Assembly (NCBI GenBank): GCA_026122225.1
Contig: JANEZZ010001909.1
Coordinates: forward strand, 558,001-622,000
Reading direction: 5' to 3'
From: Heloderma charlesbogerti
Lineage: Eukaryota; Chordata; Lepidosauria; Squamata; Helodermatidae
Length of the DNA stretch: 64,000 bases
A program made the translations under genes and the position numbers. Below are positions 1 through 64,000 of this stretch, one piece after another (the first letter of the stretch is position 1; every line of letters begins with the position of its first letter). Under the pieces are notes generated by a model. That model made no database searches, was not told the origin of the DNA, and worked only from the letters and a program-made list of their open reading frames with translations.

Positions 1-410
1 CACTGCCGCTCCTGGCAAACTCTGGAAAAGGAACCACAGATTGGAATTCTAGTTATTCTATTGCTTTTATTGCATTTCAGTATTTCACTGTATGCCGCCT
101 AGGGAGGTGCTGTCAAAAAGCAGTTTATAAATCACAAAAACAACAAACGGAAACAGTATTACACAGGTCCTGCAACAATTACACTGGTTACCAAACTGTT
201 TCAATGCTCATCTTAAAAGTGCTGGTATTGATCTTTAAAGGCCAGAACAGGCCAGGCCCAGGATGTCTGAGGCCTATATGAACCAAGCCCTAAGATGGGT
301 TTTGGAGACTTTGACCCCACCCACGAGACTGGAAGATCCCAAGGATGGAGCCTTTTCAGTGGCGGCACCAGTTGTGGAACTTCCTCCTTAGGGAAATCCA
401 ACAGGCCCCC
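1..410 (+). repeat. L2-like LINE ORF2 3' end fragment
   Basis: Read on the + strand, scraps of a LINE reverse-transcriptase tail can be seen: an LHWLP-like stretch near 180-200, an FKVLVL-like stretch near 220-240, and a 'GAFSVAAP' stretch near 346-372 that corresponds to the usual RAFSVAAPxLWNSLP ending. Frames are broken, so this is dead sequence. Similar ends occur at 14.3, 52.0 and 56.3 kb. Family placement (L2/CR1 clade) is by motif memory only. Confidence 0.5.
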
Positions 411-601
411 TCCTCCCTCACCATCTTTAGGTCTGTTCTGAAAAACGCGTTTGTTCCACGAGGCGTCCTATGAGCAAGGGGTATGGTCAACCACTCTCCC
501 AGTTTCAGTCCTCACCCCACCCCGACAGCAATATGGAAGATGATTATGGATTACCTTATAGGACTGTTGTAAAGATTACAACTAGACAATGCACATGAAG
601 A

Positions 602-910
602 ACTAAAAAGGTAAAGGTAAAGGTGTCCCCACCCAGTCGTGTCCGACTCTAGGGTGCGGTGCTCATCCCCGTTTTTAAGCCGAAGAGCCAGCGCTGTCCG
701 AAGACGCTTCCATGGTCATGTGGCCAGCATGACTGAATACCGAGGTGCACGGAACGCTGTTACCTTTCCCGCCGAGGTGGTACCTATTTATCTACTTGCA
801 ATTTCTTGCTTTCGAACTGCTAGGTTGGCAGGAGCTGGGACTGAAGACGGGAGCTCACTCCGTCACGCAGCGCCAGGGTCTCGAACTGCTGACCTGCCGA
901 CCTTCCAGTC
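602..910 (+). mobile_element. SINE/LINE-derived repeat with BovB-type 'gtcgtgtccgactct' motif
   Basis: The block carries the signature 'agtcgtgtccgactct', 'aagccgaagagcc' and 'catgtggccagcatgactg', which recurs widely in squamate genomes. The 'gtcgtgtccgactct' motif is shared with the 3' end of RTE/BovB LINEs, such as the copies at 26.0 kb and 32.2 kb in this window. The two ORFs that cross it are therefore repeat-derived and not genes. Confidence 0.6.
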
Positions 911-1159
911 TGCAGTTCAGCATATTCCTGACCCTACCCTGGCTCTTAAGATTCCGTTTTAACATTCCTCTTCTGTTTTATGTGCTCATGTTCCTTCTAA
1001 TTGGTTTTACCACCATCTTTCTTCTTTTTCACCATTCTGTCCGTGTGACACCATGGACAGATTTTCTCTCAAATGCTGGAGCACAGATCAATCCATGAAA
1101 TAAATAATAAATCCCTCCCACTTACAACCACCCCTTTCTCAGGGATGAGACCAACTCCT

Positions 1160-1535
1160 CTATAGCAGCCTTCCCCAACCCTGCAGATGCTTTGGACTAC
1201 AACTCCCATCATCTCTGATCACTGGCCATGCTGGCTGGGGCTGATGGGCATGAAAGTCCAAAACCTCTGAACAGCACCATGTTGGGAAAGGCACTTCTAT
1301 GGCACCCTTTCCCAACCCGGTGCCCTCCAGCTGTTTTGGACTACAGCTCCCATCATCCTTAGCTATGCTGGCTGTGGCTGATGGCAAATGAAGTCCAAAT
1401 TATCTGGAGAGCACCACCAGATTAGGGAAGGCAGCTCAACAGCAGTCTTTCCCAACCTGGTGCCCCCCTGCTCTTTTGGACTACAACTCCCATCATCCTT
1501 GACCATTGGCCATGCTGGCTGCCCCCCCAGAATGA
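1160..1535. repeat. Cluster of palindromic 'actacaactcccatca' elements
   Basis: Three copies follow each other, two of them folded: each has 'ttccccaacc..ggtgccctccag..tggactacaactcccatcatc' on one arm and the reverse complement on the other. This is the commonest small repeat in the window, with more than fifteen copies. Its foldback form suggests a non-autonomous DNA transposon, but I could not define a target-site duplication. Confidence 0.7.
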
Positions 1536-1559
1536 AAGAGCCCCACCCTCAAAGCTCTT

Positions 1560-2100
1560 TAAAGAAAGTGACCCGGGAAAGGGGAGGAGCGAAGGTCGGG
1601 GCCACGGACGAGCTCCTCCCACAAGGCCCCTCCCACATTTCTTAAAGGGGCTTCTCCCACAAGGCCCCACCCCCAAACAGATCACGCCGAAGAGGGCTGG
1701 GAGGGGGCGGAGGAAGGGCTGGCTGCGTCACGTGGGGGGCTGTGCGAGCTCTGTCTCCCCCCCCCCCGCTTTCCCACCGCCACTTTCGAGGGGGCGGGGG
1801 AGGGGCGTCCTTCTCTCTCCCTCCCTCACCTGTGGCTCCGTGTCAGCAGCTCCTCCCCAGGTGGCTGCTGCAGCAGCGGCGGTGGCGGCACCGGAAGCGG
1901 CGGGTCTGTCGTGCGGCCGCTGTTTGGGTCACGTGGGCAGGTTGCCGGAAGTAACGACGGCGGCCGTCGAGGGACAGAAGTAGTGTCGGGCGCCGGGAGT
2001 GGAAGCTTCGCCTTAAAGGGGCCGGGAGCCGTCAGGCTTCGCCAGGGTCGACTCCGCTCCTGCCCGCCCCGCGTTCTTCCCTCTGTCGTCTGCTCACGAG
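1560..2100. promoter_or_regulatory. CpG-rich promoter-like block
   Basis: This is the most CpG-dense stretch in the window. It has GC-box-like C-runs near 1610-1680, CACGTG E-boxes (gtcacgtgggg near 1728 and gggtcacgtggg near 1925), and ETS-type sites (ccggaagc near 1890 and gccggaagtaacg near 1943). A consensus donor on the - strand (CCACAG followed by GTGAGG, exon end at 1830) suggests a first exon of a gene that runs left out of the window. A + strand product, such as the gene at 5.7 kb, is the alternative. No initiating ATG is visible in the candidate - strand exon, so it would be 5' UTR. Confidence 0.55.
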
Positions 2101-2104
2101 TTCC

Positions 2105-2865
2105 TTGGAGCTTTTCTTCCTGCCTTTTCTTCCTTCATTCTGTTATATCTTTTCTTTTTTTCTTTTCCTTCTCTGTTTCATTCATTTTTCTCTTCAATTC
2201 TAATATATTTTCTCTTTCATTCTTTCTATCGCTTATTTTCCTTTCTTTCCTTTCTCCCTTTTCTATCCTTTCTATCCTTTCAGTATGATATATTTCTCTT
2301 TTATTCTTTTTACCTTTTCTTTTTGATTTGTTCAATGTTTTCTTTTTTTAATTCATTCCGTCGTTTATTTCCTTCTTTCATACTTTTCTTTTTCATTCAT
2401 CCTACTTTTTTCTCTCTCATTTTTCTTTCTATTGTGTTTTTCTTATGTTCCTTCTTTCTGCCTTTTCTTATTCATTCATTCAGTCAGTCAGTCAATCAAT
2501 CTCTTTTTCTTTTATTCTTTCTTTTCCTTGTTATGTTTTCCTTTCATTCTTTCTACTTTTTCTTTAGCTTTCATTCATTCTTTCCTTTCACTTTTTCCTT
2601 CATTCCTTCTTCCTTTTCTTTTTCATTTATTCAATCAATCAGCCTTTTCTTTTTCTTTTATTCTTTCTTTTCTATTATATTTTCCTTTCATTCTTTCTAC
2701 TTTTTCTTTAGTTTGCATTCATTCTTTCCTTTCTTTCAGGTTTTCATTCATTCCTTCTGCCTTTTCTTTTTCATTCAGTCTATCTTGTCTTTTCTTTTTC
2801 TCCTTTCCATTCTGTATTTTATTTCATCTGTGCTGTCTATTTCCCCTTCTTTCATTCATTTAGGA
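2105..2865. repeat. Long T/C-rich simple-sequence tract
   Basis: About 750 bases made almost wholly of ttcattctttc-like units with very few G residues on the + strand. The long ORFs through it (Phe/Ser/Leu only) are a by-product of the skewed composition. It begins right at the edge of the CpG-rich block. Confidence 0.85.
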
Positions 2866-2914
2866 CACAACCCTTGTGATTTGGGGGAAGACAAATGCCC
2901 CCTGATGTGCCTAA

Positions 2915-3050
2915 TGTCCATCTGATGCTGTGGCTGACTGCAAGCAGCCCTCCTACAACTGCCATCATCCCAAGCCAGCATGGGCAGTGGTCAGGGATGA
3001 TGGGAGTTGCAGTCCAACACACCTGGAGGGTGCTGGGTTGGCAGAGATTT
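2915..3050. repeat. Palindromic 'actacaactcccatca'-type element
   Basis: Foldback copy: 'ctacaactgccatcatccc..ccagcatggg' is followed by 'gggatgatgggagttgcagtccaacac'. It belongs to the family clustered at 1160-1535. Confidence 0.6.
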
Positions 3051-3249
3051 ACGGGATTGTTCTGTGGCGTTTGCAGGGTGTATTTGAGTCTCCGGTTCCC
3101 CTTCTCATTTGCTCTGACATAACATCCCCACCACCTTCTCAGAGGCTTCCATTTGGTGGAGCTCAAGCTCACATCTCCTTCCCTACCCCATGTCCTCTGC
3201 CAGGATGCTGAATCTCTTTTAGTGCAAGACCGAATTCCATTTCTGGTGT

Positions 3250-3575
3250 CAAGGGTAAACACACTTGGGCATATGCCGAGGGCCCGCTCCCCAGCAGGGG
3301 CCCACTGACAAGGGCCCCCTGGAGCTCCTTCTCCTCATCACCATTGCAACCTGCTTGCTCACCTGCCTCTCCCCGGCCCAGACAACAGTGGTGGTGAGGA
3401 GGAGCGATGCTGCTGCCTACTAGCTAACTGGCTCTCCGCCTATCAAGCAAGGAAATGGTAGCCATGATGAGAAAGAGGAGGAGGCGCAAGAGCAGCTGGT
3501 GACAACGGGGTAAGGAGGTCGACTCGCTGAGGGAGAGGGCCCATGGAGGGTGTCTCACCCAAGGTCCCTCAGAAA
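3250..3575 (+). repeat. Dispersed 0.35-kb repeat, family B, copy 1
   Basis: The block 'gagggcccgctccccagcaggggcccactgacaag..tgttcacctgcctctc..ggcccagacaacagtggtggtgag' recurs at 16.4, 21.35, 22.9 (reverse) and 39.3 kb. I do not recognise the family. From here to 4460 I see no further gene or named repeat. Confidence 0.6.
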
Positions 3576-4464
3576 CCTGAAGCTGGTTCTGTTGCAGACT
3601 CCTAACAACATGCAGAGTGAGAGCATAACCCAGAGTGTGCATGGAGAGCCTTCACGAAGGAGTAACTGCACTTACACTCCCTAACAGCTGGGATTTATAC
3701 ATTTGTGTCTTTTGGGGGGGGTTAAAACTGGAATTGTTGTAAGTCTCCTTTAGGGGTCACAGTTTCAGGATAGAAATATGGAAATTTACAAGTCAGTTAC
3801 GAGGTGGAGGGACATCTTTCTTGGCATAGGACTCGTGTGAGGGGACCGTGAGTGCCCAACGCCTCTCATTTTAGAAACTGGGCAATGCGGTACCTTCGTG
3901 GAGAAAACACAGATCCTTTGGCATTTCAGAGATGGAAAGGCAGGTGCCTGTAACACCCCCAATTCTCATGCCAAAGATCACTGGGTGAGTGCTCCCCTGC
4001 CCTCTGGTACATGGTTGAAGGATCTTCACCACTAAGCTGGATTCCAGGTTTTGGGGCTACAAAATGCCACAAGATGGAACCTCCTGTCTGAGTGAGCTTA
4101 CTTCCTCCTTGCCACAGTGACCTCTGCCCATTCGCCTACCCTCTCCCTCTGGGAGAGGATTGGGCCCAATCCACCCAGTACAAGGTGGGAGTACAAGGCA
4201 AGTGGACAACGTTGCTTCATCTTCTCGCTCTTCTCCTTGCTTCCATGCTCGGAAAGGACTGGTGAGCTGGTAGCAACAGCAAGGAGGAGCAGGAGTTTTG
4301 TGGGGGGATGCTGGTAGTGGGCCCCTCCAAGGCCTTAACAGGTGCCTGGTAATGCCACCCCCTGACTCTGGTCCTGTGTTGGATGCTGCCATCATTCATT
4401 CTTCAGTAGACTGTCCTTCACTGATTTTAAAAAGCCATCATGGTGTTGGTTTGTTTTGGTTAAA

Positions 4465-4600
4465 GGCAGGGGAAGGCAACTTCTAGCCCTCCAAATGTTG
4501 TTGGATTGCAAGTCCCATGAGCCCTAGCCAGCATATCCAATGGTGAGGGATGATGGGAGTTGCAGTCCGACAACAGCTAGAGGGCCACCAGTTGCCCACC
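4465..4600. repeat. Palindromic 'actacaactcccatca'-type element
   Basis: Contains 'tggattgcaagtcccatga' and 'gatgggagttgcagtccga' as opposed arms. An (ATTC)n microsatellite follows at about 4666-4700 and an A-rich LINE-tail-like stretch runs to about 4860. From 4860 to 5300 I see nothing that I can name. Confidence 0.55.
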
Positions 4601-5318
4601 TCTGGTTTAGATCTTTGCACTGTTTTATCTCTGCTATTGGCTTTATCTTGCTTTTATCCTGATCTCATTTCATTCATTCATTCATTCATTCATTCATTAT
4701 ATTTCTATACCACCTCACAGCCAAACCTCTCTGGGTGGCTCACAAAAATTAAAAACCATTAAAAATACATTATACAAAGGGCAAACCTATTTACATAAAA
4801 ACAGATAAACCGCACACACACAGACAACGTACATTTCAAACCATTTCAGACAACATATGTCTAAAACAATAACCTGTTTTCTCATCGTCGTCAGATCTTC
4901 TTGCATTTCCTGTTTTTAATTCATACACCTTCCAGAAATCTGCGGTAATTGGGTGGCTTAGAAATGCAAGATGTAAATAAATACATAAAAAGCGAGCCTC
5001 AACTGCTAGAAAGGTGTTTCTGCCGTAAAGAAATTAAACGCCAGACTGGCCAATACGTCTCCCCCAGTTAAGCTGGTAGAGGCATTTGCTAAGCTTTTGG
5101 CTGCCCAGCAGTTTGGGGGAAGGTAGCAGCAGGGAGATGCCTGGAAAATAAAATTTGCAAGCTCCCCTCAAACTGTGACCTCACATGGCCTTGTGTTGTA
5201 CCCTAGCAAAGGAACTTCTCCCTCTTCACTCTGGTCTCTCCTATTGTGTGATAGGGAGCATCATATGAATAATTATGACCCTTTTTCTGCAGCTGGTAGA
5301 AGCCTGGGCATGGGGCCA

Positions 5319-5321
<3 letters not shown>

Positions 5322-5350
<29 letters not shown>

Positions 5351-5352
5351 CT
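5322..5352 (+). repeat. (GA)n microsatellite
   Basis: About fifteen GA units interrupt the otherwise unremarkable sequence upstream of the ZnT1-like gene. Confidence 0.9.
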
Positions 5353-5731
5353 GCCTCTTTAAAGCACCCCTGGAATCCAAGGGGCTGTGTGCACTGGCTA
5401 CTCCGAGTGCAAAACTTTATACAAGTGCAGAAAAACCCACGGAATAGGCAGCAGGGCAGAGGACAGAGACGGGGCCTCCGGAGAGGGCCTACAAAAGGAC
5501 AAAACAGGCAGTTTAGAAGGCTGAAAGTGAGCAGGCAGGGGACTGCAGCAGTGGAAGAGTAAAGACTCGGGGCCAACACCAGGCAAGCACCAGAGAGTGA
5601 CCAATTAGGGATCAGGTCCCGGGCGCAGAAGTACCAGGATGGGCAGACAGCAAGGCAAAGAGGTTGGCGCTGATTGAAACAGAGACGAGGCTGGAGAGGC
5701 GTCCCGGTTAGGGGAGAAGCAGAAGGTGAGG

Positions 5732-6269
5732 ATGGGGGCCCAGCCAGGGAAGAAGTCCTGGACAGCTGTGAGCTCCTCACCTCTGTGTGTGGTGGGCTCC
5801 CCAGGTTGGCCTGCCAGTCAGCTCTGCCTCTCCGTCGGCTTCTTCCTGGTGGAGGTGGTGGCCAGCCGAATGACGGGGTCCCTGCTTCTGCTCTCATGTG
5901 CCTTTCAAACCCTAGCAGGTGCGCTGGCATTAGCGGTGGCCTTGGCAGATGCCCAGCTGGCTGCTGGAAGGTTCCCCAGAGAGAGGAACACCTTTGGGTG
6001 GGTACGAGCCCCAATTGCCGGCATCCTGGTCAGTGCGGTGTTCCTGAGTGCCTTGTGCCTGGCTCTCGTGCCTGAGGCGCTTCGCCGGGTAGCTGATCTG
6101 CGGGCCACGGAGCACATGGTGGCACTGATGGGGATCGGGGCCATGGGGATCCCCATCCACCTGGCCAGGGCAGGGTTGCAAGAGAGGCATCCCCAAGTTC
6201 AAGGCACCAGGTATTGCTGCAGCAGGATGAAGGTCATCCAAGCAGGAAGCTGTGCCCAGGAGATGGAAG
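5732..6269 (+). CDS. ZnT1-like gene, coding exon 1
   Basis: Codes for residues 1-179 and ends in phase 1 at a strong donor (GGAAG then GTGAGT). It covers TM1 to TM4. A 5' non-coding exon may exist upstream but none could be defined. A (TG)n tract begins just inside the intron. Confidence 0.85.
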
Positions 6270-7698
6270 GTGAGTCTGTCCAGGTGTGTGTATGTGTGTG
6301 TGTGTGCATGTGTGTATACATGTATGTGCATAGGAGAGGAATGCAATGGGAGGAGTCAATTTGATGGACTGCCTAATCCAGAGTTCCTGAAAACTGGTCT
6401 CTGAGGACCCAAGGAAAAGGAGAGAAGGAAACAGTGGAAAACATTATGATCCCTAGATGTTTCCACTGTATGATGAAGAGGCAAGCCTGCTTTTTTCCCT
6501 TCTTCTTCTGAAAAATTGCCTCTTCAGCAGTACAGGCAGCTGCAGCAGGATGCTAGAACTCAGGATAATGGTCCCATGAAGCTGATTTTGGACAGGACCA
6601 GGACAGGCATGTTCTCCTTCACCCAACGTAATAATGTATGAATCTCCCCACGGCAAGAGGGGTCTATAGCTAGCAACTTAGATGGAGGATAGGACCTAGG
6701 ATAGCAAAATGGAACCCCCGTAATCAAAGGCAGGTGACTTCTGAATACTGAATGCTGGAGATGAGCACTAGGGGAAGGTGTCCGCATCGCCCTTCACACC
6801 CCATTTCTGAGGTTCCCAAAGGCACCTGGTACCTGCTTTGCGGAACAGAATACTGGACTGGGGTGGACCTTGGGTCTGATCCAGAAAGACAGCTCCTCCA
6901 TTCTCATTTCTGGGACACACTCCCCCATGTGTGAAAACGTTTAAGACCTTCATTTGACACACTTGTTCTTCCTGCTCTGCAGATCTGCTGGGGAACGGAT
7001 CCTCAACAAATGGACGGCCCTGGATGGAGGAGAACAGGGAAGATGGCACCGTGTCGCCTGCAGAGAACCCCGGTCAGTGGCAGACACTTTGCCATGGCTG
7101 GATGATGGCTTGTTTTGGCCCTGTGGCTGTCCTTCTGTATTCTCTCGCTTTCCACCTGCTGTGTCTGGGCCGTGTGGCCTGCTTCAGCCACTGCTCCAGG
7201 TCCCCATGTTGGGCCTGGCATGCTTCTGAGCCATCACAGCATGAACGACCCCCTTGTTGGCTGCTCTACCTGGACCCCGGGCTTGCCGTGGCTGTGGCGG
7301 TGGCTCTGCTGCGTGTGGCGTGGCCTGCCATGCATGGCTCAGCCCTGGTGCTCCTGCAGGCCATGCCAGAGAAGCTGGACCTGCCGCTGTTGGAGCAGCA
7401 CCTACGGGCCACGGAAGGGGTAGTGGCCGTGCTGGAGCTCTGCGTGTGGCAGCTGGATGGCCCCAGCAACTTGGTGGCCACAGCCCACGTGGCCTGCCTC
7501 AATGTGGCTGCTTATGAGGCAGTAATAAACAGGGTCCAGCGGGTGTTCTGTGAGCACGGTGTCCATGTTGCCACCGTGCAGCCAGACCTCGGGGCTTGCC
7601 CGGGTGGGGGGTGCCACAAAAGATGGGGCAAGGCCCCGTGCAAAAAAGGCCTAACCCCCTGCCCTGTTATGATCATGGAGTATGAGACCACAGTGTGA
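5732..7698 (+). CDS. ZnT1-like (SLC30A family) membrane protein, two exons, metal-site residues lost
   Basis: Joining 5732-6269 to 6983-7698 gives 417 residues. The first ATG has A at -3 and G at +4. The N-terminal half follows the SLC30A1/ZnT1 pattern closely: TM1 about residues 28-48 (VEVVASRMTGS), TM2 about 49-75, the diagnostic NTFGW at 86-90, then TM3 and TM4 to about 148. The second half has TM5/6 and a cytosolic C-terminal domain that includes VWQLDG, ATAHV and HVATVQP. ZnT proteins exchange Zn2+ for protons using an H-x-x-x-D pair in each of TM2 and TM5. Here TM2 reads FQTLAG (Q59, G63) and TM5 aligns G218/A222, so all four ligands are missing. The His-rich loop is also absent, and the usual His in the C-domain HELHVWQL region is C333. 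Introns and frames are clean and there is no stop, so decay is not obvious. Inference: a transport-dead paralogue, perhaps a heterodimer partner or regulator. It ends in ETTV. The exact orthologue is unknown. Confidence 0.85.
6284..6332 (+). repeat. (TG)n-rich microsatellite
   Basis: Imperfect TG/CATG repeat at the 5' end of the ZnT1-like intron. The rest of that intron (6333-6982) shows no recognisable repeat. Confidence 0.85.
6983..7698 (+). CDS. ZnT1-like gene, coding exon 2
   Basis: Follows a consensus acceptor (ttcctgctctgcag) and restores codon phase exactly (G from exon 1 plus AT gives Asp180). It codes for residues 180-417: a short hydrophilic linker, TM5/TM6 and the cytosolic domain, ending at TGA 7696-7698. 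Two exons with a split in the TM4-TM5 loop fits the compact SLC30A1 layout. Confidence 0.85.
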
Positions 7699-7879
7699 GC
7701 TCAGTGGACTGACCCCTGGAGGGGAGATGAGTGGAGGGGAGAATACCTCAGAAGGTTCTAGAATACCCAAGTTCTCCTCCCCTTGTTTCTGCTCTCTATG
7801 CTTTCTGCTAGAGATCCTACTTCCTAGCTAAGTGCAACAACAACATTAGCCATAAAGGGGGCAGCCAGAAGGACTCCAT

Positions 7880-7995
7880 CAGGGGAGGGGAACCTGTGGA
7901 CTTCCAGATAATGGACTACAACTCCCATAATCCCTGTCCTGTTGTCTGGGGCTGATGGAAGTCAGAGTCCAACAACATCTGGAGGGCTGCCGGTT
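7880..7995. repeat. Palindromic 'actacaactcccatca' element in the 3' UTR region
   Basis: Foldback copy ('ggactacaactcccataatccc' against 'gctgatggaagtcagagtccaacaacatctggagggc'), 180 bp beyond the stop codon of the ZnT1-like gene, so it is probably part of its 3' UTR or just past it. Confidence 0.6.
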
Positions 7996-8253
7996 AACCA
8001 GCCATGGCCTACAGAAAAGACCGCAAAGAAATGAGCAAAGATTTCGGAATACAACCCCCCACCCTCCTTCCACACCCCTGGCAACAACAGGCTAGTCCAG
8101 GCTGGGTATATGCTACAATTCTGTGTGAGTTCAGGAAAAAGTCCAGAATGTGGTACTGGGTGCAGTGTTCAATTCCTGAGAGTCTCGTTTAATTCTTTAG
8201 TGTTTTTTTTCTTTTTAAGAGCAAGTTTCTACCCGTTGTAATAGAATTTGCAG

Positions 8254-8259
8254 AATAAA
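8254..8259 (+). terminator. Candidate polyadenylation signal of the ZnT1-like gene
   Basis: First well-placed AATAAA on the + strand after the stop at 7698 (cagAATAAAgttatg). It would give a 3' UTR of about 0.57 kb. It rests on position only. Confidence 0.4.
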
Positions 8260-8794
8260 GTTATGCAAATACAGGGAAACCATGCAAATTCAGCCGGTTT
8301 TGCATTATTTATACAGGTCACAGAATTCAGCTTTACTGAGTGCAGAATGTGGATACCCTGGGTGCCTGTATATGTCGGTGTGGGTGTGGGTGTATGTGCA
8401 TACTCCCCATTTGTCCAGGAGGGCCCAATACTTCTTGGGGTTTTGTTTCTGCCAGGTAGCAGATCCAATACCTCACATCACATTTTCAGAGAGGGGCATC
8501 TTGTCCCCCCAAATGCTTCAAGCCTTTAGCTCACAGCTCTCTTTCTGCTTTCTCTCCTTCTGTTCCCCCAAACCCCTCTTTTCTTATTTCACATTCAAAC
8601 CTACGCACATGGTCTCCAAACTCTGGTGTGTGTTTGGTTGTTTTCATTTCAAACAGTCTGGAAGATCTCTGTATCTAGAGACCATCTTCTAACAATTGTC
8701 TCCCATCAAGCGATATCTTAATGTCCTTTTGCCAAATCCCAGGCTGTGAAATGCTTTGCTTCAAGGCAAACCAAAGCTTCACAGCGCTATATAT

Positions 8795-9135
8795 ATATAT
8801 TGCAACAAAGAGTCTTGTGGTACCTTAAAGACTAAGGGTGCAATCCTATGCATGTTTATTCAGAAAAAAAAGTCCTATAATTCCCAGCATGCCCCAGATC
8901 AACATCACTGGCTGGGGAATGCTGGGAGTTGTAGGACTTTTTTTTTTTTTGGTCTAAACTTGCATAGGATTGCACCCTAACACTTTTCTTCTGGCATAAG
9001 CTCTCATGGACACTGTCCACTTCATCAGATGCAAGTGGACTGAGTCCACAAAAGATTATGCCAGAATAAACTGATTGGCTTTTAAGGTGCCACAAGACTC
9101 TTCGTTGTTTTTGCCACAAGAGACTTAACACAGCT
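8795..9135. repeat. 'caaagagtcttgtggtaccttaaagactaa' repeat, interrupted
   Basis: An element that starts 'caaagagtcttgtggtacc' and ends with the inverted 'ggtgccacaagactcttcgttg', common in reptiles. It is split by the 142-bp insertion at 8836-8977. A piece of the same family is at about 53695-53750. Confidence 0.65.
8836..8977. mobile_element. Harbinger-like MITE nested in an older repeat
   Basis: Perfect 11-bp terminal inverted repeats GGGTGCAATCC / GGATTGCACCC, flanked on both sides by the trinucleotide TAA (8833-8835 and 8978-8980). It is palindromic internally (gtcctataattcccagcatgcc against ctggggaatgctgggagttgtaggac). A 3-bp TWA duplication is the hallmark of PIF/Harbinger elements; the superfamily call is inferred from that. 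Confidence 0.75.
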
Positions 9136-9474
9136 ACCCTTCTGGAAAAAAAAATATATTTTAGGCACCAAGGTACATCTAGCCCTGGACGTTATGTAGA
9201 TATAACACTACAGGTAAGGACTGCTGTGGAAATGGCATCAGAGTGAGCTGCTGATCTGCACCCAGGGCCTGGGTGTTCTGAGTTCCAATGCTGCCACCCC
9301 TGGTGTCATGCAGGCTACAAACAGAGGGCAGACAGAGGAGGAGGAGAGGAAAAATGTGGATGTTTGGGGAGTGATTGACCCCAAGTGCCAGGATTACGGG
9401 AGTTATTTGCCCTCACCCATCCGTTCTCCCCTCCCAGTAAAGTGAAAAATAATAAACAGCCTAGGAACCAAAAT

Positions 9475-12400
9475 CCACTGGATGTTCAGATGCTTTATTG
9501 CTTGCCAGCTGCAGTGGAGGAAGGCGGGAGGAGGGCTAGCTGGGGACGGCAGAGGGGAAATCAGGGATCGGCCAAGGCTGCTGCACCCTTTTGGACGATT
9601 CTATCATAAGCTGCCCCCCAATGGCCCCTTCATATCCTGCGGGAAGAAAGGACAGGATTAGTGCCCTGCCCCAGTAAGCGGAGGGCTACTCACAATTTTG
9701 ATGTTGTATAGTTCATGGAGTATAAGCCTTCTAGACTTCTGACACATTGGCTGGGTTCACACAACACGATAACCCACAGTCAGGGTTGAGTATGGGTTGA
9801 GTGTGGGTTGTCATAATTGAGCCATGGGTTGTTGTTGAACCGTGGGTTGTTGAGCTGTCTGAACCCAGCTGTGCTAACAAACCATGGTTTGTTAACCACA
9901 AACAACCCATGAAGAGATTCCATGGTTTGTTGTTGGGTTGTAAACTGTGGGTTCGTGGTTAATAAACCATGGTTTGTTAGCACAGCTGGGTTCAGACAAC
10001 ACAACAACCCATTCTTCAACAACAACCCATGGCTCAATGACAACCCACACTCAACCCATACTCAACCTTGAGTGTGGGTTATCGTGTTGTGTGAATCCAC
10101 CCATTTGCTGCCCCTAAAACACGGGTGGGGAACCTTTGGCCTGTGGGCTGCATTAGGTATGCAAAGCCTCCTCATCCAGCCCGCAGAGACCCCTGTGGGT
10201 ATCCCACTCCCTTCCCCAAAACCCAGGGCTGGCCAAAGACATTTTGGTGCCTGAGGCAAAGAACAAGATGGCACCTCCCTCCCATTTCATATGCAAAGCT
10301 GACTGGCCTGGCTGTTGAATAATTCTTCAACACTGGCAATGGGACAACCTCCCCCACTGTGCTTGAAGACAGCAAACTAGCTTAGGGGGCACAGGGCAGG
10401 CCATGTAGCCCACAGCCCTCTCCTCCAACCCCTTGCTGTTGCCTGAGGCAACTGCCTCACTCTGCCAAACGGTAGGGCTGGCCCTGCCCAAGCCCTGCAC
10501 TATGGTTTGCCCTGGGACCTTCTGCAGTCCACCTTAAGCAACAGCCCCTCCCCAGAACAGCCCCTGCCTTGAATCAGACCATAGGTCCATATTGCTCCCT
10601 CCAAAGACAGCCGTTCCCCCAGCCCCAGGCAGAGCAGTCTTGTCCCGGCCTGCTCCCTTGCGAGCCAGGGGTTGACGTGGGGGGTGGGGCCAAGCAGGCG
10701 CTCTTCCACTGAGATATGGGCCTTGCCCAAGTGGGAAGCTCTCCGAGGCTTCAGGCAGAGAGGCTTGCCCAGCCGTGTTGACCTGGGATCTGCTGGGGAT
10801 TCAATCTAGAAACTTTCCCACGCAGAGCTTATTCAGAGGAAGATGGTTTATACGAGGGGTGCAGCAACTCAGGCTCACAGGGCAAATCCGGCCTGCCTGG
10901 GGTCCCAAGCCAGCCATCCAGAGTTCCCCAGATGGCCATGCCCCCTCCCACTGGCGCCAGCCCTCTCCCACCTGGTACCTGGACGTCTTGATGCATAAGA
11001 CATGGCCTTAAGAACCTCAAACGGGTGCTGCGTCCATCACGACCCCTGGCATCAGATCTTCTTCCCCCTCTAGGTCCAACACCAATGTGGTTTTTGCTTC
11101 CAGTGCCGGCTCTGGTGTGGGGTCTGCTGCTGGTTTCACCTCCCCCTCTGGTGGTGGCTGCACGTCTGCCTTTGCCAACGAACCTGGCACTTGCTCAGGA
11201 TTGATCCTGGCCCTGTTCCTCAGGGACAGTCTAATGCCATTGCAGATACTTCGTACTTTTTCATTGGTGTCCACGTACCCATCACCGGTCTTGGAAGGAG
11301 GAAGAAGAGACTCCTTACTGCCCTAAATAGTCCACCCACATGCTTCTGCAGAACAGCCCATGAGACAGTGCAGTACAGTGGTTAGAGCGGCAGACGATGA
11401 TTGGGGAGACCTGGCTTCAAATCCCCACTTGCCCACAAACCATCCTAGATTACTCTAAGCCAGTCGCTCTCACTCTGCCTAACCTACCTCACAGGGGTGT
11501 TGTGACAATAAAAGGCTTGGGGTGGCATATGTGCCATCTGAGCAATTTGAGGTGAGGATGGGATAAAAACCCTACCGCTGCCTCTGGTCCAACGTGTTTT
11601 TGAAGTGTTACCAAAACCCCCACAATCCTGTATAACAAAGGCAAAAATGGGATATATGTATACACTCCAGGGAGTGATCCCTCCTTCAGACTTCCTTCAG
11701 CTCTTTGAAAACCTTATCAGCTCATCACTATCTTATTCATGCATGCATGGGAGCACCCCATTTTCCCTATGGGTCCACAGGTGGCATCTCTTTACCACCC
11801 ACCAGCCAGAATCAAATGCATGCCTCCACATGCACAGCACCCTCCAGACAATCCTCAGATGTGTGTGTGTGTGGGGGGGGGGACTTGCCAAATCAAAGAG
11901 CCCACTCAGTACTTACATTCTTAGAGTGCAAAACCTCGCCAGCCTCTGGGAGAATGATCTCAAAAGCACCACGTTCAGCGACTTCCCCGATCTGGAGGAG
12001 TCCAGGGAAGAATCGAGAGGGACAGAGAAAATCCTCACTGGGTGATCTTGGGCCAGTCACTATCTCTCAGCCTAGGCTACCTCACAGGGTTGTTGTGAGC
12101 ATAAAATGTGGGCGTGGGGAAACCAGTTATGCTGCACCGTGCTCCTTAGACAAAAGGGCTGGATTTAAATGTAATAATAAACATTCATATTAGTGCACCG
12201 TGGGTTTCTGTCCAAGTGTTCCCAAGTGTTCCCCACTGTATGTTACAGAAGGGGCACATGCTGCCCATACTATCCTCCCCCAGATGTGTTGGAATACATT
12301 TCCCATCATCCCCAGCTAACATGGCCACTGTACAATAACCCATCCTCCACTGATTTAAAAGCCAAGAGAGAGATGATACTTTTAGTAAATGATATACTTG

Positions 12401-15000
12401 GAGGGAGAATGTATATATAAAGGCACAATCCTATGCATGCTTACACAGAAAAAAGTCCTGCAATTCCCAGCATGCCGGCCATGCTTTTTTCTGTGTAAGC
12501 ATGCATGGGATTGCGCCTTAATTGTCCTAAAAGAGTTTACCCACAGTTCAAAATATACCTCGGCATCTGTGACGTATGTGTGGAACAGCAGGTCACGCAC
12601 CACCTAGTGTGGCTTAATGTTTATACGCATGCATTTAAATGCATGTGTGCTAGGGCGATCAAGCTACATGTCTCCCCACACTTACGAGATATGCAGCACG
12701 ATCCTACACTTGTTTGCTCTGAAGCATGTCTCACTGTGTTTCATGGGATTTATTCCCAGATAAGCACGCATATGACTGCAGCAAAAGTAGGAACAATGAC
12801 CACAGATGTAGAAACTGCCCGTGGTAAATAGGAAAAATTTCTATTTTTTAGAAATAGAAATTTGAAGTTAGAAGTTTCTTTGACTTCTAACTGGGGCCAA
12901 TGGAATAGGGAAGGTGTCAGCCTGCCCCAGCCTAGCGCCCTTCAGTTGTGGTGGACTACAACTCCCATCATCCCTGGGGATGATGGGAGTTGAGGTCTCT
13001 GCAGCTGAAGGGCACAGATTTGGGGGAAGGTTGCCACAAGGCAAATCTACATTTGCTCACTTGCTCGGAATGAACACACAGCTGAATGTTCCCTTTTATA
13101 AAAAAGGGAAAGGGAAAGAAAGGTGGGAAGAAGATAAACCTGCCCTGCATGTAGAAAACTAGCAGAACAGGGTGCAGCCTGATATAAAAACTTTCCTCCT
13201 GGTTTGCTAGTTTGTATTACTTTCGGGGAGTTAATTTTGTTTTTTTTAATGGGGGGGAATCATTTAAAAAATGACACCCTAGCACTTGTCTGAAATGGTA
13301 CAGTCCGGTTTACCACCTCAGGACTGTACCACCTCTTTCTGGCAGCTGTAGACCAGGCTTTAGCAGTGGCACTTGGAGGGATCGTCGTGCTGTCAGGAAC
13401 TCAGGGCAAATTACCCCCTCCTTTCTTCCCCAGTACTGGGGGAACTACATCCCTCCCTTCCTCCTCCCACCACCCTGAGACCTTGCCCCCACCCCCCTCA
13501 AGTGACTTACAATTTCCAGCTTGTTTGGGAAGCATTTTTCCAGGAGTTGTTTAAGCTGGAAGAACTGGAGAGATGGATCACAGCAGAACGGAGTCAGTTT
13601 TTTCTCCCCCATGTGCGTAGGGGCGGGGGGAAAGTACACAAAGTTCTGCTCCTGAACCCTATTGGGCGAGCAGAGGCACGTACCCCCAACCCTCAACACT
13701 GGAGTGGCAAAAAATAATGCACAGAGGGCAATTTTAAAACATGTGGGAGGAATAAGGAAACACAGAAGGTGTGACAGTTAAGGGAAGTTTAGTATGTGGG
13801 GGGGTGTCAGGACAGAAGAGGACTGAACAGAAAGCAGGCTATTATGGAGTCCTTCTGCAGGGCTACTTACCCGGGTTTTGTACCCTCAGGTGCCTCTACA
13901 AAACAAAACCAACAAAATGAACAGTCTGTGTGTAGCCAACTATTTTTTAACTGCCCCTTTAACCTCCAACTTGTCCTTAAGGTAAATGCACTCTGCCCAT
14001 GCTCTGAGCCACTTTCATTCATTAGGACTTCGCAGATATGGGGGTTGGGGCCCCGCTGTTTAAAACGGTTTGGGGACTTTACCCTCCATCACATTAACCC
14101 CCTGGTGGAGGCTCAGCCTCTGCTGAAAGACAGAATCATCAGCTCTGTACTGGTCAATTCATCCAGTCCAAAACGAAGTAAATAACTTGGGACATTAAGC
14201 CACACCATATGCTACATAGACAGGAAGGCCCTTTGTGGGTGTCCCTGCCATTTGATGCGAGGCAGGTGGCTACCAGAGATAGGGACTTCTCAGTGGTGGC
14301 TCCCCAGTTGTTGGAATGATCACCCCCAAGAGGTTAACCTTGCACCTCCCTTCTTCGAGAGACAACTTTAACCCTTCCACCTGTTCTGTGCTGTTTCTAA
14401 GATGTCCTAGCATTTCAGCTTATTTTGTCATAATTTCATATTTATGTTTTAATCGTTTATTTCATTTTTGTAAACCACCTTAGGTATACAATGAAAACTT
14501 GATTTAAAAATACTTCTAACAAACAAGCATGACACCCTCCACTCCCTTTCCTTTTGTCCTAATTTGAAGCCTCCCCAAAAGACATCATAACAGGGCACCA
14601 GTCCAAATTGTGTCTCTCGCCCAGATTATGAGGGAGTGGGGAGAAAGCCAACTAAAAAACTTGGGATAAGGGTAGGGTAGGAGGGTGACCCTTCATGCCT
14701 TCAGAGGGGCTGCTTTCCCCAGCCAGGTGCCTTCCAGATGTCACTGGACTACAAGTCCTGTCATCCTTGACCATTGGCCATGGCAGCTGTAGTTCAAAAC
14801 ATCTGGAAAGCACTAGGTTGGGGAAGGTTTCCCGTGTGGTTGATTGACAGAGAGACTTCATGCTTCCAGGAGACAGGGAACCAACACCAACATCACTATC
14901 CCACCTCACCAGAAAAGGATCTTCACTCGGAGCAGCGAGGCTGAAGACATGGCATCTTCTAGGGTTGGAGCGATCCACTCCCACCTGCCTGGACCTGGGG
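9475..15000 (-). CDS. Selenoprotein W-like gene with two in-frame UGA codons (predicted U-x-x-U)
   Basis: Five coding exons, 14950-14910, 13895-13871, 13564-13511, 11991-11917 and 11289-11017 (468 bases, 155 residues plus stop), join in frame through GT..AG introns, followed by a terminal exon from 9636. Landmarks match the SelW family of thioredoxin-fold oxidoreductases: strand RVKILF, redox turn, GYKTRFFQLKQLLEKCFPNKLEI helix, GAFEI strand, LHSK and GDGYVDT. The Sec codon TGA (residue 17) lies where SelW has Sec. The first redox Cys, normally TG|T or TG|C across the exon 1/2 junction, is here TG|A (residue 14), so the motif is U14-G-T-U17. A SECIS-like hairpin and an AATAAA signal lie in the terminal exon. 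A Pro/Glu-rich tail of about 55 residues extends past the usual SelW end. Alternatives are a Ser/Cys-less pseudogene or a sequence error at 13895. Family call is firm; double Sec is predicted, not shown. Confidence 0.82.
9494..9499 (-). terminator. Polyadenylation signal of the SelW-like gene
   Basis: AATAAA on the - strand (caagcAATAAAgcatc), about 60 bases beyond the SECIS-like hairpin, which is the usual arrangement in a short selenoprotein 3' UTR. Confidence 0.8.
9555..9620 (-). promoter_or_regulatory. SECIS element (form-2-like hairpin)
   Basis: Read on the - strand: ATGA at 9607-9604, then 11 bases to an unpaired AAAA (9592-9589), a small extra stem GGgTG/CAgCC, and the return strand ending in TGAT (9563-9560). 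ATCGtCC pairs with GGcCGAT to form helix II, and the flanking G-run and C-run can form helix I. The ATGA..AA..TGA core with 11-12 bases between ATGA and AA is the defining signature. Pairing has a few mismatches; a folding program or a SECIS search tool would settle it. Confidence 0.75.
9752..10102. repeat. Large perfect-looking palindrome (foldback MITE), copy 1
   Basis: An arm beginning 'tgggttcacacaacacgataacccaca' is mirrored about 345 bases later by 'tgtgggttatcgtgttgtgtgaatccaccc'. The interior is also mirrored, with repeated 'aacccatgg' and 'ggtttgtt' units. Related copies are at 20.45 and 54.05 kb. This copy lies in the last intron of the SelW-like gene, just upstream of the SECIS exon. 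Confidence 0.8.
10210..10490 (-). repeat. Dispersed repeat, family C, copy 1
   Basis: The hallmark is 'gggctggcc..cattttg..gcctgaggcaaa..acaagatggc' at one end and 'gcctgaggcaactgcctcactctgcc..tagggctggccctg' at the other. Other copies are at 16.2, 17.9, 23.6, 26.2, 29.3, 35.8/36.4 and 49.1-49.5 kb. The family was not identified. Confidence 0.65.
10560..10810. repeat. tRNA-derived-type SINE fragment
   Basis: Contains 'gaatcagaccataggtccata', 'gcaggcgctcttccactgagatatgg' and 'ggattcaatctagaaactttccca', the decayed A/B-box-like and tail parts of a reptile SINE also seen at 43.6, 52.3 and 59.2 kb. 10855-10990 then holds a piece of the 'gccaaatccggcc..gttccccagatggcc' repeat shared with 40.9 kb. 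Confidence 0.5.
11017..11289 (-). CDS. SelW-like gene, coding exon 5 with C-terminal extension
   Basis: Acceptor cctccttccaag. The exon opens with TGDGYVDTNEKVRSIC, which aligns with the KGDGYVDTESK end of SelW, and then runs on for about 55 residues rich in Pro, Glu, Ala and Asp that SelW lacks, to TGA at 11017-11019. An internal GAG/GTGAAA donor could remove the second half of the tail. Confidence 0.8.
   Translation of the reverse strand, partial: TGDGYVDTNEKVRSICNGIRLSLRNRARINPEQVPGSLAKADVQPPPEGEVKPAADPTPEPALEAKTTLVLDLEGEEDLMPGVVMDAAPV
11355..11570 (+). mobile_element. tRNA-derived squamate SINE (Sauria-type)
   Basis: Head 'cagtgcagtacagtggttagagcggcagacgatgattggggagacctggcttcaaatcccc' with A- and B-box-like parts, then 'cctaacctacctcacagggttgttgtgacaataaaa' and a short tail. 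It lies in intron 4 of the SelW-like gene. Confidence 0.8.
11917..11991 (-). CDS. SelW-like gene, coding exon 4
   Basis: 75 bases, phase 0 at both ends, between ctcctccag and GTAAGTACT. Codes IGEVAERGAFEI and ILPEAGEVLHSKN, which match SelW's (E)GTPQATGFFEV and GKLIHSKK segments; the exon is one codon longer than expected from human SelW. Confidence 0.88.
12030..12185 (+). repeat. Partial tRNA-derived SINE (body and tail)
   Basis: 'actgggtgatcttgggccagtcactatctctcagcc..ctcacagggttgttgtgagcataaaatg' corresponds to the second half of the Sauria-type SINE; the tRNA head is missing. It ends close to the acceptor of SelW-like exon 4. Confidence 0.7.
12421..12518. mobile_element. Short Harbinger-like MITE
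   Basis: 98 bp, terminal repeats AGGCACAATCC / GGGATTGCGCCT, flanked by TAA at 12418-12420 and 12519-12521. It is the same family as 8836-8977 with a shorter centre. A related but decayed element covers about 12685-12785. Confidence 0.72.
12915..13010. repeat. Palindromic 'actacaactcccatca' element
   Basis: 'gtggactacaactcccatcatcccTGGGgatgatgggagttgaggtc' is an almost perfect short foldback. From 13030 to 13510 (intron 3 of the SelW-like gene) the only other point is a 'ggactgtaccacctc' motif near 13320 that resembles the tandem repeat at 43 kb. Confidence 0.65.
13511..13564 (-). CDS. SelW-like gene, coding exon 3
   Basis: 54 bases, phase 0 at both ends, between gatccatctctccag and GTAAGTCAC. 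It codes FFQLKQLLEKCFPNKLEI, equivalent to the amphipathic helix YLQLKKKLEDEFPGRLDI of SelW, with the same number of residues. Confidence 0.9.
13871..13895 (-). CDS. SelW-like gene, 25-base micro-exon 2 with the Sec codon
   Basis: Only 25 bases, between a T-rich acceptor ending tttgtag and the donor GTAAGTAG. The first base (A, position 13895) completes a codon begun as TG in exon 1. The remaining codons are GGC ACC TGA GGG TAC AAA ACC CGG, read G-T-U-G-Y-K-T-R. The other candidate acceptor two bases on (tagag) would shift the frame into early stops, so the 25-base version is the only workable one. Confidence 0.85.
14230..14510 (+). repeat. L2-like LINE ORF2 end plus 3' tail
   Basis: 'agggacttctcagtggtggctccccagttgttgga' translates to the RDFSVVAPQLL ending of LINE ORF2, followed by an A/T-rich 3' tail with 'tttcatttttgtaaaccacctt'. 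It sits in intron 1 of the SelW-like gene. Confidence 0.55.
14715..14830. repeat. Palindromic 'actacaactcccatca' element
   Basis: 'ttccagatgtcactggactacaagtcctgtcatcc..ccattggccatgg..gtagttcaaaacatctggaaagcactaggttggggaagg' forms the usual foldback, ending 80 bases from SelW-like exon 1. Confidence 0.65.
14910..14950 (-). CDS. SelW-like gene, coding exon 1
   Basis: 41 bases: ATG at 14950-14948, then SSASLLRVKILF and two bases TG before the donor GTGAGGTGG. RVKILF is the first beta-strand (VRVVY in SelW). The split codon TG| plus A from exon 2 gives TGA. An upstream ATG four bases earlier is in another frame. The 5' UTR start is unknown. Confidence 0.82.
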
Positions 15001-15118
15001 AGTGGAAAAAGAGGTGAGAGCTGTTTCCCACTCAATCGGGGTGAAGCACCAAATCACGACACCCCATCTGAGTCGGCTTACTGAGGGGGTAAAATAGGAT
15101 TTGGATCCCAGAGAGTTT

Positions 15119-15130
15119 CAAGATGGCGGC
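15119..15130 (-). promoter_or_regulatory. YY1-type site upstream of the SelW-like gene
   Basis: GCCGCCATCTTG on the - strand, 170 bases upstream of the SelW-like ATG. This motif is typically found just downstream of transcription starts in TATA-less promoters. Placement is suggestive only, because 'aagatggcgcc' also occurs in family C repeats (this one reads aagatggcggc). Confidence 0.35.
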
Positions 15131-15209
15131 ATTAGTGCCCTCTCTACACTAGGCCTCGGAATTCATGCTTCTAAGCAACCACCGGGAAATTCTCTCTGTC
15201 CACAGACAA

Positions 15210-15620
15210 AGAGCAGCTAAGAACATGAGAAGAGCCATGGTGGATCAGACCAAGGGTCCATCCAGCCCAACATTTTGTTCACACAGTAGCCAACCAGCTG
15301 CCTGTGGGAAAGCCACAAGTAGGGCATGAGTGCAACAGCACCCTCCCACCCATGTTCCCCAGCAACTAGTATTCAGAGGCATATAGCCATTGTGACTAGT
15401 AGTCATTGACAGCTTTCTCCTCCATGACTTTGTCTAATCCCCTTTGTAAGCCATCCAAGTTGGTGGCCATCACTACCTCTTGAGGAAGCGAATTCCATAG
15501 TTTCACTCTACACTGTGTGAAGGCTTTCTTTTTGTCTGTCCCGAGTCTTCAACTATTCAGCTTCATGGGATGACCCCATTGAGTTCTAGTAGTATCCACA
15601 CCATCTTTCACTTCAGAGGA
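15210..15620 (-). repeat. CR1-type LINE 3' fragment
   Basis: 'gatcagaccaagggtccatccagcccaacattttgttcacacagtagcc..ccccagcaactagt..aatcccctttgtaagcc' is the reverse of the CR1-like tail seen forward at 27.5 and 30.8 kb. A Harbinger-like fragment follows at about 15630-15720. From 15720 to 16190 I see nothing recognisable. Confidence 0.65.
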
Positions 15621-16194
15621 AATAACACGCTGGGCAATTGACTCAGGAGTTAAGTCTTACTGGGTTCAATGAGGCTTACTTCCTGGTAAGCGTGTTTAGG
15701 ATTTGCACCATTAATTTGGCATAACTATCACACATGCACCCCTCCACCTTCATCCTGTACTCCCAGTTCTGTATGATATCTGGAAAGAAGAGACATCAAG
15801 GACCTAAACACCAACTCTTCGATTTACCAGGCACAGGCCTAGGGTGGCCACATGTTCTCTTTGCAGGGGACAGCACTCTCTTTGAGGGCATCCTCTGTTT
15901 CAGGGATGGGCGGAAGGTTGATTACTCAGAGATACCAGCTGATCTCTGGGTATTTTTCAGTGGATCGGCAAGGGTTTCTGACTCACAGTTGCTTAACAAC
16001 AGCAGCAAATGACAAGGCCTCCTCTGCCCAAAATGAGGACAATGCAATAAAAAGCTGATTAGGAGGAGATTTGTATGTGAAAGGGGCCATGAGCTCAGTT
16101 CCGGTACTGAAAACAAACTCCTGAGCTGAGCTTGTACTCAGACGTACCCTGTTCTTTAATTCTAAGTGACTGTCTGGCCCCTAAGCCAATATTT

Positions 16195-16430
16195 TTTACC
16201 TGGGTCTCAAAACTGTGAGGGCTGGCTCAAGATATTTTGCTGCCTGAGGCGGACAAGATGGCGCCTTCCCCTCCGGACTGGCAGTTGAATCCAGTATTCC
16301 AATACGCACAGAAAGAGAGGCAATCACCCCCACATTGGACAGCTCTAAAAGGGGATTATTAGACACATTCACGGCGGATAAGCCTATCAATGGCCCCTAG
16401 TCATGATGGCTGTATATTACCTCCAGTCAG
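16195..16430. repeat. Family C fragment joined to a CR1 scrap
   Basis: 16205-16275 carries 'ctggctcaagatattttgctgcctgaggcggacaagatggcgcc' (family C, -). 16345-16430 carries 'aaaaggggattattagacac..cctatcaatggcccctagtcatgatggctgtatattacctccagt' (CR1-type tail, +). Confidence 0.55.
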
Positions 16431-16790
16431 GGCCAGTGACAAGGGTAGGCATGGTTGGGCACCTGTCGAGGGCCCACATCCCAGCAGGTGCTCACCAACA
16501 AGAGCCCCCCAGAGTTGCTCATCCTCTTCACCATGGCAGCCTGCTTGTTCACCTGCCTCTCGCTCTGGCCCAGACAACAGTGGTGGTGAGAAGGAGGAGC
16601 AGTGAATGCCATGGCCTACTTGCTCACTGGCTCTCTGCCTGCCAAGCGAGCAAGTGGTAGCGATGGTGAAAAAGACGAGGAAGAGCAATAGCAACCGGTG
16701 ACAATGGCGGTGAGAAGATGATGGCGGTGAAGGAAGGGGCCCATTGCAGGCGCCTCGCCCAAAGGCCCTCAAAAAGCTGGAGCTGACACC
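16430..16790 (+). repeat. Family B repeat, copy 2
   Basis: Near full-length match by eye to 3250-3575: 'ggttgggcacctg', 'ggcccacatcccagcaggtg', 'acaacagtggtggtgag' and 'aagtggtagcgatgg' all in the same order. The ORFs through it are repeat-derived. Confidence 0.65.
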
Positions 16791-16811
16791 ACCTCCAACG
16801 TCAGAGACAGT

Positions 16812-17045
16812 ATGCTTCTATAATATAGTGGTGAGAGTGTTGGACGGGGACTCAGGAGATCTGGGTTCTAGTCCCTACTTGGCCATGAAGCTCGCTGGGT
16901 GACTTTGGGCCAGTCGCTGAGTCTCTCAGATTAACCTACCTCACAGGGTTGTTGTGAGGATAAAATGGAGAGGAGGATCACGTAAGCCACCTTGGGTTCC
17001 TTGCAAGAGGAAAACAGGTGGGATAGAAATGTAATAAATACAAAA
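16812..17045 (+). mobile_element. tRNA-derived squamate SINE
   Basis: 'tatagtggtgagagtgttggacggggactcaggagatctgggttctagtcccta..cctacctcacagggttgttgtgagg..gggatagaaatg'. A CR1 tail scrap ('aacagaatgctgaactag..ctgatccag') follows to 17200. Confidence 0.8.
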
Positions 17046-17734
17046 AAATACCAGTTGACTGGCAACAGAAGCAGAAGAGGGCTATTACCCTCATGTCCTG
17101 CTTATGGGCTTCCCAGAGACAACTGGTTGACCACTGTGGGAACAGAATGCTGAACTAGAAAGGCCTTCAGGTCTGATCCAGCTCAGCTCTTCTTAAGTTC
17201 TTAAATAAATCTTATCCCCCACCCTGGCTGTAGGGAGGTAGAAAAGAGCTAACTGATGTAGTTGGCATTAACTATTACTTCTGACTCCAGTTTGTCTTGA
17301 GTTGCGAAACAAGACACCCAAATGGAATCTGTGTGTTGAATCGACAGCACAGGACATTTATAAGAAAAAGGGCAGATCAACATCCGTCCATTTGGGTTTA
17401 GGTGGTTCTGCTTCAATTAATCTCTCTTCAAAGAGAAATTGGGAAGGGTGGGAGGGGAAGTACATACCCTGGTATGTGTGTGTGGGGCTGACGTGATCGG
17501 CCAAGCCTCTGGATTTATTTTTAGTTTATTTGGACCAAGGAAAAGAGGTACTAAACAAGGGGTTCTCTTCAAAGACAGGTAATAAGCAGGCCACAATGAA
17601 CAAGGCGCTACTGTGAGACAGGGCGGTACAACCCATCGAGAGAATTTGTGGAATGTTAATTCCAAACTAGACTTCTTGGACCTTTCCTGATTACCACATG
17701 ATTACACCGTAACTGTGCAGTTGATACGGGAAAT

Positions 17735-18140
17735 GTCCAACTCCCCACTCAGCTATAAAGTTCACCAGATAACCAGGGCCAGTCACTTCCTTTCTCAGCC
17801 TAATCAATCTCGCAGGGTTGTTGAGAGGGGAGGATAAAATTGTGGGTGTGGAGAGAACAATGTAGGGTGGGCAGGGTTGGTCCACAAGACATTTTGCTGC
17901 CTGAGGCAAAGGACAAGATGGTGTCCTCCAGTCCATGTTCAGAAGGTGGCATTTGAATCTTATTTTGACACTGGTGATGGCACAGCATCCTCCTGGCTAG
18001 CAACAGGCTAGCTTTGGGGGTGCAGGGTGGGCCATAAAGATCTGTCCTCCAACACCTTGTCTCCATTCTCTGCCCCTCCACCCCCCACATCTGCCGCCTG
18101 AGCCAGCTGCCTCACTCTACCCAAAAGTAGGGCCAGCCCT
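17735..18140 (-). repeat. SINE fragment followed by family C copy
   Basis: 17740-17870 has the middle of the Sauria-type SINE (ccagggccagtcact..tctcgcagggttgttgaga). 17875-18140 is a family C copy in reverse (gttggtccacaagacattttgctgcctgaggcaaag..tagggccagccctg). 17200-17735 and 18145-18920 hold no feature that I can name. Confidence 0.6.
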
Positions 18141-18924
18141 GGGGATGGAACTATGTCAATGGGTCAAGCCGAAGTGGATTTTGCTTGGTCAGGGTTTGAT
18201 GACCTTTTGGTGCATCACGGGGTAAACACTGGCTGTTCTTGGGAGGGCAGACCCTCAGAAATTTTAGCTCATCTGTAACCAGGTCTGGTTGGACTCAGGA
18301 TTTGGGTCACTAGAACCCCCCTGCCCCCGCTATAATAGAAGCCTCATCTGGAAGCACTCTGGAGGCAAAAATACCAAATGGGCAGATAAAATACCACCTG
18401 ATGGCTGGCAACCCTACTGAGAAGAATGTTCTGGAATGTGGGTGCCACGACAGAGAAGGTCTTGCTCAGAACCCCTACAAAGTTAATCTCAGTTAGTAAC
18501 TGAGGTAACTGGCAAGTAGATTCCAGATTTAGGTATTTGTACATACCAGCAACCTCTACTGGGAGAAAATATGGAATCTTAAAACAGGTACAGTGGGATG
18601 GGATGGATTTTTAGACAACACCTTCAGGCGCTTGCTCCTACTCTGATCTTTTGTTCAGTATATTCCTCCAATTGCCACTTCCTTGGGGCTCCTTCTCCAA
18701 CCTATATTGTTCCCCCTTTTCCATGCTGGTCTCATCAAGGCAGTAAACCTCTGTCTGTGAGGACTGTACCACTTCAGACTCCAGAGGAGGGCTAACATGA
18801 CAGAATGCTCCTTCATACCAAAACAAACAACCATAACATGCCATGCACATAGACATCTAGCATGTCAGGGAGATGGTTAGCCTTCCCCGTGGCACACTTG
18901 TGTACTACGTGCAGGGACAGCCAG

Positions 18925-19515
18925 TGTGGTATCATGGTTAGAGTGTCAGACCCAGGTTCTATTCCCCATTTGACCATAAAACTCACTGTTGGCGGGTGAC
19001 TTTGGGCCAGTCACTGAGAGCCTTTCTACACCAGTCTTTTATTGTGCGCTCATGATTGCTCACTCACAGTAGTTTGCAGGTCCTTTACACAACATTTTCC
19101 TCTTCCTCCAGGGCCTCTCCCATGCTTTGTGACCATTATTGCCATTTTTTCCCTAATGAGGAAAGTGTGGTATTTTTTCTGAATGGCCTCTATAATGCCA
19201 TAATTGCACTATTCCGTTATACCACAGTGCCACCTAGTAGTGGTATAATTGAACATATTGAAAGGCAGAGAAAGAACAAACCCAGGGGGAAAAACATGTA
19301 AAGGAGCTTATCCTAATCCCACAAAGAATCCAGATGTAGAAGCCTCGGTAAAAGTGTGGGTTAAAAGCTTCATGTAGAAAAGCCCTGACTCTCAGCCTAA
19401 CCTACCTCACACGATTGTTGTGAGGATAAAATGGAGAGGAGGAGGATTATGTGCATGCCACCTTGGGCTCCTTGGAGGAAAGGCGGGATATAAATGTAAC
19501 AAAGAAATAAAAATG
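18925..19515 (+). mobile_element. tRNA-derived SINE split by a nested insertion
   Basis: The SINE head ('ccagtgtggtatcatggttagagtgtcagac..') runs to 19017 and its body resumes at 19386 ('tgactctcagcctaacctacctcacacgattgttgtgagg..'). The 368 bases between belong to another element. Confidence 0.8.
19018..19385. mobile_element. Non-autonomous DNA element nested in the SINE
   Basis: Inverted ends GAGCCTTTCTACAC / ATGTAGAAAAGCCC, each followed inward by an agTcTTTTA / TAAAAGct stretch. It is flanked by TGA on both sides (19015-19017 and 19386-19388), a likely 3-bp target duplication. The superfamily is not assigned. Confidence 0.65.
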
Positions 19516-20019
19516 AAAAGGTTCCATCCTCATGTGAGCCCTCCGTCGGCACAGTCCGAACCAGTATAGCCCAACACACAGCTTCCTTGCCTCAGTGAGA
19601 GCTTTCGAGGCTGGCCGCCGCCTCGCCCCCTTGGCAGCGAGCAAGGCTGCACTCGGCTGAGTCGCTCATTAGTCAGAGAGAGGACCGACCGAGCCGCAGG
19701 GAATCAAAGGAGCGTTGTGTGCCACCTGCTTGGGGATTGCCCAATTGGCAACGCCTCCTGCATTGTACCCGTGCCAACACTGCCAGGATAAAATAAGCAC
19801 TGAGAGAGAAAGTGCGCGAGAGAGCCCAGTGCAGGCCATAAGGGAGTCAAGCGCAAAAATGGAACGCATGGAAGAAAGGATGATCTCAGCCTGCATGGGG
19901 ACAAAATTACTACCCGGTGTCATTTATATAAAGAGAGCTTGCAGCATTTCATGGATAAAAACAGAAACAGGGTTGTAACCTACAAGTCTCATACCAATTA
20001 TCACGGCCAAGCCTCCCCA

Positions 20020-20440
20020 CCCCCCAAAGTGGTGTAGTGGTAAACTAAATTTTGATGTTCAAGCCCAGATCATGAGAGTCCCTCCAGCCAACGCTCCCAA
20101 GGAGAGTCCAAAAACGCAGGCAGCTGCCTTGATCCATATCAACAAACCAGTTCTAGCAGTTTTCCTCTCCAGCAGGAGCAGGACTTTTCATAAAGTGAAT
20201 GGGTCTGAACTGCCTTTTCAGCACCAGGCCATGCCAAAAGACTGTGTGTGACAAGAGGGATAGCTGGCAGGAATATATTGTTGCTGGGAAACTCCTACAG
20301 CTACTGTGAGGATTGCAGCTAAACCCAGAGGGAGCAGGGAAGCCAAAGGGGTGGCTGATAATGTCAGAGACTCTGCTAATCAAAAAGTCCCTGAGAGCCC
20401 TGGCTCCGCTAGCCCACACTCTAACTGCTCATATTGCTAC
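20020..20440 (+). repeat. Dispersed SINE-like repeat, family F, copy 1
   Basis: 'aaagtggtgtagtggtaaactaaatttt..gagagtccaaaaacgc..aaaccagttctagcagttttcctctcca..gctactgtgaggattgcagct'. The same order of blocks recurs at 28485-29270, where a hAT element interrupts it. 19520-20020 holds nothing clear. Confidence 0.6.
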
Positions 20441-20444
20441 AGGG

Positions 20445-20800
20445 GCTGTTCACACAACACGCTAAACCATACTCGGTGGCTGAGTCTGCGTTGTTGTTGG
20501 TCCGTGGGTTGTTTGTTGAACTGTGGGTTAGCATTTTGTCTGAACCCAGGATATTTTCTGCAGGGTAGCTTGTTAAACACACAGTGTGGCTTGTTCACCA
20601 CCACGCACAACCCAACAACAAACTATGGGTTCTCAAGGTGGCTTGTTCGAGAAAAATGAGCTTGTTTGACAAAAATGGTTAACAAGCCACCCTGCAGAAA
20701 ATGTTCTGGGTTCAGATAATAAGCTAACCCACAGTTTAACAAACAGCTCACACTCAGCCACTGAGTGTGGGTTTACATGTTGTGTGAACCCAGTCTCTGC
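20445..20800. repeat. Large foldback MITE, copy 2
   Basis: Ends 'gttcacacaacacgctaaacc' and 'gggtttacatgttgtgtgaacccag' are inverted; the centre is mirrored ('gcagggtagcttgttaa' against 'acaagccaccctgcag'). It is the same family as 9752-10102. Confidence 0.75.
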
Positions 20801-20841
20801 TTCTACTTTTGTTTAACCTGCAATCACCTTGTTGTTGTTGT

Positions 20842-20927
20842 TTGGAGAATGAGGCTGATATTCATTTATATGATGGTAGCTGCAATAACCTACCATCATA
20901 TAAATGAGTATCAGCCTCATTCTCCAA
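20842..20927. repeat. Near-perfect 38-bp inverted repeat hairpin
   Basis: Arm 20842-20879 (ttggagaatgaggctgat..) is matched by 20890-20927 (..atcagcctcattctccaa) at 37 of 38 positions; the odd pair is a T-G wobble. The loop is 10 bases (ctgcaataac). It is neither explained by the neighbouring MITE nor seen elsewhere in the window. Confidence 0.85.
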
Positions 20928-21344
20928 GTGCTGTTGCTTGTATAGCCAACAAAGCACCACCCACACATAAGAGGGATGTATCCGCACACCCAACAGATCC
21001 CCAAAGTTTGCAAAAGTACACCAAACAGATTAGAGAAAAATATTAAGGCTGCTTCCAGAAGGGTGGCTCCTGTCACTACCACCCAAAAGGTATCATACAG
21101 TAATTCCATTTTTTCCTCTGTGATGAACCAAACCTCCCCAAAATAGACTGCAATAGAACCCCAAATCTGCATTTGTATACCCTTTTCAGGGTGACGCAGC
21201 TTATGTTACAGAGGCAGTGCAGAAATCACCTGGTCCAGGCTATTGATCAGTTTGAATTTCTCTCTTTGGTAGCTGCCCAGACCTGCTCTGTGAACTCTTT
21301 TATGCCCAACTGGTTGGCAAAGCAAGGCCAAGCCAGGCTCAGAG

Positions 21345-21690
21345 CCAGGGCCGGCGTCATGAGCTGTCATGGTTGGGCACCTGCCAAGGCCTCACACCCC
21401 AGTGGGGCCCACTGACAAGAACCCCTGGAGTCGCTTCTCCTCTTCCGTACTGCAGTCTTCTTGTTCACCTGCCTCTCGCTTTGGCCCAGACAAGGGTGGT
21501 GGTGAGGAGGAGGAGCAGGAGATGCCACGGCCCATTTGCTCACCGGCTGTCTGCCTGACCAGCAAATGGTAGCAATGAGGAGAAAGAGGCTGAAGAGCAA
21601 GAGCAGCTGGTGACAATGGCAGTGAGAAGGTGGACCCACTGAGGAAGGGGGCCCATTGAGGTTGTCTGGTCCTCAAAAACCTCGAGTTTC
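21345..21690 (+). repeat. Family B repeat, copy 3
   Basis: 'gccggcgtcatg..ggttgggcacctgccaaggcc..ccagacaagggtggtggtgagg..agcaaatggtagcaatg'. 21700-22910 has no gene or repeat that I recognise apart from short poly-C and poly-A runs. Confidence 0.6.
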
Positions 21691-22914
21691 AAAAGCACTG
21701 AGAGTTTCAGCCCCGGTGACTCTCATCTCTGCCCCTACCTGCAAGCTGTTTTGGTAAGTTAGGATCCTGATAAGGATGGTTTAGTTAACTAAATAACTAA
21801 ATAATAACAAAAGGGGCAAAATAAGGACAAAATTTCTTAAGGACAATCTATTGGCTGGCACCTGTCATGTGATGTGGGGTGTTGGAAGCCGCCATGTTGG
21901 AAATGCCCTTTCTTGTAAAGAAAAATCTATGTGTGTATGTTTTTGTCTTTTGCTTTAAAAAAAATACACTTCCTTGAGCAAATTCACTCTGAGGCATCTA
22001 ATTTGGTTTCTTGGCATTGGGAGGTTGTTCCCAAGCTCCATTCATAGGTCCCCCCCCCCTTGTTCTGAGTTTTTCTCAATGGAACCATGGAGACAGCTGC
22101 TTGCGAGGAATTTAAAACTAGACTTGGAAAGGCCTCCTCTGCTCCCAATACGATTGGACATCCTTGAATTAAATCAAGATTTCTCCTTGGTCACATAGAA
22201 ACCAAAATTGGAAGACGGCTTGATCAAAGTGAATGAATTCCCTTTGTGGAGAGTATTTAACAAGGCCCAGATTTCACTTAAAATGACTGCTTCTGTGTTG
22301 GAGACAAAATGTTCCTTCCTGCTTGCGGTTTTGTGTCTGTGTGGAGATGATCAAACAGAGGATCTGTAATGTGATTTGTTCAGTTGTCCTTTGCCTCAAA
22401 GTAAAAGGAAGGTAATTGTGTGTGAGGATTTTTAAGTTAAAAAATAAATTATGGGTGCTATTCAAATCTGTAAAAGATCATTTCCTTCTTCCTGCCAATG
22501 GGAATTACTCAGACAGTGGCCCCTCTAGCTTTTGCCTTGGCAGAAATTCACACGGACTCTGTAAGTGTGCTCCTCTATCGCCCATCATCCCACCCATGTC
22601 TCCAAAGTGTTCCAGCAACATATCGGGAGAGTTCCAGCTGCATATCTGTCAAGCCAGCAGTGTATTCGCTGTTGCGCTGGCAGAGCAGGCCTTCTGCCAA
22701 ACCTTAAAGCCCCTTGCCGGTGTAATAATTCCAGGATAGGGTTGCATCCTCAGCTTTCTTTTTCAGATAAGAGGACATCCCTTTGGTGGGAGGACAACCC
22801 TTTGGTGGGATCCAGCAGGGCTCTTCTCATGTTCTTATGAGAACACTGGAGACTTACTGATGTCTTTGTAATATTTGCTTTATTTACAGTGATCCAGCAG
22901 AGCATCAATGGAGA

Positions 22915-23275
22915 CAAGGACAGTGCCGGCTCCAGCTTTTAGAGGGTCCTTACTCAATAGGCCCCCTCCCCCAGTGAGTCTGCCTTCTCACCACCATTGT
23001 TACTAGCTACTACGTGTTTCTCATCCACTTTTTCAGCATTGCTCCGACTAGCTTGCTTGACAGGCAGAGAGCCAGTGAGCAAGCAGGCAGGGGCATCTGC
23101 TTTTTCTCCTTCTCACCAGCACCGTTGTCTGGGCGAAAGTGAGAGGCAGGTGAACAAGCATGTTGCAAAGGTGAAAAGGTGCAGCAAGTCTAGGGGGCTC
23201 TTGTCAGTGGGCCCCTGCTGGGGTGTGGGCCCTCAGCAGGTGCCCGACCATGCCTACCCTTGACACCAGCCCTGC
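22915..23275 (-). repeat. Family B repeat, copy 4 (reverse)
   Basis: Reverse order of the same blocks: 'gcttgacaggcagagagccagtgagc', 'caccgttgtctgggc', 'gtgaacaagcatgttgc' and 'ggcacctgctgagggcc' on the complement. Confidence 0.6.
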
Positions 23276-23609
23276 TTCCAGGCTAAGCTTTCATCCTGCA
23301 GTCACCCTGCTTCAAACATGGAATTCTAATGGGCGGAGGGTGTCCAGATAATATCGTCTTTTACCTGTGACTCTCCCGTGTTTTTCCACTTCTTTTGTCT
23401 TTTCTCTTACTACAAAAAATCTGTTAAGGAGAGAAAGACAGAATAGCTGCACAATGCCTTTTGATTAGTAGTGTCCATCTGGAAGCTTCCAATATCTAGT
23501 TGTTCCCCTCCCCTGGCTTTCATTTAAACTCAGCCCCATGTTCTTATTAGGCCTTGTCCCACCTCTCTGAAAAGCACACACTGAGAGTGTGAGGCTGGGT
23601 GGGTAGTTG

Positions 23610-23910
23610 ACAGGGCCGGCCCGACCATTAGGTAAAGCAAAGTGACGACTGCCTCAGGTGGCAGATGGTAAGGGAGCAGTAATAAGGTGCTGGATGACGG
23701 AGCTATGGCTGCTATGCAGCCTGCCCTGAACCTCCTAAGCTACCTTGCTGGTCTCAGGTGTGGTGGTGGTCGCTGTCCCATCGCCAGTGTTGAAATAAAA
23801 TTCAGCGATCACTCTGATCAGCTTCTGAATGTGGAATTGGGTGTTTGTGTGCCATTTTATCCTTTACCTCAGGCAACAAAATATCTTAAGCTAGCCCTGA
23901 AGTATACGTC
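23610..23910 (+). repeat. Family C repeat, copy
   Basis: 'cagggccggcccgaccattaggtaaagcaaagtgacgactgcctcaggtggcag..ccatcgccagtgttgaaataaaattcagc..cctcaggcaacaaaatatcttaagctagccct', a long copy in direct orientation. Confidence 0.65.
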
Positions 23911-24299
23911 TTTAAAACAGAAAAAGCAAAAACTACATCTGCTACAGGGTCGGTGGGCACATCTGGAATGTTGAGAGTGTTGTCGGTGCTCTCACAAAAT
24001 GGCTGCCACGGTGGCATGAGCCCTTGCTCATTCATAAAATGGCTGTCATGGTGGGCATGGCCAGTCACAAAACACTCATTTCCCAGAAGGCAAACTGGTA
24101 AGACTAAAAGAAAAGTAACTTGCCCAAGAACAGAAGTACAAGGCAGAGATGGGGCTGAGCTCCAAAACACAAAGCCATTTTTTGAACCCACATCTTTAAA
24201 AGAATAAAATACAATATAGTGCAAAACAATAAACAGCACAGGAATTGATAAAAGAGCCATAATAAACTAGAATTAGGTCTCTAACATGCCTGGGAGAAA

Positions 24300-24520
24300 A
24301 TAATAGAATCATAGAATAGTAGGGTTGGAAGGGGCCTACAAGGCCATCGAGTTCAACCAAAAGAAAGGTCTTTGCCTGGCACCAAAAAGATAACTACATA
24401 GGTGCCAGGCAAATCTCTTTGGGGAGTTTATTCCAAAAGTGGGGTGCTACCACTAAGAAGGCCCTCTCTCTTGTTGCCCTATATTCAATATATCTCACCA
24501 TGATGGGACAGGCTGTCACC
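24300..24520 (+). repeat. CR1 3' terminus and adjoining LINE scrap
   Basis: 24302-24358 is the classic CR1 end ('aatcatagaatagtagggttggaaggggcctacaaggccatcgagttcaacc'). 24380-24500 ('gtttattccaaaagtggggtgctaccactaagaaggccctctctc') is shared in kind with 41.9, 46.5 and 63.0 kb. Confidence 0.6.
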
Positions 24521-24797
24521 AGTAGGCCTGCCTGCTCCTTCTGCTGTTCAGGTGCTAACGGTTGATGGCCAACTTCAAGGTCTCGGCTTCTTATGGTTCT
24601 TTATAACAGATTTGGACTGGACACAACCATTTGTTTAGAGGACACCTGGAAACAGAAGACTATCCTCTGAAGCCTTTCAAAGAGAGGATGACACATGGGA
24701 CCCCTAATGTAATTCTAGTCTGCTGCTTTTAAGTCAAAATAAAATCGGGAGATCCCATTATGGGCATCCTGTGTCACAACTGTTTTGAAGATACAGT

Positions 24798-24844
<47 letters not shown>

Positions 24845-24905
24845 CTCTTTCTTTCTTTCTTTCTTTCTCTCTCTCTTTCTTTCTCTCTTTCTCTCTCTCT
24901 CCCCC
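24798..24905 (+). repeat. (CTTT)n / (CT)n microsatellite
   Basis: About 105 bases of CTTT and CT units. The complementary-strand ORFs rich in Lys, Arg and Glu over it are artefacts. From 24910 to 25680 I see no recognisable feature. Confidence 0.92.
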
Positions 24906-25679
24906 CATTTCTCTCTCTGTGTACTGCATGCCGGTACTCGTGTTTAGGAACCAAATGTAGGCTGTATGGGTTTGTGGGCATGAATGTGGTACCCTGGTGC
25001 TCATGTTCGGGAGTGTGCAAAAGAAACTGGCGCTGTCTATCCTTGTGTTTTTGAGCCCCAGACTGTTTATGTCTAAATTTTCCCCCGTCTCTCCCCACCA
25101 AAGTCCATAAACATTTCCTACCCAGTGCCGCCCTCCAGCACTCGGAGGTGGGTGGGGTGTGTGTTGTGCCGGAATGACTTTAGCCAAGTTTTTAAAAGAC
25201 ACATATGATTCACTGCTGTCCCTGGCATGGAGTGAAGTAAAGAAAAACATCCCAAAAAGCATAAACAGACAAGGAGTTAGGAGGGACAGAGCATATGTTC
25301 AGCCAGAACACTGTCTTGAGTGGTGTTCACAATGTCAAAACACGTTGGGCTTCTATGTAAGAAATTCTTCCTGAGAAAAAGCTTCATAAGCCCTTTGTGA
25401 GATCTATCCCCTAGGGTGGCCAGGCAACCTACATTACAGAGGGGAGTCCTCAATTTTGGAGAGCTGGCAGAGCATAGTCTCTTATTTGAATAGAGGTGTC
25501 ACCTCTGTCCAGTCCAAATCAAAGCACCCTGAGAACGGAGACCAGAGCAGGGATTTGAAGTTGCCCATCTACAGTTAGCAGCAGCTGCACAGCAGTCTGA
25601 GTAGGTCACCTAGTCAGTCTTCTCTACTATGATAAGATGTGCTGTGTTTCTATTTAAATTACAGTGATTATTTCTAAAT

Positions 25680-26055
25680 TTGAATTGATGCCTTTGAACT
25701 GTGGTGCTGGAGAAGACTCTTACGAGTCCCCTGGACTGCAAGGAGGTCAAATCAGTCCGTCCTAAAGGAAATCAACCCTGACTGCTCATTGGAAGGACAG
25801 ATACTGAAGCTGAAGCTCAAATATTTTGGCCACCTAATGCGAAGAGAAAACTCCCTGGAAAAGACCCTGATGCTGGAAAGGATTGAAGGCAAAAGGAGAA
25901 GGGGATGGCAGAGGACAAAATGGCTAGATAGCGTCACCAATGCAATGAATATGGACTTGAGCACACTCCGGGAGAAAGCAGAGGACAGGAAGGCCTGGCG
26001 TGCTATGGTCCATGGGGCGACGAAGAGTCGGACACGACTTAATGACTGAACAACA
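25680..26055 (+). mobile_element. RTE/BovB LINE 3' fragment
   Basis: Reads through the BovB C-terminal coding region (LEGQILKLKLKYFGHLMR at 25789 onward, then ENSLEKTLMLERIEGKRRRG), the GATKSRTRLND end and the 'agtcggacacgacttaatgactgaacaac' 3' tail. It is 5'-truncated, as is usual for LINE copies. Confidence 0.9.
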
Positions 26056-26189
26056 GCAAAATTTACATATGCAAATGTTATGCAGATTGGTGCCTTTTTT
26101 GGTCCTCATTTACGGTGATGCATCTCCTCTTTTGGAGGTGATGTGTAAGTGCCCCCCTCCATTGGCCGCCCCTGCTCTCACCAACTAAG

Positions 26190-26390
26190 TCAGTGCCTCT
26201 CTAGCATTAGGTAGAGTGGGGCAGCTGCCTTAGTCGGCAAATGCTGGGGGAGGGGGCAGGGGTGGTGGCAAGTGAGCCATCACCAGCGTCAAATTAAGAT
26301 TCAGCTGTCACCTTCTGCATATGGAATGGAGGACGCCATCTTGTCCTTTGCCTCAGACAGCAAAATGTCTTGGGCCGGGCTGGCTTGTAA
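26190..26390 (+). repeat. Family C repeat, copy
   Basis: 'taggtagagtggggcagctgccttagtcggcaaatgctgggggag..gtgagccatcaccagcgtcaaattaagattcagc..cctcagacagcaaaatgtcttgggc'. It is almost the same subtype as 49345-49505. Confidence 0.65.
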
Positions 26391-26504
26391 ATATCTCTAT
26401 TGGCATTCCAGTGATCACATCAGCTTTCAGTCAGACTCTAGTAGCTTATCCTGCCCTATTTTAAAAGTCAAGACACCGTTAACAGTACAATGCACATTTT
26501 AAGG

Positions 26505-26950
26505 AGGACACCAACTGGAGCATGTCCAGAGTAGGGCAACCTAGATGGCAAGAGGTGTAGAAGCCAAGTCCGGTGAGAAACAGTGGAGAGAACTGAGAAT
26601 GTTTAGCCTGGGAAAAAGAAAATTAAGGGGAGAAATGATGGTGAACTTCAACCTCATGCAGAAGATGGAGCAGACATGTTCTGTGTTGCTCCAGAGGGCT
26701 GGGATAGAACTGATGGGTGGAGATGGCAGGGAAGCAGATTTTGGTTGAACATTAGGAGATATTTCCTAAGGGCAAGAGCTGTTTGACATTGGAGCAGACT
26801 TCTTCAGGAGATGGTGGGCTCTCCTCCGCTGGAGTTGTGTAAACGGATGCTGGGCGGCCATTTCTCATCTGCAACCTGCATTGCAGATTCTGCACTGAGT
26901 AGCAGGCTGGACTAGCTGACCTTCAAGGTTCCTCCCAACTCTATGATTTT
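26505..26950 (+). repeat. CR1-type LINE 3' fragment
   Basis: 'aactggagcatgtccagagtagggcaacc', 'gaacattaggagatatttcctaa', 'ggagatggtgggctctcctccgctggagttg' and the end 'gctgaccttcaaggttcctcccaactctatgatttta' are typical CR1 tail blocks in order. Confidence 0.75.
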
Positions 26951-27375
26951 ATGGGGTGTAGAACCAGCCTACCTGGGGTCTCTGTCTGGCCCCTCAGGGT
27001 TCACCAGATGGCCGCACTTCCTTCTTGGATCCACCCTCATTCCCCCAATTGTCCATCATTTGGCAGTTTCCCAGCTTTTGTGCCATTTTTCCCCCATCCT
27101 AAAGGGTTGAGAAATGCCTCTCCTAAAGCTTAGTCCCTGGCAGTAAGAGCTTTAAGCTAAACCATGCTGGCATTTTTGACCCCATCCCTTTTGCCTGCAG
27201 CCCTGGAACAGTTTTAAAAGGCCTAGAAAATAGATCACGTGTTTTTTGCCTGGAGAAGAAAAGACATTAGAGTAAAAAAGGGAAGAGGAGGGAGTCTGTG
27301 AGATATCCCCAGGGAGAGAATTCCACAACTGTGTGGCCACTACCAAGTAGTCCCTGTATACCAGTTTTAGCGTTT
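26950..27375. repeat. 'gttcaccagatggcc' repeat followed by reversed L2-like ORF end
   Basis: 26960-27190 resembles 40.9-41.1 kb ('gtttcccagct', 'ggcagtaagagctttaagct', 'tggcatttttgacccc'). 27150-27370 on the - strand reads VVATQLWNSLPGDIS, the LINE ORF2 end. Confidence 0.55.
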
Positions 27376-27469
27376 CCAAAGAGCTTCATCTATATTATCT
27401 TGTACAACAACTTGTAATGGTAGGGCAGTACCATTATTCTCCATATTGCAGATCTTCACACAGCACACA

Positions 27470-27785
27470 GTTAAATTATGGAATTCACTACCACAAGATG
27501 TAGTGAGGGTCACCGATTTGGATGACTTTAAAGGGAGGATGGACAAATTCCTGGAGGAGAAGGCCTTCAATGGCTACTAGTCCTGATAGCTATGTGCTGC
27601 CTCCAGTATTAGAGGCAGTATGCCTATGTATACCCATTGCTTGGGAACATGGGTGGGAGGGTGCTGCTGCATTCATGTCCTGCTTGTGGGTTTCCTGTGG
27701 GCAGCTGGTTGGCCACTGTGTGAACAGAATGCTGGACTAGATGGACCCTTGGTCTGATCCAGCAGGGCTCTTCTTATGTTCAGAT
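27470..27785 (+). repeat. CR1-type LINE 3' fragment
   Basis: 'aattatggaattcactaccacaagatgtagtgagggtcaccgatttggatgacttta..tggctactagtcctgatagctatgtgctgcctccag..gctggactagatggacccttggtctgatccagcagggctcttcttatgttc'. 27790-28480 shows nothing definable. Confidence 0.75.
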
Positions 27786-28484
27786 GTTGGGGTAGGGAAC
27801 AACAACTGAGACTGAGAGAGAGCAGCATGCCTAAGGCTTGCACAGTGAGTTCATAGCAGCGGTGAGATTTGATCCAGTGACTTCCTGATTTGCAGCCACT
27901 GCATTACACAAATATCAGGACCATACATGGGAAAGCGGGTTAGATGGAACATATACATGTAGCTATACCTGTACCATTCCATCTGCTTTTCTTTCTTTTT
28001 TTGTAAGGCTGGGCAGGATGGGCTGTTTACTCAGTTAGCCGCAAGGATTCCAATGACACACAGCAATTTGCTTTCCTCCCAATAAATATTACCCAATAAA
28101 GAAAGGAAGACAGTTCAAGCATGAGTCAAACCTGCTCCCAGATAAAATTAACCGCTGAGCTTACGTGTGGGAATGAATGTGGTGACAGAATTGTTGGATC
28201 AGAGCAGGGCAGAAACCAGGGGGGTGCAACAAGGCAAGCCAAGGCTGGCCGCATCAAGAATGTATGGGTATGTAACGTGAGGCAGAGCAAGGAGTACATG
28301 TGTTCTAAGAGGGTTTTTTTTTTCAATTACTCATATATCCTTAGAGCCTGACCAAGGATCAGTGTATAGCACCATCAGCAGAATTGAATGGTAGACTTTT
28401 TCCTGTTGTATCACTTCCAGCCACAGGCTGTACATAAAAAGGGCTTAGCTTAACTCTGACATGCTATTTTTCTATAGGCTCTCT

Positions 28485-29275
28485 CTCCCTGCCACCATGC
28501 AGTGATGTATTGGTAAATTTTGAAGTGCAGGCGCTCATCATGACAGTCTCCGTAGCTCTGCCCCCAAAAGGAGAGTCCAAAAATGCGGGCAGCTACATTG
28601 ATTCATATCACCAAACCAGCTCTAGCAGTTTTCATCTCCACCAAGAGCAGGTCTTTTGTAATGCTAACGGGTCTTAATTGCCCATTCAAAACCAAGCCAC
28701 TCCAACATACTTTGCATTACAACTAGGGCTGTGTGAAACAACTGAAATCCTCTGAATTCCAGAATTCCATCTGAACTCGAGTCCGTATCAGATTGTGAGC
28801 TTTGTTTGTTTCTTTTCACATGAAAATCTGTGTGTATTTCTGTGTGTATTTTTCAAAATGTATGCATCAATTGTGTGCATTTTTTACATGCATGCATTCT
28901 TCTCCTGTTGATTAAAGCGTAGCTGTGTGCATTTTTTAAAAAGTATGCATTTTTTCATGAACTTTTTCCAAATGTACACATGTTGTACGCATGTTCTTTT
29001 TGGTCTGCAAATCACATTGCAAGCTCGGAAATGTACGGACTTCGGTGTACTTTTGATCCTGATCAAAAATGAACTGAAACAAATTTCTCATACATCCCTG
29101 ATTACAACAGGGAACAATGTATTGTTGCTCGGAAAATTCGTCTCCCCACAGCTACTTGTGAGGATTGGAGCTACACTCAGAGGGAACAGAGTAGCAGTAG
29201 CAGATAACGTCAGCATCCCTGCTAATGAAAAGGTCTCCCGGGGCTTTGACCCTGGGAGCCCTGCCTTTACTACAC
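28485..29275 (+). repeat. Family F repeat, copy 2, interrupted by a hAT element
   Basis: 28485-28723 and 29109-29275 together reproduce the order of 20020-20440 ('ctctagcagttttcatctcca' then 'gctacttgtgaggattggagct'); the 377 bases between are a separate element. Confidence 0.65.
28724..29100. mobile_element. Non-autonomous hAT element, 377 bp
   Basis: Flanked by a perfect 8-bp duplication ATTACAAC (28716-28723 and 29101-29108). Ends TAGGGCTGTGTGAAA and TTTCTCATACATCCCTG are inverted repeats of the CAGGG type. An 8-bp duplication with CAGGG ends defines hAT elements. A related fragment is at about 55165-55310. Confidence 0.85.
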
Positions 29276-29324
29276 TACTGCGCCTCCCCTCCCCCCAATG
29301 GAGGAGCATTCAAAAGATGTACAT

Positions 29325-29605
29325 GGCCAACCCAAGACATTTTGCTGCCTAAGGCAAAGAATAAGATGGCGCCCCCTCCCATTCCACTGATAAAAGCCAA
29401 CTGGGCTGGGAGATCAATCTGCCTTCAGCACTGATGGTGGGACAGCCTCCACTCCTGCATTTGGAAGGAGCAGGCTAATGTAGGAGGCACAGAACAGGCT
29501 GCATGGCACACAGGCCTTTCCTCCAACGCCTTGCTGCTGCTTCCCAGCATCTGCTGCCTGCAGCAACTGCTTCGCTATGCCTAATGGTAGGGCCAGCCCT
29601 GCATG
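29325..29605 (-). repeat. Family C repeat, copy (reverse)
   Basis: 'ggccaacccaagacattttgctgcctaaggcaaagaataagatggcgcc..ggtagggccagccctgc'. 29610-30320 shows only short G-rich and CA-rich runs. Confidence 0.65.
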
Positions 29606-30328
29606 TACACATACCACACACCACCACATAGAGCACCGGAGGGCGACCTCAGCCTATTTTCAAAAGCCCTCTGCATTCAACCTTCAGATCTCTGCCAAAA
29701 GTGTTCTGTGCCTCCCCTGGCTGTGTATGTGTGTGTGTGGGGGGGCATGGTCCTTTGGCAGGGGCGGCGGCTATGGGGACTGTCACAATTAACGCCTACA
29801 CTTCAAATTTTACTGCTACACTGCTGGTGCAAAGATGCTCAGAACAATCCCGCCTGCAGAACTGCAAGCACGCAGGTAAAGGAGGAGGAGGCACAAGAGG
29901 AAGAAACCTGGGGGGTTTGCGATTGCGGACAGTGACGGGACACGTTTAACGGATGCAGAAGAATGTACACGCTGCTGCCATGCAATGCCATGCCAGCTGT
30001 TGCTCAGCTTGAGTGTGCCCAGGCACACAAACATGACTGATCAGTCTGAAGGGGAATCTTTATGCATCTTTTCCTGCTAACCATTTCCTGTTACCCAACC
30101 AGAAACAGGAATTACTAAAACACATACACACACATACACTTCCTCTCCCATGACGTAATCCGTGCATGGAGTGCATGAAGCGCATTATGCACAGCTATGT
30201 GACGAAACCTAATCACGGCTTGCTTGCTTTCTTGCTTTCTTTCTGATCTTCATTAACAAATCCAGAACACTTTGCAGGATTTTTTTTTCTTAAATGGGGA
30301 GGAAAACTTCATAGGAAACAGATGAAAC

Positions 30329-30646
30329 CAGGGGTGTCGAACCTCTTTCAGCCCAAGGGCCAAATTAAATTTCAGAGAAGCTCTTGGGGGCCACATTCCA
30401 GTGGTAGGCGAGGCCAAAGGCAAAAGGGGCAGGCAAAATGCGAGCATATTTTAGCATAAATCTCTTCCTGTCAATAACTAAGCCTTAGGAGAGGCAATTC
30501 AACCTTTTAGAATGGAGGAAACCATGCAAAAGCCAGGAAACCACCAAATGATCAGCATTCGGGGGGAAGTGGACAGGGCCAGGGGAAGGGGGCATGGCTA
30601 TTTGAGGGCCGGATTTGGTCCACAGGCCTAAGGTTCAACATCCCTG
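30329..30646. mobile_element. Non-autonomous hAT element (CAGGGGTG type), 318 bp
   Basis: Inverted ends CAGGGGTGTCGAAC / GTTCAACATCCCTG, with flanks GATGAAAC (30321-30328) and GATTAAAC (30647-30654), an 8-bp duplication with one change. Other copies with the same ends and 8-bp flanks are at 53359-53628 and 57267-57621. Confidence 0.82.
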
Positions 30647-30769
30647 GATTAAACTCTTCTAATTTCCTGGGTGCTTCTGTTAGCAATCTCATGCTCCCCC
30701 TTTTACTATAGGAGAAGCCATGTTCCCCAGCGAGTGAGTGGGAAATAATTCCTACTTCACACGGTACAT

Positions 30770-31085
30770 ACTCAAGCTATGGAATTTGGTGCCCCAAGAT
30801 GTAGTGAGGGCCAACAATTTGGATGGCTTTAAAAGGGGATTAGACAAATAACTAATGGAGGACGAGCCTATCAATGGCTACTAGTCCAGATGGCTATATG
30901 CTACCTCCAGTATCAGAGGCAGTCTGCCTATGGACACCAGTTGCTGGGAAACATGGGCTGGAGGATGCTATTGCACTCACGTCCTATATGTGGGTCATCT
31001 GGTTGGCCACTGTGGGAACAGAATGCTGGACTAGAGAGGCCTTTCGTCTGATCCAGCATGGCTGTTTGTATGTTCCTCTGTGGCA
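30770..31085 (+). repeat. CR1-type LINE 3' fragment
   Basis: 'ctatggaatttggtgccccaagatgtagtgagggccaacaatttggatggcttt..gctactagtccagatggctatatgctacctccag..tgctggactagagaggcctttcgtctgatccagc'. A reversed scrap of the same family lies at about 31180-31290. Confidence 0.75.
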
Positions 31086-31589
31086 CTGGTAAGAAATAAT
31101 GTCAAGAGTATCTTTTAAAATCCCTCCCTGCCCTTACATGGCAGGAGGAAAACATGCAACCGTCTTCTCCTTCTCATAAGAACAGAAGAAGGACTGTGCT
31201 GGATCAGGCCAAGGGTCCAGCATTCTGTTCACACAGTGCCTGACCGGCTGTCAACAAGAAGCCCTCAAGCAGGAGACGAGTGCAACAGCACCCTGTTGAA
31301 TTCTTCGTGAATGTCTTACCCCATTTAAGAATTTCTGAATTCTTAGCAAATGTCTTACCCCGTTTAAGTGACTATTTTGCACCTGGCTCCCATCAGTGGA
31401 TTTTGAGGTTCTAGTAAAAAGCAAAGTAGGTCTTGCAAGCCTAACGTCTGCCCATCTTTGCTCTGCTACATGCGACATTGCCAGATTCAGAAGTTGGAAA
31501 GCAGAAGTCCAACAACCCACATTGGAATAAAAGAAGCGATCTGCGAATTGCAACAAAAGCCGGTGTGGTGCAGTGGCTAGACCGAGACC

Positions 31590-31811
31590 ACAGGAGAGCC
31601 AGCGTAGTGTAGTGGTTAGAGTATTGGACTGAGAGTCAGGAGACCCAAGTTCTAATCCCCACTTAGACATGAAGTTCACTGGGTGACTTTGGGCCAGTCA
31701 CTGACTCAGACTAACCAACCTCACAGGATTGTTGTGAAGATAAAATGCAGAGGAGGAGGATCATGTAACCCACCTTGGGCTGCTTGGAGGAAAGGCAGGA
31801 TATAAATGAAA

Positions 31812-31849
<38 letters not shown>

Positions 31850-31850
31850 C
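31590..31850 (+). mobile_element. tRNA-derived squamate SINE with (AAAG)n tail
   Basis: The cleanest copy here: 'gagccagcgtagtgtagtggttagagtattggactgagagtcaggagacccaagttctaatcccc' through 'ggaaaggcaggatataaatga', ending in an (AAAG)n run at 31807-31847. 31850-32220 is otherwise featureless. Confidence 0.88.
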
Positions 31851-32224
31851 CACTTCTAGGACTCCAAAGCCCCTCTCGTGTTTTGGGTTGCATGCACGAA
31901 AGACAGAAACTTTCAATCTGCTTCTGTAAATCTTAAAACTGTATAGATGTTTATATAGGAAGATCAATTTTCAACCACATTCCAATTTCCCTGGATTGGT
32001 GGTGCTGTTCAGTGTTTTCTTTCTTTGGCTTGTTTTCTTTACATTGCCTGTTCTATCAAACATGTTTTTAGTTTTCCATCCACCCTTCTGTAGACATTTC
32101 GGAATGATCCTCCCCACACACACATTTTAACCTCTGCTGTGATTGGAAAACCAGGTGAGTTTCACCCAACCTAGATTCCCTTTGCCTTTCCTCTTATCTG
32201 CCCTCCAATGAAACTAACAATTTT

Positions 32225-35200
32225 GTTGTTGTTCAGTCATTCAGTCGTGTCCAGCTCTTCGTGACCCCATGGACCACAGCACGCCAGGCCTTCCTGTCCT
32301 CCACTCTCTCCCGGAGTGTGCTCAAGTTCATATTCATTGCATCGGTGATGCTATCTAGCCACCTCATCCTCTGCCATCCCCTTCTCCTTTTGCCTTCAGT
32401 CTTTCCCAGCATCAGGGTCTTTTCCAGAGAGTTTACTCGTCGCATTAGGTGGCCAAAATATTTGAGCTTCAGCTTCAGTATCTGTCCTTCCAATGAGCAG
32501 TCAGGGTTGATTTCCTTTAGGATGGACTGATTTGACCTCCTGCAGTCCAGGGGACTCGTAAGAGTCTTCTCCAGCACCACAGTTCGAAAGCATCAATTCT
32601 TCGGCGCTCAGCCTTCCTTATAGTCCAGCTTTCACAGCCATACGTTGCTACTGGGAAAACCATAGCTTTGATTAGACGGACCTTTGTCGGCAAGGTGATG
32701 TCTCTGCTTCTTACTATGCTGTCTAGGTTTGCCATAGCTTTCCTCCCAAGGAGCAAGCGTCTTTTAATTTCATGGCTGCAGTCACCGTCTGCGGTGATCT
32801 TGGAGCCCAAGAAATAAAATCTGTCACTGCTTCCATTTCTTCCCCTTCTATATGCCAGGAAGTGATGGGGCCAGATGCCATGATTTTAGTTTTTTTAATG
32901 TTGAGTTTCAAACCAGCTTTTGCACTCTCCTCTTTCACCCTCAACAAGAGGCTCTTTAGATCCTCTTCGCTTTCTGCCATTAGGGTGGTATCGTCCGAGT
33001 ATCAAAGGTTGTTGATAATTCTCCCAGCAATCTTAATTCCAACCTGTGATTCATCCAACCCGGTGTTTCTCATGATGTACTCTGCATATAAATTAAATAA
33101 GCAGGGTGACAATATACAGCCTTGTCATACTTCTTTCCCAATTTTGAACCAATCGGTTGTTCCATGTCCGGTTCTTACTGTTGCTTCTTGACCCTCATAC
33201 AGGTTTCTCAGGAGACAGGTAAGGTGGTCTGGTACTCCCATCTCTTTAAGAATTTGCCAGAGTTTGTTGTGATCCACACAATCAAAGGCTTTAGCGTAGT
33301 CAATGAAGCAGAAATAGACGTTTTTCTGGAATTCTCTTGCTTTCTCCATGATGCAGCGAATGTTGGCGATGTGATCTCTAGTTCCTCTGCCTCTTCGAAA
33401 CCCAGCTTGTACTTCCAGTAGTTCTCGGTTCACATACTGCTGAAGCCTAGCTTGTAGGATTTTGAGCATCACCTTGCTGGCATGTGAAATGAGCGCAATT
33501 GTGCAGTAGTTTGAACACTCTTTGGCATTGCCTTTCTTTGGAATTGGAATGTAAACTGACCTTTTCCAGTCTTGTGGCCACTGTTGAGTGTTCCAAATTT
33601 GTTGGCATATTGAGTGCAGCACTTTAACAGCATCATCTTTTAGGATTTTAAATAGCTCAGCTGGAATACTGTCATCTCCACTAGCTTTGTTGTTAGTAAT
33701 GCTTCCTAAGGCCCACTTGACTTCACTCTCTAGGATGTCAGGCTCAAATTCAGTTACCGCACTATCATGGCTATCAGGGACATTAAGATGTTTCCTGTAT
33801 AGTTCTTCTGTGTATTCTTTCCATCTCTTCTTAATCTCAACTGCTTCTGTTAGGTCCCTGCTTTCTTTGTCCTTTATTATGCACAAACGTTCTTTACACA
33901 AAACGTTCCCTTGATATCTCCGATTTTCTTGAAAAGATCTCTAGTCTCCCCCATTCTATTGTTTTCCTCGATTTCTTTGCATTGTTCATTTCAGAAGGCC
34001 TTCTTGTCTCTCCTTGCTATTCTCTGGAACTCTGCATTCAGTTGGATATATCTTCCCCTTTCTCCCTTGCTTTTCGCTTCCCTTCTTTCCTCAGCTACTT
34101 GTAAAGCCTCATCAGACAGCCACTTTGCTTTCTTGAATTTCTTTTTCTTTGGGATGGATTTAATTGCTGCCTCCTGAACAGTGTTACGGACCTCCATCCA
34201 TAGTTCCTCAGGCACTCTGTCTATCAGGTCTAATCCCTTAAATCTATTCCTCACCTCCACTGTATATTCATAAGGGATATGATTTAGGTCATACCTGAAT
34301 GGTTTAGTGGTTTTCCCTACGTTCTTCAATTTAAGCCGAAATTTTGCAATAAGAAGCTCATGATCTGAGCCATAGTCAGCTCCAGGTCTTGTTTTTCCTG
34401 ACTGTATAGAGCTTCTCCATCTTTGTCTGCAAAGGACATAATCAATCTGATTTCGATATTGACCATCTGGTGATGTCCATGTGTAGAGTCACCTCTCGTG
34501 CTGTTGGAAAAGAGTGTTTGCTATGATCAGCGTGTTCTCTTGGCAAAAGTCTATTAGCCTTTGTCCTGCTTCATTTTGTACACCAAGGCCATGCTTGCCT
34601 GTTATTCCGGTTATTTCTTGACTTCCTACTTTGGCATTCCAATCCCCTATGATGAAAAGGACATCTTTTTTTGGTGTTAGTTCTAGAAGTTGTAGGTCTT
34701 CATAGAACCGATCAACCTCAGCTTCTTCGGCCTCAGTGGTTGGGGCATAGACTTGAATTATTGTGATGTTTAATGGTTTGCCTTGGATTCGTAATGAGAT
34801 CATTCTGTCATTTTTGAGATTGTACCCCAGTACTGCTTTTCCCACCCTTTTGTTGACTATGAGTGCTACTCCATTTCTTCTAAGGGATTCTTGCCCACAG
34901 TAGTAGGTATGATGGTCACCTGAATTAAATTCACCCATGCCTGTCCATTTTAGTTCGCTGATTCCCAAGATGTCGATGTTCAATCTTGCCATCTCATGTT
35001 TGACCACCTCCAGCTTACCTTGATTCATTGATCTGACATTCCAGGTTCCTAAACAATATTGTTCTTTACAGCATCGGGCTTTCTTTTCACCACCAGACAC
35101 ATCCACAGCTGAGTGTCCTTTCGGCTTTGGCCCAGCCGCTTCACTCTTTCTGGCATTACTTGGAAATTCCCTCTGCTCTTCCCCAGTAGTATATTGGACA

Positions 35201-35300
35201 CCTTCCGACCTGAGGGGCTCATCTTCCGGCGTCATATCTTTTAGCCTTGTGATACGTTCCATGGGGTTTTCTTGGCAAGAATACTGGAGCGGGTTGCCTT
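32225..35300 (-). mobile_element. Near full-length RTE/BovB LINE, decayed
   Basis: On the - strand the order is as in a BovB element: an N-terminal region (from 35262), an APE-type endonuclease (GTWNVRSMNQGKLEV, ELKWTG, FIIGDWNAKVG; 35130-34600), a linker, the reverse transcriptase (SIPAELFK, FIDYAKAFDCVDHNKLW, and YSDDTT near 32990) and the C-terminal LKLKYFGHLMR block, ending at the 'agtcattcagtcgtgtccagctcttcgtgacc' tail near 32240. It is inactive: stops break the frame at about 34489, 33985, 33124 and 33007, and frames shift between blocks. At about 3.07 kb it is close to the full length of the family. Confidence 0.92.
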
Positions 35301-35784
35301 TTCCTTCTCCAGTGGATCACATTTTGTCAGAACTCTCCACCATGACCTGTCCATCTTGGGTGGCCCTGCATGGCATAGCTTATGGCTTCACTGAGTTACA
35401 CAAGCCCCTTCGCCACAACAAGGCAGTGATCCATGTAGGGGGAAACTAACAATGCTTTCCCCCAAACCTTGCCAGTTTTACCGGCGCAGAGGGTGGCAGT
35501 GGGGAACAGTGAAGGAAATGAACAGTGAGGTGGGTATCCCTCTCAGAGGTGGCTGTGTATTGGGGGCAAATGTGGCAGTGACCCACCAACCCACTTGAGG
35601 CAGAGCAATCCCCTCATAACCAGGCACATCTGCTCCAATGCATAGCATGCAGCTGCGAAGTTCCACACACAACCTTCTTCTGTCCTCCTCCAGCAATCTC
35701 AGTGGAATATTGAGCAAGTGCCCTGCCTTCCGCCCCACCAGCCCCAGTGGACACCAGCCACTACTGGTCCCTCTGTGATTCAAG

Positions 35785-36640
35785 GCCGGCTCTCCCATTA
35801 GGCAACTTGAGGTGACTACCTCAGGCGGTGTCAAGAGCGCCCTAGCTGTCTCTTTCAGTCTACTTCAATAGCTAACTCAAGACACAGACAAAAGGATTCT
35901 TTTCAAGGCTTTAATCCTTTTACAACTTAATGACTCTTTCAGATGCTAATCACCAGCAACTAAGCAAGGAACAGCACTGGGGAAAAGATAGCAGAGTAGC
36001 CTGGTCTCTCTGCTATCTTTTCTGCTATCTGGTCTAAATGGTCCGCATTTGAAGGAGAATCACGGGAAGACCCTGAACTTATGGGCTAGGAAGAGATCCT
36101 CCCTCTTTCCCTTGGGTCTTCAGGACACAACCGTTGCTTGCGCGCCAAACAAGCGCTACGCCTCCTTTCCGCACCCTCTAACTGTCGTCGCTCCCTGCAT
36201 CGGCGTTGAGCGTCCAGCAAGCCCCCCTCCAGCACTCTCTCGCTGCCAGGGTCACTATCTATCCCAGGAATGCTGGCAGGAGGACTCTCTGCCAGCTGCT
36301 GTGCCTGTGAGAGATGAGAGCACTCCTCTCCCACGGATTGCTGTTCCTCCTCAGAATCAGAACTGCTCTGGGTTTCTATGGGCTCAGTTTCCACCCTGAC
36401 AGGCGGCAGATGCTGGGGGTGTGGCAGCAAGGTAATGGAGGATGGAACTATGGAGGCTATGCAGCCTGCATTGCACCCCTTACTGGTGTGGTGGTGAACG
36501 CTGTCCTAACACCAGTGTTGAAGTAAAATTCAACTATCCCTCCAGTCACCCTCTGTGAGCAGAATGATGTGTGTGCGTCTGTGCCTTTTTATCCTTCTCC
36601 TCAGGCGACAAAGTGTTTTGAGCCAGCCCTGCTGCGATTG
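35785..36640 (+). repeat. Family C repeat split by a solo LTR
   Basis: 35785-35828 ('ggccggctctcccattaggcaacttgaggtgactacctcaggcgg') continues at 36402 ('ggcggcagatgctggggg..ccagtgttgaagtaaaattcaac..cctcaggcgacaaagtg'). Confidence 0.75.
35829..36401 (-). mobile_element. Solo LTR, 573 bp, with 5-bp target duplication
   Basis: Ends TGTCAAGAG..CCCTGACA (TGT..ACA type), flanked by GGCGG on both sides (35824-35828 and 36402-36406). The sense strand is probably -, where an ATTAAA motif and an ORF that enters from the LTR boundary are found (VRVETEPIE, then [15 protein letters not shown], about 100 codons). A second copy is at 59924-60461. Host repeat continuity proves that this is a solo LTR and not a fragment. 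Gypsy-type or retroviral origin is undecided. Confidence 0.88.
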
Positions 36641-36799
36641 CATGCTGGTCTTCTAGGTCCTGCCTGGGCCACATCCAAGGAAAACAAGTCCAGGAATGTC
36701 TTACCCCACAATAATTTAAGGGGATGCGGTATGATAAGACAGAGAGGATGCAGACTGGCTTCTTAAAGGCCTGTAGGAGTCAGACAGTGAAGCAACCAC

Positions 36800-37115
36800 C
36801 CTGAGAGGTGGACCAACCAGCCTCTGCTTGAAAACCTTGAACAAAGGAGAGTCCACCACCTTCGGAGACAGCCTGTTCTACTTATTGTTGAATAATTCCC
36901 AGAGTGGAGAAGTCTGTCCTAATGTTTAGTGGAAATCCCCTTTACTGTAATGTGAACCTATTGGCTCAGGTCCTATCCTCTGGAACAACAGAGAAGAAAT
37001 TTGTAGCAGCTTCTATGCCCAGCCCTTTAAATACTTGAAGATGGTTATCATATTGCCTCTTAACCATCTCTTCCACAGGCTAACAAACCTAACTCCTTCT
37101 ACCTTTCCTTACAGG
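36800..37115 (-). repeat. CR1-type LINE 3' fragment (reverse)
   Basis: 'accaaccagcctctgcttgaaaacctt..tccaccaccttcggagacagcctgttc..gtctgtcctaatgtttagtgg..cttctatgcccagccctttaaatacttgaagatgg' is the reverse of CR1 tail sequence. Confidence 0.7.
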
Positions 37116-37324
37116 ACTAGGCTCCACCTGGTCCCTCTGCGTCTTTCTTGCCCGCCACCACTGAACTCTACAGCCTATCTTTTCCTGGCTACCTGAAGGA
37201 TTGTATCCTCCTGTATATACCTGCCAGGACCTTAAGGTCATCCTCAGAAGCCCTCTGGGTGCCCCCACCTAATGAGGTGAGGTGGTCCCTGCTCATGTTG
37301 TCACATTTTCAGCACCAGGTGAAG

Positions 37325-37640
37325 ACCCGGCTGGCTGAGGAATGCTGGGAGTTGTAGGACTTTTTTTCTGTCTAAAAGTCCATAGGATTGCACCCTCAGT
37401 TTAAAAAAAGAATGTGTGTGAGTATAAGTTAAGATCCTTGCACTTATGTTGGCTTTTAATTTGGTTTTTTACTCTGGTTTTATTCTGTTGAAAACCATTT
37501 AATGTTTATATGTTATCTTTTTATTATGCTATTGTATTTTATGGTTTTAAGTCTTCTTTTGTCAACTGTCCAGACGGCTTTAGCTATTGGATGGTATAGA
37601 AATGAAACCAAATAAATAAATAAATGGATGGATGGATGGA
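37325..37640 (+). repeat. Harbinger-like MITE end, LINE tail and (AAAT)n/(ATGG)n
   Basis: 37340-37398 has 'aatgctgggagttgtaggactttttttctg..aggattgcaccctcag' (half of the Harbinger-like MITE). 37430-37610 is an A/T-rich LINE tail ending in (AAAT)n and (ATGG)n at about 37605-37640. 37640-38400 has no clear feature. Confidence 0.6.
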
Positions 37641-38399
37641 AGTGTTAGTTCTAATTTTTGAACAGCATCAACCACTTTTAAGCGCTCAATAAAATAATAA
37701 CAAATTAAAGCAGCAATAGAGTAACTTGTGAATGACAGTAACGCATGTCCGCCAAAGGGAAAAGATCTGAGCAATAATGAGCATCGCACTTTAAAATGCA
37801 AGTGTGGTTTTTCAACCTAAGGGGGCCAACGGGGAAGCCTCTGGTTCCAATTTCACTTCTTTACTAGGTTGCTCTAGGCAAGTTGCTATTCACTCAGCCT
37901 CCCACCATCTGTAACGTGGGTTTAACGCTGGCCTACCTTACAGGGTTGTCTATATTACTGAGAAAATTGATGCAAGATGAACATTCTAAAAGTGCTGAAT
38001 TGCTATTATGCAACTCTTGTGATCCAGAATGCAAGAGAGAAGGAGAACGGGACTCAAGCTGGGACCCTTTGTTTCACATCTGCTTTTGGGATAGACAGGC
38101 AAGAAATAAAAAGCCCCCACCTCTTCACCCCCATATTTCCCAAGACCTATGGGCACATGTTGTCCCAGCGAGGCTGAGAGCTGGGCACTCCCATTCCAGA
38201 TGTTCCCATCCTTTCCTCCAACGTACACATCTGGAAAACATTGAGTTTTCCCAGCCACTGCTCAACAGCATGTTAAAGCTGCCAAGGACAGCTGCTAATG
38301 GAAATTTCAGTACAGCCCTGGAGCGCTGACACATGGGGGTCAGAAAAGAGTCTGCCACATTCCCATAACTCGGATTCCCATACAATCTCATACCTGAGA

Positions 38400-39060
38400 T
38401 TTAGTAGGAATGAAAATAAATAAATAATGAAGCCACACCATGCAATGACAGTTTAGTGTTTTATTCTCCTCCAATTTCTCCAGCGTCAATAAATTAACAT
38501 CAATGGGACACCCACACCTCTGGATGGAAGATGGTGATTTGCCCAGAAATATCGCCGGTTCTATACCATTAGGTGCATCTTTCAAGATTCTTGCTAAGGC
38601 CAACATCAGAGAGGGAAAATTAGCTAATGGAGGCTGGGAGGTGAAGTGGAATGACCCCATCAGAAGATGTCCAACATCATTCACTGCAGAGAACTGGTAA
38701 GAAGCCTTCTGGGGTCTCAGACCGGGGCCCTGAGCCACAAGACCCTTTGCCGTGTTTTTGCTGCATCAGATGAACACGGCTAGCCCTCCGGCAGTTCTCT
38801 CTGGGTTTCTTCTCCAGCCCTGCCTCTTTAGTACCTCTGTTTTATTATTATTTTTAAACTCAAATAAAAAAAATAATAATAAATACATAAATATACATAA
38901 TTTGCACATCATCACATCTTAAATGACTCTTTACATTCCAACCAAAAGCAGCCACCTCTTTCTGTCTGTCTGTCTGTCTGTCTGTCTTTCTTTTTTAAAA
39001 GAAGAAATGTGAGACAGTTGCCTCTTCGTCCAGAATAGATCCATTAAAAAAAAAAAAATG
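38400..39060 (-). other. A/T-rich stretch, possible 3' UTR of LRRN4CL
   Basis: Holds several AATAAA motifs on the - strand (for example 38461-38473 and 38838-38850) and a (CTGT)n run at about 38962-38990, 0.9-1.5 kb downstream of the LRRN4CL stop codon. It may contain the polyadenylation site, but no single site stands out. Confidence 0.3.
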
Positions 39061-39269
39061 GAAATGACAATTCGGCAGAAGCGGAAATACATTCAGGTTT
39101 TCTTGAGCGGGCTGCAGCAGTCTGCGCTGATTAGACTGGGCGCTTGTGGAGGAAAGAGTGGTAGCGATGGCACAGGTTTATTGCAGACCTCTTCCCAAGT
39201 GAGGGAGGGGGGCACCACCTGGCCACCCCCACAAGACCAAAGTTCATGAGGTGTATATACCCAGACAAG

Positions 39270-39625
39270 GATGGTGTCAAGGGTAGGCCTAGTTGGGCAC
39301 CTGCTAAGGGCCCACACCCCAGCAGGGGCCCACTGGAATGAGCCCCCTGGAGTTGCTCCTCCTCTTCCCCATCACAGCCTGCTTGTTCCCCGGCCTCTTG
39401 CTCCAGCCCAGATGATGGAGGTGGCGAGAGGGAGGAGCAGGAGATGCCACGGCCGATTTGATCCTGGGCTGTCTGTGTGGCAAGCAAGCAAGTGGTAGCA
39501 ATGATGGGAAGGGGAGGAGGAGAAGGAGCAGCTGGTGAGGATGGCAGTGAGAGGGTAGGTTCACTGAGGGAGGGGGCCTATGGAGGGTATCCTGCCCAAG
39601 CCCCCCCAATACATCTGGAGCCAAT
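39270..39625 (+). repeat. Family B repeat, copy 5
   Basis: 'gtgtcaagggtaggcctagttgggcacctgctaagggcccacaccccagcaggggcccactgg..aagcaagcaagtggtagcaatgatgg', directly downstream of LRRN4CL and perhaps within its 3' UTR. Confidence 0.65.
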
Positions 39626-39931
39626 ACTGTACCCAAATTCTCCAGCATCGATTGCACAGAATTGCTGCCCCTTCCTTCTGGCCCTGGGCTACCATCTACT
39701 TAGTGAAAAGCGATGGGTCCAGGTGAAGTCCCACACATGGCAGGGCTCCTTTCACTCACAGCTGCTAAGCACAACGGAATGGAATGGCATCTCTGTAGCG
39801 GACGGCAACAGCCACAGGACCAAGCCATCCTCCTCCAGCTCTGCACAACGGCTCTTTTCTTGAGAGTCCGACCAGGCACTGGACAAGACCATGAGTGCTT
39901 CAGACCCGTGGAGAGGCCTGCCAGGGCAACC

Positions 39932-40792
39932 TTACAGCTGCTCCTCGCTCCGGAATGAGCTGTTGGCCGCCCCACCCAGGCCCGGTTCACCCTCCAGGAT
40001 GTTATCCAGGGACCCGTGGGGGAGACGTTTCTTCTTGCGGCAGCAGAAATGCCATGCCAAGGCAGAGATGACTACCAGGACAACAGCAGATGCCAGTCCT
40101 GCCGCGATGTAAGCGTAGGGCATCTGCCAGGCCGGGGTTCGGACAATCTGACATGGCCCATGCCCCTGGTCACCGTCGTCTGTGCGGCTGGACCCGGCCT
40201 GGTTGGAGGCGACGATACAGAACAGGTATTCCTGATCGGGTGCCAACCCCGAAACCACCGTCAAACGGAAGGTGCTGTTAAGGGCCGGGCCGGAAACGAA
40301 GTCCCCGTTGACGGGACGGTACTGCAACCGGTATTCTTGCACTGTGGAAGAGGGCGCACACCAGTGCAAGCTGGCTCCGGTTTCGCTCACATGGACTGCC
40401 TGCAGGCGGGGTGGTTCGGGGGCCACATGCGGGCCAGTGATCCCGGGGCACGAGCACCCACTGGCCCAGCTCAGCTCCGCACACGGCACCTGAAGGTGCT
40501 GGCAGTGGTCGTAGTTGCAAGGGCGAGGCAGGGGCCGTGGGGGGCCGGGCGTATGGGGCTTCACGGTGCTGTCGTAATCATAGTCATCTGAGTAGTCCTG
40601 GGAAGACTGGGCCCTGGCGGGCGGGGACGTCCTCTCTTTGTGCACCGCTGGGGTGCGGCTCCCCGAGGGATGAGGGAAGAGGCGGTTCTCTTTGAGGGGG
40701 ACAGGCAAAGGGTGCCCCATGCTGGTTGGCGACCCCAGGGGGCAGAGCCTCAAGATCCAGGCTGCCGCCAGGAAAAGTGCTGGGATTTGCAT
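39932..40792 (-). CDS. LRRN4CL: LRRN4 C-terminal-like protein (single-pass membrane protein)
   Basis: One coding exon, 286 residues. It resembles the LRRN4 C-terminal region without the leucine-rich repeats. In order: a signal peptide (about 1-24, ALFLAAAWILRL), a Pro-rich stalk with an acidic Tyr cluster at 66-74 (DYSDDYDYD, a possible tyrosine-sulphation site), a Cys-rich segment (92-115), one fibronectin type III domain (about 126-217, with SLHWCAPS and YLFCIVASN), a transmembrane helix (about 226-250) and a short basic tail (CCRKKKR, then SLDNILEGEP). The function of the human protein is poorly known. The start lies 5 bases inside an exon whose acceptor is cctctcttaacag (exon start 40797), so a non-coding 5' exon must exist. 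Lying next to BSCL2 on the same strand matches human 11q12.3. It is longer than I recall the human protein being, mainly in the stalk. Confidence 0.94.
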   Translation of the reverse strand: MQIPALFLAAAWILRLCPLGSPTSMGHPLPVPLKENRLFPHPSGSRTPAVHKERTSPPARAQSSQDYSDDYDYDSTVKPHTPGPPRPLPRPCNYDHCQHLQVPCAELSWASGCSCPGITGPHVAPEPPRLQAVHVSETGASLHWCAPSSTVQEYRLQYRPVNGDFVSGPALNSTFRLTVVSGLAPDQEYLFCIVASNQAGSSRTDDGDQGHGPCQIVRTPAWQMPYAYIAAGLASAVVLVVISALAWHFCCRKKKRLPHGSLDNILEGEPGLGGAANSSFRSEEQL

Positions 40793-40899
40793 GGGTCCTG
40801 TTAAGAGAGGGGTGGGGAGAACACAGTTTGGGGGAAATTAGCATTTGAGATGTATTATATATTATACCATAACACTGGTTTATACAGCACCTTAGAGCA

Positions 40900-41240
40900 G
40901 GGTTGCAGAACTTCAGGCCTGCGGGCCAAGTCCATCCCTCCTCGGGGGCCAAATCTGAACCTCCCGGGTTCCCCAGATGGCCCCGCCCCCTTCCCCTTTC
41001 TCCCGACCACTGATCATTGAGTAGGTTCCTGGCTTTGGCACTAGTGTTTCCCTGTTCTGACAGTTTCCCCATCCTAAGACTTAGTTACTGCCAGTGAGAG
41101 CTTTAAGCAAAAATACGCTGGTATTTTTTGGCCCTGCCTCTTTTGCCCCACCCATCACTGACCAGGAATGCTGCAAGTTGCAGCCCAAAACATCTGGAGG
41201 GCACCAGGTTGGAGAAGGTGGTATTAAAACGCTTCCATCA
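40900..41240. repeat. 'gccaaatctg..gttccccagatggcc' repeat and palindromic half-element
   Basis: 'gggttgcagaacttcaggcctgcgggcc..gttccccagatggcccc..ccagtgagagctttaagc' is shared with 10.86, 26.95 and 62.25 kb. 41160-41220 ('gcaagttgcagcccaaaacatctggagggcaccaggttgg') is half of the palindromic element. It lies in the 5' intron of LRRN4CL. Confidence 0.6.
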
Positions 41241-41699
41241 AGGTGACAAAGAGGCATAAGAATATTATAAGAGCCTGCTGGCTCAGACCAAAAGATCCAT
41301 ATAGTCTAGTGTTCTGCTTCCAACAGAGGACAGAGGGATGCATCTGCTCAACTTATAGGGGAGGGCCCACTGTTTGATTCCCTCCCGTCCTTTTAGCAAC
41401 ATTACAGGCCAACCTGTAGCCATCTAAAAACAGTAGCAAAGACAGCTAGTCCACCCCCCCCACCTCCCCATGCTGTAATTCAAAGTGGACCTGGAAAGAA
41501 ATTGCCTTAGCTGGTATGTTCCCAGCTGAGAGTTATTGCTACTCCTGGAAATGGAGGTTCCATTCCCCCATCACTTTTGTACAGATGGGGACAGAGACAC
41601 TCACAAACCGAGGAAGAGGACAAGGATCACAGACTTAAACCTTGCTCTTACATAACAACTCCTTCACTCTGTCATCCCATTACAAACTGCAGACCTGGG

Positions 41700-41965
41700 C
41701 TGCTTTTACCATGTATATTTGTCTGTTTATTTAATGCATATACCACTGCCTTTCTGCAACCAGCCAAGAATTACAAGAATTCAGATAAGAATCATAAGCA
41801 AACATAATAAAACATTAAAAGCAGCCTTACACACCAAAGCAATTCAAAAAGGCAAATTAGAAAGATGTGTCTCCACCCTCTTCCTTAATGCAGAGGGTGG
41901 GGACCCCTCACAACTCCAGTGCATTCCAGAGTTTGGGAGCAACATAGGAGAAGACCCCTAGCAAT
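41700..41965. repeat. LINE-derived repeat with A-rich part
   Basis: 'tgtttatttaatgcatataccactgcctttctgc..aataaaacattaaaagcagcc..gtgcattccagagtttgggagcaac' is shared in kind with 46.3-46.6 and 62.74-63.17 kb. A (CCAA)n run lies at 42106-42137. 42150-42940 holds only a CR1 scrap near 42430-42475. Confidence 0.55.
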
Positions 41966-42949
41966 GTATTTCTCCCCTCCCTCCCTCTTTCTTTCTTTTT
42001 CTTTCGTTCTTACTTCTCCTTCTTCTTGCTTAACTATGTAGCTACATTTTTTTTCCTTTTGCTCTTTTTTGTTTTGTTGAAACGTTATGATAACAGATCA
42101 GTTATAAAACCAACCAACCAACCAACCAACCAACCAAAACCCAGATAGCCTGAAGAACAGCTCTGGTTAATCCAAACGCTTGCTCACTGGCAGCTTTGCG
42201 ACTTTTAAGCTGGTCTTCATAAGGGCATCACGCTACCATGGGTTTTAGACTTCATTTGAATTGTGGCAGAGCGGTGCAGGCTCCATGACAGAGCTATGCC
42301 AGCTCCAGAGTCAGAAGCAGTACACCAGTTTTGGGGAGGCAGCGGGGGGGGGGGGTGAGGACAGCAGCAGAACACAGCCTGCTAGAGGGCAACCTGGGGG
42401 CACCCAGCTGGCCACTGCAGGAAACAGGATATAGGGCTAGATGGACCGTTGGTCTGATCCAGCAGGTCTCCTCTTATGCGCTAGTATTTGCACTGCACAT
42501 TTCAAGGCATTATAGCGCCTCTCTTAGTCAGTTCTTACAACAGCCCTGTAAGGCAAGTCCTTCTTATCATTTTCATATTACGGATGTGGGCAGGGATGGG
42601 ACAGAGAACTAGAAGATAGCCCAAGGACACTGAACAGCCTGACTACACATTATATACTCCTGGTGCAAAAAATAGCCAGGCTTTTAATTGAAGTCTTTCC
42701 TGTAGGCAAGGGATGGGAAAGCTCCAGTATGCAGGCCAAATATGGCCTGCAGAGGGTCCCCATATGGCCTGCCAGATTCTTCCCTAGGCATGTCCACGAG
42801 TGTAGACAAACAAAGAGAGCTGGAGGAGGATCATGAAATGATTTTTTCCCCAGCTGGTAGTCATGTATCTGAGGAAGCAGGCTCTGTCTAGTCCACACAG
42901 ACTAAACCTGTTTGTCTTTCAGGTCTGGCTGCTACAAGCAGTGGAATGA

Positions 42950-43275
42950 GGTGATGCCAAAAGGACTGTACCGCTTTAGCCTGCACCTGTGGCATCACAT
43001 TTATGAGAGAATTGTACCACTTCAGACTGCAGCTGCAGCATCACATTTATAAAAGGACTGTACCACTTCAGGTGTGGAACCACATTTGTAAAAGGACTGT
43101 ACCGCTGTAGGCATGGAATCACATTTATAAAAGGACTGTACCACTTCAGGCTGCAGGCATGAATGGAATCACATTTATAAAAGCACTATGCTGTTGTAGG
43201 TATGGAATCACATTTATAAAAGGACTGTACCACTTCAGCATGCAGCTATGGAATCTCATTTATGAATGTCCCGTT
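42950..43275 (+). repeat. Tandem array of about 55-bp units with TATAAAAG
   Basis: Six to seven degenerate units of the form 'ggaatcacatttataaaaggactgtaccacttcaggctgcag..'. Unit lengths vary (about 45-60 bp). The phrase 'ggactgtacc' also occurs singly near 13320 and 18760, so the array was probably seeded from a dispersed repeat. It lies in the LRRN4CL 5' intron. Confidence 0.85.
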
Positions 43276-43579
43276 ATGTTAAACAACAACAACACCTTGT
43301 AGGTAGAAAACAAGCAGGCTGAGCAATAACCTTTCTCCCCAATGTGCTATTTCTTTACTTGCAGGGTATTCCCCCCCCCGCATATTTGCAGTCTAAAAGT
43401 AGTGTAGTCTGCTCCCCTCAATTCAGCATTTTACTGCATGCTGCTGCATGTATAGACCCAATCTCTGGTGCCACAAGACTCCTTTATGTTTGCTTCAACA
43501 GACTGGAGTGACCTGCCTGTCCCCGGCTGCCTGGCTTGCTGTATGTGAGCAGAAGGTGGAGGGTTCTAGTCCTGCTGCG

Positions 43580-43775
43580 GGAGGCACATGGGAAGATGCT
43601 GCTGTTCCTTATAGGAAGGGACCCCAGCTTAACAGCAGAAGATGTGTTTGGCACACAGAAGGCCCCAGGTTCAATGCCCGGCATCTCCAGTTAAAAAAGG
43701 ATCAGGTGATTGGGAGAGACCTTTCTCTGCCTGTCAGAGTAAACAAGACGGACCAACAGTCAAGATGGACCAACA
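43580..43775 (+). repeat. tRNA-derived-type SINE fragment
   Basis: 'gatgtgtttggcacacagaaggccccaggttcaatgcccggcatctcc' has a B-box-like ggttcaatgccc, followed by 'ggatcaggtgattgggagagacctttctctgcc'. It is the same SINE type as at 10.6, 52.3 and 59.2 kb. Confidence 0.6.
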
Positions 43776-43967
43776 GTCCAACTCGGACTAATGCAGCTTC
43801 CCTCTGGAACAGTCTTATCTCTCCAGCCGCTAATTCCTAATTTTGCCTGCTCCTCCCCATCCCCAGAGAAAACTAGCTGCCCAAAAGAAAGATAAGACAC
43901 GCATAAGAAAGCAAAACACAGATGGACGCCACGAGGCGGCACGCTACAACCCTTTCCATCCAGAGCC

Positions 43968-44185
43968 AGTGTGGTGTTGCGGTTAGAGTGTTGGACTGGG
44001 TCTTGGAAGACCCCAGTTAAAATCTCCTCTCGGCCATGAAGCTCACTGGGAGACTTTGGGCCAGTCACTGACCCTCTGCCTGACCTGCCTCACAGGGTTG
44101 TTGTGAGGATACAAATGGAGAGGAGGATCCTGTAAACCACCTTGGGCTCCTTGGAAGAAAGTGGAATATCAATGCAACAAAATAA
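43968..44185 (+). mobile_element. tRNA-derived squamate SINE (Sauria-type)
   Basis: 'gagccagtgtggtgttgcggttagagtgttggactgggtcttggaagacc..cctcacagggttgttgtgagg..ggaatatcaatgcaacaaaataaaaaa', a full-length copy. Confidence 0.85.
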
Positions 44186-44424
44186 AAAATCCTTCTCTGC
44201 CTGTTTTCAAAATCCCTCAGCCATCAGACTTAACATACATATATGGTGACCTTTTGGGGGATGGGTGGAGAGGCAACATGAAGAATCTGACGTGTAGCCG
44301 TGCTGTCAGCAGCCGGAGAGGCGAGGCTCGAACCAGGCTCAAAAAGAAGTGGCATTAACCCAGCGTGAATGGACTGTAATGGCAAGTGGAGGACCAATGC
44401 TTCAGTTTGAGGGTCTTCACTCAC

Positions 44425-44745
44425 CTGGCATCCTCAGGTGGATGGGGAAGTTGGCTTTCGGAGGCTTGGCAACAGAGGTGTTGGCAGAGGGTGTCCGAGA
44501 CAACCACGGTATTCAGACAGTGCCACAACCAGTAGCCAAGGTAGCCGATCTGTTGATGGAGGAGAGATGGTCTTTTCTTCTGGAATCACAGGGCTCAATG
44601 TACAGGGACCCCCAAAAGCTTGTGGAGGGAAGACAGGAGCTGCCTGCAGCCGTTCGGTTTTCCAAGCAATGAGACCGTGGGATTTGTGGCCAAGGAAACA
44701 GGTTTGCTTCACACTTGCCTGTTTCAGGAGCAGGAACACAGTTGC
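44425..44745 (-). other. LRRN4CL: Candidate non-coding first exon of LRRN4CL
   Basis: The sequence between a TATA box (44776-44769) and a consensus donor (GATGCCAG then GTGAGTG, exon end 44425) is free of recognisable repeats, unlike its surroundings. LRRN4CL needs such a 5' exon, because its coding exon starts with an acceptor 5 bases before the ATG. A 101-codon ORF inside it is not conserved as far as I can tell. Assignment to LRRN4CL rests on position and orientation. Confidence 0.45.
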
Positions 44746-44768
44746 CTCTTGTGTGGCTGCAGAGAAGA

Positions 44769-44776
44769 CTTTTATA
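44769..44776 (-). promoter_or_regulatory. TATA box, candidate LRRN4CL promoter
   Basis: TATAAAAG on the - strand (gtagggTATAAAAGtcttc), about 30 bases upstream of the candidate first exon. From 44780 to 45450 no repeat or gene is evident apart from a G-run near 45070. Confidence 0.45.
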
Positions 44777-45454
44777 CCCTACTCACAGGATGACCTCATC
44801 CTCTTCCCCCCTCCACAACCTCTTCCTCCTTCCCTCCTTTACAGCTGGGCCCAGCCAGTGGGAACGGAGCAAAACGCAGCCAGGGGTTGGGAAAACGCCC
44901 CGCTTGCTTGCCTTAGACAGCCACCCACAGCCCCCCTCCGTTGCAGGTGTCAACAAAGAAAACAAACAGTGCCTTATAAGGGGCTGTTCACAAACTCCTG
45001 GGCATAGATCCGCTCAGCTGAAACATAAAAAATCCCCTCTTCCTGGAAGAGAGGGATTAACCCAGAATTGGGGGGGGGGAGCTGACAGAGAGAGGGTGGG
45101 GACTTGGTCATAAGGCCAAGAGCAAAGGAGTATTCCTGGATGGGTGACAAGATAGAGGATACTCATCCCAGACGGACAGTTTTCCTGGTACCAGCCCAGC
45201 CTTGCCTGGGAGCCATATACACTCACTCAAGTTCTCCGCCACTCACTGCAGAATCACCAGACAGTCAGTCAGGCGGGGCGGGGCGGGGGGAGTGGGTCTT
45301 CTTCCATCAGAAGTGGAGCCAAGACCGTTATTATGCACACTTCTTTTGAAGCTGCAGAGGTGCTTCACACATTTTTTTTTAAATCAGCAGGCATTCTTAT
45401 ACCCGTTTTACAGACAAAGAACCGAGGTCAAAGATAGTGATGGACAATGCCTCA

Positions 45455-45795
45455 CGAAGAATGGTGGCAGGTCAGACCAAAGGCCTATTGCAATGGGAAG
45501 CCCACAAGCAGGACGTGAGTGTAACGGCACCCTCACATTCCCCAGCAACTGTCATACAGAGGCATACAGTCTAGAAGGTAGCCTTCGTGGCTTGTAGCCA
45601 TTGATAGCCTTATCCTACATGAATTGGTCGAATCCCCTTTTAAAGCCATTAAGTTGGCGGCCGTCAGTATATCACATGCCAGTGAATTCCACAGTTCAGC
45701 CATCTCCAACCTGGCGCCCTCCAGATGTGTTGGACTAGAATTCCCATCAACCTCAGCCATGGCTGGATATGATGGGGGTTGCAGTCCCCCAAAAG
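45455..45795 (-). repeat. CR1-type tail (reverse) plus palindromic element
   Basis: 45465-45690 ('ggtcagaccaaaggcc..cccagcaactgtcatacagaggcatac..aatccccttttaaagccattaagttgg') is reversed CR1 tail. 45695-45790 is a palindromic element copy ('ggcgccctccagatgtgttggactagaattcccatcaacc'). Confidence 0.65.
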
Positions 45796-46309
45796 TACTT
45801 CTTTTTCTCTGTCTGGTGCACAACAGTAGCTGTATCTCCCACCAGGCAAAGCCAGGCTCCTGTGCTTTCAGCAGCTGTGTGACAGGCAGATGTTCAACAG
45901 GCAAAACTTTCCCTGACTGTATCCCCATGCTGGGAGTAGCTTCCCCTGTTGTATTTATGCCCTTCGCACAGCTGTTAAAGGGATGAGGGAGGGAGGGAGG
46001 GGTGTATGATGTGTGGTGCACGTGCGTGTATGTGACAGAGAAAAATGGCAACGTTGTGCAGCAGAGGTGAGGCAATCATAAGAAGCCCAGTTCCAAGTAT
46101 CTCCAGATCACACCAGCTGACAGGAAAATGGCTAGGAGTGTAAAAGTCCTGCATTCTCACTTACTGATGACATCATTCCAAACGCGGAAGATTCATAAGA
46201 AAAAAAATGTACCTGTTGGTTCCCAAGTCATACTGGGCTAAATGACTGTTCTGGAACAGCGTTGCTTGAATTTTGGGGGGGTAAAACTTGCTGTACTGAT
46301 TTTTTAGTT

Positions 46310-46845
46310 TAGATATTTCTTTCTTTATTTACAACATTTATATACTACTCCACATCTAGACAATTTCTAAAGTGGTGAACAACAAAAGATAAGAAGATCA
46401 AAGATGAAAATTCCATATTAAATAATAAAAAACCAATACCAATAAAAACCATGGCTGGTCAGTCAAGGAAGGCTTCTTGAAATAAAGGTGTTTTCAGGAG
46501 ACGCCGGAAACAGCACCTGCCTGCCCTCCAGAGGTAGGGAGTTCCACAGAAAGGGGGCTACCACACTGAAGGCTCTTCTCCGGATAGACTCCAGCCAGGC
46601 CATAAGTCACGCAGGACCACCAGGAACATGCCCTCTGATGACTTCAGTGACCAGGCATGTTGGTAAAGGAACATCAGAAGAGCCCTGCTGGATCAGACCC
46701 AGGGTCCATCTAGTCCAGCATTCTGTTCACACAGTGGCCAGCCAGCTGTTGACAGGAAACCCACAAGCAGGACATCACTGCAGCTGCACCCTCCTGCCCA
46801 TGTTCCCCAGCAACCAGTGTACATAGGCAATTGCAGTAATCCAGT
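46310..46845 (-). repeat. LINE-derived repeat followed by reversed CR1 tail
   Basis: 46315-46665 ('tttctttatttacaacatttatatactactcc..gggagttccacagaaagggggctaccacactgaaggctct'), then 46675-46840 ('aacatcagaagagccctgctggatcagacccagggtccatctagtccagcattctgttcacacagtggcc'). Confidence 0.65.
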
Positions 46846-47099
46846 CTTGAGGTTACTAGTGTGTGATTTTTCATAATAGAAAACAACTACGTTCCCCTCC
46901 CTACAATTGCTTGAGACACCACTGCGGTCTTCCATCAGGCGCAGGGCCAAGATTGTCCTTGGTGTCGTGACTTGCAAAGGGCTTCTACACTGTCTGTTTG
47001 CCACAGGGTATCACTCCTGTTTTACAGATGAAGAACTGAGGCCACAAGTTACTCCTGGTTGGACTTTGAATCCATGGTGTGCAGGGATTGTTTTCTAGA

Positions 47100-49100
47100 G
47101 TTAATAAATAAATTGGAAGTAGTACGCACAACTCTTTTACAGTCCTTTTTGTTCAGATTCCTGAATCATAGTTCCTAAAATATTTCCCTTGCAACTGTGG
47201 GATAACCCTGCCTTTCACAGTCCTGCCTTGCCCATTCTGTCAAGGATGAGACCATGTTTCCGGATTAAATGGTGACATTTTTTGGATCCCCCTCACCTCC
47301 AACAGCTGCTGTACAGAGTGGAGCTCTACTTCCTATCTTCTTATCAGGGGAAAGAGACTGGAGGGAGCTTCCACTACAGTATGGGGCCAAATCCAAGGGA
47401 TATGGACAGATGACTGTATCCACCCTAGGGTGGCTGTTTATGCATTGCCAAAAGAGGACACCAACTTGCATAGTATTTTCATATGCATAGGTACAAATTT
47501 AGAAATAATTGATTTTCAACCAGCCTTGGACTGGACAGCCCATCAAAATAGAGGACAACTTTAAACAGAGAAGACTCCTCTGTAAATTAGGACACCTGGC
47601 CACCCCAACCCAACCGTGGATTAACATTTTAAGGAACATCTGGAGGGCCACCCATTCCCCACCCCTGCAGTAGAGGCAGCGCCACTTTTCAACTGATATC
47701 CCATTCCTCTCTCACATCACTATATCCACCCTTTATTCCAGACATAATATTATGTGATGACTACTGCTCCTTGTAAGAACAAAGGTGAGCTTTTGGGAAA
47801 CCCTCAGCTCCTCTGCAAGCAAGCTGGGTAAACAAGCGTTGCAAGGTCGTCACACCTTTCTAAGTAAAGTCCAACTTCTGAGCTGTTGTTCTGCCTGGTA
47901 CAGTTGCTATGCAGGGGGAATTTTATAGTGATGCTCTCCTGTTGCCGAAATGGGACAATGTAAAAAGAGGTTAGAAAAAAAAAGAGGCAAAGCTTTGTGT
48001 TCTATGTCTTTATACGTGTAGAAAGATGTTTCTGGAAATGCTTAAAGCACTCTAGAAATGCTTAAAGACACTGATTCCCCCCCCCCGCCTTTTTAAATTG
48101 CTTATTGACAGAAAGGAAAGATATTTTGCAGAGACCTTGAAGGCACTTTGCCTTGTGTTAAAATCCATTCTCTGTCACTTAACAAGAGCCATGGCTCTCC
48201 ATACAGGAAGACTTTTAAAATTTAGAAACACTTTTAATGTCCCACATTTCAAATCATTTTATTCTCAATTCACCCAGCACTTCTCAAAGATCTCCCATTT
48301 TTAGTTAAAAAAAATCCAGGGACTGGGAGAGAAAAGACTACCCGCCCCCCCAGGCTTAATTCACACAAGCTTAGTTAATAAATTGTTGCCTGAATGTTTA
48401 AGAATAAGCCAGTGGGGAGTGACTCTCTGGTGGGGAAACAAATTAAAATTCAGACAGAAATAGGACAGAGAGTAGGATTGAAGGGTTGTCGGTGGTTTTG
48501 TTTAAATCTGCTTGTGTCTAAATTTCTGCTGACTCATGGTCATCTGCTTCTGATTCAGCAGCAGTGTGCATTCCTGAACTAAGGCTATTTCCAGCGAAGA
48601 AAGAAAGGAAAAGATTTGGATGAGTATGAATTAACCATGAAACATCCAGTTAGCATGATTAAGCTTGAGAAAGCTCAATAGAACCCCACATTTGCTCATA
48701 CTGTACATGCCAATTCCATTCCACAAAGGCACGCGCGAACACACACACATTTTAGCTTTGCAGAAACACTTAGATACTGGACTTAAATTCCATTGAGGTT
48801 TGCATAATTTAAGAATGAAGGAGTGTATGTGTATTTTTGGCATACAGACCATGCAAAATCCTGGCTTTACTCAGAACCTGGTATTTGAGGTTTCGGTTGG
48901 CAAGGAGTGCGTAGGGAAGGAGGCATAAGTGAAAAAGGAGGCATTTGATAGAGGAATGTCTGGCAGTCAAGAAGAAGAGACAGGTTGTGTTTATGAGGCA
49001 TGGCTAAAGCATTCAGGGTTTTTTTTTTTAGTGTGGAAAACAGATGGGTAAAGGAGCAGAGAAAGAACCTGATGAAATAATGAATGGAACTGGAGACGAC
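47100..49100. other. Apparently unique, repeat-poor intergenic sequence
   Basis: Two kilobases in which I recognise no interspersed repeat, coding exon or RNA gene; A/T-rich, with short homopolymer runs. It lies between BSCL2 and the 5' exon of LRRN4CL, so it is a reasonable place for regulatory sequence, but nothing specific can be shown. Confidence 0.35.
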
Positions 49101-49104
49101 GGAG

Positions 49105-49510
49105 GCAGGACTGGTGCTACTGTTAGGCAGAGTGAGGCAGTCACTTCAGGAGGCAGCAAGGTGTCGGAGGAGAGAGCTGTATGCCACACAACCCACCCTG
49201 TGCCCCCTAAGCTAGTCTGCTGCCTTCAGCTGTGGTGGTGGATGCTGTCCCATCACCAGTGATAAGGTTCACCAGCCAGTCCAGTCTTCTTTCATACATG
49301 GAATGGGAGGGGAGCTTAAATAGGGACAAGCTTATAAACAGGGCCGGCCCTACCATTAGGTAGAGCTGCCTCAGTCGGCAAATGCTGGGGGAGAGGGCAG
49401 GAGGTGGTGGCAAGTGAGCCACCACCAGCGTCAAAATAAGATTTAGCTGTTGCCCTCTGCATATGGAATGGAGGACGCCATCTTCACCTCAGGCAGCAAA
49501 TGTCTTGGGC
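49105..49510 (+). repeat. Two family C copies in tandem
   Basis: Copy one 49110-49310 ('gactggtgctactgttaggcagagtgaggcagtcacttcaggaggcag..') and copy two 49340-49505 ('agggccggccctaccattaggtagagctgcctcagtcggcaaatgctggggg..'), both direct. Confidence 0.7.
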
Positions 49511-49684
49511 AAACAGGGAAAAGAGATTGTAGGCTTCGGACAAATGATGAACTATGATTTCACACACAGCGAATTATTAACTTTTTGGAATTCCATGAGT
49601 AAGCGACAGATGAGCACCTAAGTATCAGCTCTTGGGGCCACTGAAGGGAGACGAAACCAGCCACAGTGACCAAATGATTTTAAA

Positions 49685-49918
49685 AATTATTACATTTCTA
49701 TCCCACCTTTTTTCCTCCAAGGAACCCAGCGTGGCTTACATGGTCTGCCTTCTCTCCATTTTTATCCTCGCAGCACCCTGTGAGGTAGGTTAGGCTAAGA
49801 GTCAGTGACTGGCCCAAAGTCATCCAGTAAGGTTCATGGCCCAGCGGAGACTACAACCCGGGTCTCCCGCGTCTCAGTCCAACACTCTAACCACAACACC
49901 ACATTGGCTCTTGGGGTT
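49685..49918 (-). mobile_element. tRNA-derived squamate SINE (reverse)
   Basis: 'tttctatcccacctttt..tatcctcgcagcaccctgtgaggtaggttaggc..actggcccaaagtcatccagtaaggtt..agtccaacactctaaccacaacaccacattggctc' is a full copy on the complement. Confidence 0.85.
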
Positions 49919-50089
49919 TTTTTGGGGTTGGAGTGAGGAAAACCACACCAGCACAATGGTATGTGTTGTAGGGACGGAGATAGTCTTAATCTAATTGTTT
50001 TTCATTATTTTATGGAAGCTGCCCTGAGGAAATCAAATATATCCAAATGATGACAGAGAGTGCTCCTGAGGCAGACTGTTTGATGGGAG

Positions 50090-50310
50090 AACTTCTGAGC
50101 TGACCTTCAGCCTAACCTACCTCACAGGGTTGTTGTGAGGGTAAAACAGAGAGGAGAAGGACTATGTACACTGCACTGGTTTCCTTACAAGAGGGGAAAA
50201 GGTGGGATATAACGGTAATAAAATAAACTACTGTAGGGAAACAAGATGGTGGACTCGACGGGCCTTTTGCCTGATTCAGCAGGGTTCTTTTCACGTTCTT
50301 ATCCCTAAAG
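50090..50310 (+). repeat. SINE body and CR1 tail scrap
   Basis: 50105-50215 'cagcctaacctacctcacagggttgttgtgagggtaaaac..gtgggatataacggtaata' (SINE). 50225-50305 'ctactgtagggaaacaagatggtggactcgacgggccttttgcctgattcagcagggttcttt' (CR1-type end). 50310-50850 has nothing recognisable. Confidence 0.65.
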
Positions 50311-50845
50311 TCTTTTGGAAGAGTGTGGCTTTAAAACTTCAACACTTATAGATCAGATAAATGTGCTTTTAGCTCCCTAGTAAGGTTTCCAAACCAAATA
50401 AGCAGGAAGGATAGAGAGATGTTACCGTAACATGCTGACATTTCAGCAGGCCTGCCCACCACCCTTATTTCACCGAAATAAGCGGCACCAGCATCAGTGG
50501 AAGCAAAAATACAACACAATGTGGCTCTTGCAACAGAAGGTGGATAACCCTTCCAGAGCGTGTGGCACAACAGGGGTCACAACCACTACTTCCAGGGTGG
50601 AATTTGACATGAGGGTTACTCCTCGCCTCTGGAATGCAGACAGCCCTCCTTTCTCTCTTGGAAGAACATCGGATCTTTCCCCTCCAAGTTAAACTGAAAG
50701 AAATCCACAAGTTCAGTTGGGTGGGACCCTCTGTATACAAGGATTCTCAGGAAAAAAACTATTAATTGAAAAAGCAGCCGTCAACAGCCAAAGAACACAT
50801 TACGGCAATGCTGTTCCAAGCCAGCTTTCCATGAGTATTCCGTAT

Positions 50846-50849
<4 letters not shown>

Positions 50850-50936
<87 letters not shown>
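50850..50936 (+). repeat. (CT)n(CA)n compound microsatellite
   Basis: About 38 bases of CT followed by 48 bases of CA without interruption. 50940-51760 contains no feature that I can name apart from a C-run at 51168-51177. Confidence 0.95.
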
Positions 50937-50938
<2 letters not shown>

Positions 50939-51994
50939 TCCCCCAGGCAACCCAAATCCTGCACCAAGAAAACAGAGAATAAATTAGCCCAGCTGAACAG
51001 ATCCGCAAGCTAGTAAATTACAATATTGCAAGATGGTAACTGATGCAGATTGACAAATTATATGCATTAAGCAAGCTGAATAGATTTGCATCTCATTTTG
51101 CAGGATTTGTTCTGCGCTTGCTAGTCAGAGGAAAGCGGTGGGAAGAGCTAGGTAGGTAAATGAAGGCCCCCCCCCCCATCTCATTGTCTTATTCAGCCCC
51201 CATTTTGGCTTCAGGAGTTTCCAGCAGAAATTTTGCAGACATTTCACCCAACATATTTCCAAGCATGTTCTTTCAGTTTAGAGGGCTAGAAACTTGCCTT
51301 TTTTATCTTGAAAGCTTTAGAGATTCTCACAACACTAAATTCTGTGTGCAGTAGCACACACTGACCTCCCTCAATGTTGTGTCACATCCCTGCATCAAAT
51401 CCGGGCATAATTTAACTGGAGCTGGGCATATTGAGCATTTTGAGAATCTCAGCTTTTTTTCATCTTTAAGGCAAATTTCGACCCTTGTGGCTCAAAGTGA
51501 CCCAACAGGCTACTGTCAGGGGCCAGATGAATGCTGCAATTTGGTGCAAGTGCATGAAAAAAGCATGATGTGCAGTACTAATGCAGAATTCAGCCCCCTG
51601 AGAATATAAGCTTGCCTTTGTTTTTTTAAAGTTACGTTTCTAGTCCTTATGACTACACCCACACCCATACCAAGGACAAAATATCTGGATTTGAGAGAGC
51701 CAGAACAGGCCAAATAAGATTTCCATTGGCCAAGGGTTTGGCCTTTGGTGCCTTTGTTGTATTCTCATTATTATGATTTTCTTTTGCCTTTCAGGGCAAA
51801 AGCTCTCCCAAGGCGGCGTACAATAATAAAACACATAGAACCAATATTAAGAGCAATAAACCAGTAAGAACACAAACAGCAACAAGGGTTTCACCCCTCC
51901 CCAGTGACTTACAGATGCACAATATGTTATGAAAAATGACAGGTTGTAGGAGTTAGTTTGCCTGGGTGCAGAATTGAATTTATTTATTATCCTC

Positions 51995-52255
51995 TGAGTG
52001 ACACCTCCAAGAGAGGCTCGGAAAGTGATAGCAAGGGAGAGGGCCTTCTCAGTGGTGGCCTCCTGATTCTGGAATAATCTCCCCAGTGAGGCACACTGGG
52101 CACGAACACTGTCATCTTTTCGTTGCCAGGTTAAGACTGTCCTCTACTCCTAAGCATTTAATGCCAGATGAGACATTTTATAGCAGCTGTCTAAATACAT
52201 CTAGTATTTTATTGAAATTAGTGTTAATTATAAATAAATAAATAAAATGATGATG
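51995..52255 (+). repeat. L2-like LINE ORF2 end with (AAAT)n tail
   Basis: 'gggagagggccttctcagtggtggcctcctgattctgga' reads RAFSVVAS.FW, followed by 'ggttaagactgtcctctactcctaagc' and a 3' tail ending in aataaataaataaa. Confidence 0.65.
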
Positions 52256-52257
52256 AT

Positions 52258-52560
52258 GAATGGGGGGTATGGCTCAGTGGTATGCTAGAGGTCCCAGTCC
52301 CTGTCCATCTCCAATCAGAAGGATCAGGTAACAGAGCCTTCCCCAACCTGGTGTCCACCAGGTGCCTACAACTCCAGCTCCCATCAGATTTGGCCAGCAT
52401 GCCCAATGGACAGGAACGATGGGAGTTGAAGTCCAAAGTGTCCAGAGAGCACCAGGCTGGGGAAGGCTGAGGTGGCAGGGAAAAGCCCACCTCTGTCCAA
52501 GCAGGCAGCAGTGGATTAGATAGACCAGTGTTCCGCCTTGGTATAAAGCAGCTTCATTCC
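52258..52560 (+). repeat. tRNA-type SINE interrupted by a palindromic element
   Basis: SINE head 'gggtatggctcagtggtatgctagaggtcccagtccctgtccatctcc' to about 52330 and tail 'gtggattagatagaccagtgttccgccttggtataaagcagcttc' from 52510. The palindromic element occupies 52335-52470 ('aacctggtgtccaccagg..gggagttgaagtccaaagtgtccagagagcaccagg'). Confidence 0.65.
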
Positions 52561-52674
52561 CATTTCAGTAGGAGTGATGACACGGCCATGGTTACAAACT
52601 GCTCCAACACCAATTCACAGCAACAAGCAGCAGCATGACCTCAAACCCACACAGTCGCCGTACGCTGGCAGTTC

Positions 52675-55600
52675 TTTGTTAGCAGGTAAACTTTTATTTA
52701 AGTTACGGTGTCTCCAGGTGAGGAGGGCATGGGGGAGGGGGGAGAAAAAGGAGCTGGAATGTAAACACAAGCTTGGAACCGACGCTCCCCCTGGAAGAGC
52801 AAGGCCTGATGAGGAGTGCAAAGTGCCCAGGGGTGGCCGGTGCCATCGCACCCTGACCCCTTCAGGAACTGGAGCAGATACTTCTCTGACGGATCTCCGA
52901 GTCAGGCGTGAGGGCCCTGGGCGCTGGGAGGAGCAGGCCTGAGGGATCTGTCTCCAGGGAACGGGCTGGGAAGTTGGCCTCGGAAAGCAGCGAGGAATCG
53001 TCCACAGACTCAAACTCTGTCTCTGCGCACGAAGAAATAGATAATAATCAGTCTAACACAGCCTTGCCCAACCCACTGCACTCTAGCTGTGTTGGGCTAC
53101 AACTCCTATCATCCCCAGCCAGCATGGCAGCTGGTTTAGCACATCTGAGAGGGGGAGAGAGGGGGAAAGGGAGATCAGTGTCATCTCAATATTGCATACG
53201 GGCAGCTGAGGCGACATGTGAAGTGGGGGCCTCTTCAAATGGAGAGGAAGAGGACTGTGTAAGCCGCCTTGTCCTCTTTGCAAGAGGAAAAAAGGCAGGA
53301 TATGAATGCAATTTTAAATAAACACAGTTTTTAAAAAAAATCCACAGAAGCAGTAGGGCTGGGGTGCTGAATCTCTTTCAGGCTGAGAGCTGAATTCAAT
53401 CCCGAAGACGCTGCGGGGTGGGGGTGGGGCCCTGCAGTGGTGGGCGGGGTCAAAGGCAAAAGAGACAGGGCTGAAATGCCAACCAACCCTCCGCCCCGCC
53501 AAGTTTTAATTTAAAGCTCTCACAACCAGTAACTAAGCTGTAGGAGATACACTGCAACCTTTTAGAACAGGGGGAAAAACTGCACAAAAGCAGACTGAGA
53601 CCCCGAACGCTGAGGTTCAAGATCCCTGCAGTAGTGCTTAAATTGCTTTTGGGTTCACCTGTGGTATTGATCCACAGCTATGCATTAGCAGCAAGTTCTA
53701 TGGCACCCTGAAGGCCAATAACGTTTCTTGCAGCATGAGCTTTTGCCAGGCAGGAATGTACTTTGGATGTCCTGAAGTGGCCTGGATCTGCACTCAAGAC
53801 ACTGATCTGGAAAGGCACCTGCGAGGATCGGTAAACGCCGCCTACCTTCGTTCGCTCCCTCGCCCAGGCTGGATTCTGCTCCAGAATCGGGTTTTCGGAA
53901 GCTGCTGCTGTTCCTGGCTTGCATCCCAGCCACTGTGTGGGGTTGAGAGCAACAACTGAGTGAGAAAAAGCCATGTCCACAGCCAGAGATTGTGTGATGG
54001 AGGGGGGCAGGGAGTCATCGCCAAACAGCGAGAACTTAAACCTCACATACTGACCTGGTCTGCACAGCAGGTCAGCTTATCATGAGTTAATTAACCCATG
54101 ATTAGCCACAGGTGTGCGGCTGCCATTTTGAATATGCAACTCCCAATTAAGGTGATTGGGGGTTACGGCATGTCTTGCGAGCTTGGCCATTGTGGGTTAA
54201 TCGAGAATTAAACAACCCACACTTAACCCTCAATTAGTAGTTGGGGGAAGTGTGGGTTGTTTAACCCTCGATTAACCCACAATGGCCAGGTTCACACAAC
54301 ATGGTGCCACTCTGAATCGCAGGTCACATATTCAAGCTGGCAGCCACATGTGCCCCACATGCATCAGGGCTAATCGTGGGATAAATAACCCATGATAAGC
54401 CACCATGTCATGTGAACTGCCCACTTTGTTACTTGATGCATCGCTTTGGAGGCTGGGTGAAGTAACGCCTGCAGGGTTTTTCCTCCCTCTGCACAAGGAG
54501 AGAAGAACTGTAGCCTGCAAGCTCCATTCAGGTGAACTGCAGAAAGGTTGTGGAACAGCTGTGAATATCTGTCCTTGGCCCCTGTGCTTGATTTATTGTA
54601 TTTTTCTGACAATGGAAGTAAGAGGCCATTTTGACCAAGACTGGATTACATGCTTGCCAGTGTAGGTCTTAACTGGTGAGTCTTTTTTATTTCTTAATTT
54701 TACTGATGTGTTTTTAATTGATTTTGCTTTCATGCAATAGGGCGCACTCCTATGGAGATAGATGGCCGCCTCTGTACTTGGAGGCGACCGCCTATCCAAT
54801 GCAGGGCGGGAGGAGCGCGGAGGGGATCGTCTCCTCCGCACTCCAGCTGCCCTGCATTTGCGGCTAGGCGGCCGATTTTGGCTGTCTAGCTGCGGGCCCT
54901 CGGAGCGCAGGGTGGGGAGGCTGGACAACACATAGAACTGTTGCACTGGCACTTCCGAACTCTCTATTCTGCCCCCGGGAACAGCCCCTTTCTCCTGCTC
55001 CACGCTGCTCTTCCAAGTGCTGAGTGAGGGGACAATCCACGCTGTCTACGAGGTGGCGGGGGAGAAGGTGGGGAGGCAGTTCTCCAGGAACCGACCAATC
55101 TTATGTCTGTCTAGCTGCTGTCTAGCAGCCATAGGATTGCATCCTTATTGTGTTGTATTTGGTTATTGTTAGCTAGGAATGTATGAGAAATTTGCTTCAG
55201 TTCATTTTTTTTAAAACCAGAATTTACCCAGCTTGCACCTCCTGCAACTGAAAGCGGACCCAGACACAATCTGCAGTCTGTGTCGGTACACTTCCAAGTT
55301 TGTGACATTCAGATCAAAGGAAATGCATTCAAAAAATGTGCACATAAGAGGAGTTGTGTGCTTTGATGTGTAGGACAAAACAAGGTGTTTTAAGTAGCCT
55401 GCCTACATTTTGACTGTGGCAGCTACCTAACAGCGTACTGCCTCAGCAATCTGGAAGTGATCTGTGGGGAAAAGAACATTTCAGAACCACTTATCTAGAG
55501 ACTTGCTGTTAGGCTATAGCAGGGGTGTTGAACTTCAAGTCTGGGGGCCAATTTGCATGGCCACACTCCCTTCCGCAACTGCCAATTGTTTGGTTTCCTG

Positions 55601-58600
55601 GTTTTGGTGCAGGTTTTCCCCCATGCCACGAAGTTGAAGTGCCTCTTCCAAGGCTTCATTCCTGGCAGTAATTGCTTGGAGCTCAATTATGCTGGTATTT
55701 TGGTCCTGCCCCAGTTTGCTTTTGACTTCTTGCCCTGCCCCACCCTGCCCCAGAGCTTCTCTGAAATTGAATTTCGCCCTTAGGGTGAGGCAAGAGGCTT
55801 GACACCCCCAGTATATTGTCCAAAGATGAAAGGCAATTAAAAAAGAAAAAGCACACACACCTGCTCTGGAGAGCTCCTCTTCTTCCGCAGCCCCCACATC
55901 CTCCGTCTGTGGCGAGGAAATCTCCTCTCCTTCCTCAGAGCCTGTGGAAGAAACTGGCTTTAGACACATCGCAACCGAGGTTCTGTGCCTATAAAAATAA
56001 TAGATTACAGGCATGACATTCATCTCCCTCTTTTATTATTATTTTGATGGCACGAAACTGGCATCTTTGCCACATTTTTATTCTTAACCTCACGTGTCCG
56101 TTTTGATCTGCTCGAGGCAGACGCCACCCTAAGCCATGGTTTGTGCCAACCATGGTTTAGGTTTCAAGCCAGGATCTGAGCTCCCAAAGTGTACAAGCAC
56201 GCAACACCACAGCCTGTGCAAAATGCAGTGGCCAGATTGATAGAAAGGATCAGGAGGTCTGAATGTACAATACTATCTCTGGCCCACTTGCACTGGCTGC
56301 TTGCACATTTCTGTGCCCAATTCAAGGTGCTGGTTTTGACCTATGAATCTACCCATACACTATGATCATCATCTGAGGCCCTCCTCTGAGTGCCTCCTCT
56401 AACGGAGGCTCGGAGGGTGACACCACGGGAGAGGGCCTTCTTGGTGGTGGCCCCCTAACTGTAAAAAGATCTTCCTACTGATGTTCACCTGGTGCGAACA
56501 TTGTCATCCTTTTGGTTCCCATGCTGGCTGGGGAATGCTGGGAGTTGTAGGACTTTTCTGTCAAAATATGCATAGAACTGCACCCTAAATAACTGTATTT
56601 TATAATGTTGGTTTTATGCTGCATTTTTTTTTTATCATGCTGGCTTTGTGTGTGTGTGTCTGTATTTTTATTGTGTTGCTTTTAGTGCGTGTGTTTAACA
56701 GCATTGTATTTTATTATATTTTAGAATTGTACGACACCTAGATAATTTTTATGACAGGACTCTTAAGAATAAATAAATAAAATCAATGTCCAAGGCAAAG
56801 AGCTTTTGCACAGAGAGATGGCAACGGTGGGAGACTGTCGCTCTGTGTTACGTCCTCAGAAAAAACAGACTTAACCCACTCTCTTTCCACTATAGCAGGG
56901 GTGGGAGATATGTGGCTTTCCAGATACTGTTGAACCACAAATTTCATCAGCCTCAGCCAGTATAGCCAATGGGCGAGAGATGATGGGACTTGCAGTCCAA
57001 CAACATCTGGAGAGCCACATGTCCCCTATCCCTGCCCTAGAAGAAATCTCACCTTTTCCTTTCGCCCACCCCCCTTACCTTCTTTTGGGATCACAACCCG
57101 CCGGTGTACATCTTCTGTCTGCTGTAGTGCTCCAGGTCTTTCCCGGCCAGATATCTAAGCAGGAAGGAGCGGGGAGGAGAGAATGAAGAGAATGGAAGCA
57201 AGTCAGAATTCTGTGGTTAACCGTGTGCCCTGTCACTTAAAAAACGTACCATTTCTTCATTTAGAGCAGGGGTCTTGAACGTCTTTCAGCCCAAGTGGCA
57301 GCATTCCGTTTTGGAGAAGTTCTTGGCGGTCACATTCCAGTGGTGGGCAGGGCCAAAGGCAGAAGGGGTGGGGCCAAAAATACCAGCATATTGGAGCTCA
57401 AAGCTCTCACTGCCAGTAACTCAGCCTTAGGAGAGGCATTTCCACCTTTTAGAATGGGGAAGAAACTGCACAGAAGCCAGGAAACTACTAAATGATTGGT
57501 GGTGAGGGGAGGTGGTGGGGCCAAGGGGAAGTGGGCATGGTCATCCTGGGACCCCAGAGGGCCAGAATGGAACCCCAGGTGAGCCGGAATTGGCTCATGG
57601 GCCTGAAGTTCAACACCCCTGATTTAGACTCCATTTCAGCAAAAGTACATATCTCTTTAATCAGTTTGTATAATTCATTCCAAGTGTAATCTTGAAGAAG
57701 CAGTAGAGTCTTAGCAAGTCTAGGAAATACTGAAGGCAGGAGTGGGGAGGGGCTGAGCAAGGGGGCTGAGGGCACTTTGATGACTGTATTCATGTCCCAC
57801 CTTTCAGTCAAGGTGGCATACATATTTCTCCCCCGGCCCATATTACCCTCACAACAACCCTGCAAAGTAGGTTAGGCCGAGAGAGTGACTGGCCCAAAGT
57901 TACCTGGCAAGCTTTGTGGCTCACTGGGGGTTTGAACCTGGGTCTCCCCAGTCCTAATATGTAGCCACCACACCAACATTAATTTCCTATTTATTTTTGA
58001 AGGGAGTGCTGATCGGAGGCAGGGAGAGAAAAAAGACATAGGGCAAAAGAGAATACAGAACACCCCTCCTCTAACAAATGGGGACCCCTCCCCAAAGTCC
58101 ACTTCTGGTTTGTCAACTCTTCAGCAGCCTATACTTTAAAAACCTTTTACTCCAAGTCATGAGCACTAGGAACATGCTTTTTCTTACAGACAACAAGACA
58201 TAACGGAACGTGGATACTGAGATTTCACCAGGTCCTGACCCAGATCCTACATGGCACAGGATGCACATTAGAAAAGGAAGGGCCCAAAGATGCACACTCT
58301 TGCCACAGCCCCTGGTTGTGGGGAGGGGTGGCGGCCCCCAAAGCAGTTCACCCCATCCCAGGTCCTGTCTCTCACCTGCACAGAGAGAGGCTCCCTGGGC
58401 CACATGCTGCCCCAGATCCACTGCAGATAGCTGAAGAGGACGATGACGCTCAGGAAGGTGAAGTTGCTGGCCACCCCCAAAATGGCTGAAGTCACCGGGA
58501 AGTTGTAGAGCAGATATCTACAGGGAGACAAGGCAGGAAGGCAGGCAGATTCTCTTTTGTTCCTTGGGTGCTTTGCCCCGTAAGTCAACTTGACCCAACC

Positions 58601-61498
58601 TGGTGTCCTCCAGATTTCTTGGTCTACAATTCCCATCATTCTCAGCCAGCATGGCCACTGGCCATGCTGGCTGGGAATGATGGGAGTTGCAGTCCAGGAA
58701 TGATGGGCATTGTAATCCAACACAAGGCCATGCTGGCTGGGAATGACGGGAGTTGCAGTCCCAAGAATAATGGGAGTTGCAATCCAACGCATCTGGAGAG
58801 CACCAGGTTGACAAAGGCTGGCTTTCAAGTCATTTTACATCGTGCTCCCAGGAACTTTGTACTGCGGAGAGAAGTACATACAAGGCTCCCATGAGTGCCT
58901 TCGATGCACCGCCCTCCAAAATTAGAGATATCAGGCCTACTTGCTCCCTTTATTGGGTGCAAGATGTAGCTTCTTGAGTTCCTGGATACAGGATTTCAAT
59001 TATCACAGAGGGGTACATGCAACTCAAACTATTTTTTAAACTTATCAGGAGGAAATTGCAGTGTGTGTTTGTGGGCATGCTACGCAGCTGTTCAAGCATC
59101 TGGTGGTTTAAAAGGAGGCAAGCCTGGATAAGCTCCAGAGAAGAGAGGGGACACTTTAAAAAGCTCAGTGAGAGAGCATGGAATAGTCCCTGGCATCTCC
59201 AGATAGAAGGATCAGGCGGTAGGCAATGGGAAAGACATCTGCCGCAGGTCCCGGAGAGCTGCTGGCAATTTTAATTGTTCTGAACCGCCCAGACAGCTTT
59301 GGCTATTGGGCAGCACAGACATGTAATAACTAAAAGCAGCCAATATTGACCTAGACGGACCAATGATTTGACTGGTGACAAGGCAGCTTCCTAACAGTAT
59401 TCTGCCTCTGAATCTCAAGGTTCCAAATAACTCTCCCTGAATCCTGATTCAAGATTGAAAACACCACTCCTGCCCCACCCCACGGGCACTACCTGCTCCC
59501 ATCCTCACCGCAGTCCAGTGAAATGGGCGTGAATTCGCAGCTGGGCCCCGTATATCTGGATCTTTGTGGTCTGAATTTCTATCACAGCACCGATTGTTGG
59601 AGTATACTACAGAGCAGGAGAGAAATAAAGGTCAGTTGTTCATCCCTTGGGGGAGGAAGAAGATTGCAAACAAGTTTTGCCCACCAAGAACACAAGGTCA
59701 CCCCTTGTCCACATCCCAATTTGCTGCGAAGGAAGGTCTCTGCATCAAGACTTGCCAATTACACTATTTTTGAAAAAGGGCACGCTACTGGTGTCAGGGT
59801 CCATCTCTCCCCCCGCTCTTGAATCTTCTCTAGCCTGCACACCCCACTCTCTGTTTGCAGATGTTTGGAGAACTGGCGAAAACAGAAGCATTCTATTCCT
59901 CCAGAACATCTCCAGTTCGGCAGTGTCAGGAGCGCCCTAGCGGCCTCTTTCAGTCTACTCCAATAGCCAACTCAAGACACAGACAAAAGGATTCTTTTCA
60001 AGGCTCTAATCCTTTTACAACTTAATGACTCTTTCAGATGCTAATCACCAGTGACTAAGCAATGAACAGCAGAGTAGCCTATGCTCCAGGTTAGGCAGTT
60101 GGTCCCCGTTTGAAGGAGAATCACTTGCAGACCCTGAACTTATGGGCTAGGGAGAGTTCCTCCCTCTTTCCCTTGGGTAGGGTCCATGGGACGCGACCGT
60201 TGCTTGTGCGCCGAACGGGCGCTACGCCTCCTTTCTGCGCCCTCCATCGCTCGTCGCTCCCTGCATCGAGTGTCTAGCAAGCCCCACTCCCGCACTCTCT
60301 CACTGCCAGGGTAACTATCTATCTCAGGAATGCTGGCAGGAGGAATCTCTGCCAGCTGCTGTGCCTGTGAGGGATGAGCGGGCTCCTCTCCCACTGATTG
60401 CTGTTCCTCCTCAGAATCAGAACTGCTCTGGGGTTCTATGGGCTCAGTTTCCACCCTGACAGGCAGGCAATTACGAGTTTCAGCTTTGCAAGAGCTCAGC
60501 TGCTTCAACCAGATGTCCTTGCAAGGGCTCAGTTGCAAACGAATTAAGAGGAGACTGGGAAGTGCATAAAACTGAGCAAACCACCTCTTACAAGTCTCAT
60601 ATAGATACCCTGGAGAGAAAAACACACCCTTCCAAGGGCAGTCGCTATAGCCATCACCTTCTTCCCCTCTAGCTTTCAGACCAAGATCCACCTAGTCTCC
60701 TCTTTCCAAATTGCAGTCAGACAGATTGCTCTAGTGCAAATTTCCCCAACCAGATGCATGGGACTACAACTCCCAGCTTCCAACACATCTAGAGGGTACT
60801 AGGTTGAGGAAAGCTGCATTTGTGCAAGCTCACAAGACAAGGTGGCACTAGCCATCCCGTTTGTCCCTAGCATTTTATCCCAGGAGGAACAGACAGCTTG
60901 TGTGGCCAAGTAGGTAGACCAGGGATGGGGGATCATGCAGCCCTTTAGATCTTGTTGGACTGCAACTCCCATGAGCTCTCACCACTGGTTAAGCTGGCTA
61001 AGGTTGACAGGGGTTGCAGTCCAACAAGAGAGCCACACATTCCCCACCCCTGAGCTAGACCGCTGGTTTTAGACCAGAGACCTGGGTTCAAATCCCTGCT
61101 CAGCCATTAGTCTCAGCCTATTTCGCAAGGCTGTTGAGTTGGGCAGGTGGCATGTGATGCACTCAGGTCTTTCGGAGGAAGGGTAGGGATAATTTAAAAA
61201 AGTAATAACATATTAAAAAAAGTTTGAGAAACTGCGTTTGAACACTGGTGCAGAGAGAAATGCGGGGGGCGGGGAGAATGTCCACAGCAATGAGGGACTG
61301 CATGGGAACCGGGAATTCCAGTCTCTTCAGAGGGCAAAGGAACACAGCGATGTCGTCCCTCACCGAGTCTTCCTTGTAGTCCGAGTACAGCTCGACCTCC
61401 ACCGTCTGCTTCTGCTCTGTAAAACCAGCCAAGAAGAGGCTGGCAAAAGCCAGGGTGTCGAGGATCTGCAGCAGGCCTGAACGGTAGTGGAGCATCGC
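52675..61498 (-). CDS. BSCL2: Seipin, last six coding exons (5' part outside the window)
   Basis: Exons 61498-61364, 59606-59509, 58517-58376, 57154-57079, 55941-55861 and 53022-52862 join in frame (693 bases, 230 residues plus TGA). All introns have GT..AG ends. Seipin is an ER protein that oligomerises at ER-lipid droplet contacts and organises triglyceride flow into nascent droplets; human mutations cause congenital lipodystrophy type 2 and motor neuropathy. Visible here are the end of the lumenal beta-sandwich ([55 protein letters not shown]), the second transmembrane helix ([16 protein letters not shown]), the [10 protein letters not shown] juxtamembrane turn, and an acidic, divergent cytosolic tail ending in RQRSICSSS, as in the conserved seipin C-terminus (CSSS). 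The first membrane helix and the glycosylation site lie beyond 64000. A solo LTR, hAT elements and many MITEs fill the introns. Confidence 0.96.
52693..52698 (-). terminator. BSCL2: BSCL2 polyadenylation signal
   Basis: AATAAA on the - strand (acttaAATAAAagtt region), 164 bases downstream of the BSCL2 stop codon, in sequence free of repeats. It predicts a short 3' UTR ending near 52675. Confidence 0.75.
52862..53022 (-). CDS. BSCL2: BSCL2 terminal coding exon
   Basis: Acceptor tttcttcgtgcgcag. Codes [18 protein letters not shown] through to RQRSICSSS and TGA at 52864-52862. The first two bases complete a Glu codon split from the previous exon. Confidence 0.93.
53055..53315 (+). repeat. Palindromic half-element and SINE scrap
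   Basis: 53065-53130 'cccaacccactgcactctagctgtgttgggctacaactcctatcatcc'; 53225-53310 'ggcctcttcaaatggagagga..gaaaaaaggcaggatatgaatgcaat' (SINE end). Inside the last BSCL2 intron. Confidence 0.55.
53359..53628. mobile_element. Non-autonomous hAT element (CAGGGGTG type), 270 bp
   Basis: Ends CTGGGGTGCTGAATC / GAGGTTCAAGATCCCTG, flanked by CAGTAGGG (53351-53358) and CAGTAGTG (53629-53636), an 8-bp duplication with one change. Same family as 30329-30646. Confidence 0.75.
53867..54062 (-). other. Unassigned exon-like ORF in the last BSCL2 intron
   Basis: On the - strand a frame free of stops reads [16 protein letters not shown] and continues to [11 protein letters not shown], bounded by a possible acceptor (ctgctgtgcag, 54063) and a possible donor (ACGAAG then GTAGGCGG). 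No part is a recognised repeat, and the neighbouring foldback MITE begins beyond it. It has no place in seipin as known. It could be an alternative exon, an old gene fragment or chance. Confidence 0.3.
54060..54425. repeat. Large foldback MITE, copy 3
   Basis: Mirrored 'gtgggttaatcgagaattaaacaacccacac' and 'gtgtgggttgtttaaccctcgattaacccac', with outer 'ttcacacaacatgg' and 'catgtcatgtgaac'. Related to 9752-10102 and 20445-20800 but more diverged. Confidence 0.65.
54738..55145. repeat. Longer Harbinger-like element with GC-rich interior
   Basis: Ends 'agggcgcactcctatgg' and 'ccataggattgcatcctt' resemble the Harbinger-like MITE termini, but the 400-bp interior is GC-rich and mirrored only in part ('gatggccgcctctgtacttggaggcgacc'). 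The 136-codon ORF across it looks incidental. A hAT-related scrap ('aggaatgtatgagaaatttgcttcagttcatttt') follows at 55175-55310. Confidence 0.5.
55520..55815. repeat. hAT-type (CAGGGGTG) element, decayed
   Basis: Starts CAGGGGTGTTGAACTTC at 55520 and ends near 55815 (cttgacacccccag); the body 'ccaatttgcatggcc..cctggcagtaattgcttgg..gcttctctgaaattgaattt' matches 62.4-62.5 kb. It ends only about 45 bases from the donor of the BSCL2 exon at 55861. Confidence 0.6.
55861..55941 (-). CDS. BSCL2: BSCL2 coding exon (acidic tail)
   Basis: 81 bases between acceptor gtttcttccacag and donor GTGTGTGTGC. Codes [20 protein letters not shown] and then EEELSRA, the Glu-rich cytosolic tail seen in vertebrate seipins. 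Phases agree with both neighbours (1 base carried in, 1 carried out). Confidence 0.88.
56140..56790 (+). repeat. L2-like LINE ORF2 end plus 3' tail, with MITE half
   Basis: 'caaaatgcagtggccagattgata' (QNAVARLI), 'cacttgcactggctgc' (LHWL), 'ttcaaggtgctggtttt' (FKVLVL) and 'agggccttcttggtggtggcccc' (RAFLVVAP) occur in the right order. 56515-56590 carries a Harbinger-like MITE end. The tail ends in aataaataaataaa at 56770. Confidence 0.7.
56885..57035. repeat. Palindromic 'actacaactcccatca'-type element
   Basis: 'gcaggggtgggagatatgtggctttccagatactgttgaaccacaaatttcatcagcc..gatgggacttgcagtccaacaacatctggagagccacatgtcccctatccctgccc', a foldback that reaches to within 45 bases of the BSCL2 exon at 57079. 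Confidence 0.65.
57079..57154 (-). CDS. BSCL2: BSCL2 coding exon (cytosolic linker)
   Basis: 76 bases between cttcctgcttag and GTAAGGGG. Codes [19 protein letters not shown] and then VVIPKE, following the membrane-proximal turn. Sequence conservation is low here, as expected for the seipin tail; splice phase is what ties it in. Confidence 0.82.
57267..57621. mobile_element. Non-autonomous hAT element (CAGGGGTG type), 355 bp
   Basis: Ends CAGGGGTCTTGAACGTC / GAAGTTCAACACCCCTG, flanked by ATTTAGAG (57259-57266) and ATTTAGAC (57622-57629). It is the longest and best preserved copy of the family, in a BSCL2 intron. Confidence 0.85.
57775..57980 (-). mobile_element. tRNA-derived squamate SINE (reverse)
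   Basis: 'gtcccacctttcagtcaaggtggcatac..taccctcacaacaaccctgcaaagtaggttaggc..gactggcccaaagttacctggcaag..cagtcctaatatgtagccaccacacc' is a full copy on the complement. Confidence 0.8.
58376..58517 (-). CDS. BSCL2: BSCL2 coding exon (second transmembrane helix)
   Basis: 142 bases between tgtctccctgtag and GTGAGAGAC. Its first base completes Arg from the previous exon (CG|A). It codes [31 protein letters not shown] and [14 protein letters not shown], the most conserved part of seipin: end of the lumenal domain, TM2 and the cytosolic turn. Confidence 0.97.
58590..58825. repeat. Multiple palindromic 'actacaactcccatca' units
   Basis: At least four half-units in alternating orientation ('ggtctacaattcccatcattctcagcc', 'ggctgggaatgatgggagttgcagtcc', and so on), as if the foldback core had been duplicated. 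It lies 75 bases upstream of a BSCL2 acceptor. Confidence 0.7.
59180..59420 (+). repeat. tRNA-type SINE, interrupted
   Basis: 'tggaatagtccctggcatctccagatagaaggatcaggcggtaggcaatgggaaagacatctgccgc' and the tail 'gacctagacggaccaatgatttgactggtgacaaggcagcttcct', with a LINE-tail scrap ('ttgttctgaaccgcccagacagctttggctattgggcag') between. Confidence 0.6.
59509..59606 (-). CDS. BSCL2: BSCL2 coding exon (lumenal domain)
   Basis: 98 bases between ctgctctgtag and GTGAGGATG. Codes [20 protein letters not shown] and then [13 protein letters not shown], the last strands of the lumenal beta-sandwich, which in seipin bind phospholipid and form the ring interface. Confidence 0.95.
59924..60461 (-). mobile_element. 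Solo LTR, 538 bp, in a BSCL2 intron
   Basis: Ends TGTCAGGAG..CCCTGACA, flanked by GGCAG on both sides (59919-59923 and 60462-60466). Same family as 35829-36401; both carry the boundary-crossing ORF on the - strand ([20 protein letters not shown] onward, about 106 codons). It sits in the same orientation as BSCL2. Confidence 0.88.
60735..61205. repeat. Two palindromic elements and a SINE scrap
   Basis: 60740-60820 ('ttccccaaccagatgcatgggactacaactcccagc..acatctagagggtactaggttgaggaaagc'), 60920-61060 ('ggatcatgcagccctttagatcttgttggactgcaactcccatgagc..gttgcagtccaacaagag'), then SINE body 61065-61195. Confidence 0.65.
61364..61498 (-). CDS. BSCL2: BSCL2 coding exon (lumenal domain, first in window)
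   Basis: 135 bases between tgtcccccttgcctag and GTGAGGGAC. Codes [37 protein letters not shown] and YSDYKEDS, including the hydrophobic helix of the lumenal domain that contacts lipid. The preceding exon (the strand with the N-glycosylation site) was not found up to 64000, so the next intron is longer than 2.5 kb. Confidence 0.97.
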
Positions 61499-62234
61499 CT
61501 AGGCAAGGGGGACAGAGAGACTTTTTTCCAACATCCTTCCAAAAACAAAGCCACCAGCTTATGTAACTAGTGCGGGGTGCCCCCACCCCACCATGCCTTT
61601 TTTGCAGCTCCTGCTCCCCCCTGCTGCTGCACCGCTGAATTTGCTGCCAAAATAAAGGCAATTTTACTTTAAAGCAAGACGTGCAGGGAACCCTTTTTGT
61701 TTTCAAGCAAAACTGTGTGTGCATGCGGGCACAGACTGGGGCAGGGAAGGGTTCAGCGGAAAATTCAGTGGCCCAGGGCTATGGCTGCCGGGGGATCGGG
61801 GAGGGGGCAATGAGCCTCTCCAACCCCTGAAAATTACCTACCCCTGATCTAGTGAGCAATCTTCATGTGCTCTGTGGTATTACCCATTTCACATCCTGGG
61901 CCTGAGAAAACGAGAGCTATGGTGCAGGCTGGTTGGGAACCATTCTGGGTAAGTCTGATGTGCTCTGTTTCCCCCTCATTCCTCCCTGCCTTTAAAAAAG
62001 TCCCTGGTTTGTCAGATTTAGCCTCTGAAAACCAAAGCAGCGTTTTGACAACAGCCGGAAGGAGGCGTGCTCTGGATGACCAAGCAGTATAAAAACTGCA
62101 TTTGGGACTAGAGACCCAGTGGGGTTGGGAAACCCCTTGAGATACAAAACAAATGATGGCCGAGAAGGAATCCATAGGTTTCCCTTTCGCTTTGGCTGTT
62201 GACCTGGATGGTGCACAGTGGCTCAGCGGATGTT

Positions 62235-62720
62235 TCCAACAACAATCAAAAGGGGTTGGCAACCTCCACTCAGGGGCCAAATCTGTCCACACTGCTAGCC
62301 CTGGCCCCCAGCCCCTTTCCCACAACCACTGACGGCTTGGTGGTGTCCCAACATTTGTGCTGTTTTTCCCCCCTATTCTAGAAGGCTGAAATACCTCTAA
62401 GGCTTAGTCACAGCCAGTAAGAGCTTTCAGCTACAATATGCTGGTATTTTTTGTATTTGGCCCTGCCCCCTTCGCCTTTGGCCCTGCCCACCACTGGAGT
62501 GCAGCCCCTGAGAGCTTCTCTGAAATCAAACTGTCCCTCAGGCTGAACGAGGTTCAACACCCCTGCCTTACATGCTCACAACTCTCAAGTAAGAACAGAG
62601 TGCCCAAGAAGAAGAATTTAAGGCAGGCTTTCCCCAACCTGGCACCTTCCAAATATGTTGGATTACAACTCCCATCATCCTCAGCCAGCATGGCCAATGG
62701 GTATTTAGGAAGGGTATTTG
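62235..62720. repeat. hAT-type (CAGGGGTG) element and palindromic element
   Basis: 62245-62568 ('ggggttggcaacctccactcaggggcc..ctggagtgcagcccctgagagcttctctgaaatcaaac..gaggttcaacacccctg'), then 62620-62710 ('aggctttccccaacctggcaccttccaaatatgttggattacaactcccatcatcc'). 61505-62230 shows nothing recognisable. Confidence 0.65.
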
Positions 62721-62739
62721 GGAGACAGCAGGCTGTGAT

Positions 62740-63175
62740 CATCACTATTTATTTATTTGTTTATTTAAAACATTTGTATCCTGCCCTGTATCATTAAGAT
62801 CTCACGGCAGCGTACAGATAAAATCAATGTAAACAGTATAAAACAATAAATAATGTAAACAGCTAAAAACATATTAAACCATTAAACAAGCTAATCCCAA
62901 TTAAAATCTAAAACAATAAAACAGTTAAGACACTGTGCTACTTTAGGGAATGCATTTAGCCCTCAAAGGCTTTGGTAAAAAGTCATGTTTTTACTTGGTG
63001 CTGAAATGAAACCAATGTCTGCGCCAACTGGGCCTCCAAGGGGGGGCATTCCACAACCGGGGCAGCCACAGCAGAGAAGGCCCTCTCCCACATCCCACTA
63101 CAGTGTATATCTCGCACTGGTGGGATGCAGAGGCGGCCCCCTCCAACAGATCTTAGTTATCTAAGTATCCAACAG
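62740..63175 (-). repeat. LINE-derived repeat (reverse)
   Basis: 'tatttatttatttgtttatttaaaacatttgtatcctgccctgtatcattaagatctcacggcagcgtacag..aaacagtataaaacaataaa..gggcattccacaaccggggcagccacagcagagaaggccctctccc', the fullest copy of the family at 41.7 and 46.3 kb. Confidence 0.6.
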
Positions 63176-63244
63176 ATACTTTGATACCGCCAATGCAACA
63201 GAAACTGCTTTGAAATTCCTATGCTGTTTTTCATAGCTGGACAT

Positions 63245-63395
63245 AAACTGGCATTCCCCAACCTGCTGCCCTCCAGATGTTTAGGGGTGACAACTCCCAG
63301 CAGTCCTGACCATTGGCCATGTTCGCTGGGGCTGATGGGAGTTGAACTCCAAACATCCAGAAGGCACCAGGTTGGGGAAGCTGAATATAAAGGTT
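63245..63395. repeat. Palindromic 'actacaactcccatca' element
   Basis: 'ttccccaacctgctgccctccagatgtttaggggtgacaactcccagcagtcc..gggctgatgggagttgaactccaaacatccagaaggcaccaggttggggaagc'. From 63400 to 64000 I find no exon or known repeat. Confidence 0.7.
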
Positions 63396-64000
63396 AAGAT
63401 CCGTGCAGCAAATAAAACGGTGTTTTAAGTGCTGTTTGTTTACTGACATTCTTGTGTGCAAGCATGGGAGTTTTAGCAGAATGCCTCAATTATAGCAACA
63501 TTTGCCTTTTTTTAATTACTAAAAGGTTTACATTACGCTATGGAAAGGCAAAGTCTTCGCCATATATAAACTGAATTATACTATTGGTCCTGTCTGGGGG
63601 TAATGGTATGCTGGGATTCTTCAGAACTGGGTCACATCTGGACTGAGCCAAAGTCATTATCCAGTTTGTATATGGTGGAGACCTCGCCTTCCCATGGTGT
63701 AATGTAATCCTTCAGAATTCTGGTGTACCGGGACTGAGTGAATGTGCTGGTCCGTGCTGCCTGATTGCTCCTGCTTGGTGCTTCCTGCCAGCTGGAGCAG
63801 CTAAACAAACCAGGAAGCCTCTGTCAGTGGTTTGTTTAGCATTCCATCTGAGCTGGGATCATAAGCCAAGAACAAACCTCTGATTATACTGGTTGGGAAT
63901 GATAGAAATGAACACAAATGTTAAAAACCTAGAGATTACCTTTGTAATCTGATACTTTAACAGGGCAGAGACATGACCTGCCTGTCTGTATAACCCCTTG

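Follow-up and report, generated by a model that had tools for sequence, protein, structure and literature searches.

A SelW-like gene with two in-frame UGA codons at its redox motif, a possible U-x-x-U paralogue of a squamate-like reptile

The window, the whole stretch of 64,000 nucleotides analysed, carries on its minus strand a SelW-like gene of five coding exons (the twin-UGA SelW gene), the locus of which adjoins UBXN1 and LRRN4CL. The gene model of the preliminary description was borne out by direct reading, by re-joining the exons with a script and by the splice-site scores. The features are as follows:

14910..14950, minus strand: coding exon 1, with ATG start, MSSASLLRVKILF and the TG of the split codon
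13871..13895, minus strand: coding exon 2 (25 nt); A at 13895 completes the first UGA, followed by GGC ACC, the second UGA (13888-13886) and GYKTR
13511..13564, minus strand: coding exon 3 (54 nt, the length of SELENOW1 exon 3), FFQLKQLLEKCFPNKLEI
11917..11991, minus strand: coding exon 4 (75 nt, the length of SELENOW1 exon 4), IGEVAERGAFEIILPEAGEVLHSKN
11017..11289, minus strand: coding part of exon 5 (273 nt including the stop), TGDGYVDT onwards and a C-terminal extension; final stop TGA at 11019-11017
9494..9636, minus strand: predicted untranslated exon 6 (simple consensus scoring), acceptor cccgcag before 9636, AATAAA at 9499-9494
9548..9615, minus strand: SECIS element, AUGA ... AAAA ... 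UGAU; Rfam SECIS_1, 28.0 bits over the full model (1-64)

All four coding introns are GT-AG. Exon 1 ends in TTC TG followed by gtgagg, its donor (CTG|GTGAGG) scoring 9.0 bits (99.4th percentile), while exon 2, preceded by tttgtag and followed by gtaagt, reads (TG)A GGC ACC TGA GGG TAC AAA ACC CGG. The split codon is thus TG|A, as first described, and the motif reads ILF-UGA-Gly-Thr-UGA-GYKTR. By a donor score matrix, with every GT on the minus strand as the background for percentiles, the donor of exon 3 ranks at the 96.9th percentile and the other three (exons 1, 2 and 4) exceed the 99th. Upstream of the final TGA the only in-frame stop codons of the re-joined coding sequence are two TGAs, TAA and TAG being absent. 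The C-terminal extension in exon 5 (11205-11020, ~62 residues) is rich in E, P and A, with GC by codon position of 0.77/0.44/0.53 (permutation p 0.0008). Simple consensus scoring placed the likely exon 5 donor at 10971 among further candidate sites, and the exon 5-6 join is predicted. No CpG island was found at the start of the gene.

With both UGAs written as Cys, the protein passes the curated threshold of Pfam Rdx (PF10262; 51.8 bits, cut-off 22.6), scores 54.8 bits with NCBIfam CXXU_selWTH (TIGR02174; cut-off 34.2) and matches the SelW structure 2npb at E=1.9e-17. Instead of the canonical CxxU/CxxC redox motif the gene has UGA-GGC-ACC-UGA, so that at the DNA level it combines two in-frame UGAs at the motif with a SECIS, as expected of a U-x-x-U type SELENOW. 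Furthermore, it matches the published SelW/SelV plan of six exons with coding in exons 1-5 and the SECIS in exon 6 (PMC3316567), the exon 5-6 join being the predicted one. Chance origin of the gene as a whole is excluded. The Pfam Rdx model alone gave no match across the genome, the twin-UGA SelW gene itself included, and a search of the protein database, with one candidate and no hit, returned no relative. One weak match on another contig (C1225, E 7.29), adjoining antisense sequence that resembles a LINE, was set aside as a chance hit.

The SECIS noted in the preliminary description was recovered by the SECIS_1 match at 9615..9548; the 64-kb window gave 53 Rfam matches with E of up to 10, and no other of them is a SECIS. 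Its 28.0 bits lie below the Rfam gathering score (35); the SECIS_1 match of SELENOW1 itself scores 24.6 bits. In the SECIS_1 alignment 3 of 10 pairs of helix II are non-standard, which counts against decoding of two Sec, and plain RNA folding did not form the element (z +1.85, with 196 of 200 shuffles folding at least as well).

An ordinary SELENOW1 is present in the same genome on a separate contig (C1136), and the lengths of its exons 2 to 4 (25/54/75) are identical to those of the twin-UGA SelW gene. Its homologous split codon is TG|T, the 25-nt exon 2 beginning with T, in line with the earlier statement that this codon encodes Cys in SelW; the first motif codon of the twin-UGA SelW gene is one base away from Cys. 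Identity to mouse SelW, counted with C in place of U and of the Cys mutated in 2npb, is 60/83 for the C1136 copy and 38/81 for the twin-UGA SelW gene, which was therefore rejected as the SELENOW1 of this genome. It was also rejected as MIEN1 (Rdx12), whose exons lie on contig C2781 and are 77% and 86% identical to human MIEN1. The twin-UGA protein shares 37/82 residues with SELENOW1 and 24/78 with human MIEN1. Since an ordinary SELENOW1 is present and MIEN1 is separate, the twin-UGA SelW gene is a third Rdx-family gene of the genome. A decayed SELENOW1 retrocopy was also observed there.

Compared with SELENOW1, codon positions 1, 2 and 3 are identical in 54, 55 and 31 of 82 codons, respectively, with pS of 0.78 (saturated) and pN of 0.34. 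Hence the twin-UGA SelW gene is clearly an old sequence under long-term coding constraint, a measure that averages over the time since duplication and gives no date for the UGA. Besides the extra UGA the coding sequence holds no lesion; a Fisher test of site retention gave p 0.81. The chief rival to a gene encoding two Sec is very recent inactivation, the first UGA being a nonsense mutation in a dispensable gene too young for more lesions. Simulated neutral decay of the full coding sequence at assumed rates left 0.39, 0.15 and 0.0095 of runs free of lesions at 1%, 2% and 5% divergence, respectively, and the first two fractions leave room for this explanation. The twin-UGA copy could be dispensable given the intact-looking SELENOW1 on a different contig, and the retrocopy likewise speaks for inactivation. 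Nevertheless, start, frame, splice sites and SECIS core are all intact and a UGA in a SECIS-bearing transcript is no simple nonsense codon; we consider recent inactivation rather unlikely.

The preliminary description had read U-x-x-U across the exon 1/2 junction, and enumeration of splice alternatives leaves this as the only sensible reading. Out of 185 open combinations of start, donor and acceptor (GT donors from 16400 to 13960 with a score of 0 or more, AG acceptors beginning at 14400, ATGs no further than 600 bases from the donor), one gives Cys at the motif position, and this one is implausible, since its donor scores 0.6 and it lacks the first beta strand. A further good splice pair, in which exon 1 runs to 14905 and exon 2 begins at 13893, yields only W-U-G-T-U, without Cys. 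Just ahead of exon 2 the intron frame runs FILLVLFCRGT up to the second UGA; its Cys was judged a coincidence in view of the C-x-x-x-U spacing, the polypyrimidine tract and a preceding TAG with no intervening ATG. A different exon 1 had been proposed as a possible refutation, yet examination of ~1.5 kb upstream did not restore the Cys, since it is exon 2 that supplies the last base of the split codon. For exon 2 itself, scanning the window's minus strand for the motif yielded the known one only, and tblastn on both strands of the window gave no other credible one. The whole claim hangs on the single base A at 13895 in one assembly, and searching the genome turned up no other copy of this stretch, as would suit an assembly error or private allele in a species that normally has TG|T or TG|C. 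However, 13895 lies outside a homopolymer and other genes of the window have open exons as long as 228 to 301 codons, and we give this explanation very little chance.

Taken together, we lean slightly towards a genuine SelW paralogue, maintained over a long time in a squamate-like reptile, which would encode two Sec in a U-G-T-U motif. The gene plan, the SELENOW1 exon lengths, the SECIS score, the constraint, the intact frame and the splice enumeration point to it, as does the precedent of amphioxus and Ostreococcus lucimarinus, whose SELENOW is of U-x-x-U type (PMC3473315, PMC7539508, PMC2375036). Against it count the non-standard SECIS pairs and the folding result, the missing CpG island and the drop in output to be expected from two UGAs in series, together with the published statements that all SelW, SelW2 and SelV are CxxU except for a pufferfish CxxR and that a survey of 44 vertebrate genomes revealed Sec losses along the tree and no Cys-to-Sec change (PMC3316567). 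One transversion would have converted the Cys codon to UGA, and because a single SECIS already recruits the Sec machinery to the transcript, the added UGA might be read as Sec and not as a plain nonsense codon. In the thioredoxin-like loop two selenols could then form a diselenide like that of SelL, in place of the selenenylsulfide expected for C-x-x-U.

Decoding of UGAs in series is expected to be inefficient, so output of such a two-Sec protein would be low and strongly selenium-dependent. The same expectation, along with an out-of-frame ATG five bases upstream of the start that opens a short overlapping reading frame, would fit an expressed gene in which the first UGA mostly terminates translation as a selenium-gated brake, with little or no two-Sec protein. 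Multi-UGA mRNAs do, however, yield SelL with its two Sec and SelP, which has 10 Sec in human and as many as 37 in fish (PMC12822975, PMC3473315, PMC2397514), and such a brake seems improbable.

A broader scenario may be put forward tentatively, at somewhat less than an even chance: an overlooked amniote SelW paralogue at UBXN1-LRRN4CL, with a vertebrate active-site Cys-to-Sec conversion, a diselenide-capable U-x-x-U and an acidic C-terminal tail, its motif having arisen in squamates or been retained from a chordate ancestor in common with the U-x-x-U SelW of amphioxus. If true, a land vertebrate with a two-Sec SelW would run counter to the record without Cys-to-Sec changes (PMC3316567), and the Cys paralogue of the same genome would provide a built-in control. 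Diselenide and selenenylsulfide forms of one small redox fold could then be compared directly, and an amniote would have kept or gained a third SelW/Rdx gene besides SELENOW1 and MIEN1.

Among known systems, the twin-UGA SelW gene resembles SELENOW (SelW1) in the Rdx domain, the motifs GYK, LEKxFPxKLEI, HSK and GDG-VD, the 25/54/75 exon lengths, the split redox codon, the Sec position and the SECIS-bearing exon 6 (predicted here). It differs in the UGA for Cys at the first motif codon, its own locus, an exon 1 of 13 residues versus 9, the ~62-residue extension, a gap of two residues within GEGTPQ and two additional residues ahead of AG. A further SelW/Rdx group in vertebrates comprises SelW2 (fish, frog, elephant shark) and MIEN1/Rdx12; GAFEI is common to MIEN1 and the twin-UGA protein, and SelW2, of CxxU type, was described only in fish and frog and as lost before reptiles (PMC3316567). 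Two Sec in the redox motif are also found in SelL, where the pair is described as forming a diselenide (PMC12822975, PMC2397514); in contrast to the twin-UGA protein, SelL is Prx-like (PMC2398784) and reported to be confined to aquatic organisms (PMC2397514). Two predicted Sec in a U-x-x-U motif are shared with amphioxus and O. lucimarinus SELENOW (PMC3473315, PMC7539508, PMC2375036), the carriers being a cephalochordate and an alga, unlike the reptile host here. The initial view of a protein chemically distinct from known members was thus too strong: U-x-x-U SelW is already known outside vertebrates and would be new for a vertebrate.

The coordinates and bases given for the SelW-like gene in the preliminary description proved exact on re-reading, and the gene and both its UGAs are real in the present assembly, of which the window (C1685:558001-622000) represents 64 kb out of 2.30 Gb in 3,246 contigs. 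The features of the gene are as follows:

14950-14910, minus strand: coding exon 1
13895-13871, minus strand: coding exon 2
13564-13511, minus strand: coding exon 3
11991-11917, minus strand: coding exon 4
11289-11017, minus strand: coding exon 5, coding part
11020-11205, minus strand: E/P/A-rich C-terminal extension, about 62 residues
9615-9548, minus strand: SECIS element (Rfam SECIS_1, full model, 28.0 bits)

The translation reads MSSASLLRVKILF-UGA-G-T-UGA-GYKTRFFQLKQLLEKCFPNKLEIIGEVAERGAFEIILPEAGEVLHSKNTGDGYVDTNEK... and a third TGA ends it after the E/P/A-rich tail. The four coding donors lie at the 99.43, 99.79, 96.93 and 99.4 percentiles among all GT of the strand. Upstream, an out-of-frame ATG at 14955, five bases before the start, opens a 10-codon reading frame that stops within exon 1, and a candidate acceptor (ccccag) near 14995 hints at an untranslated exon farther upstream.

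With both UGAs written as Cys, the protein matched Pfam Rdx (51.8 bits) and the SelT/SelW/SelH subfamily model (54.8 bits). Among solved structures SelW 2npb ranked first (E=1.9e-17) and human MIEN1 (C17orf37) second (E=2.1e-4), and the alignment with SelW holds 37 identities in 84 columns; by its predicted protein, this is a SelW gene. According to PMC3316567, SelW and SelV share a plan of six exons, the first five coding and the sixth limited to the SECIS and the terminal part of the 3' UTR, a plan matched here with a predicted exon 5-6 join.

Genome searches, in which only the best candidates were scored, returned two matches to the SelW of 2npb. That on contig C1136 is the ordinary SELENOW1, whose exon 1 (in stretch L012) was chosen among three pattern matches by resemblance to SelW. 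Its 25-nt exon 2 reads tttcttgtag/T GGG GCC TGA GGA TAC AGT CCC AAG/gtaagc, and its exons 3 and 4 (54 and 75 nt) equal those of the window gene. The homologous split codon is TG/T in SELENOW1 and TG/A in the window gene, a difference of one base. The other match, on contig C1164, keeps TGT before GGG GCC TGA and is a fossil of the SELENOW1 Cys state:

L011 (G000:C1164:35601-45600), about 5184-4975, minus strand: decayed intronless SELENOW1 retrocopy

Since SELENOW1 is on C1136 and MIEN1 was located on C2781, the window gene is a third member. Its own domain gave four matches, three being its own exons and the fourth dismissed as chance, while the DNA of exons 2-3 matched only itself.

Because exon 2 supplies the third base of the split codon, no alternative exon 1 gives Cys with the present acceptor. 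When starts, donors and acceptors were enumerated, 185 of 11,215 in-frame combinations stayed open, allowing no more than one additional TGA. Cys stood at the motif position in a single combination (five-residue start, donor score 0.6) and TGA in eight, including the main form (donor 9.0). Another of these eight, exon 1 to 14905 with exon 2 from 13893 (donor 7.2), yields W-U-G-T-U, adding one Trp and keeping U-G-T-U. Of the single explanations, the one that fits this gene best is an inferred two-Sec protein.

The chief rival is a very recently disabled gene. Bases identical to SELENOW1 number 54/82, 55/82 and 31/82 at codon positions 1, 2 and 3, synonymous change has reached saturation (pS 0.78) against a pN of 0.34, and the extension, short of which SELENOW1 ends, is codon-periodic in composition (permutation p 0.0008); the gene has therefore been coding for a long time. 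When neutral decay was simulated under assumed rates (a transition bias of 4, 0.12 indels for each substitution and another 24 essential bases), the coding sequence was still free of lesions at divergences of 0.5, 1, 2 and 5% in 0.62, 0.39, 0.15 and 0.0095 of runs, respectively. If the gene is dead, its death would be recent; such evidence does not prove UGA decoding.

The SECIS match carries AUGA, an apical A run and UGAU, with E=0.0064 (1,621 bases times 4,227 families). It is the one SECIS among 53 matches in the 64 kb, where E=0.25 over all families, or about 6e-5 when divided down to the SECIS_1 family alone. Its 28.0 bits fall under the gathering score of 35, a scan at gathering level did not return it, and the fold was not formed by thermodynamic folding alone. 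The score is put in proportion by the same genome, since the SECIS_1 match downstream of SELENOW1 reached only 24.6 bits (E=0.71, 20 kb, all families).

In the neighbourhood, a UBX domain (62.5 bits) to the left, in stretch L001, and a UBA-like match there narrowly under its cut-off (26.9 against 27) mark UBXN1. Further features are:

5678-6361, plus strand: cation-efflux (SLC30-like) domain
39935-40837, minus strand: fn3 protein, taken for LRRN4CL
61166-61498, minus strand: seipin exons, also in stretch L003

The open frame continuing to 7695 on the plus strand, without a Pfam match, was taken for the same gene as the cation-efflux domain. This gene (5678-7695) sits between UBXN1 and the SelW-like gene and is, to our knowledge, missing from the human order. 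The arrangement resembles this human order, UBXN1-LRRN4CL-BSCL2 at 11q12.3, into which the SelW-like gene and the cation-efflux gene are here interposed. A LINE in the window encodes endonuclease and reverse-transcriptase domains and is presumably BovB-like; together with short repeats, it suggests a squamate source. The window also holds mir-5408-like hairpins, all under the gathering score, which recur at 8863-8946, 12944-13006, 58612-58703, 63275-63358 and elsewhere and are most likely a short interspersed repeat.

Among the matches listed in the literature on reptile SelW and U-x-x-U SelW, no vertebrate U-x-x-U SelW was found, and PMC12822975 names SELENOP and SELENOL as vertebrate exceptions to the single-Sec rule. 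Within the literature searched, the gene may be the first indication of such a SelW in a vertebrate. It is not the first overall, and the earlier idea of a SelW chemically distinct from known members was too strong: two Sec were predicted for a SelW-like protein of O. lucimarinus (PMC2375036) and reported for an amphioxus SelW (PMC3473315), both termed U-x-x-U and classed among Cys-to-Sec events (PMC7539508).
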